From the NCBI GenBank assembly GCA_963971425.1, contig OZ020520.1:4754553-4818552 (forward strand): a stretch of 64,000 nucleotides of DNA. Direction: 5' to 3'. Made by a program: the position numbers and the translations under genes. Below the pieces are notes generated by a model. That model saw only the letters and a program-made list of their open reading frames with translations. It searched no databases and had not been told where the DNA came from. The DNA comes from Bryoerythrophyllum caledonicum (taxonomy: Eukaryota; Streptophyta; Bryopsida; Pottiales; Pottiaceae). Shown here in pieces: positions 1 to 64,000 of this stretch (position 1 is its first letter; each line of letters begins with the position of its first letter).

Positions 1-157
1 ATTCGGCTCCACCATTCGCATGATCCATTCCGAGTCTGTGCTTCAATAAACGCTGCTTTCGTTTCTTCATCATCTTGTGATGGCGAAGATCCAAACTCAG
101 ATATACATTAACCCTTTACCGCCCAGGAAGCCCGAAATGGGACTCCGGAGATGCTAA

Positions 158-326
158 TGTAGAAGTGTAAGCTTACAAGCTTGATCAGAATGAGGTAGTG
201 TGCCTGGTTAAGTACAAGTGTTTTGATGATGAGGTGAAGGATGAATCTACAGAGACTACGTTGGTGGTGACAATGTTACAGGGTATGCCTAAGCTTATGG
301 TGCAAGGAGGTTTGATTGCTCCAACA
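158..326 (-). repeat. copia 3' LTR
   Basis: This 169-bp LTR is bounded by TG and CA and is the downstream LTR of the minus-strand element. It differs from 4291-4459 at about three positions. The purine tract TTTGAGAGGGGG (minus strand) abuts its inner edge as the polypurine tract. Confidence 0.93.
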
Positions 327-530
327 CCCCCTCTCAAACCTCATTGGAGTAGCCACGGTGTCAAAATCAAAGAGAGAGTTCAAGGGGTGATAACACAGCT
401 GAGAAATCAGTTGAGGTGGCTAGTGACACGAAAGTACAAACTAATATTCACAGTAAGAGGACTAAGACTAGAATCATATTTTGAAGTGAGAAGAGAGGTG
501 AAAAGATATATCTACACTTAGGATCATATA

Positions 531-1260
531 CTATGTAGAGGTATAGCATGATGGTAAAGGTTTGAGACCTGTAAGATCTCTATTGGCAATAAATGGGTTG
601 GTAGCCAAAGGTTTAGTGAGTAAGTCTGCCTGCTGGAGATTAGAAGGAATATATGTAATAACAATTGAGCCATCATTATATTTCTCTCGAATATAATGAT
701 GTTCCAACTCGATATGTTTAGTTCTCTGATGCATTACCGGGTTACGAACAAGTTTGATACTACTAATGTTGTCACAGAAGATAGAGGTGGGAGAGGGGCT
801 ACTGAGTTTTAGCTCATCTAGGAGATGTCGAAAGTAGGTGATGTTACGAGCTGCTTCTGAAAGAACACGATATTCTGCCTCGGTTGAGGATAAGGCAAGG
901 ATGGGTTGTAGTTTACTAGTCCAAGCAATTGGAGAAGAACCTAGTTTATATAAAATGCCAGAGGTTGATCTTCGTGAGTCTGATTCCCCTGCCCAGTCCG
1001 CATCTGTGAAGACGGATAATTCTCCAATATCATTGGCAGGATAAAAGATGCCATAGTTGAGTGTCCATTTTAGATAGCGGAGAATGTTCTTTGCGGCAGT
1101 TAGGTGTGCTTGTTGAGGATTGCACATATAGCGAGAGACACAACTGACTGCATATTGTATATCCCAGCGGCTTATAGTAGCATAGAGTAATCCACCTACA
1201 AGACTCTGGTAGACAAGCTTGTCTACGGGATTTGTTTTTGTGGCCATGTAGCGCTTGTTG
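531..1260 (-). pseudogene. copia RNase H segment
   Basis: After the RT deletion the sequence resumes with LVYQSLVGGLLYATISRWDI and the RNase H domain. The catalytic-site motifs FTDADWAGE, LSSTEAEY and FCDNISSIKLV are all present. It ends with the usual copia tail HIELEHHYIREK and QQADLLTKPL. The domain itself looks intact but is out of frame with the RT remnant. Confidence 0.88.
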
Positions 1261-1283
1261 GAGTTTGCACACCTTGCCGCTAT

Positions 1284-2511
1284 TTTCAAATCCGGGGGGG
1301 ATGATCATATAGACTTCCTCGTCAATTTTACCATTCAGAAAGGCAATCTTAACATCAAGGTGATGTATTTTCCATTTTTGTCGTGCGGTAAGTGTAATTA
1401 CGCTACGAATAGTGGACCAACGAACCACAGGAGCAAATGTTTCAAAGAAGTCAATACCCTCTTCTTGTTCAAATCCTCGAGCCACAAGTCTAGCCTTAAG
1501 TTTTTCAATTTTGCCGCTAGGTCCAGGTTTGGTTTTAAATATCCACTTTGCAGATATTGGACGTTTGCCAGGAGGTAGGTCTACTAATTTCCATGTGTCA
1601 TTTTCTTTGATTGAATCAACCTCTTGTTGGATAGCATCTTTCCACCCGGGGTGCTTGATGGCTTCAGTGTAGTTGCGAGGTTCAATAAATGTCCCCGTTT
1701 CTGCGGAGAAGAGGTAACTGTCTTTGAACCTCATACTAGGACGTCGTTCACGAAGTGGATATCTTCGTGGTTGATCAACTGGAGCTGCCTGAGGAGGTGA
1801 CGGTGGATCCTCTTCAACAACTGATGGATCTTGCGTAGGTGGATGATATGTGGGATCACCTGAGTTTGAGTTTGAGGGTTCGGGAAACAGTTCAATATCA
1901 TCGGGAGGATTGACCTTTGATGGGATAGCATTAAGTCCAATTTGATTCTCATCAAATACCACATCTCTGCTACGATGGATGCGTTTGGTTTGAGGATCAA
2001 AGAGTCTATAACCTTTGCTTTGACTGTCATAGCCTAGGAGGATGCACGGAAAGGTTTTGCTATCAAGTTTGGATCTCCTAGTGTCTGGAATGTGAACATA
2101 TGCCAAGGCTCCAAATACTCTAAGATGTTTAACAGACGGCTTGAGGTTGTAGTATTTTTCATCAGGAGTCATGCCATGATTGGCTCGAGTAGGACTAATA
2201 TTGATTAGGTAGTTGGCTGTATTAACAGCCTCTGTCCATAGATATCCAGGAAGTTTGCTAGCTGTAGATATGGTTCGTGCTTTTTCAATGATGGTTCTAT
2301 TTCTACGTTCACTAACTCCATTTTGTTCGGGGGTGAGTGCCATGGTAAGTTGGTGATGGATGCCATGGTGTACTAGGTAGGTTGCAAATTCATGCGAAAG
2401 ATATTCCCCCCCTCTGTCGGTTCTAAGTGTCATAATATTTTTTCCAGTTTCTTTTTCAACTCTGGCTTTGAACTCTATGAATTTTCGAAAGGATTCACTC
2501 TTACTCCTCAT
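1284..2511 (-). pseudogene. copia integrase core (partial) and truncated RT
   Basis: The frame starts inside the integrase core: LRTDRGGEYLS carries the second catalytic aspartate and QNGVSERRNRTI the glutamate, while the first aspartate is missing. The integrase C-terminal region (HLRVFGALAYVHIP, ILLGYDSQSKGYRLFDP) is followed by a proline-rich linker and the start of RT (ISAKWIFKTK, LKARLVARGFEQ, DVKIAFLNGKIDEEVYM). RT breaks off at about 1284 after KLQQALHG. The YVDD catalytic box is absent, so no active reverse transcriptase can be made. Confidence 0.88.
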
Positions 2512-2539
2512 GAAGTAAATGAAGCTCTTTCTTGAGTAG

Positions 2540-3295
2540 TCATTTGTAAAGACTATAAAGTATTGTCAACCGCTTGGCGTTAGCACAATGTTGGAGACTA
2601 GCGTAATTCATATGACCAAACCGTTTATGCCATAGGTGCATATTTGATTCTGAGACAACCGAGTTTGCCATAGTTGTATCTTGTATGTTGGTGAATTGAT
2701 AAAGACCGTTTGATAAATTGCGATGTCCTCTTGCTGAAATAGATTTGTTTTCATTAAGTACGAGGCAATCTTTGTCTGTAAAAATGATGGTGTGACCTTG
2801 ATCAGCCAAGGAGCCTACGGATAATAGATTCTTCTTCAAGGCCGGTACATACAAAACGTGATCAATATTTATTCCATCGGAATTGCCAGTGTTGACATTG
2901 GCAGACCCAACTGCTGCTACATGGTGGGCATTGCCATCAGCAGTTGTCACATTGTGCCCATAAGAGCTAGCTCCTATGTTGTGTAAGTTTGCATAGGCTC
3001 CGGTTACATGATGATTTTCCCTAGAATTCATATACCACGTGGCATTTTGGTATTCCATGAGATTAGCTTCTGTAGAGTCCCACTCACTATCCATATAAGT
3101 ATCTCCCTCAACATAGTTTGCGGTGGCATAATAACCATAAGGGCAATTCCTTGCTATATGACCCTCCTCTCCACAATTGTAACATATTAACCCTCTTCCA
3201 CGACCACTTGCTGGTTGTGCATACATCTGCTGCCCATATGGTCTCATGATCATATTAAGTTGGCCCCCCGGGTGACCTGATACCCAGGTCGTCAC
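2540..3295 (-). pseudogene. copia zinc knuckle, protease and pre-integrase region
   Basis: A canonical CCHC knuckle, CYNCGEEGHIARNC, is followed by the protease region. The catalytic motif normally reads D-S-G-A, but here it is WYMNSRENHHVTG: the active-site aspartate is asparagine and the glycine is arginine, so the protease should be dead. The frame then gives the copia pre-integrase motif LWHKRFGHMNYASLQ. It ends at 2540 in a deletion that removes the integrase zinc finger remainder and the first catalytic aspartate. Confidence 0.88.
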
Positions 3296-3364
3296 CCCCG
3301 GGTATTGGCCGGGTCGTGGTCCACCTTGTAGGGACCCATATCCCTGCAGGGAGCCAAGGCGGCC

Positions 3365-3564
3365 NNNNNNNNNNNNNNNNNNNNNNNNNNNNNNNNNNNN
3401 NNNNNNNNNNNNNNNNNNNNNNNNNNNNNNNNNNNNNNNNNNNNNNNNNNNNNNNNNNNNNNNNNNNNNNNNNNNNNNNNNNNNNNNNNNNNNNNNNNNN
3501 NNNNNNNNNNNNNNNNNNNNNNNNNNNNNNNNNNNNNNNNNNNNNNNNNNNNNNNNNNNNNNNN
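3365..3564. other. assembly gap of 200 N
   Basis: Exactly 200 unknown bases lie inside the copia gag region. The true length is unknown, since round-number gaps are conventional. Confidence 1.
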
Positions 3565-4179
3565 CTGCTCTCTCAGGCTCTTGCGGTGTGATTTAGTAAG
3601 CAATTTCCCCATCACAATCTCAAATTTTGGGTTAGTAAGATACGTAATACCTTGTATAATCATCTCATAGCTGTGAGGAAGTCCGTTGAGCACGAGGTTG
3701 ATGAAGGTCTTGTCTTCCATCTCTTCTCCATAGCCTTTGAGTTGGTCGCGCAAGTCCATTGCTGTGGTCAAGTAGTTGTTGATGTCTTCTCCTTCTCTCA
3801 TTGATATTGCGTGCAATCTATTGTTGAGCATCTGGATCTGCTGTTGATCTCCTGCAGAGAACATGGACTTGAGCATACTCCACGCATCAGTTGGGTCTTC
3901 ATGTTGGCTAACTGTTCTAAGTAAGTTGTCTCCTACGGACATAGTTAGACCTGTCAATGCACGTTGCTTTGCCTCCATCAGCTTCACTTCAGTGTAGACT
4001 ACGTTCGAGACAGTCACTGGATATTCAGATGTGACTACCTTAGTTCCTACTAGCGGCTATAATTCTTCTCTCTTCATTATTGCAGTCATCTTGATCTGCC
4101 AATTGCTATAGTTGAGAGGCCCGACTAGTTTGTTGGACTCTTCTACTTCACAATTCGAACTCTTGCTACTCTCTGCCAT
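3565..4179 (-). pseudogene. copia gag, N-terminal part
   Basis: The frame opens with ATG at 4179 (MAESSKSSNCEVEESNKL) and has the DUF4219/UBN2-type gag signature of plant copia elements, including LVGPLNYSNWQIKM, AWSMLKSMF, LNNRLHAISM and INNYLTTAMDLRDQL. It would form the nucleocapsid shell. An in-frame TAG at 4057-4059 replaces a codon between EEL and PLVG, so translation from the ATG would stop after about 40 residues. The frame then runs open to the assembly gap at 3564. I call it a pseudogene because of the TAG and the defective downstream pol. Confidence 0.85.
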
Positions 4180-4290
4180 ACCTCTAGATCTGTGTCTTCT
4201 AGATCTCTACCTCTCAGATTAGATCTCTACCTTCTAGACCTATCTCTCTCTACAAGGAGCAGGGCTCACTTGTCATACGCTCTGATACCA

Positions 4291-4459
4291 TGTAGAAGTG
4301 TAAGCTTACAAGCTTGATCAGAATGAGGTAGTGTGCCTAGTTAAGTACAAGTGTTTTGATGATGAGGTGAAGGATGAATCTACAGAGACTACGTTAGTGG
4401 TGACAATGTTACAGGGTATGCCTAAGCTTATGGTGCAATGAGGTTTGATTGCTCCAACA
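4291..4459 (-). repeat. copia 5' LTR with adjacent primer-binding site
   Basis: This 169-bp LTR is the partner of 158-326. On the minus strand it ends in CTTCTACA and is followed at once by TGGTATCAGAGC (4279-4290), complementary to the 3' end of initiator methionine tRNA. The GCTAA duplication follows at 4460-4464. Confidence 0.93.
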
Positions 4460-4464
4460 GCTAA

Positions 4465-5310
4465 AACCCAATGTCCATGAAATCCATGAGGAATTAGGCT
4501 TTGAGATACGAGGTTCAGATTTGAGCACACATTACACGAACACTCTCCATCAGATTATGATTTGGATTTATAGAGCTCTTAGAAAAGCAAGGAATACAAC
4601 TCAAAATACATTAGATACATAAAAATATGGTGAATACCATGCCGCATACTATGTTGTATTTCACACATATGCACATTGATTTTGGTCTTAAATTTTGATT
4701 GAGCTTTGTCTTTAAGACATTCTTCATCGTTTAGTGATTGTTGATCTCTTTCCTCACATACAAAAATTCCGTTTTGATTTGTATAAGGTTGGAACATTTT
4801 TGTGTACAATCAAGTAGAAAAAAGCAAAAAAATCACCAATAATTGTGTATAAATATTTTCTGCACATACGATATGTGAATGCGAAGCTATCAACCTAGTG
4901 CACATGTGAACCGCTCTAGGGGAGGACACATGTGAACCGCGCTATACAAAGTGACCTGTGGCGAAAAATAGGGTGGATTTAATTCATCATAGGTAAAATT
5001 TATAAAGATTTTACATTTAAAGAAGGGGACTTAAAAAGTGACATGTCTTTTATAAGTAAAATAGATACCCGAAAATTATGGTCCATTAATTATTTTTTAA
5101 ATGTAAAATAGGGGCCAAAGAATAGGATCCAAGGAATTCTATTTACTAGGTTCAGTTATGGTTATGCTACAGTACTAGTAAGATACAGGTACTATACAAA
5201 TCTGAAGTATAACTACAACATATCTTGTAGTCAGTCGATGAATGGGGTAGTTTCCATCTGTTCTGTCTGTTAAGTTTAACGACTACTGCTAGGGTTTAGG
5301 CGCGAACGAT
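4465..5310. other. AT-rich intergenic sequence
   Basis: I see no convincing gene. The open frame on the minus strand at 4579-4809 has no recognisable motif. Confidence 0.5.
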
Positions 5311-5335
5311 AATTTCGAGGTTGGGAGGGAGGCGC

Positions 5336-5590
5336 GGCAACGTTTGTTCACGAATTTGTTTGCAAATCTGGGTGCGGTTGAGGGTTAATCACGCGATGAG
5401 TTCTCCAGCTTCTTGAGTGACGGCAGCGTGTGTTCACGAATTTGTTTGCAATCTGGGTGCGGTTGAGGGTTAATCGCGCGATCAGGGGGGCAGCTTGTTG
5501 AGGGACGGCAGCGTGTGTTCACGAATTTGTTTGCAATCTGGGTGCGGTTTAGGGTTAATCGCGCGATGAGTTCTGCTGCTTCTTGAGGGA
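5336..5590. repeat. 85-bp tandem repeat, three copies
   Basis: Units begin at 5336, 5421 and 5506, exactly 85 bp apart, each with GTTCACGAATTTGTTTGC and ending near GCGCGAT. A shortened fourth unit starts at 5591. Confidence 0.9.
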
Positions 5591-5771
5591 CGGCAGCGTG
5601 GAGATGGTGTTTCCGATTCGCGCGATCAGTTCTTCGGCTGAACCGTGGAGGCTGCTCTTGGGGATGGCATGCGCTTGGTTGTGGGTGCGCGATCAGATTG
5701 GTGGTGGGCTTAGGGGTGAGGAGGTGAACAGAGGGGTCGGCGATTCCTTGTGCGGGGGCGCTTGCTTGTGT

Positions 5772-5862
5772 GTGCGCGATCAGTTGTTTGTGCCCGATCA
5801 GTTGTTAGTGCGCGACCAGTTGTTTGTGCGCGACCAGTTGTTTGTGCGCAATCAGTTGTGGA
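5772..5862. repeat. 18-bp tandem repeat, about five copies
   Basis: This is a short array of TGCGCGATCAGTTGTTTG-type units with one or two changes each (CGACCA, CCGATCA, GCAATCA variants). Because 18 is a multiple of three, long but meaningless open frames arise on both strands. Confidence 0.88.
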
Positions 5863-5924
5863 ATTCTGTTTTGGGGTCAGCGGCGTGACAAAGGTGTTCC
5901 CGATTCCTGGTACGGGGTTTGCTT

Positions 5925-6215
5925 TTGAGGGGTGCGCGATCACCGATTTCTGGCGCGGGGTTTGCTTTTGCGGGGTGCGCGATCACCGATTCCTGGTGCG
6001 GGGTTTTGCTTTTGCGGGGTGCGCGATCAGTTCTGCCTGGTGCGGGGTTTTGCTTTTGCGGGGTGCGCGATCAGTTCTGCCTGGTGCGGGGTTTGCTTTT
6101 GCGGGGTGCGCGATCAGTTCTGCCTGGTGCGGGGTTTTGCTTTTGCGGTGTGCGCGATCAGTTCTGTCTGGTGCGGGGTTTGCTTTTGCGGGGTGCGCGA
6201 TCAGTTCTGCTGGGG
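5925..6215. repeat. about 44-bp minisatellite, six to seven copies
   Basis: Repeated units contain TTTGCTTTTGCGGGGTGCGC, then GATCAGTTCTGCCTGGTGCG. Unit length alternates by one base through T-run differences (GGTTTG versus GGTTTTG). The core GTGCGCGATCA is shared with the neighbouring 18-bp array, so both probably expanded from one seed. Spurious cysteine/glycine-rich open frames run through it. Confidence 0.9.
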
Positions 6216-6552
6216 TGTGCAAGGTTCACCAGCGTGGAGGATGGTGTTCGGGATTGTTTTAGCTTGCTTGTTTGTGCGCGATCAATTGTGGTGGTGTGTT
6301 CAGGTCAGCGGCGTCACGGAGTGCGGGTGTTGTTCGTGTGTTCGTTTGTGCGGGTGTGTTTGTTTGTGCGGGTGTGTTTTCTGCTAGTGTGTTCACGACG
6401 GTGCTGGGGAATCTTCGGGCGGGGGTTCTGTATGCCTATGATTTGTTCTGGACTCGTGTTCACGGCACGGCAGCGTGACGAAGGTGTTTGCTCTTGCTTG
6501 TGGAGGGGTTGTTTGGGTTTAGGGTTGTTTGCAGCGGTACTTGTTGAACGAG

Positions 6553-7161
6553 ATGGCAACTTGTATCAAGCTATGGACGATGGAAGAAGACTTCGGTGTT
6601 GCAACTCTGTATAGCAAGGTGAAGGTTTCAGCCGATGAAACCTACGCGTCTTTGAGGCTGCGTCTGGAGGACAAAGCGGCGCTCGAATGGCCATTCGAAT
6701 TCTGGGACAACGATGATCAAATCAGAGTTCCGCAGAGGATGGAATCCTTCAGCGACATGCCTGGACATGTTTATGTGCTGCCCCTGCGTGCTGCGGGCGA
6801 AGACAGATCTTCCAAGCGACAGCGCGTGGATGATGCCGATGCGGGTATCGACGCGCTCCCTGAAGACGGAAACTGCGTGGACATCCGCGAAGAATCTAAA
6901 GAACTTGCTGTCCCAGATGCGGATCCTACTGGGAACTCGAGGGCTACTGTGACATCGGGAGTCACTGAGTCTTTGGAGCACGAGCTAAATTCTACTCTTA
7001 TTGGCGAGGACATCTGGAAGCGGTATCTCGAACAGCTGGAGAGGACAAAGCGGGAATTGCAGAGCGCCTCCTTAGAAGACAATCGGTGGTTTTTGAGGAC
7101 CATTGACATCAATGGACTCGGGGTTGTGAAGATTTTCTGCTGTGAATGCATTCTAATGTAA
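6553..7161 (+). CDS. unknown plant protein, about 202 aa, possibly truncated
   Basis: I do not recognise the family. I choose ATG 6553 (MATCIKLWTMEEDFGV) rather than a non-ATG start further upstream. The N-terminal 80 residues (VKVSADETYASLRLRLEDK, then EFWD) have the size and pattern of a small ubiquitin-like or PB1-like fold, which is only an impression. A charged, low-complexity middle contains KRQRVDD, a possible nuclear signal. The last 45 residues (IWKRYLEQLERTKRELQ) are likely a coiled coil, and the frame ends at DINGLGVVKIFCCECILM. The closing CxxC-like CCEC suggests a zinc-binding domain that either continues in a downstream exon or has been lost. The three tandem arrays upstream occupy the expected promoter or 5' UTR. 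Confidence 0.55.
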   Translation: MATCIKLWTMEEDFGVATLYSKVKVSADETYASLRLRLEDKAALEWPFEFWDNDDQIRVPQRMESFSDMPGHVYVLPLRAAGEDRSSKRQRVDDADAGIDALPEDGNCVDIREESKELAVPDADPTGNSRATVTSGVTESLEHELNSTLIGEDIWKRYLEQLERTKRELQSASLEDNRWFLRTIDINGLGVVKIFCCECILM

Positions 7162-7572
7162 ACACATCCATTTTTTGCCTTAAAGTTGAATCTTGTGGGT
7201 GTACAGGGCATATCTTGTCACTTTAATTCTCATTACTTGTTAAATTAGTTTTGTTCTTTATAAAAAAATAGCCTCCAATAAATTCAGCCTATGTACGTAT
7301 TATAAGTAAAGATAGGCATGATAATATGGGCTCTAGGGGGGTTTATAAGTAATTATAAGGGCCTGAAAATTCAAAAAAATAAATAAATACCCCCCCTAAA
7401 AATACCCCAGCGCCGCACGTGGTACCCAGAAAATACGAAGAGTGTCCTCCCCGGGCAACCGCTCTTATTCAAAGTAAAAAAATTCTTGCAAGAATCTATT
7501 GATGTTTAAAGTAGTACACTCTCCAAAATCCATTGTTTTCACTACCATTATACGGTAACATTAAATAGTAGT

Positions 7573-8120
7573 AAGGTAGAGGCACCCAATTTTGATCGGC
7601 CACCCGATTCCGATTGCTAGAGTATGCATGGCATGGTGCATGAAAATGGCAAATGCTTGAAATGGTGCATGAAGTGACCCAAAACCAATAACTCAAAATC
7701 TGAAAACACCAGTCATTTTCAGCATTGGGTCATGATGTGTGCAATTTTGGGTTGTTCCACCTCAATTGAGCTCTCATTGGTGGCATTGCTTCGAAAGTCG
7801 AACAATGTCGATCGGTATTGGGTACCCTCCATGAGTTGGTTATCCATGACATGTCTTTTCTCTTTTACGCAGTCTCATTTACTCGCATTGGGTAAAGGAG
7901 GGCACCAAATCTCACCTACTCTAGAGTTTGATTATGGACTCTGGTGGTTTTTGGGCTTTTAAATTCTATATCAATTCCAAATCTTTGTGATTAAATTTGA
8001 AAAAATATTTGATGAGTTTCATTGCTAACTCCGCATCTTTCTACATAAATATTTTTGACAAACAATATCATTTGAGTCCAAAATTGGCTGAAGTGATCGG
8101 AATTGGGTGCCTCTACCTTA
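7573..8120. mobile_element. MITE with roughly 26-bp terminal inverted repeats
   Basis: The left end reads AAGGTAGAGGCACCCAATTT and the right end is its reverse complement with one or two changes (AATTGGGTGCCTCTACCTTA ends at 8120). TA lies outside both ends, as for Tc1/mariner-type insertions. The interior is AT-rich with no conserved coding region. Open frames inside it are incidental. Confidence 0.82.
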
Positions 8121-8390
8121 TAACCTATTCCATCAACCGTTGGATGTCATGCAAAATTCCCCAAACTTTAGGTCATGGGTTAAGTTCAATTTTGTCAGGT
8201 TAGATATTAATATTAGGCATTGTATTTCCATCAAATCCCGTTCAAAGAAAAAAATCAGCAGAAATCTTGGTTTCTCCAGAATCATAGCTGGGCGGTAAAG
8301 GTTTCTGAAAAATAATCTGTCAAGTAACTCGCAAAATTCTAAGTTATGTTACAGTTGCCCACTGCAAGATGATCGTGGGGAAGCCTATGC

Positions 8391-10940
8391 TTAGAAGGCC
8401 TTCACGCTTCTACTCGGAGACTTGGGCGCCACATTGCGCAGCCCCTTGTGCGCCGCGCATCGCTTCCGCTCCGGGCGCGGCGCGTCAGGGCACACCGTCC
8501 CATCATCCAACCTCAGTCCGCAGATCAGCCGCCGCGACGTCGGCGACCTGCACGTCGGCGACGACGACAACTCCAGCGACTCCTCGCACGTCGTCGTCAA
8601 GATGCTCGTGTGATCCGCCCATTCTCGACTCCTTGCAAGCCGCAGCTCCGAGGTTCGCAGCCACGACGTGAACGACAAACTGCCTCGACGCTTGGGCGGG
8701 TCAGAGCCGGACGCTTTCCTTGGCTCGTCGCCGGTGGTGGTCGGATTTGGTGACCGCAGGTACGGGAAACACAAGGAAGCTCCACTAGGTTTGCCGGCTG
8801 GTTTTGGAATCTCATCAGAGGGGCTCATGTTGGCGACTCGGGCGGGGCGTTTCTGGATGGACTTCTTGTGAAGCAGGCAACGCTTGCCGCCCTTGACGGA
8901 AATTGCGCTGCAGGGGCGGCCGCTCTCGAGCACGATCATTCGGCAGCGCTTCACCGGGATGTCGAGCTTGGTGAACTCGGAGGACTTGGGAGAGGCTTTA
9001 AAATTTTGCTGGTTTGATCTGGAGCTGCTGCTGGTGCGGGTGCGGGTGATGGGCGCGCGCATGGGGTCGTCGAGGGGTCTGCGAGCGGGGATGGAAATGC
9101 CTGGCGGGGTTTTCTTGAAGAAAAGGCCGTAGTCGCCGAAGCAGGTGGACGACTTGGAGGAGTTTAGCGTGCCAGCTTGCACAATCTTTGCGAGGATGTC
9201 AGGGGAGCGTTGCCGGAATTTGCCGCCGCGCTTCCACGCGTAGTCGAAGAGGTCGATGAGGTCGGATTCTGCCTTCTCTGCTGTCGCTTTGCTCTCCGTC
9301 TGCACATGGATATCAGCTTGACAAAGTGATAAACCAGTCGAGAAGATGCTCCCTCTTTTGTTCACTCTAAATAATCATTAGATCAGAAGAAGCATCTGGT
9401 GGTCTAATCGACGACTCGTTTACTGGTCGTCTTTGAAAGTGAAGAAAGAGTAAATTGCACTCCTGATGAATAAGATAAATAAAATTACTAGTTTAGATGT
9501 GAATTTTATTATTCCAAAAATGAGGTTATCTTATTCAAACTTCAAAGTGGGTGACACGACTTGAATACGTGACTTCACAATATGAAATCATGGTAATTTT
9601 GTGGACTTGCCGCGGCCCATCGGAATGCTATGGAGCATCCCAGAGCGAAGACTTCGGAGAAAAGACGGGGCCCGCGCGGGAAGCGGCGTGATCCGATCAG
9701 GTCATTGGAGCTCATCTTCTCGTCCATGGCGTCCAGCGCACTCGCGTTGCTGCTCCTGGTGCTCATGTACCCGCCATCGCCAACGCTCGTGGTCCGCAAG
9801 TGCGCGGAGGGGAAGCTCCTCGACTCGTCTGGATCCGATTCGCTTGGACCAGCACCAGTAAACAATCTGGTCGATCTGAAAAAGAATCCAAATAACACTA
9901 GATTACTTTCATTCTTCACAATGAACAATCTGGTAAATCTGGGCAGAGTCCAGATGGTCGATATGTGAGATGATTGAGTTGGATGGAGAGAGATTATGGA
10001 CTATATTGTTTACCTGGCGCCTTCAAGGTGGGCTCCGGTTTGGCCGTACCGCTGCAGGTGGTGGTGGACGTGGTCGGCGCATCCGAGGTAGACGACCACG
10101 ACGTCGTGCGGTTTGAGGAAGACGGCGTCGCTAGTCTTCTGCGGAGGAAGCCAGGCGGGCGGCGTGACGCCCAGCTCATAGATGCCCGCGCCATCGTAGC
10201 AGGTCGGGAGGTTGTTCACTCGGAACCGGTCCGGAGTCCTGCCTGCCGCGTGCTCCTTCCAGTCTGTGGGACCAACAAGAACCTGCATATATGAGGCAAA
10301 TCATTTCAAACCGGCAGAACACCCCTACAACTAGAATTTCAAGTCGCGAAGGTAGACACTGACTCTAACGTCCCAATCATTGAGGTCTGCAATCTAGCAG
10401 ACCGAGTTTTTTTCAAGAGCTGGACATTGACCTCAAGTTTGCAGTCTTTCCAGGCCAGGGTGCGTAAGGGAATCGGGCTAATTAGTATACATTTCGACAC
10501 TGCCACGAATCGATCAAGATTGTGAAAACGTTAGCGACGGTCACGACCAGGCTTCGTTTTCTCTCAACCTTAGGTTACTAAACACCTCACATGTACCTGG
10601 CGGTTCTGCACAACTTTTCAAAAGCCAAGATCTGCCGTCTAGACTAGAGAATCATCGAGGCATGGCAGTTTCACTTCACTTCACATCCCTCCCTCCACTT
10701 CACTACGTCACGGCGTGCATTGTCCACTCCTCGTGCAATAATCAAATGGGACTCCGAGAATGGGAATCACAGCAAGCCAAATACGTGTGCAGCTCAATAT
10801 GGACGTACCTTCCAATCACAGAAACTCTTGTCATGCTTCACGTACGTATGATCCTCTCGCTTCAACCGCTGCTTCTTCACCCGCGCCGCACCCTGCGGCT
10901 TATCAGAAACCAGGCCCATACCCGCTCCAGGTAACGGCAT
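8391..10940 (-). CDS. ET: EFFECTOR OF TRANSCRIPTION (ET) family protein, four exons
   Basis: The model joins 10940-10809, 10282-10014, 9875-9611 and 9299-8391, all in phase, giving 524 aa. Exon 1 supplies VKKQRLKREDHTYVKHDKSF, matching the N-terminus of plant ET proteins, and runs into VLVGPTDWKEH. A GIY-YIG domain follows: GIY at residues 77-79, VYLG ending at 111, Arg122 in HLQRYG, then LFSEVFALGCSIAFRW and DLFDYAWKRGG. Two ET cysteine-histidine repeats lie at about 341-365 (CRMIVLESGRPCS to KRCLLHK) and 482-507 (CGLRLDDGTVC to KRCAAHKG). Family members are nuclear, bind DNA and modulate gibberellin-related and developmental transcription. Intron 3 appears to be GC-AG (donor GCAAGT at 9610). 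The start at 10940 is the first in-frame ATG after a stop, and an upstream non-coding exon is possible. Confidence 0.88.
9300..9610 (-). other. probable GC-AG intron in the ET gene
   Basis: The minus strand reads GCG|GCAAGTCC at the donor and TGTGCAG|ACGGAG at the acceptor. Joining here is phase 0 and links FRWAA to TESKATAEKA, the expected continuation of the GIY-YIG domain. No GT donor keeps the frame nearby. GCAAGT is the usual consensus of the minor GC-AG class. Confidence 0.75.
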
Positions 10941-10999
10941 CCCGCCCCCAAAATCCAACAAACCAAAAAAAACCTCTTCCCAGAACTTCCGCCCCCTCA

Positions 11000-13190
11000 C
11001 TTATCAAGAACCTCCTCAAAACTTAGCATCCTCCACACAAACAGATACATCACCCTCAACCAAAACCAGACCCGCCTCGCAACTCAACATGATCCTTCAC
11101 ACACACAAACGTCACTCTCCTCATCACTCGACATCCTTCACACCAGCTGCTTGAATGCTGCAACCATCAGTCACACAATTCCAGGCACACCAAAACCCCC
11201 AAGCTGTGCACTTCCGTGAATCTCCGAGTCCCCGGGGACGGTCTACTGATATTCTGCAGCGAGAGCGAACCGCTGCCACAATCTGAGCAACGCGAGTTCC
11301 TGTCCACATCTGCGGCGTGGACGCGAGAAAGGAGGCACATTTCCAGGCGCGGCACTGTCGTCTTAAAGAGGGCGACCCTCCGCCATCCGATCCGCGTCCA
11401 GACATGCACGCCGGATCCTGCGGTCGAGGGGCCGCCATTAAGAGCCCATGCAGAGTCGCGGATTTCACCGACACTTGGCCACGGGCGCCTTATCCTCTGC
11501 CTGTCCAGCGTGGCGGATTTTCTGACGTGGACGAGAGAGAGATATTTTCATCCACAGTGTCTCATCCAAGTTAACAAAATGTTCAAAGGTTCCTACCAAG
11601 GTTAGCAAATACGGAATATATGTATTTGTATTCCAAATACAAATACATGTATTCAGTTGTTGTTGATGTATTTCAAATATGTCTGATTACATGATTAAGT
11701 ACAAATGACAATTAAGTACATGATTAAGTACAAATCAAGGGGGCTAAAGAGGATCACGACGAATAAATAGTGGCGGCTAGGCGGAAAGCGCATTGATGAC
11801 AGTGGTGCATTCAATGTGCTGACAAGAGCTGGAATACATGGTGTACTAGTATAGTATTCTAAATACATCTGAATACATGTGTTCAATATTCCAAATACAT
11901 GTATTTAATAACTCTAGTTTCTACTAGTGTTTATTTTACGTTTTAAAAATTTGTTGCTGGTGGGGTGTCCAAAAAATTTTGGCGAGCAAAAATATGGCTT
12001 CTTAAAAAAATTTCCTAGAGAAGAGTATTTGTGATCTTGTTCTCTGAGCCGTTGATTTCTTAGATCTCATCCTTATCAGAGAGTTAGGCCATGTCACTCA
12101 CACAAATGGTCACTTCCTAGGCATTTCCTCTCTATAAACGAATGCACATGCGACCAGACACAGCTCCCAGCTGGACCCCAACGTCAGATGGTGGGCCCCA
12201 CCTAACATGAAGTTTTGTTTTCTGATATTTTTAAGTTACACACTGTAAACACTAGGGAACAACCGTGCCCACTTGGGAACTTGCTTGGGAACACACTTGG
12301 GAAGATTGGGGAAGACATGAGAACGATAAGGGAACGCACTGGGAACATATACGTTACAAATATGGTAAAACTAAAAAGTCAAAGAAGGGTAAACAAATGG
12401 TTTGTGTTTGTTACCAAACTAATTTTCCACCTCTACCCAATATGGGTGTAGGACACCAAACTCGGCGGCCCCATAAGAGCCGGATATGGTACCTCAGAGC
12501 ACCATACGGTGCTCATGTGCATATGCTTTATGATTCCCATCAATTTTGTGCTAATTTGGGCCCAAGATTAAAAAATTGCCATTTGGCTATATTTCGCTAG
12601 AAGAAAAACTATGTTTTATTTATATATTTTACCAACAATGGTGAGGGTTGCAACAAGGACAATGTATTTTTCTCATGTGTGTGAAGATATTTATTGCATG
12701 GTATAGATTTTGAATCTAGAGAACATGATAAAGAATTATTACCATCTACCATGAGTTTCGGACACTCCTTACCACAATATTTATTTTTTCCAATTCACAG
12801 TGGTTCAGACACAATGGATATCACATATGTATCACATGACTACCTCCAAGTTATTACATGGATATGACCATGGCATTACATGGGTACCACCTTATAGATA
12901 AATCCCTTGAATTTTCCAGAAATTTTGGACCGTCTCCATTCTGAATTAGGTACCAAACCGACCAATGCATAGGGTACAAATAAAGCTAAAAATAAAGTTC
13001 ATAGTAAATAACACTTCAGTTACACCTTCAAGCATCCAACCAATAAACAACTGGGACTTTAGCTGTGAATTTACAAGGAGTGGATCCTTACATTTAGAAA
13101 ACAAGTTCCGAAGCTATGCTTCAATAAAAACTACAATGGACAGTATCTAATTACCGCACTATTGATTGAAAGGTGCGGCAGCTTTGAGAG
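11000..13190. other. intergenic region between two minus-strand genes
   Basis: GC-rich sequence at 11.1-11.6 kb, upstream of the ET gene, probably holds its promoter or leader; its open frames have no recognisable domain. From 11.6 to 13.2 kb the sequence is AT-rich, with a short array of ATACATGTATT-like words at 11610-11910. No further gene seen. Confidence 0.55.
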
Positions 13191-13202
13191 TGTAGTATTT
13201 TC

Positions 13203-15600
13203 CTACAGCCTTGACTTAGGGCTGTCTGAAGGTGAAATTATCACCTTTCCCCTCACTTCACGTTGCTTCACCATTGCAAAAGCTCTGTTCGCCTACACAA
13301 ACAAAGGTAAAACACATTCCTGTAAGCGAGGTTTTACAAAAACATACAAGTAATATCATACGTGTAATCCTAATCTCACCTTTGAAAGGAGAAACAAGGG
13401 TAGCATGCACTATTTAGGTCCCAGTGGCAGAATTCCCAATAAAAATTTAACTCATGAGAGTCTATGGGCTTACATTAGTCTCTAATAATAATCTTCCACA
13501 TTCACGCGAACATTCATTAGCACAAGAAATTCATTCAAGGTCAATGACGAATACTATCGTGACTATTCTTAAACAAAGCATACCTCATGAAGCGAGAAAT
13601 TGTGGGAGATGTGGACACGCAAACTGCCATTCGTCAACATTTCTAGCAACTCTTGCATCGAGTCTTGCATTACTTTGGGGTTGAACGTTTTGTAGCTTCC
13701 CCAGTACAAGCCATGAGCGGTCAAATTCTGCAAAGAAGATGAATTTTCAGCTCTGAATAGTTCTCAATTGATCTAAAATCAGCTAAAATGAGAGGAAGGC
13801 AGCTACTATTCATCAGGGTTGCTCTCATGCTTGAAACTCTTTCTTCACTCTCAGAGACGGCTCAAACTTGAGTTTAGAGACCACCAAGCTCATCCATACT
13901 CAATAGAAGGATTGAAGAAAGAGTCTTCAAAGAGGGGGTATCTTGTTGAAAAGCTGGGTGACTTAGGAAAGAACTCTAGTATGTGAACAAAACGGGTGCT
14001 GGCCAAACAGATCTCCAATTCAGTCGCAAGAATAACCTCACCTTGACGAGTAAAAAGGAGGGATATTGGGAATTTGCCATTACAAAAATGATATAGAATT
14101 GGCCAAATAGAATTTCTTGTTGCAAGCAAACTTTGGCAAGAGCAATCTAGGAAACTGACCTTAACGAGTAAAATGTTGGCAGGGATGGTGGGAATGTCGC
14201 CGCTAGCGAAGCCAATGACCAGGATTTGTGCGCCCCAGCCCAGCAGCTTCATGCTATCCTTGAACAGCTTGCCGCCCACCGGGTCGTACAGAACATCCAC
14301 ACCTCGCAGCTTCCGGGACTTCAGGAACGCCTTCACGCTGTTGATCAGGCCGCCATCGCTCGGGTCTACCACCAGGTCGGCTCCGAGCGTTCGCAGCAAC
14401 TCTGCCTTCTCCTTGCCCCTGGTGCCAAAACGCATGTAAATAAGAACTTCCACACGAGACTTCACCATGCTACACATACAAGAACTTCCAAACAGGGCTT
14501 CACTAAACATATCGTCATTTGAATAAGAACTTCCACAACAGGATGAAAATGAAGCAAGTGGCCACCACAGGGAAGAAATAGACGTGTTTTTGGTGAAGGG
14601 ATGAGCATGGCGCATACAGAAACTCAACAGTGATTCCAAAACCCCAAGAGGTTGCCCTAGCATTAGTTCTAAAATGTAATGGCCTTGACAAGATTACCTG
14701 GCCACACCAATTACAACTGCACCCAAGAGCTTGCCAATCTGCACAGCAGAAGAGCCTGCTCCCCCACCTGCACCTAGCACCAGAAGCACCTGCAAAACCA
14801 AAAAAATTGTAGAGAAACCTAAACATCCATTGTAGAGAAGACCATTGCTAGGGATATGGCACCAATGAACAAGAGAAGAGGCGTTGCATAACCTGGCCAC
14901 GTTGAAGATTGGCACGATGCACCAGCGCGACGTGAGAGGTGCCAAATGCGATGGGAAGTCCGCCGGCTTGCAGAAGGTCGCATCCCTCAGGCACCTTGTA
15001 TCTGCACCATGAGCCATGATGGCAACGGATTTTCAGCAAGAGAACATCCCAGAGCTTCAAAACCTAGAATGAATCAGAGCTTCAAACTCTGGCTAAAAGA
15101 AGAGCTGCAAACCATAGAATCAAGCATACAGACCGGCCGAGAATCAGAGCTTCAAACCCTGGAAAAAAATGAGAAATTGCAAAGGTTAGCAAGAGACCAT
15201 CCCAGAAGCTACAAACCCTAGGAATCACCATAGCTTGCACTCACACACTGGACTCATCCACCAGAAGCTCCTCCGCGAACGCCCCGCCCGTCGCCACCCC
15301 GCACACCGCGTCCCCGACCTTCACCCTCCGCACTTTCTCTCCCACCGCCACCACCCGCCCAGAGAAGTCCTCCCCGGGGACGTACGGCAACGGCGGCTTC
15401 TCCTGGTACTTCCCCTCCACCTGCAGGCCCGTGGCGAAGTTCACGCTGGACGCCACCACGCGCACCACCACGGACGTCGGGGAGGAAACGCTGGGCTTGG
15501 GGTGCGCCTCGTCGACGTAGAGCGGGGAGGTGTCGGACATGGGGAGGGTGGGGTCGCCCAGCTTGCGGCACACCACGGCGCGCATGGTGCCGGTCGCCAT
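13203..15600 (-). CDS. NADPH:quinone oxidoreductase-like protein, six exons
   Basis: Exons 15600-15245, 15001-14893, 14789-14698, 14418-14160, 13727-13584 and 13292-13203 join in phase to 349 aa, close to the plant GroES-like alcohol dehydrogenase family member At3g56460. The N-terminal GroES-like fold contains YVPGEDFSGRVVAVG and GDAVCGVATGGAFAEE. No catalytic zinc ligands are visible, so this is the zinc-free quinone oxidoreductase class of the medium-chain dehydrogenases. The nucleotide site is VLGAGGGAGSSAVQIGK (about 160-176). LYDPVGGKLF, HGLYWGSYK and the final GKVIISPSD are family hallmarks. Expected reaction: NADPH-dependent reduction of quinones or reactive enones in cytosol or organelles. 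The mini-exon ending the protein (ANRAFAMVKQREVRGK) is shorter than open-frame searches detect. All introns are GT-AG and the gene looks functional. Confidence 0.9.
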
Positions 15601-15715
15601 CGCCAGTCGGAAGCTGCAAAAGGAGTCTGTGAGCGAGGTGAAGACAGCGGTTTGGGAATCTTATCGGGTGATCCTGATCTCGCGTATCAGTAGGATCAAC
15701 CCTCTTCACCACTAA

Positions 15716-16085
15716 GCCAGTGCACCGAATTCATCTCTCCACGAGACGGAGCACAACAGAAGTTCGGAACCCTAAACATCTGCTGATTCTGGCCAACAAT
15801 CTCACAGCAAAACCTCACAAGCATGCAAGTGCACCAAATCCATCCCCGAGTGCATCAAACCTGAGGTTTCGAACCCTAATCAGCGGCTAATTCTGACATC
15901 AAAATCTCCCAGCGAAACCTTACAAGTGTGTTCGATCCTCGTCACTACAACGTAATTCATCTCCCCCCAAGACGAAGCGAAAAATCTTAATCAGCTGCTG
16001 ATTCTGACCATCAATCTCACAGCAAAACCCTCACACCCATGATCCGACTGAATCTGCAAGCAAGTGCACCAGATCTCTCCCCAAC
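15716..16085. repeat. degenerate 110-120 bp tandem repeat, three to four copies
   Basis: Units share a pattern of AAGTGCACCAAATCCATC, then CCCTAA, then GCTGATTCTG, then TCTCACAGCAAAACC. They lie just upstream of the quinone oxidoreductase start codon, in its promoter or leader. Confidence 0.7.
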
Positions 16086-16329
16086 TCGCTCAAACGATAG
16101 GTCATCACCACCAGTCACAAACCTGGAAGTGAAGCAATTTGGAGCCTGCTGAAGCAAATTGGGAAAACAGTAACACCAGATCTAAAAGCTGAAAATTTCC
16201 TGACTCGAACTCCAGACCAAAGAATGAGATTTATGCGACGCAACAGTGAGTTTCGCAATGTGTCCCTCGGATTCGACGATGTGAGTTCGCCATCAGTTGC
16301 GTGAAAGTTCGGAGGAGAAACCAAAGGCG

Positions 16330-18550
<2,221 letters not shown>

Positions 18551-18622
18551 AGAGTAGGTGGAGGGATTGTTAGAATGTGTTGACTTGTAAGAGCATTACT
18601 GCAGGTGGTTTGATTGGGAGAG

Positions 18623-21600
18623 ATGGCAGGAGGTGCGGCTGGGAGTCGTTGGAGCAGACGCCCACTTGGGCGGTTTCCTCAGTGTGCTCAGTGTGCTCTC
18701 TCTTGGTTGAGAGACTCATTTTTAGTTTGGGCCAAGTAAGCTATCCTCATTCACTCGTGCTGTGTTTTTGCCAGGACTGGCTTTACTGGCAGATTTCAAG
18801 AAGAGATGCATAACTTGTGTGGATTGAGTAGGTCATGTTAGATTTGTCACGTGGGTAGTAAAAGACGTTATACATTGGTGAAAGAGAGACAACACGATGT
18901 GGAAAGCGTTTCCAATAGCCTTCTGTTTCTCTATGGAGCCATCTTTTGCTTGTCTTAGTTCATCGTTAAATAGATGCCAGTTGGGGCTGGAGCTCACACA
19001 TGTTGGCAACTGGTTGATTTGAGGGGTTCATTACTGTGCAGTATTTGAAGAGGAAGAACAAGAGAATTGTTCCACACGCTTGAAGTCATCAGAAATGGTG
19101 AGTGGATCATTACCTTCATTGGCTTGTGATGTTGCCACACCAACTGTAGAGCTCAGATTCACTGGAGAGAACTTGCCGAACATGATTGGATGACTGTCAA
19201 TCGCGGTGGTGCAGAGTTGATGCTGCTAGGATTTGTGTCGCTGTTTCTGGCGGTGTTCCAGCCCAAGATCGCGAGCATTTGCATGCCCGAGAGCTGGAAT
19301 CACCGCATGCTCCCCTGCCCTAACAAGCCCCACCCGGACGACCCCTCAACGATATGTCCTGCGGTAATCAATCACCTCCAACACAATCGCCTGAACAACG
19401 ACTCAAATACCTCAATTAGTGCTCAAATACCTCGATGGAACTGGGACCCTAATTTTATTGCAACCATGGTGTTGATCAAGGATCTAATGAATCTGCGCAG
19501 GTTGGTACACATACTTCTGGATTGCCTTCATTCCAACTATTTTGAGGCTTTCTTACACCCATCAATTTAGTATGATGTTATAGATTTCCGGAAAGTAGCT
19601 GTGAGTTGGTTTGACATTGTGGTGCTTGATGGTCCCTATGTGATAAAATTTCATGGCACCCGACATCATTTAAGACGTCGATGGTTTTTGAATAGCAAAC
19701 TTTGCCTTAGCCACGGTTATCATTTAAGGATATCTCTACATATGTGAAGGCAGTACGAGAGTGTAAGATTAGCAAGTTGACAGTTGTTATTGTCTGATTT
19801 GCAGACGATTCTGTTGGTGGGTATGAAGTTGCAGCAGATCATCACGACCTTGGCATTAGAAGTGACGGGAGGCGTGGAGAGAAGGCACCTCAGGAAAAGG
19901 AGGTCCAAGCCTGCAGAGGTTAAGAAGAGTTTCCACAAGGGAGAGGGTAAGTCCGATCCCGCCTGTTGCTCTACCTCGTCCATATCATGCCCTTCCAGGT
20001 TAGTTTCACTTTGTTTTCTGCTTATGAAGTAAGTAACTGCATAACATTTGTACTCAGGTCCAAAACGAAGTAGTGGAGAAAACTAGAAAAGGGAGAAAAA
20101 GACAAGTATATTTTCCTTCTTCAGAACGGTGCATGTTTATCCATCTACGATATGTCATGGTCTTCTAAGCTTGGTGATCTTATGTTGTAACTGTTGGAAT
20201 TGCTGCAGAATGCATTTGAATTCGCCTATTTCTTCTGGGCATAGGTAAGTTTCAGTTTGGCATGAATTTTTGGAATTTTTTGATAATTTTGGTAAGATTT
20301 AGTGAAAAGGGAACAAACCTTTGAATCCATCGACGTTTTTCTCATCTCACCTGCTACTGAAAACTTCAGGGCGGTGGAGATCAATGATGAAAGTGGAGAG
20401 ATAACTTCCTGTTTGATAACTTTATCTGTTTTTTTATTCTTTTTGTACAGGTTACATATGGCTATAACTCTTGTTTGGTCGGGAAATTATGGTCGATTAT
20501 TGGCCGCTTGTTGATGGGGTAAGAGCTTGCTCACTTGTTCGCTTCATCACTCAACAAAAGTATGCGTCACCGTAAGAATACATCACACTAAACACCGCAG
20601 CTGGATTTGTGTGCAGTTTTTTTACCACTCTGAACTGCAGCTGCAACAAACCACTTCATTTGTTCAAATAGCTGCAGTTTTGGAAATTAGGAGGTGTGTA
20701 GATACATCCCTTTTAAAGTCTTGAAAATACACTTTCAACCACATGTTACAAGCCTCTTTGTTCTCAACAGTGTAGTAGCTACAAGCAAAATGAGATTCTG
20801 CAATGCTTTCACTGATTTCAGCTGTGGTTTTTCTCGTAATGGTTTTCTTTAAGTGATGGGTCTTGGGACGTCCTGATGTTGGTGGAGCTATTTTGTGTGA
20901 ATGACATTTATTGTTTCGTACCAAACTATGTAGCTTACTCTAAATTTAAACAATTTGAATGTAGAGTGGGCTTTATAGTGAGGTAATTAGCAATAAATGT
21001 CAAGCCAAGTGAGGAAGTGGAAAAACCTTATACTAAGTGTACACATGTTACTTTTTCTCTACTCCAAGATTTCACTAAAATTGACAATTAGTGTTAGATA
21101 TATGTTTGATGTTAGCCATATTTAGGCCTCCATTGACATTTAGTGTTTATGTTTAGTGTTCCTAACACTAAATACCATAGCTTGTGTAGTGGTTTTTGTT
21201 TTGCAAGGAGAATAGTTGCTAATCCGTAATTATCATGCTAAATCAACAATATTGGCTTCTATGTGTAGGCTACTTATTTTGATACTATGTAGCGTCAGCA
21301 CATTGCCTCTTTACGCCCTTGTGAGCGAGGTATAGTATCTTTGAATCACCAAACTACTAAATACTACACTAGAAATGATCATTAAGTGTCATATTAATGA
21401 GCTTTTAGTTTTATAATAACACTATTCATCTACATTTGTGACACTATTTTCATAAAGTGCATAACATTCTAGAACCAAAGTTAAGAGAGCCTCTTTAGTT
21501 TTTGAAATCAATGTTGAGCCTCACTAATGATTCATTTTTCTTTCCAATGGACTGTGCTCACTCCTTCACCACCACACTTCCCTCATAATGGCCACTTGGT

Positions 21601-22048
21601 TCATTTTCATTAGCCTCTTTAATTTATTGGTAGGTGTGGTTCCAAGAGAATTTAAGAGTCATTTTTTTGTTTGATTTGTAAACAAGGGATCAATAGAATA
21701 TTTCTATAGAATACTATCCACTTTTTTTTACCAATTAATGTAATACTATTGACATTTAATGTATAGAAATTTACAATAGGTATTGATTAAGATTATTAGA
21801 ATTTCTATTAGTAAGTATCATTTTCAATGTACTACTTGATGTTGTGGATTTAGCCATCTTTCACAAGAGCCATTGATAAGTAACAGTTACTTTGTATGTG
21901 CACAGTTGAGATCCAACATCATAATGGATTATGCGTTGTCCAAGAAGGTAGTGGCTGCAATTCACAACTCGAGTGATGCAACAAAGAAGCAAAAAGATGG
22001 TCATTCAAACCATACTTCAGACATAGAGATGCCAAGGTCAAATGGGCA
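18623..22048 (+). pseudogene. MLO pseudogene, 5' and central part
   Basis: This is a degenerate paralogue of the MLO gene at 44.9 kb, matching it in upstream sequence, exons 1-3, exons 8-13 and intron positions. Defects visible directly: a frameshift after the start so that ATG 18623 is out of frame with [16 protein letters not shown]; an altered exon 2 with an early stop; loss of exons 4-7 between about 19380 and 19495; the exon 8 donor changed from GT to TT; and exon 10 ending in TAG where the paralogue has TTG. Exon 13 (LRSNIIMDYALSKKVVAAIH) stops at 22048, where a copia element is inserted, and resumes at 36214. Introns 11 and 12 are also enlarged by inserted sequence (near 20.70-21.18 and 21.36-21.82 kb) absent from the paralogue. 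Confidence 0.9.
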
Positions 22049-22239
22049 ATTATTCATAATACAGAATCCTAGTGTTATCATTGTACAGTAAACACCCTCA
22101 TTTGGTTCGGTTTAGATCTAGATCTTACATTGTGTTGTTGCCCCTCCGCTGCTCTACAGCTTTTAGCTTCACCCTTGTTGTATTTAATAAGGGCTTTGCC
22201 TCTCTATAGTCAATATCTTCTCTATTGCTCAATCTATCA
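22049..22239 (+). repeat. 5' LTR of the interrupted copia element
   Basis: It shares AATACAGAATCCTAGTGTTA and most of its length with 36030-36212, with numerous substitutions and small indels. It ends CTATCA directly before the primer-binding site. The left boundary is approximate to a few bases. Confidence 0.85.
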
Positions 22240-22310
22240 TGGTATCAGGGTGCAGATTTAAGCTCTCACCTAGTGTATAAGTAGATCTAGATCTGTAGTG
22301 CACATCTAGC

Positions 22311-23045
22311 ATGACAAACTCTGAGGAGAGCAACAAGGTTGCTAAAGAATTGTCAGAGCTAGGCACTGACGTCCCACCGCACACCACTTCTAAAAAAGAC
22401 ATAGAAATCACGATTCCAGAGACCAGTAAATTAGATGGACCTGCAAACTATTAGATGTGGTCTTACTCCTTGACATCGGAATACAAGTTATTCTACAGGA
22501 TACAAACAAGAAGAGACACATTACCATCTTTTTTGGAGATAGAGTGACATCTACTTAATGAAGAGATGCAACTGGGAATGGACGCAGATAAAGAGGAAGA
22601 AGCACAAGCTTTGGTATTAAAGAAACAATCATGACGTCAAGGAGATCGAATAAAGATCGCGGGTACCCAACGATACTCTTGAGAGCAACGGCTCAATCGA
22701 AAGAGTGGCGGCGGAGCGCAGGCGCAAGACGGTGTAGCACGGGGGCGAGACAACAGAAGCCGTGGGGACAATCGACGCCTCCCTGCTCGCGGAAACCCTA
22801 CCACAAATGGTGCCCGTGACTACACCAGGTCCTATGACCGTAGACATGATCGTGATGGACATAGACAAGGGCATATTATAGGAGGATACTCCAGCAAAAA
22901 AGGAAAGGAGTGCCACTACTGTGGCGAGCCTGGGGACATTGCTCGGGACTGCATTAGAAAGGCCATCGACTGAGTAAAAATATTGGAGGGCAAGATCAAG
23001 TATCAGCAACCTCGGATTCAAGCGCAAGCAAACAAGATATCCAAA
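22311..23045 (+). pseudogene. copia gag relic
   Basis: ATG 22311 opens MTNSEESNKVAKELSELG and reaches the gag-like ITIPETSKLDGPAN before in-frame stops. After further frame changes a zinc knuckle HYCGEPGDIARDC is visible near 22920. It is interrupted at 23046 by the left end of the Ty3/gypsy element. Confidence 0.78.
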
Positions 23046-23152
23046 CTGTCGTGTAAAGAAAGATCGATAACCACAACAGATCGAGAGTCCTAACCAACAT
23101 CAAATAAACGAAAAACATACACTAAAACAAGTATACGTAATACACCCTCAAG
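23046..23152 (-). repeat. gypsy terminal repeat segment A (outer copy)
   Basis: This 107-bp segment, beginning CTGTCGTGTAAAG and ending CCCTCAAG, is repeated without any difference that I noticed at 23511-23617. It is absent at the right end of the element. Confidence 0.9.
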
Positions 23153-23509
23153 GAAAGATGTATGAATCACAAGAAGTCAAGCGACACGCACTCCACAAGG
23201 GGAGAATCAACGAGTGCAACTAAAGTAGAGAATGCGGAGCTTTCACTAATGATAAACCATCACTTTACAAGCAAAGAACTCACTAATCACTCTCTAACCT
23301 TACTCACAAAGCTTGACTTGACAAAGACGTCAAGTCAAGGACGTGTGCGGCGCTATACGCACACGCATACAACCCTAAGTGGATGAAAATCATCCACGGA
23401 TGAAAACGGTGCGCCGCCGTTCGTCCCTAAACACACGTAGATTAGTAACAAACTAATCTACGCTAAAATCTACGATACGGAGAGACCCTCGACGCCACAT
23501 CCCGTGACA
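23153..23509 (-). repeat. gypsy terminal repeat segment B (left copy)
   Basis: This 357-bp segment matches 32353-32709 with one substitution that I noticed (CCACATCCC versus CCACGTCCC). It contains two perfect 11-bp-stem hairpins, at 23312-23339 (loop AAAGAC, with the ACGT-containing word GACGTC at its edge) and 23436-23462 (loop AACAA). Confidence 0.93.
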
Positions 23510-23510
23510 A

Positions 23511-23617
23511 CTGTCGTGTAAAGAAAGATCGATAACCACAACAGATCGAGAGTCCTAACCAACATCAAATAAACGAAAAACATACACTAAAACAAGTATA
23601 CGTAATACACCCTCAAG
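23511..23617 (-). repeat. gypsy terminal repeat segment A (inner copy)
   Basis: Second copy of the 107-bp A segment, immediately inside segment B. It directly abuts the polypurine tract at 23618-23632. Confidence 0.9.
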
Positions 23618-23632
23618 TGCCCCCCCTAGCGG
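23618..23632 (-). promoter_or_regulatory. polypurine tract of the gypsy element
   Basis: On the minus strand it reads CCGCTAGGGGGGGCA immediately before the A segment. This is the expected primer site for plus-strand DNA synthesis and implies that the 3' LTR begins with the A segment. Confidence 0.7.
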
Positions 23633-23932
23633 ATAAAGAGACCCTCTATCCAGCTAGGACCAAACAACACTAATAAGACTAAACGCCACGGTGATGTCGC
23701 TGCAACAACTGTACGCATCCAGCCAAAGATGTCGCCGTCATCGAATCAATAAGCATATGAAGAAGTAACAAAGAGATGGTAGACCGGGTGCAATGTGAGC
23801 CCCATCTTTAATCGCCTTAGGCAATTTTATTGCCAATCCCTTGGTCAATCTCCACGTTGCCTATCCCTGAACCGAAACCAGGAACTCCAACTGGATGGCA
23901 ATGCACCACACAATGACCAGTCTATGAGGAAT
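23633..23932 (-). other. gypsy 3' untranslated segment
   Basis: About 300 bp between the stop of the RT-integrase-PHD frame and the polypurine tract. No coding or repeated structure noticed. Confidence 0.6.
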
Positions 23933-26900
23933 TCAAGCCGTTTCATCGGGTGAAACGTGACTCGAAGACCTCCGACAATGAGGGCAAGTCCAATCCCCGG
24001 ACGGTAGAGTAGAGAGAGGCGGCGTCAAGCAAGCCATATGCCAACCACGCTGGCAATGGTCACAAAGCAACATAGTAGCCGCACCCTTCTTCTCACCACA
24101 CACAAAACACGGAAGACCCTGTGGCACAACGGCCAACTCAGGATGCACGGAGCCATCAATGGGCAAATGGCAGGGCGCGCAGTTCTTGGAGTGCTCCCGA
24201 CACTCCCGGCCATCTTTGCCTTCCAGCAACAAGATGCCACTGGGCAACACATCCTTCACACGAAGAATGGTGCGCCCGGCCTTGACGTCTAACGTCGTAG
24301 GCGCCTCACGTTGCAAATAAACGTAATCTCCAGTGGAGAAACGCCGCAACTGAGGTCGATAAGCGCCGCTGCGAATGCGAGCGTACCGTAATGTGTCGCG
24401 GTGCTGAGCGATGGATAAATTCTCCATGGCCATTGGCATGGCCCGCTTGAAGAACTCCGCTCGGTCACGCAGACACTGGATCCAAACCTCTGGATCATCC
24501 AAGTCCACAACTGGGGCCAACTTCTCCCGTACAGAACTGGGTAGAATCGGCTCCCGTCCGTACAACAACTGATACGGACTGAAAGCGGCCAAAGAGGCCT
24601 GCCGGCTAAACCGGTATCCCATGGCGATCCATGGTATCATCAGATCCCAATCACGGTGGCCACCCTGAAGTAATCCATACTTCCGTAGTCCACGCTTGAC
24701 GGTCTGAACCACATGCTCCGCCAAACCGTCTGCTTCCGGATGATCCCGAGAAGTGGTACGGTGGTCAATCAAAGCCTTGGTGCACAAAGCCTCGAAAGCA
24801 CCAAGGAACTCACGCCCTTGGTCAGTCAACACCTCAGCTGGGGCTCCAAAACGAGCGAGCACCCGGTCAAGGAATGCCATGGCCGCCAACTCCGAGGAGT
24901 TCTGTGGTAGTGCCACAAGCTCAATCCACTTGCTGAAATGCTCCACCATCACCAACACGTACTTGGCTCCACGTGGGGTGACAACAAGTGGCCCGGCAAA
25001 ATCCAGAGACCAACGGTAGCCCAAACCCATGATGGGCAAAGGCTGCAACTGTGGTGACAAGGTGTTGAAGCTGGATCTGACCCGATCACAGACTTCACAC
25101 CGTAAAACATACGTGGCAACGTGCTGATACATGCCGGTCCACCAATATTGACTGCGCAACATCGAATGAGTCCGCCGGACGCCAAAATGACCAAGGTCTT
25201 TGTGTACCTGCCGTACCAACGAAGCCCTCTGATCCGGTCTGGGAACTATGCGCCTAGTTCCATCCGGCCACAACCGAAATAGAAGGCCGTTCTCCCAACG
25301 GAACCTCGCTATCCGGTGTCCAACTCGATCGCGCTCCATGGCCGAAAGAGCGGGCGGAAGTGTGCCATGTTGCAGCTTGTGCAAGACTGGAACGTCTTCC
25401 CACACGTCGCTAACAACCTGGGCCTTGTCCGGTTCCTCATCCGCTGCCATATCAGGCAACGTCGATGTGGATCCAGACATCAATGTGAGGTAGGCTGCTG
25501 CATGCCACCCCGGGACTGACTCTCTGTCACAATCCCCATGCCACCTGGCACCAGTCAAATCCTCCTCCGATGGACTTGGATTGCGAGATAGACCATCCGC
25601 ATCCAAGTTTGTGATGCCCGCCCGGTGTACAACCTCAAAATCATACTCCTGGAGCAACAAAGCCCACCTGGCAAGCTTGCCAGTAAGCTTGTCAGACTCC
25701 ATGAGCCACTTCAAAGGCTGGTGGTCGGTCACCAAAGTAAAACGTTGCCCATACAAGTAGGGCCTAAAATGAGCTATGGCCCAAACCGCAGCCAAGGCCT
25801 CCCCCTCATAGGACGAATAGTTGGACTCCGCGTTGTTGTTGCTCTTAGAAGCAAACGCCACAACGTACTCCCGTCCCTCATCATCCTTTTGAGTCAACAC
25901 GGCTCCCAATCCTATTGCACTCCAATCTGTGTCCAAGTGGAAAGGCCGTGTAGCATCTGGACGCTGCAGTACAGGCGCTGAACCGAGCTTCAGCTTCAAA
26001 GTAGCAAACGCCTGTTGTTGCTCCCGTCCCCAAGTCCATGGCTGATCCTTCCCCGTGAGAATAGTCAAAGGCTTAGCAATCAAGCTAAAGTTCTTGACAA
26101 ACCGGCGATAGTAATTCGCCAAGCCAAGAAAAGCTCGAAGCCGTGACACGTCGATTGGGGCTGGAATCTTCTGCAACGCATCCACCTTGGCCTGTTGTAC
26201 GCCAAGACCCCCTGGAACAATCATATGCCCCAAATATGGTAACCGGTCGTGAAAGAACTTGCACTTGCCATGGTGCAAGCGCAATCCCCACTGTCGTAAC
26301 CTCTCAAACACTGCCTGAAGATGCCTCACATGCTCGTGTGGGCTGCTACTAAAAATGATAACATCATCAATGTAGCATCGGGCAAACGGTAAACCGGTCA
26401 ACACCCGGTCCATCACCCTCTGAAACTCAGCGGGTGCGTTCTTGAGGCCAAATGGAAGAAACTTCCAATGGTAGAGCTGATCTCTCCCATCTAGATAAAC
26501 TCCCCAGAACGCGGTCTTCACCCGGTCGTCCACCATCAATGGTAATTGGTGGTAACCGGACCGCAAATCCAGAGTACTAAATACTCTGGCGTGTCCCACC
26601 GCATCAAACAACTCCTCTGGCGTGGGCATGGGATACCGATCCGACTTGGTCTTACGATTGACCGGCCTATAATCCCCACACATCCGCTTCTCCGTCCAGT
26701 TGCCAAAGATGTCTTTCTTCGATGGCATCACCGTGGCACAAGCGTACTCGCCGTTAGAGAGCTCAATCAAGCTGGCGTCCAACAACTCCTGACAACGAGT
26801 TTGAACCCCAACTTTCTCAGAGAGACTGAGCTTGTACGGTCGTCGGAAGATCGGGTGATCGTCCTCCAACTGAATGTAAATCGATTTGCCTCTGTAGCCC

Positions 26901-27076
26901 TCCAAATCATGGAGACTAAAGGCAAAACAACTACGATATGAACGTATAAACGCTCGTACCCTTCGTGCCTCGGCACCAGTAAGATGTGGCCCCAAATCCA
27001 AAGACCAATCATCAAACTCCGTGGTCTCCTTCTCCACCGTAGAAGACTCACCGCGTACCGGCACGGCCGGTGATTG
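23933..27076 (-). CDS. gypsy reverse transcriptase-RNase H-integrase with C-terminal PHD finger
   Basis: About 1,047 codons in frame with the methyltransferase frame across UAG; residues here are numbered from GTG 27064, which is not a start. RT: TLDLRSGYHQLPL (Asp166), LPFGLKNAPAEFQRVM, YIDD 231-234. RNase H: HLDTDWSAIGLGAVL (Asp378), YEGEALAAVWAI, VTDHQPLKWL, NLDADGLSR. Integrase: zinc-binding H621/H626 and C656/C659; catalytic Asp688, Asp748 (LTDQGREF) and Glu783 (DGLAEHVV), spacing exactly DD35E. After the integrase C-terminal barrel comes a PHD finger, Cys4-His-Cys3: C986, C989, C1001, C1004, H1009, C1012, C1027, C1030, with GWHMACL and GDWTCPHC. PHD fingers usually read histone H3 tails. 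Here it occupies the place of the chromodomain in chromoviruses, so a targeting role is likely. The first AUG is codon 113, so expression needs readthrough. Confidence 0.94.
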   Translation of the reverse strand, partial: QSPAVPVRGESSTVEKETTEFDDWSLDLGPHLTGAEARRVRAFIRSYRSCFAFSLHDLEGYRGKSIYIQLEDDHPIFRRPYKLSLSEKVGVQTRCQELLDASLIELSNGEYACATVMPSKKDIFGNWTEKRMCGDYRPVNRKTKSDRYPMPTPEELFDAVGHARVFSTLDLRSGYHQLPLMVDDRVKTAFWGVYLDGRDQLYHWKFLPFGLKNAPAEFQRVMDRVLTGLPFARCYIDDVIIFSSSPHEHVRHLQAVFERLRQWGLRLHHGKCKFFHDRLPYLGHMIVPGGLGVQQAKVDALQKIPAPIDVSRLRAFLGLANYYRRFVKNFSLIAKPLTILTGKDQPWTWGREQQQAFATLKLKLGSAPVLQRPDATRPFHLDTDWSAIGLGAVLTQKDDEGREYVVAFASKSNNNAESNYSSYEGEALAAVWAIAHFRPYLYGQRFTLVTDHQPLKWLMESDKLTGKLARWALLLQEYDFEVVHRAGITNLDADGLSRNPSPSEEDLTGARWHGDCDRESVPGWHAAAYLTLMSGSTSTLPDMAADEEPDKAQVVSDVWEDVPVLHKLQHGTLPPALSAMERDRVGHRIARFRWENGLLFRLWPDGTRRIVPRPDQRASLVRQVHKDLGHFGVRRTHSMLRSQYWWTGMYQHVATYVLRCEVCDRVRSSFNTLSPQLQPLPIMGLGYRWSLDFAGPLVVTPRGAKYVLVMVEHFSKWIELVALPQNSSELAAMAFLDRVLARFGAPAEVLTDQGREFLGAFEALCTKALIDHRTTSRDHPEADGLAEHVVQTVKRGLRKYGLLQGGHRDWDLMIPWIAMGYRFSRQASLAAFSPYQLLYGREPILPSSVREKLAPVVDLDDPEVWIQCLRDRAEFFKRAMPMAMENLSIAQHRDTLRYARIRSGAYRPQLRRFSTGDYVYLQREAPTTLDVKAGRTILRVKDVLPSGILLLEGKDGRECREHSKNCAPCHLPIDGSVHPELAVVPQGLPCFVCGEKKGAATMLLCDHCQRGWHMACLTPPLSTLPSGDWTCPHCRRSSSHVSPDETA

Positions 27077-27085
27077 CTACTTGGT
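27077..27085 (-). promoter_or_regulatory. predicted stop-codon readthrough site, first half of UAG-CAA-UCA context
   Basis: The minus strand reads ACC AAG TAG at 27085-27077 and continues CAA TCA CCG at 27076-27068. UAG followed by CARYYA is the strong readthrough motif first defined in tobamoviruses. The frame on both sides is the same and the first AUG downstream lies about 115 codons on, inside the RT domain. Confidence 0.8.
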
Positions 27086-29773
27086 AGCAGAGAGGGCATT
27101 AATGCCCCCACACCCCTCACTCACAGGATCTATAGAAAATCCCGTGTCGTGATGATAAAACTGGGAAAAGATATCCCGAGCATCCTCACGGCCAAAGTCC
27201 TCTGCCAAGGCTGCAAAGACACGCTGAGCACGAAGCTCTTCAGCTGCATGCCTCTTCAAACGAAAAAACAACTCCGCTTCCTCGATCTCTGTGAGATGTG
27301 GCACCGCTGCCCCCTGACCATCAGAGTCTGCCCCCAGCACGCGTGGATGGTCACTCGAACGGCGTTGAGCGGCGAAACAGAGGCCACATATCCAAACAAG
27401 GGTGTTGAGGTCAATGGCTTGACCCAACAAATAACGGCGTTGGCCCTCAGAGATATCCGGTGCGGCAGTGGTGCCTGTCAAAAAGCCCATCGTCCGCTCC
27501 CTCTCATCGGCAGAAGGCTCCTCGAAAGTTTGGGAAGAAGAATCCCAAACCATGCCCGGACCGCGTGACCTGAAGGCAAAAGAGCCTGGATAGCACATCA
27601 AAGTGGGAAATGCCCCCCGAGTGAAACCAACGCGGTTGACCACCGCCAATGGTGGCTCATCATCCTTTGTAACCTCTGTGGAAACACGGTGGTCGTCTAA
27701 AATGTCATCGACCTCACGGCACACGGGCCGTTGCACTTGAGCAAGTGCAGAAGTGAGCGTCGTGGATGATGCCATGTTGGTCCAAATCCAACGTGGCCGA
27801 TGGGCGTAAGATCCCAACGCTGCGGCATCAACAAACGTAGGGGGACCAAGAAGGTGATGGATGTACGCCCCATCCTCACGCACTTTCGTCCGTATATCCC
27901 CCAATGGGGGAACATTCTCAAAAATGTACCCCGGTGGTGTCGATTGGTGGGTAATCCACCACTGGATGAGCCTGAGCAAATCCGCAAAGAGACCCGACTG
28001 TGGATCATCCAAGCCACGTCCACTTCCCGCCCGTGAATGGCCTTGGCAAGGCCATCCCGCAATCACCAACTCCACGTGACCTAACCGGCGAAGATCATCC
28101 TCACTGATCAACGTCACATCACGTGGCAACTTGCCAAAACACCCTCGAATCGCAGAAGATGGTAACTGCTCTGGATACAACGCCAGAAGACGCTGAATGT
28201 GATGGTGAGCGGGACAGTTGGCTGCAAAGCCACTATCTACGTGGATATACCGTCGTACCTTGAGCCCGGCCTCCAACACAGCCGCGAGCCCTGTACTGAT
28301 ACCGGCAAATAACTCCACAAGGGTAATACCCTCATCCGATGGTCGCCACTGAATAGTACGAGCCAACAACGGAGTGGAAGAGTCCATTGAAGGCAGTGGA
28401 GCATCAAGAGCATCCACGATCTCTCCACTACGACAAGTGAGCTCCAACGGTGTCCCCCACGGCGGAAGGGGATCCTTGCAACGACGGGCAGGGATCGCCA
28501 ATGGTGGGTGCTCGCGTGAATCCTCCACCACAGACATAAATGCATATGTCTCCTCCAAAAGTGAAGAAGCACACGGCAAGTCTGATGCCAGAGCACTACA
28601 CCCAAACATAGCGTCTGTCGTTGAAATCACTGCGCTAGCTGCAAAGACTACGGAGATGAGCTCCTTCCTGCCATCACCGGCAGACCACCCTGGCCTAATC
28701 CAGGCCTCCTCTGTCCAGTTATCCACCCCAAATCCAAGTGGATATAGCGCCTGCTGGCCCACCAAAATATCGTAGTTGGTGGCGCCAGTAACAACGCACT
28801 GAAGGGAGACATGGGAGAACAACGGACCAGATCCTACGCCAAACATCAATTGCAACGGATGTCGGGTGTAGCCCATGGCCTTCTCCGTGCCCCCAACCGA
28901 TGTAACAATCGTGAACGGACAAGGCTCGAGGTCCAAAGCACCTAGACCCAAATCCTGGGCTAGCTGCTTGCCAATCATCACTGGCTGAGCCCCGGAATCC
29001 AACATAACACGTAGGGGGGTAGCTCGAGTGGAGTTGCCATCCGTACGGCCTACCACCATGACTCCATTGTCATTCACCAAACGTACCACCCCTGGACGCA
29101 CACTACGTCGCTCCCGTGTCGACCGGGCTACAACATCAGACAAATAAGCCACTCCAGAGATCAAGGCCCGATCCCCGGACGACTGCTCCATAGGTGTGGA
29201 AGTGGCATTGGCCTCAAACGCGGAAATAGCCTCCGCCGCCAACTTGGCCCGCATTGCCACCAAATCCTCCTCAATAGGTGGAGCGGTCACTACCTGTGAC
29301 ACCTCCAACGACGGAATGGGCACCTTGCCTTCCAACATACTACCCGCCAAGTGGAATACACCGGATGGTTGAAAATCCAGTGTGAGAAAGTCCACACCAA
29401 CAAACACCGGCAATTGCAACACCTTATACGCCAAGGTGTGTGCAACATCTCGAGGACTGGAAGAAACCGGTGGGACTGGAATCGAAGTGGGAGCGGTAGC
29501 AGAAGTAGCCGCATCCGCGATGCTGAACGAAAGAGGTAGCCGGGACTGACCAATGTGGTCCGGCAAACCCGCATGGCGTGAACGACTGCTACTACCCGGC
29601 ACAGTGGAAGAGGGTGCCACCGCCTGTGTAATGGTCTGAGTACGAGTGGCAACCGCTGCCACTACCTCCCCCGAAGCGCCATACAAGTAGCGATCTAAGG
29701 CTGAAGATGAGCCCTGACCCGTCACCACAGGCCGTGTGTCTGCCACTTGCCCCGAAGAAGCCATCGCGCTCAT
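27077..29773 (-). CDS. retroviral-type aspartic protease fused to a C5 cytosine DNA methyltransferase, 898 aa
   Basis: Residues 1-200 are a Ser/Thr/Ala-rich linker. The protease spans about 240-350, with the catalytic VMLDSGAQPVMIG (Asp259) and a later YDILVGQQALYPLG. Residues 483-800 form a complete C5-methyltransferase. Motif I is TLVELFAGISTGLA (S-adenosylmethionine site), motif IV IAGWPCQGHSRAG (catalytic Cys576), motif VI YIFENVPPL (Glu619), a motif VIII-like SYAHRPRWIWTN (655-666) closer to the AHRARYFWGN pattern of DNMT3 enzymes than to QRRxR, and motif X RRYLLGQAIDLNTL. The target-recognition stretch between VIII and X is short, about 110 residues. The tail to 898 is charged and helical. 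It ends ALSATK-UAG followed in frame by CAAUCA. Expected activity is transfer of methyl from AdoMet to cytosine C5. A role on the element's own cDNA is inference. Confidence 0.93.
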   Translation of the reverse strand: MSAMASSGQVADTRPVVTGQGSSSALDRYLYGASGEVVAAVATRTQTITQAVAPSSTVPGSSSRSRHAGLPDHIGQSRLPLSFSIADAATSATAPTSIPVPPVSSSPRDVAHTLAYKVLQLPVFVGVDFLTLDFQPSGVFHLAGSMLEGKVPIPSLEVSQVVTAPPIEEDLVAMRAKLAAEAISAFEANATSTPMEQSSGDRALISGVAYLSDVVARSTRERRSVRPGVVRLVNDNGVMVVGRTDGNSTRATPLRVMLDSGAQPVMIGKQLAQDLGLGALDLEPCPFTIVTSVGGTEKAMGYTRHPLQLMFGVGSGPLFSHVSLQCVVTGATNYDILVGQQALYPLGFGVDNWTEEAWIRPGWSAGDGRKELISVVFAASAVISTTDAMFGCSALASDLPCASSLLEETYAFMSVVEDSREHPPLAIPARRCKDPLPPWGTPLELTCRSGEIVDALDAPLPSMDSSTPLLARTIQWRPSDEGITLVELFAGISTGLAAVLEAGLKVRRYIHVDSGFAANCPAHHHIQRLLALYPEQLPSSAIRGCFGKLPRDVTLISEDDLRRLGHVELVIAGWPCQGHSRAGSGRGLDDPQSGLFADLLRLIQWWITHQSTPPGYIFENVPPLGDIRTKVREDGAYIHHLLGPPTFVDAAALGSYAHRPRWIWTNMASSTTLTSALAQVQRPVCREVDDILDDHRVSTEVTKDDEPPLAVVNRVGFTRGAFPTLMCYPGSFAFRSRGPGMVWDSSSQTFEEPSADERERTMGFLTGTTAAPDISEGQRRYLLGQAIDLNTLVWICGLCFAAQRRSSDHPRVLGADSDGQGAAVPHLTEIEEAELFFRLKRHAAEELRAQRVFAALAEDFGREDARDIFSQFYHHDTGFSIDPVSEGCGGINALSATK

Positions 29774-29776
29774 CTA
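29765..29776 (-). promoter_or_regulatory. gag stop overlapping pol start (UAG-AUG-AGC)
   Basis: The gag UAG (29776-29774) is followed directly and in frame by AUG (29773-29771). Either suppression of the stop or termination-reinitiation would express the protease-methyltransferase frame. The context does not match CARYYA. Confidence 0.65.
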
Positions 29777-31117
29777 CTTCTTCAACTCCGCCAATTCGGA
29801 TTGAAGTGACTTCACGGCATCCGATCCAACAGCCGAAGATCCTGGGCGCTTCTCCGGGTGAAGAGAAAAACAGTTCTCATCACAGTGGCCAGGCTTGCCA
29901 CAGTGAGAGCATGTCACAGGCTTCTTCCCCTTGCTCCCAGTCTTCTCCGTAAGCTTGGCCGCCTCGGTCTTGGGCTTGGCCTTCCTCGCCACTGCCTCCT
30001 TCTTCTTCGGACAATTGAGGTCCCCCTTGGTGTGACCAGCCTCAACACAAGCCCAACAATGCACTACCTTTTCAGGTTGTGCTTCTGCCAAGCTACCAGT
30101 CGCCGTGGCAAGCTTTTTGGGCTTCGGAGCATCCATGAGCGACGTGACCAAGTCTGTGGCCTCGCTCACACCCAACGTCCGGTCAAGCGCTTCCACCTCG
30201 GCGAACGCCTGAGCCAAGGTCGCGTTGCCGTGATACCGGAAGAGCAAATGCGGAATGATCAACTCTACCATCCGCTTGTCGAGCTTGGAGATAAAAATCT
30301 TCACAAGTTGGCGCTCCGTGAAGACATCACCAGCCTCCGCCGCCAACCGCGCCAACCGTGTGTACATGGTGCGTGGTGTGTCTTTCTTCTCACGGCGGAA
30401 GTCCTGGATGCGGTGCATCTGATCGCGCCGAAACCCCCCGTACTCCACCTCCAGATGCGCCATGAACTGCGCCAAAGGATCGAAGGCTGGCGGGTTGCCA
30501 ACCGCCACCAATGCTGCACGTGTGGCTACGGCCAAACGAGACATGGCCCTCATGCCAGCTTGTTCCCCCACAATGGCAACACCCTTGCCCTTGGAGTCCT
30601 CACCGAGGAAACTCTCCTCTTCCATGGGCTCCTCGGTGGAAGTCGAGAGTTGGGCAACCGCACTCTCCTTGAGTGCAGTGACCAACTCCACACGTTGGCG
30701 CCAATACTCCTCAACCGGGCGCAACTCTGCCTCGTGCTGCGTGGTCCACCTCCCATATGTCTGAAGTGCCTCCAGCTCCAAATGCTGGGGCAAAAGCTCG
30801 AACGCGTACCAATCGTTGAACGACGGCGTCCGCTGGCGCTTCTCCTTCATCCAAGTTTGGAATCGGAGACGCCAATCGGGTAGGGAGATGCCCCCAGCCC
30901 GTCCCGAGAACCTGTCTCGCACGACATGACGGTGATCGTCCTCCATGTCGTCAAACGTGCCCACACTCCAGACCCAAAGCCTACGGTCGGTATCCAACGC
31001 CGAAACAGGCTCAAAAGCCTCGTCGGTATCTGACCCTGGCCCAAAGTCTGTGGTGGAAGCACTCTCCGAGTGGTTTGGTGAGGGAGAGCGGTAATACCGA
31101 CTCCGGGTACTCACCAT
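29774..31117 (-). CDS. gypsy gag polyprotein (nucleocapsid), 447 aa
   Basis: Gag packages the element RNA. I start at ATG 31117 (MVSTRSRYYRSPSPNHSE), a start typical of plant gypsy gag; the open frame extends slightly further upstream but without an ATG. The centre has the Ty3 gag core: WRLRFQTWMKEKRQRTP, FDPLAQFMAHLEVEYGGF, MYTRLARLAAEAGD, FISKLDKRMVELIIPHL. The C-terminus has a non-standard knuckle CWACVEAGHTKGDLNC (six residues before the last Cys) and a canonical CSHCGKPGHCDENC. It ends SELAELKK-UAG, and the next codon in the same frame is AUG of the protease-methyltransferase frame. The stop could be suppressed to give a gag-pol fusion, or ribosomes could reinitiate at the overlapping UAGAUG. 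Confidence 0.92.
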   Translation of the reverse strand: MVSTRSRYYRSPSPNHSESASTTDFGPGSDTDEAFEPVSALDTDRRLWVWSVGTFDDMEDDHRHVVRDRFSGRAGGISLPDWRLRFQTWMKEKRQRTPSFNDWYAFELLPQHLELEALQTYGRWTTQHEAELRPVEEYWRQRVELVTALKESAVAQLSTSTEEPMEEESFLGEDSKGKGVAIVGEQAGMRAMSRLAVATRAALVAVGNPPAFDPLAQFMAHLEVEYGGFRRDQMHRIQDFRREKKDTPRTMYTRLARLAAEAGDVFTERQLVKIFISKLDKRMVELIIPHLLFRYHGNATLAQAFAEVEALDRTLGVSEATDLVTSLMDAPKPKKLATATGSLAEAQPEKVVHCWACVEAGHTKGDLNCPKKKEAVARKAKPKTEAAKLTEKTGSKGKKPVTCSHCGKPGHCDENCFSLHPEKRPGSSAVGSDAVKSLQSELAELKK

Positions 31118-32352
31118 AAACAAAAACCACCTCGGGATCTATCTACGGGTACTATCTAAAGGGTAAGGGTACGAACGGGCAACCTGCATCTGCAAAATCA
31201 CCAAGCTGTGTGGATCACCGGTCATCACCTTCGGCTACCACAGGTCCAACCACATCCCTCCACATAGAAAGGTCTTGCCGGCCATAAATCCGACTTCACC
31301 CCTACGGTACCCTATCACAAACTGGAACAACAAGAAATGGGGCCACCGGAAAACACCGGCAACAAGCCCGCAACACGGGGGAGGTACCGCACAAGAATCT
31401 AGAAATCAAAACCGGATCTTCTCCCCCCAACAACATAAAAGCAAGAAAATGAAAGAGACAGCGCCACTGGCACACGCCTGCAGTGGATGCCTCAAAGTAG
31501 CAAAACCTGCAAATCAAAGAGAAACACTGAAAGTGTTTTCCCCTAACGTCTAAAACTAAGGGAGTAGTGGAGATTGACCGTGGTGTTTAAAAACACTATC
31601 CATCCAATGAAATCACATACATTGGTAGATAATCACGACAAACGCCAAACTAATGCTAAAATTAGGTCAAATGGCGGAAACCCTAACTATAAGCATAAAT
31701 GTCACTTTCATCCGAGTGACAATGCCTTTGAAATCTACTCCCAAAGTTTAGCACTATCTTTTTTTTTTTTTAAAAGATCACATAACATGTGATAGTTTTT
31801 GGACGTCCCAAAAACTTGCCAAATATTTTTTTTTTTGTAAACTAAAATTTCTTTACATCATTAGTCTTAGAATTTCCTTGCGAACTCAAATCCGCAATCA
31901 GAATCAAAAAATATGTAAAACTCCAAAAGTTGAAATTTTAAGTGTTCATTCCAGGGACTCCCTGAAATTTCAGCACTCAAACTAACGGAATTGGGAACTT
32001 CGGCACGGTTTAGGGTCCCTAACGGAATTGCGACCCTTGTGCATATGCGTACCCGGATGAAAACTGCTCCGGATGGATGAAGTCGTGCGCAGCGGATGAA
32101 ACGTCGACAATGGATGAGAAATCGCAAATTGGATGAAACTGCTGAAACTCCAGAAACTCCAGAACTTCTTGCTCCACAACTTCCAATCTCCACAACTTCT
32201 CCAAAAATCGTCCGATTTGGGCGCGGTCGGTGGCGTTGGCTCCGTCTCCACACGCTCTATTCGTAAATTCAAAGTACCCACAATTTTTTTCAAATCACTC
32301 AATGTCAAATTTGAGAACTATAGCAAGAAACGTGGGAGGGTCTTCGTCAAGT
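31118..32352 (-). other. gypsy 5' leader between terminal repeat and gag
   Basis: A long untranslated leader of about 1.2 kb separates segment B from the gag start. It is AT-rich near 31.7-32.0 kb, where it has T/A runs, and contains several CATCC/GGATG words. I could not identify a tRNA primer-binding site beginning TGG next to the repeat, which reads ACTTGACGAAGACCC on the minus strand. Confidence 0.55.
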
Positions 32353-32709
32353 GAAAGATGTATGAATCACAAGAAGTCAAGCGACACGCACTCCACAAGG
32401 GGAGAATCAACGAGTGCAACTAAAGTAGAGAATGCGGAGCTTTCACTAATGATAAACCATCACTTTACAAGCAAAGAACTCACTAATCACTCTCTAACCT
32501 TACTCACAAAGCTTGACTTGACAAAGACGTCAAGTCAAGGACGTGTGCGGCGCTATACGCACACGCATACAACCCTAAGTGGATGAAAATCATCCACGGA
32601 TGAAAACGGTGCGCCGCCGTTCGTCCCTAAACACACGTAGATTAGTAACAAACTAATCTACGCTAAAATCTACGATACGGAGAGACCCTCGACGCCACGT
32701 CCCGTGACA
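32353..32709 (-). repeat. gypsy terminal repeat segment B (right copy)
   Basis: Right-hand 357-bp copy, ending GTGACA next to copia sequence. No A segment flanks it on either side; the inner neighbour is unique leader sequence. Confidence 0.93.
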
Positions 32710-35700
32710 AAAGGTAAAAATTCAAAACCCGACTCTGACTCATATCAAAGAGCAATGAGAGCGCCGGAAGCGCATTAGAAACATATCTATGTGAGCTCAA
32801 TGAGATTGAAGCAAACATCACTATGGGTCAAGAGGGGCCTGCAAGGGTTCTTGATTTAGGAGCTACACATCATGTAACTGGGAATCCAAACCTAGTGCAA
32901 GATTTCCAAGCATGTATTGGTAGACGAGCCTATGTTAGCCGCTGGTGGAGAGGCACATAGAATTGCAGGAAAAGGAAATGTAAGCATGAATTTCCCGGGT
33001 GGGAAATACAAGCAATTAAATAATGTTGTTTATTTGCCTGGTATTTGTTGCAATTTATTATTGGTTGGGCGTATTACGGATGAAGGTGCAATGTCTGATT
33101 TAAGCGTAAGGAGGTGTTAATCAGAGGTGAACATACACAAGACATTATTGGTTATGGAACTAGGATGCATAGCGGCTTATATCAGTTAGACCTTTCACCG
33201 GTTCATGAGGCCCACTTTGTATAAGTTAGTGATCGCATGCCATCCAAAGTACTTCTTTGGCACAAAAGGCTTGGTCATGTTAATTTCAAGACATTACACA
33301 TCATGTCTCACCAAAATATTGTGAGGTTTAGCCAAGTTACCTTATGTAGACATCATTTGTGAAACATGTCAACAAGGCAAATAAGCAGGTTTTTCCTTCT
33401 CCCTAAGTACTTCTTAGACTACCAACATCCTTTAAGTTATTCATAGTCATGTATGTAGTCCCATCAAGAAACCATCTTTCAATGGCGTTAGATATTTTGT
33501 TACTTTAATCAACAATTATAGTAAAAAACTATGGGTTTCACTTCTAAAAACCAAGGACAAAGTTATTGACAAATTCAAAAAGTTTAGAAACCGCATAGAA
33601 AATCAGACACAAAAGAAGATTATTACACTTTGTACGGACAACGGCACCGAATATATGTCATGAGCCATTCAACAACTCCTCATTGATTTTGGCATTCACT
33701 ATGAAATTACAGAGCATTACATCCCTCAAAGCAATGGTCTTTTGAAGCGAAAAAAATGATCTATAGTCAAGATGTCCTGATGTCTTTGCTTTCAACACAA
33801 CATTCCATATTACTTATAGCCAAAGGCTATCAAGACTGCCACTTATATTACTAATCGAGTCCCTACTTGTGCTTTAACCAACATGACACCAAAAGAAGCT
33901 TTTTCCGATATGAAATCCAATTTACCCCAGCTTCGTATATTTGGCACACGAGTTTTTGTCCACATTCCCAAAGAGAAAAGGTACAAAATGTCTCCCAAAT
34001 CCTCCAATTGTATTCTTCTTGGTTTAGATGAAGGATAAAGATGCTATTGTCCACATACACATCTCCAAGGATATTGAGATCGATGAGGGAAATTCATGCT
34101 ACACCTCCTCCAACATTCCTCCACTATCTGAAACTAGACAAGGTCACTTCGGATTAGTGATCCCTTAGATAGACCCTAGACAAGTATCCAATCCCTCCAT
34201 CGATAATACTCAACTTGAAGACGTGACACATCAACTTTCCCCCCTATCACCTCCGCCTTCACCCCACACAACTACAACGGAGTTCAAATCTCACTCCAAC
34301 ACTCTGTGGCACACATCGACCAAGGATCCATCACCAAGCCACTCATCACCACCTCTCTGTCATTTCAGTCGTATCAAACGACCTTTCGTGAGACTCAAAG
34401 GTTTAGTTGGCAATATAGAGGATTCACACCCCACTTATAGAGTAGCATTAGACAACCCCAATTGAGTCTAGGCAATGCATGAGGAAACTAAGAGTTTGCA
34501 AGATATGAAGACATAGACACTCATAGAATTACCTCGTGGACATCATGCCATCTCATCCAAATGGGTGTTCAAATTGAAACCAACAATGGTTTAGAGCGTC
34601 TACTTGCCACAGGTTTCCAACAAGTAGTAGGTATAGACTATCATGAAACTTTTGCATCAGTAGCCAAATACAACACCATCAAGATCGTCACCGCTCTTGC
34701 AGGAACTATGGGTTAGGATATTCATCACATGGATGTCAAAAGTGTTTACTTCAACACTCACTTAGAAGAGAAAGTATATATGCGACAACCACCTGGGCAC
34801 ATTGTTAAAGGACAAGAGCACTTGGTATGTGAACTACACCGATCGTTATATGGCCTCAAACAATCTGCAAGGATCTGGAATCACGAGATTATTAGGTGGC
34901 TTTGCAAACACGGCCTTCACGGACTCATGCCAACAATAATCTATATTTTCTATGTCGTGGGCACCTATATATCCTTCTCATTCTACATGTTGATGATGTT
35001 TTTATTACTGGCAATTTCACAATCAAAATCTCATGGCTTTGAGGGAGGTTCCATTCCCAATAGGAGATGACCTATCTTGGTCTTGTTTCAAAGTTTCTTG
35101 ATATTGAGTACACATTATCCCCACAAGGAATCAACATCCATCAAACCAAATACACAGAATCCGTACTTATTGAATATGGAATGCAAGACTGCAATCCGAC
35201 CTACACGCCTTTTCCTGCTCGATTCACGACTTTTGCATAAATCAACACTCCCAATGTTAATCCTACTAGCTACCAATCCCTTCTCGGTAAATTGTCCTTC
35301 CTCACTACTATACATCATGATCTTACTTTCGTTGTCAACCTTTTATTACAGTATAATTTTGCTCCACAAACAGTACATCTCCAGGCAACGAAACAAATTC
35401 TAACATATGTGTGGGGGACCACATCTTAGTGCCCTTTCTATCCCCGATCCGACACTTTTTCCCTCCTTGGATACAGTGATGCTGATTGGGGGAGAGATTT
35501 AGACCAACACAAGTCCACTGGAGCTTTTATTTTCACAATCAACAATACTCCAGTCACGTGGAACACAAAGAAGCAAACATGCATCGCATTGTCCTCTACT
35601 AAATCGCATTGTTCACATTGTCCCCTACTAAATCCGAGTTTTGTTCCCTTGTTGAGGCTACAAAAGAGGCAAGATGGATTCAAAATTTTATTTCAAGAAT

Positions 35701-35975
35701 TGGGATTTGACAAGAAAAAATCCATTCAGTTCATAGGTGACAATCAAAGCGCAAATAAAATTTCCAAAAATCCACAGTTCCATTCCAAAACCAAACATTT
35801 TAAAATTCATCTCAACTTTATTTAAGACATGGTTGAAAGAGGTTTTGCGACCATTTTTTACACTCCTATTGATTGCCAACTGGCCGACATGCTTACAAAA
35901 ACTTTAGGCCGTCTTAAATTCACGTCATGCAAGCAACTTCTAAATTTAAGTCCAACAAACATTGTTGATCCTTAA
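32710..35975 (+). pseudogene. copia pol relic (protease, integrase, RT, RNase H)
   Basis: This continues the copia coding region on the far side of the gypsy element. Recognisable pieces in order: protease region VLDLGATHHVTGN (active-site Ser-Gly altered to Leu-Gly), pre-integrase LLWHKRLGHVNFKTLH, integrase CTDNGTEYM, RT DVKSVYFNTHLEEKVYM and LYGLKQSARIWN, catalytic box HVDDVFITGN near 34985, RNase H YSDADWGRD and CIALSSTKS, and the tail HSKTKHFKIHLNFI and QLADMLTKTLG. Many frameshifts and stops separate them. No functional product is possible. Confidence 0.88.
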
Positions 35976-36029
35976 AAATGACATTTTCTACGACAAACAA
36001 TACACCTTCTTTGGATTGAGGGAGGGTGT

Positions 36030-36212
36030 TGTTAATACAGAATCCTAGTGTTATCATTGTATAGTAAACACTTTCATTTGGTTAGGTTTAGATCTAGATC
36101 TTACATTGTGTTTCAGCGCCTCCGCTATCCTACAACTTTTAGCTTCATCTTTGTTGTATTTAAGGGCTTTGCTTCTCTGCAATCAATATCTTATCTATTG
36201 CACAGTCTATCA
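36030..36212 (+). repeat. 3' LTR of the interrupted copia element
   Basis: It is preceded by the purine-rich tract TTGAGGGAGGGTG and ends CTATCA, followed by MLO exon 13 sequence. Confidence 0.85.
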
Positions 36213-36213
36213 A

Positions 36214-36280
36214 CACCATGAAGTGTCAAATGGAGAGAGTAATGTAATTCACCTTCATTAAGACTCCCAGGGTTGTCTAT
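36214..36280 (+). pseudogene. MLO pseudogene, 3' remainder after the transposon insertion
   Basis: CACCATGAAGTGTCAAATGG continues the paralogue's exon 13 exactly at the point where the left part broke off (compare 48609 onward), through GAGAGAGTAATG and a diverging 25 bp. Similarity ends at about 36275. Confidence 0.88.
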
Positions 36281-36634
36281 TGTGACATTATGACAGTGAC
36301 GTGTCGTCATGATGGATCGTGTTGTGACGGACCCTCTTGTCACGACAAAATAGGGTCAACGTAGGGTCAAAGACAGGATTTACCCTCACAAATAGTAATT
36401 TAGTTACCTTGGCGTCGACATGGTTGTCCTAGGTGGCAAGGATATCCAATGTGGCAATCCAAAGTGGCAAGGATATCCTACGTGTATACCACCATTTTAC
36501 CTCGGTGAGATAACTCCCTACTCTCGTCCGCTCTTTACCGCGCCCCATCCACCTCCCATCTGCACCCCATCCGCGCCCCATCCGCTCCCCATCAACGCCC
36601 CATCAGCTCCCCAACGGCACCCCATCCGCGCTCC

Positions 36635-37145
36635 ATCCGCACATCTGACCCCCTCACATTTGACCGGACATGGCGGATGGAGTCCTTGCTCAAATGTCAC
36701 TTGTGAGGACATTTTGGACATCTACATCTCACAAGGATGTCAGAAATGTTTTTGATTGTGACATTTGAGTCAATACTCAACCTCTTTTGGCCCATCCGCT
36801 CCCCGTTTGCTCCCCATCGGCTTCTCACCCGCACATCCGACCCCCTCACCTTTGAGCGATCATGGCGGATGGCGTTCTTGCTTAAATGTTTCTTGTGAGG
36901 ACATTTTTGACATACATGTCTTAGAAGGATGTCAAAAGTATGTTTTCAAGTGTAATTTGGTATTCCTTTAGGTTTTTTAGGGCCTAATCCGTTGTCCTCA
37001 ATCATGTGTGACCCCGTCCAACCCCTTCTACTTTGGGAGGTTGTGGAAAAAATTATTCCTTAGTTGTTTCTTGTGAAGACATTTTTGGCATCATCATTCT
37101 ATAAGGAAGTTGAAAATGTTTGTTCTTATATCATTTGAATCAAAG
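36635..37145. repeat. degenerate tandem repeat of about 190 bp, three copies
   Basis: Three successive units share TTTCTTGTGAGGACATTTTT (or close variants) followed about 30 bp later by AAGGATGTCA. The first two units also share CCGACCCCCTCAC-type and CATGGCGGATGG words. A pyrimidine-rich CCCATCCGC array (36535-36650) precedes them. Confidence 0.75.
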
Positions 37146-37689
37146 GTGAGGCTACTAGAGCCTCGTAAATGTGGCCAAATGCTCCCACCTCACCTCCTCT
37201 ATCTATCCAACTTTGAGAGCCCTCTCCCTCACTCCTTCTCTACATTGTTTGTAGAGTCTTTGAAAGGCAAAAGACTACCTTGATATTTTTCATAGCTAAT
37301 TTATATTAGCATGCGTGTGATTAGAATGATGTTTTTGGAGTTTTTTGCATCACATAGTATTTGCTCGTTGTTGATATAAATTTGGATTTGACTTGGATTT
37401 TCAATGTAACAACCTTCAAATTCTTTGATGTATATTCAAGTATTTGAATTTTTTCTGAACAAATGATGTGAATATTTTTATGAGAGAAAATTGGATACAA
37501 AATCAAATATAAACTTCTAGGATTTTGAATGATTCATTTATAAATTTAATTCTCTCTAAGCTTCACCCTTTACCTTAGTTTGCTCTAGTTCGTGGAAAAA
37601 TGGAAGTCTAAAATTCCCAAATCCTTGCAAAGAATAGATCTATTATTCTCTAAATCCGAAAATTTTTATTTCTCCCTATGGTTATGTTA

Positions 37690-38430
37690 TCAACAATATT
37701 TCTCTAGTGATCCTTGCCGCTTTATCAATTTTAGAATTGCAATTTTTTTAGAATTTGCCATATATTCTTCAAAGATCCGAATGCATTCACTATCATCACC
37801 ATTTTTGAGATTAGAGTACTATCAAACATCCTCTTGTCTTCATCATTGTAAGACTTCCAGTTCTTCGCAAATAAATGCGAATCGAATAAGCAAAATCAAC
37901 AATCAAGTATGGAATGCACATCTTTCCTCCAACACCCACAATTGGCGTCTGCAAAATAACTTAGCTCTTCAAATCTTTATATAAATTAGAGGCTTGTAAT
38001 TGGTCTCCATCATGTACACGGTACACCCCAAGCTGACATGCACACACATTTTTGAAGAGCTTGTTTTCATTGCAAATTGCTTGTAGAACGATATAGTGAA
38101 GTTTTTTCCTATTGAAAAATCCACTCTGTGCAAGGTCAATTTTTTATTTGGTCGGTCAACAAAGGGAATGTGTTTTCCATCAATAGCACTACACTTTTGA
38201 CAATCCTACGATTTTCTAGAAAACCATCAATGGTGTCTTGCAAGCGTTCATTTGTGGATATGCTAATGATTATACCAAACAAATTATTCTTGTTAGTGAG
38301 GATATCACAAAATATGTTTACATACTTGCAATCAGTGGATCCTCCAACTTTCAAACCATAAACAATATGGTCAAGAGAATATTCACATGCAAGCCTGCAG
38401 AAAATCATAGCAATAATTTTCTAATCTCCA
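37690..38430 (-). pseudogene. PIF/Harbinger-type transposase relic
   Basis: On the minus strand, across at least two frameshifts, characteristic DDE transposase segments occur in order: SAIDGKHIPFVDRPNKK (first catalytic Asp context), FNRKKLHYIVLQAICNE, VCACQLGVYRVHDGDQLQ (second Asp context), and SKMVMIVNAFGSLKNIWQIL, which resembles the conserved ENAFGSLKNRWRIL-type block. The upstream part (YGLKVGGSTDCKYVN, TIDGFLENRRIVK) matches the region before the catalytic core. Stops and frameshifts make it inactive. Terminal inverted repeats were not identified. Confidence 0.78.
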
Positions 38431-39274
38431 ACTGAAGTCTAACATGATTTATGAACTGCAACTTCAAATAAGGTGTCTACATATAATCTAAATGATCAAA
38501 TAAATCTAAACTCATTGTATAAAATTTTATATTCTTCCTATAACGCATATCTTGTGATATTCTCTATAAAATGAGTTCAACAAAATTCCAATGTGTTTCT
38601 TGCTTGGGTTCCCCTCAAAACATCATTCTTGCATAACTCTTCTTTGTGGAAATCAACCATAGAAGAAAAATAGCTGAGTAGCCATTTACAGACTAAAGCA
38701 CGTTTCACACTCTTCACTTATAATGTAAAACAATTGCCTAGTGTCATAGACATTAACATCTACGCAAACACTATCATACCATAGAAAGAAGATTTTATTG
38801 TTGCTTACAGTGCACCTTGATTAAAAGAAATGGGAAGAAAGCTGAATTCAAAACCCTAAAAAATACAAAGCAATTAAAATGCCCAAAATAAGGCCAAAAA
38901 TTACACGCAATAAGCTTCATACATTCTTCAGGACACGTACTACAATTTAAAAATAATCATTGTAAAACGACGTACCAAAAGCAAGTTATACCCACCTAAA
39001 ATTGCTCCTCCCCGCAACCTTCACAACGAACTACAAAGCCATTAAGTGAGAAAACAATAAGATCATATTTAAACAAAGCACAAGGCTAAGAGCAACCACC
39101 TCTAAATTCGATGTGGGAAATTTGTGGAAGTGCCGCCCTTGTGGCCGTATTGTTGGAATTTATAACAACCACATTCACATTGGATTGTATATTAAAAACC
39201 CTATTTACTTTAGGTGAGATTCACGGTCGAGTCACGATAACTGTTCTCCATGGGTACCTAGCGATACAGGGTCT

Positions 39275-39649
39275 CTAGAGTTGCTGACTTTGTTTGAGCG
39301 ATGGGCGAGGCCGAGAACCGGTTGCAAGGGCGGTTGGGCGGTTGGATAAGACTGCAACGGGCGGCTTTGCATGTTTGCTGATGGTCACGGGTATTGCTTC
39401 CAACAATACGGGCTTTAGATCAAGCAAAGAGTCAATAATTGCTTGAGGTATTGGTCTGGAACCCGAACGAAAGGGCCTAGTCGGGCAAAACGAGGCTCGA
39501 TGGATAGCAAGACCACTCCCCTGTTTTGACCCACCTTTAGTGGAGAGGGATGCTTTGCCGCCTCTGCTCTCCTCGTCTGATTTCAACTTGCGTCTAGCGG
39601 CCTCCGCTCGTGCCCTTACGGCTTTGCTCGTGCCCTCCCACTCCACCAT
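39275..39649 (-). CDS. hypothetical basic protein, 124 aa, low support
   Basis: ATG 39649 opens MVEWEGTSKAVRARAEAARR. The sequence is rich in Arg, Lys and Ser with no recognised domain and lies just outside the left end of a long-inverted-repeat transposon. Its upstream end shares GCTCGTGCC-type words with the region outside the right arm (42600 onward). It may be a fragment of a transposon gene or chance coding. Confidence 0.25.
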   Translation of the reverse strand: MVEWEGTSKAVRARAEAARRKLKSDEESRGGKASLSTKGGSKQGSGLAIHRASFCPTRPFRSGSRPIPQAIIDSLLDLKPVLLEAIPVTISKHAKPPVAVLSNRPTALATGSRPRPSLKQSQQL

Positions 39650-40267
39650 ATTGCATGCATATTGCTGTTAATCAGAGAATTAGTGCCATCTTAATTATAG
39701 AGGACATGGTAGTATTTTTGAATCCGGTAGAAGCAGATGAAAATTGTTGCTCGATGAAGACCGGTGTAGATGAAATTAGGGCTAAAAATGGATGAAATTG
39801 ATTGGATGGATGAAAATATAGTTTGTCCAATTTCCATCCACTTCACCAAATGATGAATTAGGCTTTTGGATGGGGATGAGGGTGGACACCCTCATGCCTC
39901 TCATACTCTCTTCTGTTGTGGAATTCACGGTGTGTGAAGGAAGTTAGGTTGAGAGGAGATAGTGGTTGTTAGCTTCATGCTAGGATTAGGAGGTGGAGGT
40001 GGAGGTGGAGGTGGAGGCGGAGTGATTTGTGAAGGTTTGGTGAAGCAATGCAACTTTTTTATTAACCCCTAATTGTGTTTTGTGCCCCCCTAATTGTGTT
40101 TTGTGCCATGGCCAAATGTTTAGAAGTTAGATCTCATGTTGAGGGTGTTGTGTTTGAAGAGATGATGCTTGGATTGTGTAGATCGGGTCACAGTCTAGTA
40201 GATCTAATCTAGATCTAGGTTAATCTACCTAATTCTAATCCGGTTAAAGGCATTCAGGGTTAGGATG

Positions 40268-40815
40268 AAAGCACGCTAGGGTATACCACTTTTGGTGTCA
40301 CAGTGTCCAAAAATCAGAAAAAATACTATTTATTTATTTAAAGGTACATAAATGAAGAAAATTACATTATTGAATATGGAGGAATGGTTGACATTACTAA
40401 TGGATCCTAGGGTCCAAATGCAATTTGCCATTGGTAACCAATATTTGGTTTTATTAACAAAAATCACCAATAAAATGGGGAATTCCACAATTTTTAATTT
40501 CTTTTGCACTTTTGTTGATTGGAAGATTAAATTAACAAGATTTTTCATGAAGGTCTAATTTTTGTTTGATTAGTTTGTTGTTGAAATCACTATAAACTCA
40601 AAATTTTGAATTTTTAGTGTCAGAATGTCTCTCCTCTAAAGTTTAGCGTTCCTAAGAAATTCCTTGAAGAACAAATTAAATAACAAAAAAATTAGGCCTA
40701 CATGTAAAATCAAGTTAATTTTTACCACCGACCAATCAAATATAAAAAACTTTTTTTCAAAATTTTAATTGAATTCTCCGTTTTTGCCAAAAGTATGTAA
40801 GCCTTAGTGTGCTTC
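40268..40815. mobile_element. MITE nested in the left arm
   Basis: AAAGCACGCTAGGGTATACC at the left and, inverted, GAAGCACACTAAGGCTTACA at the right delimit about 548 bp that interrupts the left arm. The right arm lacks it, reading GGCATTTAGAGTTAGTAG (inverted) straight across. Confidence 0.75.
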
Positions 40816-41140
40816 TACTTGTTAGTAGAATTCCGGAATGCACTTACGTGTGGCCTAAACGGTTGGAAACCAGTCTAACAACACCAGATCTCTTACATGT
40901 AACCTAAACTATCACATAAACAAAACCCGAACAAGGTTTAGGTCCAGGTTTGAGTCCGGTTACTGCTCTAGGAATTGACATCACCCTTAAAAACCTTCCG
41001 GACATCGGATTCCGGACACCATTGATTGATATACATACAAAGTAAAAGTTAAATCTTTCCTTTAACATTGAGGACCATGCTTTCACAACAAAATCAAAGT
41101 TCCTTTTCATTTTATTCCTACCAAAATTTCAATCAACTAG

Positions 41141-41506
41141 ATGAGGAACTTACTTCAAGAATGGCAGACTATCCCCCGTTTGAAGCAAGAGCCATCCGCA
41201 GCTCCAGGTGGTAGTAGGGATTGTCCACTAGTCATATCCAGTGCCACACGCTCGTCCATTTATTTAGATGGGGTCAAATTGCTTCGTACTCCGGACTATT
41301 CGGTTGTCATCCGGGCGTTCAGCAACAGGATCAAATTAAGTCAGCTCCTCCACCAATGTAGTGAGTCGGAATGGATCTATCCAGAACTAAAACCAGACAT
41401 TGCATCAGTTCTCGTATTGAATGTTCCATATATCCTCAAGTCTTTTATTGGACATTTCACCTTAGCTACCACCCTAACAACCACCTTGTCTGCCACTCTC
41501 CAATAG
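41141..41506 (+). CDS. open frame in the core of the inverted-repeat transposon, 121 aa
   Basis: ATG 41141 opens MRNLLQEWQTIPRLKQEPSA and the frame runs to a stop at 41506 with segments such as SSIYLDGVKLLRTPDYSVVI and IASVLVLNVPYILKSFIG. I recognise no family. Its position between long inverted arms suggests a captured gene fragment rather than a transposase. Confidence 0.35.
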   Translation: MRNLLQEWQTIPRLKQEPSAAPGGSRDCPLVISSATRSSIYLDGVKLLRTPDYSVVIRAFSNRIKLSQLLHQCSESEWIYPELKPDIASVLVLNVPYILKSFIGHFTLATTLTTTLSATLQ

Positions 41507-41689
41507 ACCGCTATTGATGCTCCTCTGGAATAAGAAGAGCCAGGTGATTCAAATATATGCATGGTCGCCAATGTTAAAGGAAAGATTTTACTTTTCTTTT
41601 GTACGTACACCAATTAATCTTCTCCGGAAGGTCCACAGGTGAGGTCAACTCCTAGAGCAGTAACCAGACCCTGACCTGGACCTGGACCT

Positions 41690-41914
41690 TCTTAACCCCT
41701 AAAGTTCCTTGACAATTTCCCTCAAAAACTATAAGTGGTACTAACTTTCAAACCACAAATCCAAAAAATAAAATAAAAATATGTCCACGAAGCTCTTATA
41801 AAAGGCAATCTAGAATAAAAATTTCAAAGAAAATTGATTTTTTTTCGAATTTTAGGAACCTGCCCAAAAATAAAAAAATCCCCCCGAAGGAGACTCTGGT
41901 CCTTTAGGGGTTAA
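41690..41914. mobile_element. short MITE nested in the right half
   Basis: CTTAACCCCTAAAG at 41691 is inverted as CTTTAGGGGTTAAG at 41901-41914, enclosing about 225 bp of AT-rich sequence. Confidence 0.7.
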
Positions 41915-42829
41915 GTTGTTAGGGTTTTTTTTATGAGTTTAGTTTAGGTTACATATAAAAGATCTAATGTTGTTAGACCGATTTCAAATCGTTTAGGCCA
42001 CATTTAAGTACATTGTGGAATTCTACTAACTCTAAATGCCTTCGACCGGATTAGGATTAGGTAGATTTACCTTGATCTAGATTAGATGTAGGAGATCATG
42101 ACCCGACCTACACAACCCAAGCATCATCTCTTCAAACACAACACCCCAAACATGAGATCTAACTTCTAGACACTTGGTCATGGTACAAAACACAATGAGG
42201 GGTTAACAAAAGAGTTGCATTCCTTCACCAAACCTCCACAAATCACTCAGCCTCCACCTCCTCATCCTAGCATGAAGCTAACAACCACTATCTCCTCTCA
42301 ACCTAACTTCCTTCACACACCATGAATCCCACAATAGAAGGAGAGAGTTTGAGAGGAATGAGGTTGTCTACCCTCATCTCCATCCAAAAGCCTAACTTCC
42401 TCATCCAATGAAGTAGATGGAAATTGGCCGGACTATATTTTCATCCATTTGGTCAATTTCATCCATTTAGCCCTGATTTCATCCATAGTGGTCTTCACCC
42501 ACCATCACTCTTCATTGAGTAGCAATTTTCATCCGCTTCTACGAGGTTCAAAAATACTACCATGCCCTCCAGAATCAACGTGACACTAATTCTCTGGCTA
42601 ACACTTGCCGCCTTTGCTCGTGCCTTTCTAAAAAATGATAGACCTAGCCGCATGACAGCCCCCAACTCACTCGGAAACTTGTTGCTACTTCCTAAAAACC
42701 TCTTTGCCAAAGTACACCAAATTCTCTACTTGCCAAAATGCTTCAAAGTTATAACAAAATGCCTGTCCTACCAATTTCTACGATGGCAAACCCTAAACAA
42801 TGGCGTAGTCAAAATTTTGCTATAATCAA

Positions 42830-43400
42830 AGTCTGTGATCAATAGACATGGCGGCTACAATGGCAAGCGTGGACTCATTCTGGTGTAAAGGTACCACGTA
42901 TGTTGCATTGAAGGGTGGGCGGCTAGGACAGGGGGTGGATGAGGGAGCGGAGCGGAAATGAGCACAATGTGGAGGTGAAGGTTAGGTGGGCATGCTGGAG
43001 CGGACACCATGGTGGTATACATAAGGGCTAATGGGGCTGCGGGCCACGTTGGGGACGATAGGTCAAACAAATGGACAACGAGGGAAGGTTAGAGGGTGAC
43101 GTAAGCAAGCCCCCCCACTTTCCTCCACATGAGCGTTAGCTGCGGTACAATGCTCACGCGTGAAAATAGTGAGATCCATTTACATGGAGAGAGCGGCATT
43201 GGTCATATTAGACGGATATGTAGCACCGTTCATCGCGAAATGGAGCGGCCCTCAGTACAACAAAGAGTGGAGTGGTACAACATTGAGGGGAAAAGAGCGT
43301 CTTGTTAGTTGAGCGTTACAGAGGCAAAGTGGTGGAGGAAGCAAGAACAGCTCATGCTATCCACTATCCCATTTTAGATACCTTGTGTTTGAGGACTTCG
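42830..43400. other. intergenic, no gene seen
   Basis: G-rich, GGTGG/GGAGCGG-containing sequence without a supported gene. Confidence 0.5.
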
Positions 43401-43404
43401 TATT

Positions 43405-43434
43405 AGGTAACCGGCCTCTTGAGGCCGGTTACCT
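43405..43434. repeat. near-perfect 30-bp palindrome
   Basis: GGTAACCGGCCTC is followed after TT by GAGGCCGGTTACC: 13-bp arms with a 2-base centre, flanked by A and T that also pair. It lies about 1.4 kb upstream of the MLO gene, and an imperfect CCGTTGGAT / ATCAACGG inverted pair follows 20-50 bp later. Confidence 0.9.
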
Positions 43435-44306
43435 TACGTGGCCAATGGTGGGGGGCCGTTGGATTCTGCAGATCAACGGCTGAAGATGGGCCCATGAAAT
43501 GCGGGCAACAATTGGAATTATGCGATGTGGGGAGCTAGATACCGCATGTAACTAGCCTCCTCTCCGCCAACCACATGTTGCACGTACACGAAATTTCACC
43601 CACAAATGGTAACGTTTGTAAATCATTCTCTATGACAGGGCCCCATGCCATCAAAATCAAATCACAATATTGCTGCTAAAGTGGGTTTTAGAACGAAATA
43701 TAAATGTACCTCCAATGCCTCCTTCCTCTCAAGGATCAGAGCGAACAAACTTAGGATCTTCTCAAACATTTGAACACCCCTTATTCCCCCCCCTCAAAAG
43801 AAAGGAATAACTTGGTGTCCTTGGTGCCTCTTGTGCCATATGGCAAGCCCAGAGATGCCATGACAAACACCGTCCACCACCTCTCCCATCAGTCAAGTGT
43901 GGCCTTCAAAGCATCAGCAACTCAAGACTCACTGCTTTTACTTTCAGTTGCACCAACACCGCCATCGAAACTTTCCCCGGCCATTGTATCATGATAAAAT
44001 CAATTTAAAGTATATGCTCTCGCAGATGCTCTCGTAAATTCTACATGAATAGCATATAGTTTCAATTCAAAGTGGACAGTTTACAGTGCACACTTGGCGA
44101 TTCATGTCTATGTGAAACTAATATGATACTCTCCGATACCCGGACGGTACACAGGCGCTCAAGTTGGAAAAGCCGCAAAAGACTCCACCGTTTGCACATA
44201 TAATCAACGCTTGTAAGGCTGTGAAGGCTGCCTGGGCCCAGCAAAGATCGTCTCCCACGTCAACGGAAGCTGCTGCATGCATGCTCATCTAGTTACCTCC
44301 GTACTT

Positions 44307-44657
44307 TCAATAGAGTACCACAGCTTCAACTTTTTCAACGCCGAGGAGAAGCCATGACGTCTCGTTGTCGCCGAAAACTCTGGCGAAGTCACGGAACGCC
44401 CCGCCTCCACATGGCACACGCACAACTTCCCCGAAGAAAAAGATGTAACTAGCAATTTCCGCACCAATCGAGTCACGACCAGGTACATGTTTCTGTCCCC
44501 AGAAGTACACTTTCCCGGCATTCCGGGGTGCAAGCGTCGCGTATCGACGACGCTCGCTGGATTCTTGCTTGCGCTGGAGGAGCTGCCAGGTGCACCTTCT
44601 CAGGTCGATCCGGAGATGGTTGACGTCGCAGTGAATCTCTTTCACTCTTCCGTCCAT
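44307..44657 (-). CDS. hypothetical protein, 116 aa, divergent from MLO
   Basis: ATG 44657 opens MDGRVKEIHCDVNHLRIDLR. The frame contains RNAGKVYFWGQKHVPGRDSI and ETSWLLLGVEKVEAVVLY, which read like a folded domain, but I do not recognise it. It lies head to head with MLO and could share its promoter region. An upstream or downstream exon is possible. Confidence 0.35.
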   Translation of the reverse strand: MDGRVKEIHCDVNHLRIDLRRCTWQLLQRKQESSERRRYATLAPRNAGKVYFWGQKHVPGRDSIGAEIASYIFFFGEVVRVPCGGGAFRDFARVFGDNETSWLLLGVEKVEAVVLY

Positions 44658-44854
44658 GGATCGGCAACAAGTATAAACTGGCCGTTTTACTGCACGGATC
44701 GGTGGTGGAGTCCGTTGTGTGAGATAGCTAGCTGGAATCAGTATCTCCTAGAACTGGAGGGATTGATAGAATGTGTTGACTTGTACGAGGATCTGGTGTT
44801 GGGTGAAGGAGTACTATTGAGAGGATCGTTTTGCAGGTGGTTTAACTGGGAGGG

Positions 44855-47800
44855 ATGGCAGGAGGTGAGAGCGAGAAGTCGTTGGAGCAGACGCCCACTT
44901 GGGCGGTGGCCACGGTGTGCTCTGTGTTCGTGATTAGCTCTCTCTTGGTCGAGAGACTCATTTTTAGTTTAGGCAGAGTAAGCACTCTCGTTTCACTCGT
45001 GGTTTGTTTTGGCCCGGAATGGTTACGTTGGCAGATTTCAAGGCGAGATTGAAAACTTGTGTAGATTGAGTAGGCCATGTTAGATTTGTCGCATGAGTAG
45101 CGAAAGGCGTTGTACATTGGTGAAAGAGAGACCGTACGGTGTGGAAAGCGTTTCCAATAGCCTTCTGTTTCTCTTTGGAGCCATCTGATGCTCGTCTTCG
45201 TTCATCGTTACTAATTAGATGCCGGTTGGGGCTCACACATGTTGGCAGCTGATTAATCTGTTGAGGAATTCTCCAATGTGCAGTATTTGAAGAGGAACAA
45301 GCAGAAAGAATTGTTCCACACGCTTGAAGTCATCAGAAATGGTGAGTGGATCATTACCTTCATTGGCTTGTGATGTTGCAACATCAAGTGTAGAGCTCAA
45401 AATGTTTTGCTGGAGAGTACTTGGTGAACATATTGATAGAATCGCGGTGGTGCAGAGTTGATGCTGCTGGGTTTTGTGTCGCTGTTCCTGACCGTGTTCC
45501 AGCCCAAGATCGCGAGCATTTGCATGCCCGAGAGCTGGGATCACCGCATGCTCCCCTGCACTTACAAGCCACCGCCTCCAGCACCTTCACCACTGCGCCG
45601 CCTCCTGGCAGAAGGCGAGCCTTCAACCAAATGTCCTGCGGTAATCAATCACCTGAACAACGAAATCAGTACATTTAAGAAAATAATTTCTCATCATGTT
45701 GGTTAGGACTAGTACTCTTCATCATGTCCACTGATGTCGACTCATTTGCTGTTTGGTGTAGGGGAAGGCGCAAGTGATCTCAGCCGGCGGCCTGCATGAG
45801 CTCCACATCTTCATCTTCGTGCTCGCGGTGGTGCATGTGCTCTACAGTTGCGTGACGGTGCTGCTTGGCCTCTGGCAAGTGCACAGTTGGAAGAAATGGG
45901 ACACCGAAACTAGAGAAGAGCATCGTGATCACACTGTGGACGATGGTAACTGACTATGATTTACATCAGGCTCATGCTCCTAGCTGGATAGATTCTGCTC
46001 AAATTGGCTTGATTTGAAGTTAGGTCACGCCACAAGGATCAATTCTGACCTGAGTTTATTGTGCGTGAGTGCAGCGTTGGGGAAGCGCACGCACAAGAAG
46101 GCCAGCAATAGTTTCGTGAAGAACCGCGCTAGTTACAGCTTCATGAAGCAGACCATGACGGGATTGAACCTTGACAGCTACATTTACTGCTTCTTCCGCC
46201 AGTTTGGGAGGCCCATATATAAACATGACTACTTGATGCTTCGACTGGCATTCATTGCTGTAAGTGATCACGTCACTAGTTCCACGAACTCTCTTGAGTC
46301 ACTTACGAAATCCTAACCCTGGATCTCCACATGTTGGAATTGCAGGAGCACAATCTCACCCCTGAATACGACTTCCATAGCTATATCAGGCGAACCATGG
46401 AGGACGACTTCAAAGTGGTGGTTCGCATCAGGTAGAGTTCTCTGCTCACCCTCCAATCCATTTCTTGCCTAAAATCCTTGCAAGTTGCAATACAATGCAT
46501 GTGTGGACTCTGGTGTATTGCTTGAGGACTTATTTCAAGTACTAACATGGTAAGGTGTAACTGCAGTTGGTACTTATGGGGTTTCGTCTGCATTTTCCTG
46601 CTCATCGACATATATGGTACGTGAGAAATTCATAGGTAGTTTAGAAATGTCATATTTGCTCTTAGACTTGAATCTTTTTTGTTGTTTGTGGTTGCAATTG
46701 GATCAGGAGTTCGGGTTTCAGTTGGTCTTTTTGCATTCAACTTCCCGATTGTCGTTAGACCAACACATAATTTTTCTTCTGAAACCATGTCTGATCAGAT
46801 ACCCTAAATGAAACTAGAGTCCAGATTTTATGGCAACCATGGTGTTGACCAAGGAATATTCTGATGTACTTGTGCAGGTTGGTACACGTACTTCTGGATC
46901 GCCTTCATTCCGACTATTGTGAGGCCTTCTTACACCCATCAATCTAGTTAGGATGATGTTATAGATTAAATCCGGAAAATAGCTGTGAGTTGGTTCAGCG
47001 TTGATGGTGCTCGGTGGTCCCTATTTGACAAGATTTCAAGGTAGCCAACATATATAATCAGTAGACTTTGCCTTAGCTACTGGTTCTTGTTGCTTGTCAT
47101 CGTTCAAGGATCTCTCTATTTATGCGAAGGCAGTACGAGAAGGTAAGATTAGCAAGTTGACAGATGTTTGTGTGTGATTTGCAGACGGTGTTGTTGGTGG
47201 GAATGAAGCTGCAGCAAATCATCACGAGCTTGGCACTGGACGTGACGGGAGGCGTGGAGAGGAGGGGTATCGGGAAGTGGAGGTCCAAGCCTGCAGAGGT
47301 CAGGAAGAGCGTGGATGCTGTGGAAGAGGGTGGTAAGTCCAGGAAGAGCCTCGTCGATATTGTGGAAGAGCCTGGGAAGTCCGATGGGAAGTCCGATGTT
47401 CAGAAGGTGAACCCCATCAAGCCCCGGGACGACCTGTTCTGGTTCAACCGGCCCCGCCTGTTGCTCTACCTCGTCCACTTCATGCTCTTCCAGGTCAGTC
47501 TCACATTGTTTCCTGCTTAGTACTAAGCACTGAGCCTATGCACAACGTTTGTACTCAGGTCCAAAACGAAATATTTTAGTGGGAGAGAACTAGAAAAGGG
47601 AGGAAAGACAGCTCAAGTTTTATATGTTCCTCAGGATGGTGCTTGTTTATCCATCTACTAAATGTCATGGTCTTGACCTTCAGAGTTTGGTGATCCTGTG
47701 TTTCCTGACCATGTTGTGACTGTTGTAATTGCTGCAGAATGCATTTGAATTCGCCTTTTTCTTCTGGGCATTGGTAAGCAGCATTTTGGCATGAGTTTGA

Positions 47801-48872
47801 AGCAATTTTATTTTAAAAGCACTAGAGAAAAAGGAATCAGCAAACCTTGGAATTCATCGACGTTCTGAACATCTCACCTGCTATGGAAGACTCGAGGGCG
47901 GTAGAGAACCATGATGAAACTGGCTGTTTGACAGCTTACCCATCTGTGCAGGTTACATATGGCTTCAGCTCTTGTTTGGTCGGGAAACGATGGATGATTA
48001 TCACGCGCTTGTTGATGGGGTAAGAGCAGCCTTGGTCACTTATTCTCTTCATCACTCAAGAAAAGTATGCATCACCACAAGAAATCATCACATCACAAAT
48101 TGCAGCTGTATATAGTTGCACTCTTTTTAACCACTCCCAACTGCAGCTGCAAAGAACCACTTCATTTGTTCACTATAACGTCTGCAGTGTTGGATATCGT
48201 AGTCAGTGTAGTGGACTGTGTTTTGCAAGGAGACTAATTATCATGCTAAACCAACACCATTGGCCCCTGTGTGTAGGATACTTGTGCAGATACTATGCAG
48301 CGTCAGCACATTGCCTCTTTACGCCCTTGTGAGCCAGGTATGGAACTCCTGACATTAAACTGTAGTGTCATTGTTAGTGTACTACTTGATGTCAATGTGG
48401 ATTTAGGCATCTTTCACAGGGGCTATTGGTGAGTAACTAGTTCTACTCTGTTATATGTGCACAGTTGGGATCCAACATCAGAATGAACCATGTGCTGTCT
48501 GAGAAGGCGGTGGGCGCAATTCACAACTGGCGGAAAACAGCCAAAAAGAATCAAGAAGAGGGTCATCCAGACCATACCATAGACATAGAGATGCCAAGGT
48601 CAAATGGGCACCATGAAGTGTCAAATGGAGAGAGTAATGGAGTTCATCATCCTCATAAAGACTCCGGCACCATATCTCATGAAAAGTCCCCGTCTCTTGG
48701 TGAGCATCTTAAAACCTCCAGGAATGAATTTCCCGATGTCCATTTTCAAAATGAAAAATCCATGAAAGATAGGCTTCAAATGACAAAAGTAATTTATTCT
48801 GTTGTTTTTCCTTTTGGGTGCTGTTCAGGCACTGGTGAGGAAATCCGAGAGCAAGGCCCGGCAGCCAAATAG
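44855..48872 (+). CDS. MLO: MLO family seven-transmembrane protein, 13 exons, 597 aa
   Basis: Exons 44855-44977, 45284-45341, 45456-45640, 45762-45945, 46075-46259, 46346-46431, 46567-46616, 46878-46918, 47185-47493, 47738-47773, 47952-48019, 48277-48337 and 48465-48872 join in frame with GT-AG introns. The N-terminus [20 protein letters not shown] and first membrane helix are classic [102 protein letters not shown] and [15 protein letters not shown] mark successive membrane segments and loops. The cytosolic tail has the calmodulin-binding site around W484 ([14 protein letters not shown]). MLO proteins act in the plasma membrane as calcium channels in pathogen susceptibility, pollen-tube reception and root touch responses. 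The final exon could contain a 40-nt removable segment (48789-48828), but that is too short for a plant intron. Confidence 0.93.
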
Positions 48873-50022
48873 TACCACTTTTCTTCAAGTTTTGTAGTCT
48901 AGACTCGTGGTGCACAGAGCAGGTTATTTTCTTCTCTCTATGGAGTGTACAGCACAGGTAAACTAAGGTCAGAGTTAACAGTGAAAAGAGGTAATTCAAA
49001 GCGTTAAATACGGGAATTTATTCAGGCTCTTATCATCAAGTTGTGTTCATAGTTCAGCATCGTAGAGAAAGGGGAAGTAGTGGAAGGAATGATATTGTTG
49101 ATGGAAGTGCTCATAAACTAGAGAATTCCAAAAATAAAAATTGTTCAGAATACATGCGTTATCGGGATCAATGTTGACGTCCAATGCTGTCTATTGTTCG
49201 GTATTCAGTTGTTTCAATGTATGTTCAAAAGTCGTCATGTGAATATCGCTACTCACCTTTTCAACTGCCAGTGTTCAAGCATACATGATTGCATCGAAAG
49301 GATGATTTCAGTCTGTTGCTCAATATTCCAACTTCGTCATACCCCTAATTACCAGTTATACCGTTGATGAATTTTACGACAAAGTCAATTTCAGCACGTG
49401 ATAAAAAAGGACCACAGTTATTCAGCTACACCATTCACCATGTACTAGGGTGGATTCATTATTGATCTGCATCACATACACTAATAAACATTAAGCATAT
49501 TTATGGTCGCCATATTCTAATTGAGTATTCATTTTCAAGCAAGTGTGTGCCAGTCACAACGATTGCATGTGAATTTTCCAAACAATGTAGAAAATCACAC
49601 TACATTCACTGAACAGGGTACTGAGTGATAGTTACTCTTCATACACACATGCTTCGTGCAACTGAGCAGTAGTAACATCCTCTGTTCGTTTTATGTCCAT
49701 GACCCCGCAACTACAAAGCTCTACATTCTGAAAATTTTCTCATCGATTAAAATCACTCCTCACTAAGAGAGACCCTGCACGTGAACTGAACTACTACGTC
49801 CGCCGTTTCAAGTTCGAAAGACTCCTTGCCACCATCTTGTACACGCCGTAGTTACCTTGAATATGTACAACTTCCACACACATTCTCATATTCACAAGCT
49901 CTGCAGCCACGGAACGTGGACAAGAAATCAGCCAAGTTTCTCCAACGTACGAATTCAGTGTAGTCAAAGAGAAAATGGAAAACTTCAGCGTGTTTACCAC
50001 TTGTTGACATCGGTGCTCATGA
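48873..50022. other. MLO 3' flank, no gene seen
   Basis: AT-rich. The minus-strand open frame at 49794-50000 has no recognisable domain. Confidence 0.5.
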
Positions 50023-50577
50023 CACTACACTAAAATTTATGTTTAGTGTAGTGGTACGAATAGTGTACTGACCCTAGTACACTATTTGTAAAGAAGTTGA
50101 CAATTGGTGTTAGATACCAATGTCATTAATGTAACCTTCGCTCAAACCCCAATCATTCCAGCCCATGCTTCTCGTCATTTGCAACTTTCAAATGGTCATA
50201 ACTCATTCAAAACTTGTCCAAATTGGGCAAATGAGGTGTTTTTTAGCATCTACATTTTCTGTAGATGCCAAAAAAATACCTCATATGTCCAATTCGGGTT
50301 TATAATGAATGAGTTGTGGCCATTTGAAAGCTGCTGATGAGATACTCTGACAGCCCTCGACTGCTGGACCTTTTTTTTTTTTATACTTCTACCATTGGTA
50401 CACTAAATGTGCACAAGTGAAAAAAATTATGTTGAAGTCTGTACTAAAATTGACGAATAGTGTAGTAGTTGACATTTAGTGTAGGGTTTTGTCACTACAC
50501 TAAATGCCTTGTTCGCAATTGGTGTATGGGTTCGCATTTAGTGTATACTACACTAAACATAAATTTTAGTGTAGTTG
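50023..50577. mobile_element. CACTA-like MITE
   Basis: The left end CACTACACTAAAATTTATG is matched inverted at the right end over 28 bp, and the subterminal word TTTAGTGTAG recurs inside in both orientations, as in CACTA-superfamily elements. About 555 bp, non-coding. Words such as GACAATTAGTGTTAGATA are also found near 21.07 kb in the MLO pseudogene, so a related copy lies there. Confidence 0.82.
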
Positions 50578-50914
50578 CACTTTGAACTGTGTTGACTATT
50601 CCGGAGACTACTCCAGAAACCAAGTTTCTGGCGCGCTCTTTCAGGTCTGGGCCGCCTTCGGTGACGATTTCTGGGTCGCTTGATGGCTTCAGCAGCACCT
50701 GATTAGTGGAAGGAGAAGCCAGTTAGTTTTTGCAATTTAAATCAAGCATGAATCGTAGAATTCCTCCTTGGAACATGCCAGTACCTTGATCCATCCGTTG
50801 TCTTTGGCGTTGAAGTGTTTGTACGCTTCCGGAGCTTCACCCAAGCCCAAGGAGTGGGTGATGACTATGGTGGGGTCCAACTCTCCGGACTGGACAAGCG
50901 GCATCAGTGTCGGC
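50578..50914 (-). pseudogene. zinc-type alcohol/formaldehyde dehydrogenase, C-terminal fragment
   Basis: Two exons are visible on the minus strand, 50914-50785 and from 50698 downward, with good GT-AG borders. They encode PTLMPLVQSGELDPTIVITH and LGEAPEAYKHFNAKDNGWIK, then VLLKPSSDPEIVTEGGPDLK. This is the C-terminal end of a zinc-dependent alcohol dehydrogenase of the glutathione-independent formaldehyde dehydrogenase type. The last exon runs straight into the CACTA-like MITE at 50577, so the original stop is lost or supplied by the MITE. I find no upstream catalytic-domain exons in the window, so this is probably a truncated copy. Confidence 0.72.
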
Positions 50915-51215
50915 CTGTGGACGCAAACGGGCAGTGACATGTCTCATTATTTTTGAAATGAGGCAGAGATACCAAGAATTTTGACCTCTTTTCTTGTTCT
51001 ATAAAAACTTCATCAACTGAAAGATGAAAATGTCAGCTAACAGTCATGGTACAATATGAGCTCTCCTTCATTCTCAAAGGCAATTATACTTGGTTCTAAC
51101 TTGGGTCCAAAGACCACCCAGTCCTAAACCTTGATTTAGAAGATTCTACTTGAGAAACCACGAAGCTCTTTCGTAGCTATTTATAGTGAGGAAAAAGCAA
51201 TATCATGATAAGAAA

Positions 51216-51632
51216 GGCCAGGGCAAATTGACCCCTTGCTCGTCTTTACCCGAGGGGGCCACGAGGTGGTGGAGCCAAACTTGGCCCCTATTTTGTTTTT
51301 GGATGGGGTCCTATTTATAGCAAGGGTGGATCCTCAAGGGCAAACAATGGCCGTAGACCCCAAATTTGTCCCAAAAAATCCAAGCGAGGGGGTCAATTCG
51401 CCCTGGCCGTCATTTGGTTACTCAAGTAGCCTCATAAATAACTCAATTATATTGGAAGTCTGTAAAGTTTCAATCCGACAAATTTGGGGCCTACGGCCAT
51501 TGTTTACCGTCGAGGACCCTTTCTTGCTATAAATAGGACCCCATCCAAAAACAAAATAGGGGCCAGGTTTGGCCCCACCACCTCGTGGCCCCCTCGGGTA
51601 AGTCCCAGCGAAGAGGTCAATTCGCCCTGGCC
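51216..51632. mobile_element. foldback element with 150-bp inverted arms
   Basis: Arms 51216-51368 and 51480-51632 are inverted copies with few differences, starting GGCCAGGGCAAATTGACC and ending GGTCAATTCGCCCTGGCC. A third copy of the terminal word, GGTCAATTCGCCCTGGCC, occurs at about 51391-51408. The loop is about 110 bp. Transcripts would fold into a long hairpin. Confidence 0.88.
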
Positions 51633-51879
51633 TAGTAACGACCGAATGAGCGTATCACAAGAATTTCTCTGCACAGAATGTTACTAGGATGTGCAAATTA
51701 CCAGTATTTTTTGCCCAGGGGTTTGGCCTCCTGCCATGGTCAACCCCTTTTCCATGAAAGCTCCAAGGTTGAAATGGCTGTATTTTAAACAAACCATGGC
51801 CTAACAGGAAAACATATGTCACCAATCAAAACACCGTGTTTGGTGGCAATTGCTTAACCACAACAACAATTTCTGGTTA

Positions 51880-52520
51880 ATACAATGTTTATGTGGACAT
51901 ACACTATCAACTATTTGGTACATACAATATTTACTATTCCGTGAATACACTATGCACTTTTTGTGAATTCATAATTAACTATTAGGTAAATAATATACTA
52001 TTTCCTAGTTAGTATATGTATTTTTAACTATTTATCACATTTACTATTTATTATTTGGCTAAATACACTAATTATTCATTATGAATTCATTATTTTCCAT
52101 TTGCTACTTAGTAAATACACTATTTACTAATTAATATATATACTATTAATATTTGAGAGATACACTATTTTCTATTTCCTATTTTATGAGGTAAATGCAT
52201 TGTTCATTATGTGGTAAATGCACTATTTATAATTCCATAAGTTCACTATTTAGTATTTGGTATGTATACTATGCACTATTTGGTAAATACATTGTGTACT
52301 ATTTGGTACATTCATTGTTTACTATTTGGTGAATACATTATTTACTGTAAAGTAAATACAATATTTTCTATTTGATATATATAGTATTTACCATTTCGCA
52401 CATACACTATTTATTATTTATAAATACACCATCATGTATTTGATAGATACTCTATTTACTATTTGATAGATACACATTTACTATTTTGTAGATTCCCTAT
52501 TCACTATCCCAAATTGACAC
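51880..52520. repeat. degenerate AT-rich tandem array
   Basis: About 640 bp of imperfect repeats built from ACTATTTACTATTTGGTAAA with a period near 22-30 bp. Confidence 0.85.
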
Positions 52521-52959
52521 TAGTATTTACTAATTAACGGATATTTAACTAAATATTATGGACAAAAAAAAGTCCAGAAATGAAAATGAGTCACAAACAA
52601 GTCACTGAGAACAAAATACACAGTCGGCGGGCAACACAGGCCAAATTAAATTGAGCGCTGAGAACTCAATGGACAAACTCGATGTTCAAAAAAAAGATAT
52701 ATCAATTGCAAAAAACAGACGTATATTGATCGAAACAAAATACAGTGTCGGCTAGCAACCAATCATAAAGTGGAGATCTCAAGAACTGATAAATACAACT
52801 GGCTGAGAAGAAAAACATCCTAGAATGAAGTTGAGTAATCGGAAACAAATGAAACGTACATGGGCACTCTAAAACAAATTGTACAACACAAATGTTCACC
52901 TTCATGTACTTTACAAAATGTATCCTTCGAATAATGAACAAAAACTAATTTGAAGACCG

Positions 52960-53987
52960 TTGGCTGGCCGCCGAAGAAGAAGACCTAGTACCATTCGATT
53001 TCAACCCATCGGACAACTGTGCGCGCATACTCACGCGCCTTTGAAACCGCCCAATGCGCCTGACCAGGTTGATGTGCTTGCTTCAAATATTCAGGGACGC
53101 TTGAAAATCTGTGGAGCGGGTAGATGAAGGGAAGGATGTCGGTCGCCACATTTGGGATAACTTGGTCTATGTTCGAAGGCTCAAATGACCCTTAAACGGC
53201 CAGGGAATATAACAAATGTTGTTGGGGTTTCTTCGAAGAAACCTTGGATTCACATCCACGAACAGAACTTGACGAGGCAAGCAGACAACACGCAAATGAT
53301 TCTTCTTAGAAAGAATAGACATCGTTTTGTAACTCCAAGGGAAATTTAAACTCTGAGCTAAGCCATGTCAACTATAGACAAATGACAGCCTATCAATAAC
53401 ACCAACCAAAAGAATATGCCGCAAGACTAGTTGTAACTGCTCCATCGGCAACATTGATCAAAGGGCGACGTTAAAGCACGGGAGCAACATATCAAAAAGC
53501 TTTTTCAGGCCCAGCCGGAAAACAATATTCTCACGAATGCAAGAACTAGAAGTCGGCACACGTGGTTTTACAAAGCAAAGGAGCCCATTGACACAAAGGA
53601 CAACACACTTTCGATACGGTAAAGGGGTTCCATATATGCATTTGAAATAAAAGGATGACACCTGGAAAATAAAAAAGAAGACAATCGTCATGATGCCGAA
53701 TATTAAGGACGGATGAAAATACTATACCGTCGGCTGCCAGCCGACGGTGCATAACAACAAACATGACCATCATAAGAGATGAATCACAGACATGTGATGA
53801 AGAGAATACATATACACAGGAAAATTGGAATGAGAAATATATCTCAAGATTGCAGAAATTAAGTAATTACAAGGTGATAAAGGTTTAGTTTTTGATTGTC
53901 GATAGCAATAAAGAAGAAGAGAAATTTGGAAAAGCCCATTGGAGAAACAAGGGATACTCAGTGGGAGTAGGCAATTGTCAGCTTGGA
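52960..53987. other. 3' part of the decayed locus, no supported exon
   Basis: Minus-strand open frames at 53458-53773 do not show a recognisable domain. The region carries the most perfect member of the palindrome family at 53726. Confidence 0.4.
53726..53748. repeat. palindrome family member 1 (most perfect)
   Basis: Perfect 11-bp arms around a single central base; core TCGGCTGCCAGCCGA. Confidence 0.9.
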
Positions 53988-54530
53988 TTACACTTCATCA
54001 GAACAATATGGTGCGTCAAAATCCAATGCGTGGGAATAGATGACCTCCCTGTACTTTTGATGGTGAAACGACCCCGGATACATTCGAGTTGTTCCGAATT
54101 CCCAATTTGATGAGCAGTACTCCTGGACATTGACTCCAGACTTCAAAAGTTCCAAGAGCCAGGGAATTAACGCACTCAAGAGATACGGCTGCATTACGGG
54201 AACTGAGATCATTGGTGGATTATATTTGAAAAGAGAAGGATGAACAACATTATAGGGGCTATTGAGGAGAGGGAAGAGATCAACGAGAAGCGTGTTCCGC
54301 TCATTTGCATCAGGCCTGATTAAATAGCGTTTATCAGTAAACAAACGGGCCAACCTCTTCAACAGCGGCACAACTAAAGTCGTGGGATTCTTGGCCGTAG
54401 AAAAATCACGATGGGTAGAGCTCAACACTTTTGTGTCCCTTCGCAAGTCGGGGAAAGCATCGAACAAGTGATCCATGTGTCGACAGATATCTTTTGATTT
54501 ATCGGTTGACCAAAAGGCCAACAAAAACGA
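53988..54530 (-). pseudogene. unknown coding segment of the decayed locus (a)
   Basis: A 180-codon open frame with a protein-like composition: HMDHLFDAFPDLRRDTK, TLVVPLLKRLARLFTDKRYL, PYLLSALIPWLLELLKSGVN. The layout (long helix pairs, then VVHPSLFKYNPP) parallels the segment at 55416-55988, which has SVMHPLTFDL and VVKYLSDLLSLGLPIPEY at the same places, so the two look like paralogous tandem domains. Function unknown. Confidence 0.5.
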
Positions 54531-54725
54531 CAACTAGCAGAAAGTAAGGAACTCTTGAAGCCTAGGCCTAGATTTCTGATGAAAGCTCTTTGTCTTAGCA
54601 TTGACACGACAAACAAAACTTTCGGCGAGAAGAAGCCCCCTTATTTAAAGGACGAGATAGTAGCTTGAAGGACCCACGTAGATGTTCCTTGGAACCACAT
54701 CGAAGCTGAGGTCGGCAGCGGGTAC

Positions 54726-55064
54726 TCAAGCAGATGAAGGTGTCGGCTGGGAGTTGACCACATTGACACCGATAGGACAAGCACCATCCAAAACTAATGC
54801 GACGACGTCAACCTCCTCAAGGTGACAGCGGGTGGAGCCGGAAACGACAGCGACATTCCCAAGACGCATTGGTGACGCGATCTCAACCGCTATAGTCGGT
54901 CCGATTACAACTGCAGGCTCCCCGCCACGCTGAAGTGAGCATTGGCCAGAATCAACATGAAATCCAAGACTACAAGAGGCTCCAGGGACGCCTTGATGCT
55001 CCAATCTCTTGTAATCACCCAATAGGGACGGGAAGCCGCTGAAGCGCGAAGAGATGTCCGTCAA
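54726..55064 (-). pseudogene. unknown coding segment of the decayed locus (b)
   Basis: The frame MTDISSRFSGFPSLLGDYKR continues through GEPAVVIGPTIAVEIASPMR to PTPSSA, then meets an in-frame TGA, after which the same frame goes on with VPAADLSFDVVPRNI. It is low in secondary structure and may be a linker. Not recognised. Confidence 0.4.
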
Positions 55065-55415
55065 ATCAATGTCTCTTGAATCAATCGCGATGGTGGTGCA
55101 AGTTGGTGCAAAATTTCCTCAGGAACTCCAACCTCAAAGAGAGAATTTTGCATATGAAGTCAATAGAGGAGACATGTATGGGTTTTGTGAGGCACCAATT
55201 GCAAAAGATTGTTTGAAAATGACTCAATGTTGATTTTTTCTTTGATTTCTCATCCAATCAGATACATCATGCATAGATCTATTTTGAAACATAATTTTTT
55301 TTGAAGAAAAACCGTTTTTTTCCATTAAATTGGGCAAAATCAAGTTTTTTTGGCCAAAAAAATATACTTTTGGGTATATTTTTTTTGCCCAAAAGTGAGT
55401 AACCCTAGCTGACTT

Positions 55416-55988
55416 CTACCCAAGAGCTTTATTACCAAGAAAATTGTATTTACAGCAAGTAAAAAAATAGTCTAATAAAATGAACATTTGAGGGTATTGG
55501 CTGCCCGCTGACGCTGATATCATATGAGGAAGAAATTCTCCGACGCATCGAGCTGGGCAAGCTTCAACGTATTCTTCCCACTTTGGATCATGAGGCCATA
55601 GACAAGGATATCTTGTCAAATTGATGTTCTGACAAACATACTCAGGTATAGGCAATCCCAATGAAAGCAAATCGGAAAGGTACTTAACGACACCAGGAAG
55701 AACGACATTCTTCACGGTCTCCTTCAAAGTCAGATCGAATGTCAATGGATGCATTACACTGAGGGGACTGTTCCGGACATTATTAAAACGACAGTCATTG
55801 AGAAAAAGAGTGTCTAGGCTATTTTCTCCAGTGCCTAACAGGCTAGACGAATGCAAAAAAAGGGTAGAAAGCCTACGGATAAAAAATGTCCGACCATTTA
55901 ACGATGTCGTTGCTTTGTCGCAGAAACTTTTGTGGAAACGATGTCTAATTTGTCTAACAATGCCACAGTGTCCTTTGAGAGCTATCAT
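55416..55988 (-). pseudogene. unknown coding segment of the decayed locus (c)
   Basis: A 190-codon open frame (HCGIVRQIRHRFHKSFCDK, RTFFIRRLSTLFLHSSSLLG, VMHPLTFDLTLKETVKNVVL, GLPIPEYVCQNINLTRYP). Its order of motifs matches segment (a) at 53988-54530, implying duplication. No family recognised. Confidence 0.5.
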
Positions 55989-56420
55989 TCATAATTTCAC
56001 AAAGGAGCTGGATTTGTCAATCTAAACTGCCACAGAGAAGTTCGAAACACAGAATTCGAGAAACTCTCTCAACATCGGCCGGAAGATGGTATGCCATTTC
56101 TTGTCGGCTCCAACACCTTGCGCCATCAACAGACCGTTCAAAGATAGGACAAGAAAGTACTTATTGACCTTCTTAGTTGGGCCAGCGCAAAGCGATAAAG
56201 ACCACTCACTTGCGTCGCCAACTCCAGGATTAACAAAGAGAAATGAATGGATGACGATGCATGAATTACGAAACCATCAAGTGCAGAAAAAATTGAGATA
56301 ATTACAAGCGATGTTTATTATGAGAAAACATTCACACAAAGATATTATCACTGTGCGAACTCAAAAATAAAATTCCATAGTCATGACAAAAGTTACAAAA
56401 AGAAATGGGATCAATTTCAG

Positions 56421-56439
56421 CGTCGGCTGGTAGCCGACG
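56421..56439. repeat. palindrome family member 2
   Basis: CGTCGGCTGGTAGCCGACG, one mismatch at the centre of the stem. Confidence 0.88.
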
Positions 56440-57158
56440 AATTGAACTAACGTCTACTTGGAAGTGACCTTGGACGCTTCCCGCTTCGGAAGGGCCAAAC
56501 AAACTGCTCCTACTCTGGTTGACCTGGAAGCAGTCGAGGGTACCCCGGGACGGGGCACAGCACAGTCTTCCAAGGGTCGACGGGCTTGGATGAACAAAGG
56601 TCTTCCGGTGGCCATGAGGCTCAGCAGCGACGTTGACCGCATCAAGCAAGACCGTATCAACTCTGGCAGAGCGTTCATCATCCAAATCCGGATTTGCACC
56701 TTCAAGGCAAAGACGATGAGGCTTGTCACTCCAAAAGGACTCGGCAAACTTCTTCACCATGATAAGGTGGTCCACAGTTGAGGTATACTCGGGAACTGTC
56801 CAACCCAACTCTTTCATCGAAGACATGTTTGATTCTGCAAAGAATGTATTTGAATTGATCTTGCAGGTCATTAAGAAGAGTCCCCACTCCTGCCGGACTT
56901 TTGGAACTCCAAATCACGACAGCAAAGTTATCAACACAGTACTTGAGAAATTGTTGTGTGTGAGGCCGGAACTTAGTAACACGGTCATTGCCATGCGTGA
57001 GAACCAAACCATTCAATTCAAGTACAAGGTAGTAATCTTTGAGGGGTGTCAAACCCACCTGAACCATGTGTTCAAACGCTTCGGATTGTTGTTTTGCAGC
57101 AACCTGCTCCATAGCACCAGAAGCAGCAGCGAAAGGTGTACTAGTCTCCTGACCAACT
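56440..57158 (-). pseudogene. FCP1/NIF-type phosphatase-like segment
   Basis: After an AG acceptor at 57159 the minus strand reads EAFEHMVQVGLTPLKDYYLV, LELNGLVLTHG, FRPHTQQFLKYCVDNF and AVVIWSSKS. This is the FCP1/small-CTD-phosphatase homology pattern, in which LDLNG carries the catalytic DxDx motif and a later RP...FL...VGIWSS follows. Here the first aspartate is glutamate (LELNG), so phosphatase activity is doubtful. After a frame change, VDTVLLDAVNVAAEPHGHRK would correspond to the family's late DD-containing motif. The segment is therefore decayed or catalytically altered. Confidence 0.6.
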
Positions 57159-57197
57159 GAATGGGACAAAGACCATTTACAGGACATTAGATCCTTA

Positions 57198-57213
57198 GTC
57201 GGCTGCCAGCCGA
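57198..57213. repeat. palindrome family member 3, in an intron
   Basis: TCGGCTGCCAGCCGAT; it lies about 40 nt upstream of the acceptor of the FCP1-like exon. Confidence 0.88.
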
Positions 57214-57713
57214 TGGACCGACTCAAAAATATAGACAAGGTCAGAGAATATTTCATAAAATCAAACGCAAAAAAAACAATGCACTTGACCACAGAATTAA
57301 GAAGAGTTTATTAATATTTCAGAAAATTAGTTGCGCGCTAGGTCACTAAATTCTGAAGCTAAGGTAAGCTAACTAACAAACTAACCTCCGGATGGAACGC
57401 ATGCACGATCCTTGTGAGGAGGCAAGGGCTTGTTGGGGAGATCTTTGCCATCAAGAGTCATTGGCGTTCCCGGTCTTGAAGAAGAATTGCCTCTTCGACC
57501 GCACTTTGCAACCAAACCCTTCGACTTTGACGTTGGAGACTTCGTCTACTTCAAACCAGAATTTTTGCTGCTAATCTTCAACCTCTTCGATTTTGGGCTT
57601 TCATGTGGGACGGCAGTTCTAGTAGAAACCACCGTGACTGCCTTTAGGGGTACCGGCTTGACGACGCCTAAATAAGGAGTGAGCGGTCCCCCAGCAGCAA
57701 GGTCCGCCGAGAG

Positions 57714-58345
57714 ATGAGGAGGTTAGACGGTATTTGGCTTAGGAGCTGCCAGAGAAGTGCGGACAGCCCGGACGATTGTTTCAATTGGTGGTTGCTTGGC
57801 CAAATTGACGACAACAGAACCGGCGGGCATTGCCTCTTCCAGTCCTTGATGCAACACTTTTGGCTCCGTAAACTGAAGTTCTTCGCCGATCGAGGTAACT
57901 GGATGGTCAACGTTGGCCTCCTCAGGATTCAATCCGATATCACGATCCGACAACTCGTCGTCCAATAAATCAAGTACTTCCATCGAATGCCGTGAACTAG
58001 ACGGCTGGGTGGAATTAACCACGAAGTCCTCCACTATTGCCACCCCAATACGAGAAACACCACCGAAATTGAGCAATTCTCGTTGAGGCATGAGAATTAG
58101 AATTCGATGGAACGCTTTCTTGCAAATCAGCCTTCAAAGCCTCGCCCTCCGGTGCAGACAATAAATTGCCTCCAAGTTGAGTAGCTCCAACTGTAGAATC
58201 AGACTAGTGAGGCCAGGTGATTCGATTAGGTACACTAGGCGGCTCCGGCAGAAAGGACATATTCTTCACGCGCTCCTTTGCAATAGCAACGTCTCCTTCC
58301 TCGCGCACAAACTCAATCACAATTGTTTTTGCCCGTAGAGCACAA
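57714..58345 (-). pseudogene. unknown coding segment, acidic linker
   Basis: RAKTIVIEFVREEGDVAIAK and ERVKNMSFLPEPPSVPNR are followed by an in-frame TAG, GATQLGGNLLSAPEGEALKA, a frame change near 58090, then FGGVSRIGVAIVEDFVVN and the acidic VLDLLDDELSDRDIGLNPEE. Domain not recognised. Confidence 0.45.
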
Positions 58346-58383
58346 ATACGATAAACTCAGTCAGAGTTCCGCTAAAAAAATTT

Positions 58384-58400
58384 GTCGGCTGGCAGCTGAC
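58384..58400. repeat. palindrome family member 4
   Basis: GTCGGCTGGCAGCTGAC, one arm mutated. Confidence 0.85.
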
Positions 58401-58559
58401 GGGATGCAATGACAACAATCGGTAAAAGCAGGACTAAAAAGAATAGCAAGCACGACAAGGGATAAGAAAACCAACCAAGGCCAAAGCTGTGACATTTCCA
58501 CCAGCCCACGCATTGAAGACGGTCAGGTTCGATTCTTTCACCGCCAAGGTGGGACCCAA

Positions 58560-59229
58560 AATTGCGGTGAGCAAATCCATACAAGGATTGCACACATCTC
58601 CACACAGCTCTCTGTCGAGGACGTCACGGCGTCATCATAGGCAGGATGAAGAGGCTTTGACAACCTCATCACCTTCTTGAACTGGCTGAATCTTTCACGC
58701 TCATCGCTCGGCTTGTTGTAGAGGATTCCGACGTTAGCCAGAGGTCTGTCGTACATGGCCGATACCTTAAACTTCTTGCTACTGTCAGGGAGGTAGCGAA
58801 TAGTGTGGACGGCACAAACCCCAGTCGAACTGCGGCGTTCCATCTCAATTTGAAAGCTGGAGTTGTTGTCAATTATAAGAATTGTAGGAGCAAAGAGCTC
58901 ACACTGATCATCATCACTCCCCCGCAGCACCCTCTGTACAACTGCTTTGAGCCCGTCTGTGCCGATTAAGATCGATTCCCCTGCTTCGTCAAATCCAAAC
59001 ACAACGAACATCTCGCAAGCCCCCTTCTTGAGTTGGACTTCACCAATTTGACAAGCCCCTTCGCAACACGAACCTCGTAGCGAACGGCGAACTCATCAAC
59101 AAGATCCTCATCACATAGAACGGCGTACTTCTTAACGGCCGCCGAAAACTCTCGTGGGGCCTCAGAAGTTGTTGAAGTAATACCGTTGTTCCTAACCTTG
59201 AGGAATGTTATGCCGGCATCGCACTGCAC
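58560..59229 (-). pseudogene. unknown coding segment of the decayed locus (d)
   Basis: Two overlapping frames join by frameshifts near 59225 and 59010: CDAGITFLKVRNNGITST through YEVRVAKGLVKLVKS, then MFVVFGFDEAGESILIGTD, APTILIIDNNSSFQIEMER and DERERFSQFKKVMRLSK. This is protein-like with alternating strands and helices; no family recognised. Confidence 0.5.
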
Positions 59230-59753
59230 TCCAACTCGCGTGTGATGTTATCAATGGTTTCATCGTTGATACCCTTCTCAGCAACAAGCAACGTAAACTG
59301 CTCATACGCCCACAGAGCATAAGTGGCCTCTCCAGGCTTTTTCAGTGGATAATTGCGGTACTTTAGCATCAATTCGTTTTTTATGATGTAGTTCATCATC
59401 ACATCTTTAATCCACGATTTCATCGACACACCAACGGCCTCTTTCTCCTTTCCTGCGTTGACCTTAATATAAACCTTCTTAACCAGGATTGCCTCAGCCA
59501 GCTTCATGGAGTCCTCGTTACATAGGTTGACGAGGTACAAAAGGTCCGTGTGCGTGATGTCCTGTTGCAAAATTTGAGGAATCTGGAGAGGAGGTTGTCC
59601 ATTCTCCCCAATTAATTGACCCATCTGTAAGGCAGTGAAAACCACTTGCCACTTGTTGTAGAGGTCATCTGGAACGCAAACCAGGGGCAACTTTTGTGTC
59701 TCCACGACTTTAGCCTTACTCATGATTACAGTGAGGTGATTCTTGTAAAATTC
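59208..59753 (-). pseudogene. unknown coding exon downstream of a palindrome-bearing intron
   Basis: The acceptor TTGCAG at 59754 precedes EFYKNHLTVIMSKAK. The exon stays open for 180 codons: CVPDDLYNKWQVVFTALQMG, ITHTDLLYLVNLCNEDSMKL, KSWIKDVMMNYIIKNELMLK. The matching donor is at 59880 (GGAAG|GTATTA), so the intron is 127 nt, phase compatible with DHAAWK|EFYKN. Confidence 0.6.
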
Positions 59754-59802
59754 CTGCAACAATCACAAAGAATACAAGTAGGTGTCATGGGATGTCAAGA
59801 CT

Positions 59803-59818
59803 TCGGCTGGCAGCCGAC
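59803..59818. repeat. palindrome family member 5, in the 127-nt intron
   Basis: TCGGCTGGCAGCCGAC, inside the intron 59754-59880, about 50 nt upstream of the acceptor. Confidence 0.88.
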
Positions 59819-59880
59819 AATCAGAAATACATGATCAATAATGCCCAAAACTTAAACAAGCAAGTGAGCAGTGATAATAC

Positions 59881-60616
59881 CTTCCAAGCAGCATGGTCTT
59901 TAAGCTTGTCAACGCGACCGAGCTCCAGCCACCTTTCCCTCATTCTCCGAAACTGGGGAACATAGGTCTCTTCCGCTTTCTTCTCAGCAACATCAACGTT
60001 CAGGAGGTTTGAAATTTTTACCAGGTCGTCTTGGGTATTCGACTACAGAACAATAATGTCCCACTCCATGAAATACTTTGCTCTAGAGGATTCGGGGTCC
60101 TCTATATTCCCCAGCTCTTTACATACAGAGTACGTGTGTTGCCCACCTATGATGAACCAATGACAATTGGGATCGTCATACCACCTGTAGGTCTGCCCTT
60201 CAAATTGCACCTGGTCGTCCATTACCTTTGGCGCGCTTCTGCGAAGAAGTTCGATACCTTTTAATTCCTTGCAACTCTGAGCACAACATGGCCGTGGCCT
60301 GTGCACGTAGAGGAACGTAGTACAGTGGCAGTTTTGCCCGCCATAGACCCACGGCCTTGTAGATGACTCGGAGTTGGTCGAGGCGCTTGTCGACGAGTTC
60401 AAGGTAAACCATTCCGTGGGGAGCAAGGTGGATCTTAGACAAATGAATCTTAACTGGCAAAACCTGCTGCCTATATGGATAACAACGCCCAAATCCCTTC
60501 TTGATTGTGTTATACATCTCCTCCTCTACCTCCTTACTGTTGGTATTGGATGAGAGGTTGTTCAGACATACGAGTGCTTCAGCCACAGTCATCACCTTTG
60601 CAATTTTCTTAGATGC
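59881..60616 (-). pseudogene. ParB/sulfiredoxin-like segment
   Basis: The minus strand encodes MTVAEALVCLNNLSS, HGMVYLELVDKRLDQLRVIY and VGLWRAKLPLYYVP, then after a frameshift near 60285 VQFEGQTYRWYDDPNCHWF followed by IIGGQHTYSVCKEL. The FxIxGGQHxYxxxKEL pattern resembles the GxHRxxA box of ParB N-terminal and sulfiredoxin domains, with threonine in place of the usual arginine. The frame meets an in-frame TAG (60045-60043) and resumes SNTQDDLVKISNLLNVDV to the donor at 59880. Similarity to ParB is weak and motif-level only. Confidence 0.45.
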
Positions 60617-61205
60617 TCACTTCTTTGGAACCTTTGATGGCGACACCTCCGTATCAGGTGCTCCAGCAACAACAGTCAGTGCGGAATTGCTTGCCTTCTT
60701 TGAGGCCCTTGGTTTCTTCACCACTTTACGTTTGCCACGCCCCTCAAATCCACCATTCAGCTCCACTCTTTGGTCCTTTTCCTGCATTAAGCAGTCCATC
60801 AATTCCGTACGGTTCTCTAGATACACGTCGGTAAACTGCATGCCCACCTCTTGTGCCGAGGTGCATAGCTCTTGTGAGCACAGGGCCCAACAGATTCTTA
60901 CAACATAAGACTCCAGGTCGTCATCGGCCACTCAAACCTTCACCTTCAGTAAGAGTCGAATGAAGTCGTCATCCTCAGGGTCTTCCATAATACTCATCAC
61001 GGCGACCAGGTTTCCACCAAGAAAACTCTTGCCCATGTGTTTCCCGATAATACCCATTTCAGTCACCTTCTTCGGCCTCCAAGTAATGCCCCATTCTGTT
61101 AATTCCGGACGAGCCTCAAATGTGGCTTTCGGTAATTGATTATCGAGCCAGACTGCCTCGTCCTCACTAATACACTGCCCAAACAGCCACTTGAGCTTAC
61201 TCAAC
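60617..61205 (-). pseudogene. unknown coding segment with in-frame TGA codons
   Basis: KLSKLKWLFGQCISEDEAVW, RPELTEWGITWRPKKVTEMG and VMSIMEDPEDDDFIRLLLK are followed by TGA at 60934-60932. The same frame continues VADDDLESYVVRICWALCSQ to SPSKVPKK, meets a second TGA at 60619-60617, and runs on in frame as ASKKIAKV into the next segment. Both TGAs could derive from CGA by C-to-T change. No family recognised; the end is Lys-rich and could be a nuclear signal. Confidence 0.5.
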
Positions 61206-61258
61206 TTGCGCAACAAGATTGCACGCAATGTTGGTAAGACGCATCATTGTGGTATATC

Positions 61259-61275
61259 GTCGGCTAGCAGTCGAC
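61259..61275. repeat. palindrome family member 6
   Basis: GTCGGCTAGCAGTCGAC, about 55 nt upstream of the next coding segment on the minus strand. Confidence 0.85.
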
Positions 61276-61290
61276 ACTTAAGAATATCAT

Positions 61291-61308
61291 GGATTGGCAG
61301 CCGACGAC
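61291..61308. repeat. palindrome family member 7 (half decayed)
   Basis: GGATTGGCAGCCGACGAC; the left arm is degraded. Confidence 0.7.
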
Positions 61309-61403
61309 AGTGCACATGCGCTACTATATCTTACAATATGACATACGATTTAAACTTCCTGCACTCAATTACTGAACTACTTCATCGATAATAAATACAG
61401 CTT

Positions 61404-61424
61404 GTCGTCGACTGGCAGCCAACG
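61404..61424. repeat. palindrome family member 8
   Basis: GTCGTCGACTGGCAGCCAAC, both arms with changes. Confidence 0.75.
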
Positions 61425-61639
61425 GTGAAAGAGAAACATACCTATCAATTGAAGACCTTATGTCGGCTGTTGCAAAATATTTGTCGGCTTGTGGCTTGAA
61501 CTCTAGCACTGCAGCTCCTCCGCCTCGTTTTGCCTGGTGGGTGCTGCTCCACTACTTCCTTCAACTGCCGGAAAGACAACATCGGCTAGCCGTGGACAAG
61601 TTTAGATCAAAACTAGGAAAAACTTAATCTAACCCTCAA

Positions 61640-63030
61640 GCTGCTCAACTAAACCAGGAAGAGCAGAATGCAAATGACCCGGTTTGGTGGAAACCTCACC
61701 TTTTATACCTCGTCGAATTAGAACGTCGCAACCGTTCGATCATCTTCCATCCATAATCAACAGGCCATCAAAGAGTCTGGGTAGTCCAATAGATTACATC
61801 CAACCAGCTGGATTTTGAAGAGGCATTTTTAATTTCATTTGAAATTCTATTCTATTTTATTTTTTAATATTCAAATTTACTTATCTTTTTAGTATTCTGA
61901 TGTAAATTTCCTATTAATATTCTAATTTAAATTTTCTTAAATATGTCTTTTACAAATTTATTTTCTTTTGGTAATTGCTTTCCAATTTGTCTCCTAATCT
62001 TGACTAACACTAGGCTTTCAATTTCGTCTCTTTCATCCTCGTCATTTTCATATTATAATTATTTCTCAAACTTCCATTCAAATTCCTCTTGAACATCTAT
62101 TCGAAATTCTTATTGAAGTTTCACATTCGATTCCGTTTGAATTTGAATTTGAAGTCCAAGAATGAACAGGCGCGAATATCTGGGAGCGAATCTCTGAACG
62201 TAATTCTGGCGCAAAATTTCAAAGTCGAATTTTGCGCACATTATTCAGCTGAGTGAGGGATATCATCGCATCTACTGCAAATTCTCTGTCATTTCTGTTC
62301 TACTTCTTTTTAGTGCATCTGCCCTCACACGCTTTCTTGTCGCATAGTTTCTGTCTTAGCTTAGATCGTCCAAATTGCACTATTTTGCACAGGCTTTTTT
62401 TGACATTCCTACATTGTGTAGCATGTTGACAATCACTTTCTGGAAGTAGGCGTTCATTTATGGTGCAGTTGTGTGTCCATTGCATTCTCCAATTAGGCCT
62501 CAGATTCCATTTCATGTAAAATCGTACTTAAATTTTGTGCAATCCATAAGGGTGTCCACGTGTTTCCCAAGTTGTACTACTCTCGCGAGATATCTGCTCA
62601 ATCCTTCAATTGTCCCGTTTCAACCCAAATACTGCGTCATTTTTTGATTCCTTGGAGACTCTTGCTTGATGATGTATGAGCTCAACCTTGTTGCTTCATT
62701 TTCCTATTGTATGAGCGTTAATTACCTGAATACTTGGAGTCCTGATACCCTAAACACTGGCAGCCCAATTTGTGCACAAAAGTGCTCCTTCCCAATTTGT
62801 TTATGCATTACATGTAATCACGAACAAGTTCTTTCCGATTCTCAATTTCCCATGTCTAGTGCGAAAGCACTGAAACCCATAAAGCAGTTCACCCAAAATC
62901 CTAAACCCTAATTCTGAACTCTAAATCAAAACTCTAAAGCATTGATTTTGACTCACTGGCGCTTACATTTGCCTTTATCCTATTTGTGCACCATTCTCCA
63001 ACTGAGAAGTACTCCATAGGTCGTTGTTTG
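61640..63030. other. AT-rich, no gene seen
   Basis: T-rich sequence at 61.85-62.1 kb with AATTTCTATT-type runs. Possibly a long intron of the decayed locus. Confidence 0.45.
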
Positions 63031-63040
63031 TGACAAATTT

Positions 63041-63060
63041 TGTCGGCTCCCAACCGACGA
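63041..63060. repeat. palindrome family member 9
   Basis: TGTCGGCTCCCAACCGACGA, between the 63.2-63.8 kb coding segment and the rest of the locus. Confidence 0.8.
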
Positions 63061-63163
63061 AGCTTGGTTGGCATTCCAAAACATGGATTGCGGACCCATT
63101 TTATCGTTCATTAAGAACAGAAAATCGGGTTGATGGAAGCCCCAAAAAAGTGTTAAAGTCGCC

Positions 63164-63760
63164 CTAACTCACTCGGGCCTCTACTTTGCTGGTCGCGCAA
63201 TTGTTCAGAAAATCATTCTGAGGGATCCATGGATTATTCGTGTTAAGGTGATCGAAGTATCCAATTTGATGGAAATGCCGATTTTGTTCCAAACTGATGG
63301 TTGAACCATGCTTCGCGAATGTTGTGGTCGGTCAATCAATTGGGAGGCGGTTGACCTTCGGCCATTTGCTGTCATTGACGAACTCACTGAGGATCCAACC
63401 GAATCCACATTGCAACTTGTTGAGGATATCAAACTGGTTCAGTCGTTCCAGAACCTTCGTGACGGCATTGAGGTGGCCCCCCTTGTTGATGTCATGGATC
63501 AAAATTGTTGTGCAGGCATTGGAATTATCAACGAGTGCTCTCCAAAGGGTTCGTGGGAAGGTGTTGCAAGTTGTAGGGTCAGTATTCCTCCGGAAGACAC
63601 TCAATTGCCATTAAATGCTTCTAAAGGAAACCGCTCCGAGTTCGTTCCCATAGAGACTTGCCATTTTTTCTAGAATCACTAAGTAATCCACAAATACTAA
63701 GGACCAATCCACCGGATCCTCATTCTCACTCGTTCTACAACTATTTCTAAATCCTTCCAG
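63164..63760 (-). pseudogene. unknown coding segment at the 5' end of the decayed locus
   Basis: One minus-strand frame runs from about 63760 to TAG 63166-63164: DWSLVFVDYLVILEKMASLY, then TAA, WQLSVFRRNTDPTTCNTFP, TLWRALVDNSNACTTILIHD, LQCGFGWILSEFVNDSKWPK, then TGA at 63334-63332, and PTTFAKHGSTISLEQNRHFH, GYFDHLNTNNPWIPQNDF. The TGA replaces what could be CGA and the TAA what could be CAA. Not recognised, but clearly former coding sequence; it may be an upstream exon of the 53-61 kb locus. Confidence 0.5.
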
Positions 63761-64000
63761 ATTCCGGATTCTTACAATAGTTTCCGGATCCTTCCGGATT
63801 TCGGACTTGTTCCCTAGTTTCCGGATCACTCCGGATTCCAGATAACTTTAGACGGAGTTCCTTCAGTACTTTTTAAGCAAGTGGCCGGATTGCCACTGAT
63901 CATGTTTTGTGTAAGTGGCGGGATTCCCCACTGTCTTGTGACTTAAAGTGGCTAGACACCCACTGCCTCAAAACTTATAGTGGCTAGACACCCACTTTCC
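63715..64000. repeat. TCCGGA-rich and AGTGGC repeats at the window edge
   Basis: TTCCGGAT recurs at least five times in 63755-63840, and two copies of AGTGGCTAGACACCCACT follow at 63947-64000. The window cuts the array. Confidence 0.75.

Follow-up and report, generated by a model that had tools for sequence, protein, structure and literature searches.

A gypsy-type element with split direct repeats

The window, meaning the whole 64,000-nucleotide stretch of moss DNA analyzed here, contains a Ty3/gypsy-type element of ~9.7 kb on the minus strand (about 23045–32709). Its components follow the order gag, protease-methyltransferase (PR-MT), and reverse transcriptase (RT)-RNase H-DDE integrase-PHD finger (Table 1). 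The gag frame contains the zinc-knuckle-like motifs CWACVEAGHTKGDLNC and CSHCGKPGHCDENC, and a Pfam scan of it returned no model above its cut-off. The initial annotation described a single frame joining a protease (LDSG, Asp259) to methyltransferase motifs, and the 898-residue frame was indeed found with the motifs at these places; two Pfam protease models also match it, below their cut-offs (best 2.3e-4). The RT, RNase H, and integrase zinc and core domains were detected with Pfam in the adjoining frame (23933–27064), and motif inspection located the YIDD of RT as well as the integrase D, D, and E residues. The gypsy context with RT and integrase that had been proposed is therefore correct, whereas the interval annotated as the element covers only its middle frame.

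Table 1. Features of the element and their positions in the window.
Feature	Position	Strand	Basis
Repeat A1 (357 bp), 5' end of element	32353..32709	-	1 mismatch vs A2
gag frame (449 aa)	29774..31123	-	position and motifs; joined to PR-MT in related proteins
In-frame TAG between gag and PR-MT	29774..29776	-	not in close relatives
PR-MT frame (898 aa)	27077..29773	-	ORF list, Pfam, relatives
Protease active-site motif LDSGAQ	28985..29002	-	Pfam, motif inspection
Predicted DNMT3-type C5-methyltransferase domain (~residues 480-807 of PR-MT)	27353..28336	-	Pfam, sequence, fold, tree
TAG stop of PR-MT	27077..27079	-	sequence
CAATCA after PR-MT stop, fits readthrough hexamer CARYYA	27071..27076	-	sequence
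RT-RNase H-integrase-PHD frame	23933..27076	-	Pfam, motif inspection; in frame with gag and PR-MT
PHD finger, C-terminal end of integrase frame	23975..24109	-	Pfam PF00628 (4.5e-10); PDB matches
G-run AGGGGGGGCA adjoining B1, candidate polypurine tract	23618..23627	-	sequence; function inferred
Repeat B1 (108 bp)	23510..23617	-	identical to B2
Repeat A2 (357 bp)	23153..23509	-	repeat comparison
Repeat B2 (108 bp), 3' end of element	23045..23152	-	repeat comparison

The domain order PR-RT-RNase H-integrase with a DDE integrase is that of Ty3/gypsy elements. The repeats, on the other hand, are split direct repeats in the coding-strand order A-coding-B-A-B, the arrangement given for DIRS elements in the accessible text of PMC5890265. 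The outer ends of the element read TGTC...GACA, and inspection of these ends revealed at most a shared TTT and no 5-bp target duplication, so that the two identical flanking LTRs with a duplication of ~5 bp typical of Ty3/gypsy elements are not present. The tyrosine recombinase of DIRS elements was not found either: no recombinase family was matched by Pfam in the three frames at E values up to 10, and the element has a DDE integrase instead. By its domains the element is gypsy-type, but its A-coding-B-A-B repeats and the missing 5-bp duplication set it apart from a standard LTR element. Opening of a two-LTR circle at the B-A junction would give the observed repeat order. The repeat copies are 99.7–100% alike, indicating that the insertion is recent.

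By eye, the host stretch (22629–23040 and 32711–35830) appears to be a copia-like element surrounding the gypsy element, with a gag zinc knuckle at the left and protease and RT remnants at the right. Two 131-bp repeats that are 89% alike, one at 22057 and the other at 36033, accompany it. Elsewhere in the window, a second copia-like element on the minus strand (534–4056) has integrase, RT, and gag pieces recognizable by eye and is interrupted by a run of N. A minus-strand GIY-YIG frame (8394–9374; Pfam PF19239, score 24.4 bits, cut-off 21.4), which we take to resemble the plant EFFECTOR OF TRANSCRIPTION proteins, has 10 matches, the organism-labelled one being a Physcomitrium patens protein (47%). 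A zinc-type, quinone-oxidoreductase-like dehydrogenase gene is present in pieces (13893–15660, minus strand; ADH_N and ADH_zinc_N), and the segment 48441–48869 resembles the plant family MLO (0.0012, below its cut-off). The GIY-YIG frame and this segment point to a moss as the likely host. Finally, among the scanned frames of a minus-strand run at 53991–61243, only a NIF phosphatase piece (56729–57307) passes its Pfam cut-off.

The methyltransferase domain resembles DNMT3

As proposed, the methyltransferase motifs align with a C5-methyltransferase profile (DNA_methylase, PF00145; E 1.5e-9, score 38.2 bits, cut-off 22). Motifs I, IV (Cys576), VI, VIII, IX, and X were all found, in the unrearranged order of DNMT3 enzymes. 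The plant rearranged DNMT3 enzyme DRM was considered as an identity for the domain and rejected, since motif I precedes motifs IV to X. The DNMT3-like character first read from motif VIII (AHRPRW) is borne out, the domain being closest to DNMT3 both by sequence and by predicted fold, with a small fold-match margin over bacterial enzymes. In a phylogeny, it groups with DNMT3A as opposed to DNMT1, DNMT2, and bacterial enzymes, on long branches and with reference sequences that were entered by hand, DNMT3A itself sitting on a very long branch. Fold, motif order, and the AHRxRxxWxN motif VIII are shared with animal DNMT3A/3B at an identity of 20–25%. Unlike these enzymes, the domain has PCQ rather than PCN at motif IV, is part of a retroelement polyprotein, and is unaccompanied in the PR-MT frame by any Pfam match to an ADD or PWWP domain. 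Judged from sequence and predicted fold, it is a C5-methyltransferase domain of the DNMT3 type, a class defined by de novo methylation of DNA.

The DNMT-bearing retrotransposons of dinoflagellates and a charophyte that the initial annotation had pointed to are real precedents. In the accessible text of de Mendoza et al. 2018 (PMC5890265), KnitGypsy-Dnmt3 of Klebsormidium nitens is described as a gypsy element whose polyprotein includes a DNMT3-type domain encoded without introns. Ka/Ks is under 0.2 for that domain, and the element has, according to the legend of Fig. 4, the same A-coding-B-A-B arrangement. The moss element shares its gypsy domains, DNMT3 domain, and DIRS-like repeats, and the two, from different hosts, are likened here by anatomy; none of the matches listed carries a Klebsormidium label. 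The same text presents SymbioDIRS-Dnmt3 and SymbioLINE-Dnmt of dinoflagellates as captures independent of the Klebsormidium one. SymbioDIRS-Dnmt3 has the A-coding-B-A-B repeats and a DNMT3 domain like the moss element, but the dinoflagellate elements have tyrosine recombinase or LINE-type domains where the moss element has a DDE integrase. With respect to activity, SymbioDIRS DNMT3 enzymes are stated there to methylate CG in the yeast genome. The Klebsormidium enzyme was inactive when expressed in yeast, a result from which the authors draw no conclusion since human DNMT3B failed there too.

Conservation of the domain in a bryophyte family

A search that scored the 8000 candidates sharing most words identified at least 43 database relatives, the best being 89% identical over the whole query stretch. 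Eleven of these are from Marchantia polymorpha, two from Calypogeia fissa, and one from Sphagnum troendelagicum; the remaining 29 have no organism label. The closest relatives (85–89% identical) have the same gag-PR-MT order. In a tree of 39 rows, the window copy falls in a group of 21 (support 100/99), a group of 12 takes in the rows used from Marchantia, Calypogeia, and Sphagnum together with one unlabelled row (98/100), and six further unlabelled rows lie outside both groups. The element thus belongs to a family that is also present in liverworts and Sphagnum. An assembly or gene chimera, in which a host DNMT came to lie beside a gypsy element, might be suspected in a window that holds 200 N and nested elements. 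It is exceedingly improbable given that the MT frame is continuous and that the gag-PR-MT fusion recurs in several independent contigs, among them a 27 Mb Marchantia contig (P0024). The contiguity of methyltransferase and gypsy domains on which the annotation depended is accordingly well supported for the family by the same order in the relatives, and made likely in the present copy by the unbroken MT frame.

At the protein level, conservation of the MT exceeds that of gag, the linkers, and the tail in 17/17 relatives compared and is near that of the protease. The motif IV Cys is present in 37/39 rows and both motif VIII Arg residues in 38/39, the rest being gaps, and the motif VI Glu is found in all 39. 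Three rows outside both the window's group and the liverwort-Sphagnum group (P0037, P0045, and P0046) have ECQ instead of PCQ at motif IV and keep the catalytic Cys. This replacement of Pro by Glu, together with the failure of the Klebsormidium enzyme in yeast (shared by human DNMT3B; PMC5890265, accessible text), would suit a catalytically weak protein kept for DNA binding or particle structure, much as DNMT3L acts beside DNMT3A. We regard such a role as unlikely, however, because the retained motif IV, VI, and VIII residues would be needless for structure. A second architecture was observed in P0042 and P0047, where the MT lies between RNase H and integrase, not between PR and RT, so the domain has either moved within elements or been captured more than once. 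Both proteins also have a PHD finger, and P0042 has a Tudor domain besides.

Stop codons and probable readthrough

The gag, PR-MT, and RT frames are all in phase, with one TAG codon between each and the next. In several close relatives (P0001–P0005, P0007, and P0008), a single protein of 1330–1354 residues spans gag to MT. The first TAG, which separates gag from PR-MT, has therefore probably arisen recently as a defect of the present copy, and with this extra stop the complete gag-PR-MT protein is probably no longer produced from it. The initial annotation had taken the copy to be intact and recently or still active. The near-identical repeats agree with it on recent insertion, and the extra TAG speaks against intactness; the copy, although young, is not completely intact.

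The stop after the MT is of a different kind. The hexamer that follows it fits CARYYA, a match expected by chance once in 512 if the four bases are equally common; this signal, which works with UAG, promotes readthrough in plant viruses such as tobacco mosaic virus (TMV) (PMC4132726, accessible text). RNA downstream of the stop folds somewhat better than shuffled sequence (z -2.1; 6 of 200 shuffles as good), a weak effect. The motif IX string was found in 23 of the 25 best matches, all 23 of which end 111–190 residues beyond it, and ALSAT followed by K, E, or Q forms the protein end in 8 of the first 10. The stop therefore looks conserved among relatives, some of whose protein ends may be contig ends, and it is not universal, since P0037 and P0046 join MT and RT in one protein. 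TAG-CAATCA is thus a probable readthrough context of the TMV type, as judged in one copy, the relatives being seen as proteins only. Since this signal parts PR-MT from RT within one frame, the MT is probably made at the level of Gag. Gag binds RNA, and an MT made together with it could be imagined to methylate RNA (genomic RNA or the primer tRNA) instead of DNA. This was raised by the authors of PMC5890265 for LINE relatives, as far as the accessible text goes, and is very unlikely here given that the domain groups with DNMT3 and not with the tRNA enzyme DNMT2.

A PHD finger at the end of the integrase frame

The initial annotation had missed the PHD finger. The nearest solved fingers in PDB include those of CHD4, PHF12, KDM5, UHRF1, PHF21A, and AIRE, several of which read unmodified H3 tails. 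DNMT3 enzymes themselves carry a PHD-like ADD domain with an H3-tail reading role. The element may thus possess a reader (PHD) and a writer (MT) in different parts of its polyprotein. Chromoviruses are gypsy elements in which a chromodomain, a chromatin-reading domain, follows the integrase. The moss element has a domain of this chromatin-reading type in the same place, but it is a PHD finger, and no chromodomain was matched by Pfam. The words "PHD" and "readthrough" are absent from the accessible text of PMC5890265 (word search). This kind of element is already known from an alga, and host range and anatomy add to it: as far as the literature was searched, the additions are the bryophyte range, the PHD finger, and the position of the MT on the Gag side of what is probably a readthrough stop.

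A possible role in self-methylation

The explanation that we modestly favor is that a DNMT3-type catalytic domain was acquired by a lineage and retained there, and that in this recently inserted gypsy-type element the MT, made at the level of Gag, methylates the element's own cDNA. Translation would mostly end after the MT, which would be as abundant as Gag and be packaged in particles, whereas RT-integrase-PHD would arise from readthrough. Within the particle, the MT would methylate the cDNA, probably de novo at CG, thereby marking the copy as self or protecting the cDNA before integration, and the PHD finger would direct the integrase toward chromatin bearing a particular H3 tail. Self-methylation should deplete CpG, and the depletion was not seen: the observed/expected ratio is 0.86 in the element as compared with 0.70–0.73 in two flanking stretches, which counts against methylation of the cDNA. 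TpG is 1.39 in the element and 1.16–1.18 in the flanks; CpA is not raised. The inactivity of the Klebsormidium enzyme in yeast also weighs against this explanation, with the qualification that human DNMT3B was inactive there as well (PMC5890265, accessible text).

The MT could instead act in trans, being released from particles to alter host methylation or silence competing transposons, with an indirect gain for the element. That SymbioDIRS DNMT3 enzymes methylate the yeast genome at CG would be in keeping with this. Even so, we find it quite unlikely, because the Gag-PR fusion of the relatives should hold the MT in particles unless cleaved, and because the methylome of K. nitens, which has such elements, is like that of land plants (both organisms as given in the accessible text of PMC5890265).

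Returning to methylation of the element's own cDNA, a more speculative and rather doubtful extension is that the DNMT3-gypsy elements are one old green-plant lineage from before land plants, in which the MT, a component of the particle at Gag level and no accessory of Pol, works with the PHD finger such that new copies arrive methylated and are placed by histone reading. If true, such a retroelement would be both writer and reader of its own epigenetic state. The TAG-CARYYA signal provides a testable prediction on the amount of enzyme made. The conserved bryophyte family also brings the question of why a transposon carries a silencing tool into Marchantia, a tractable laboratory plant.
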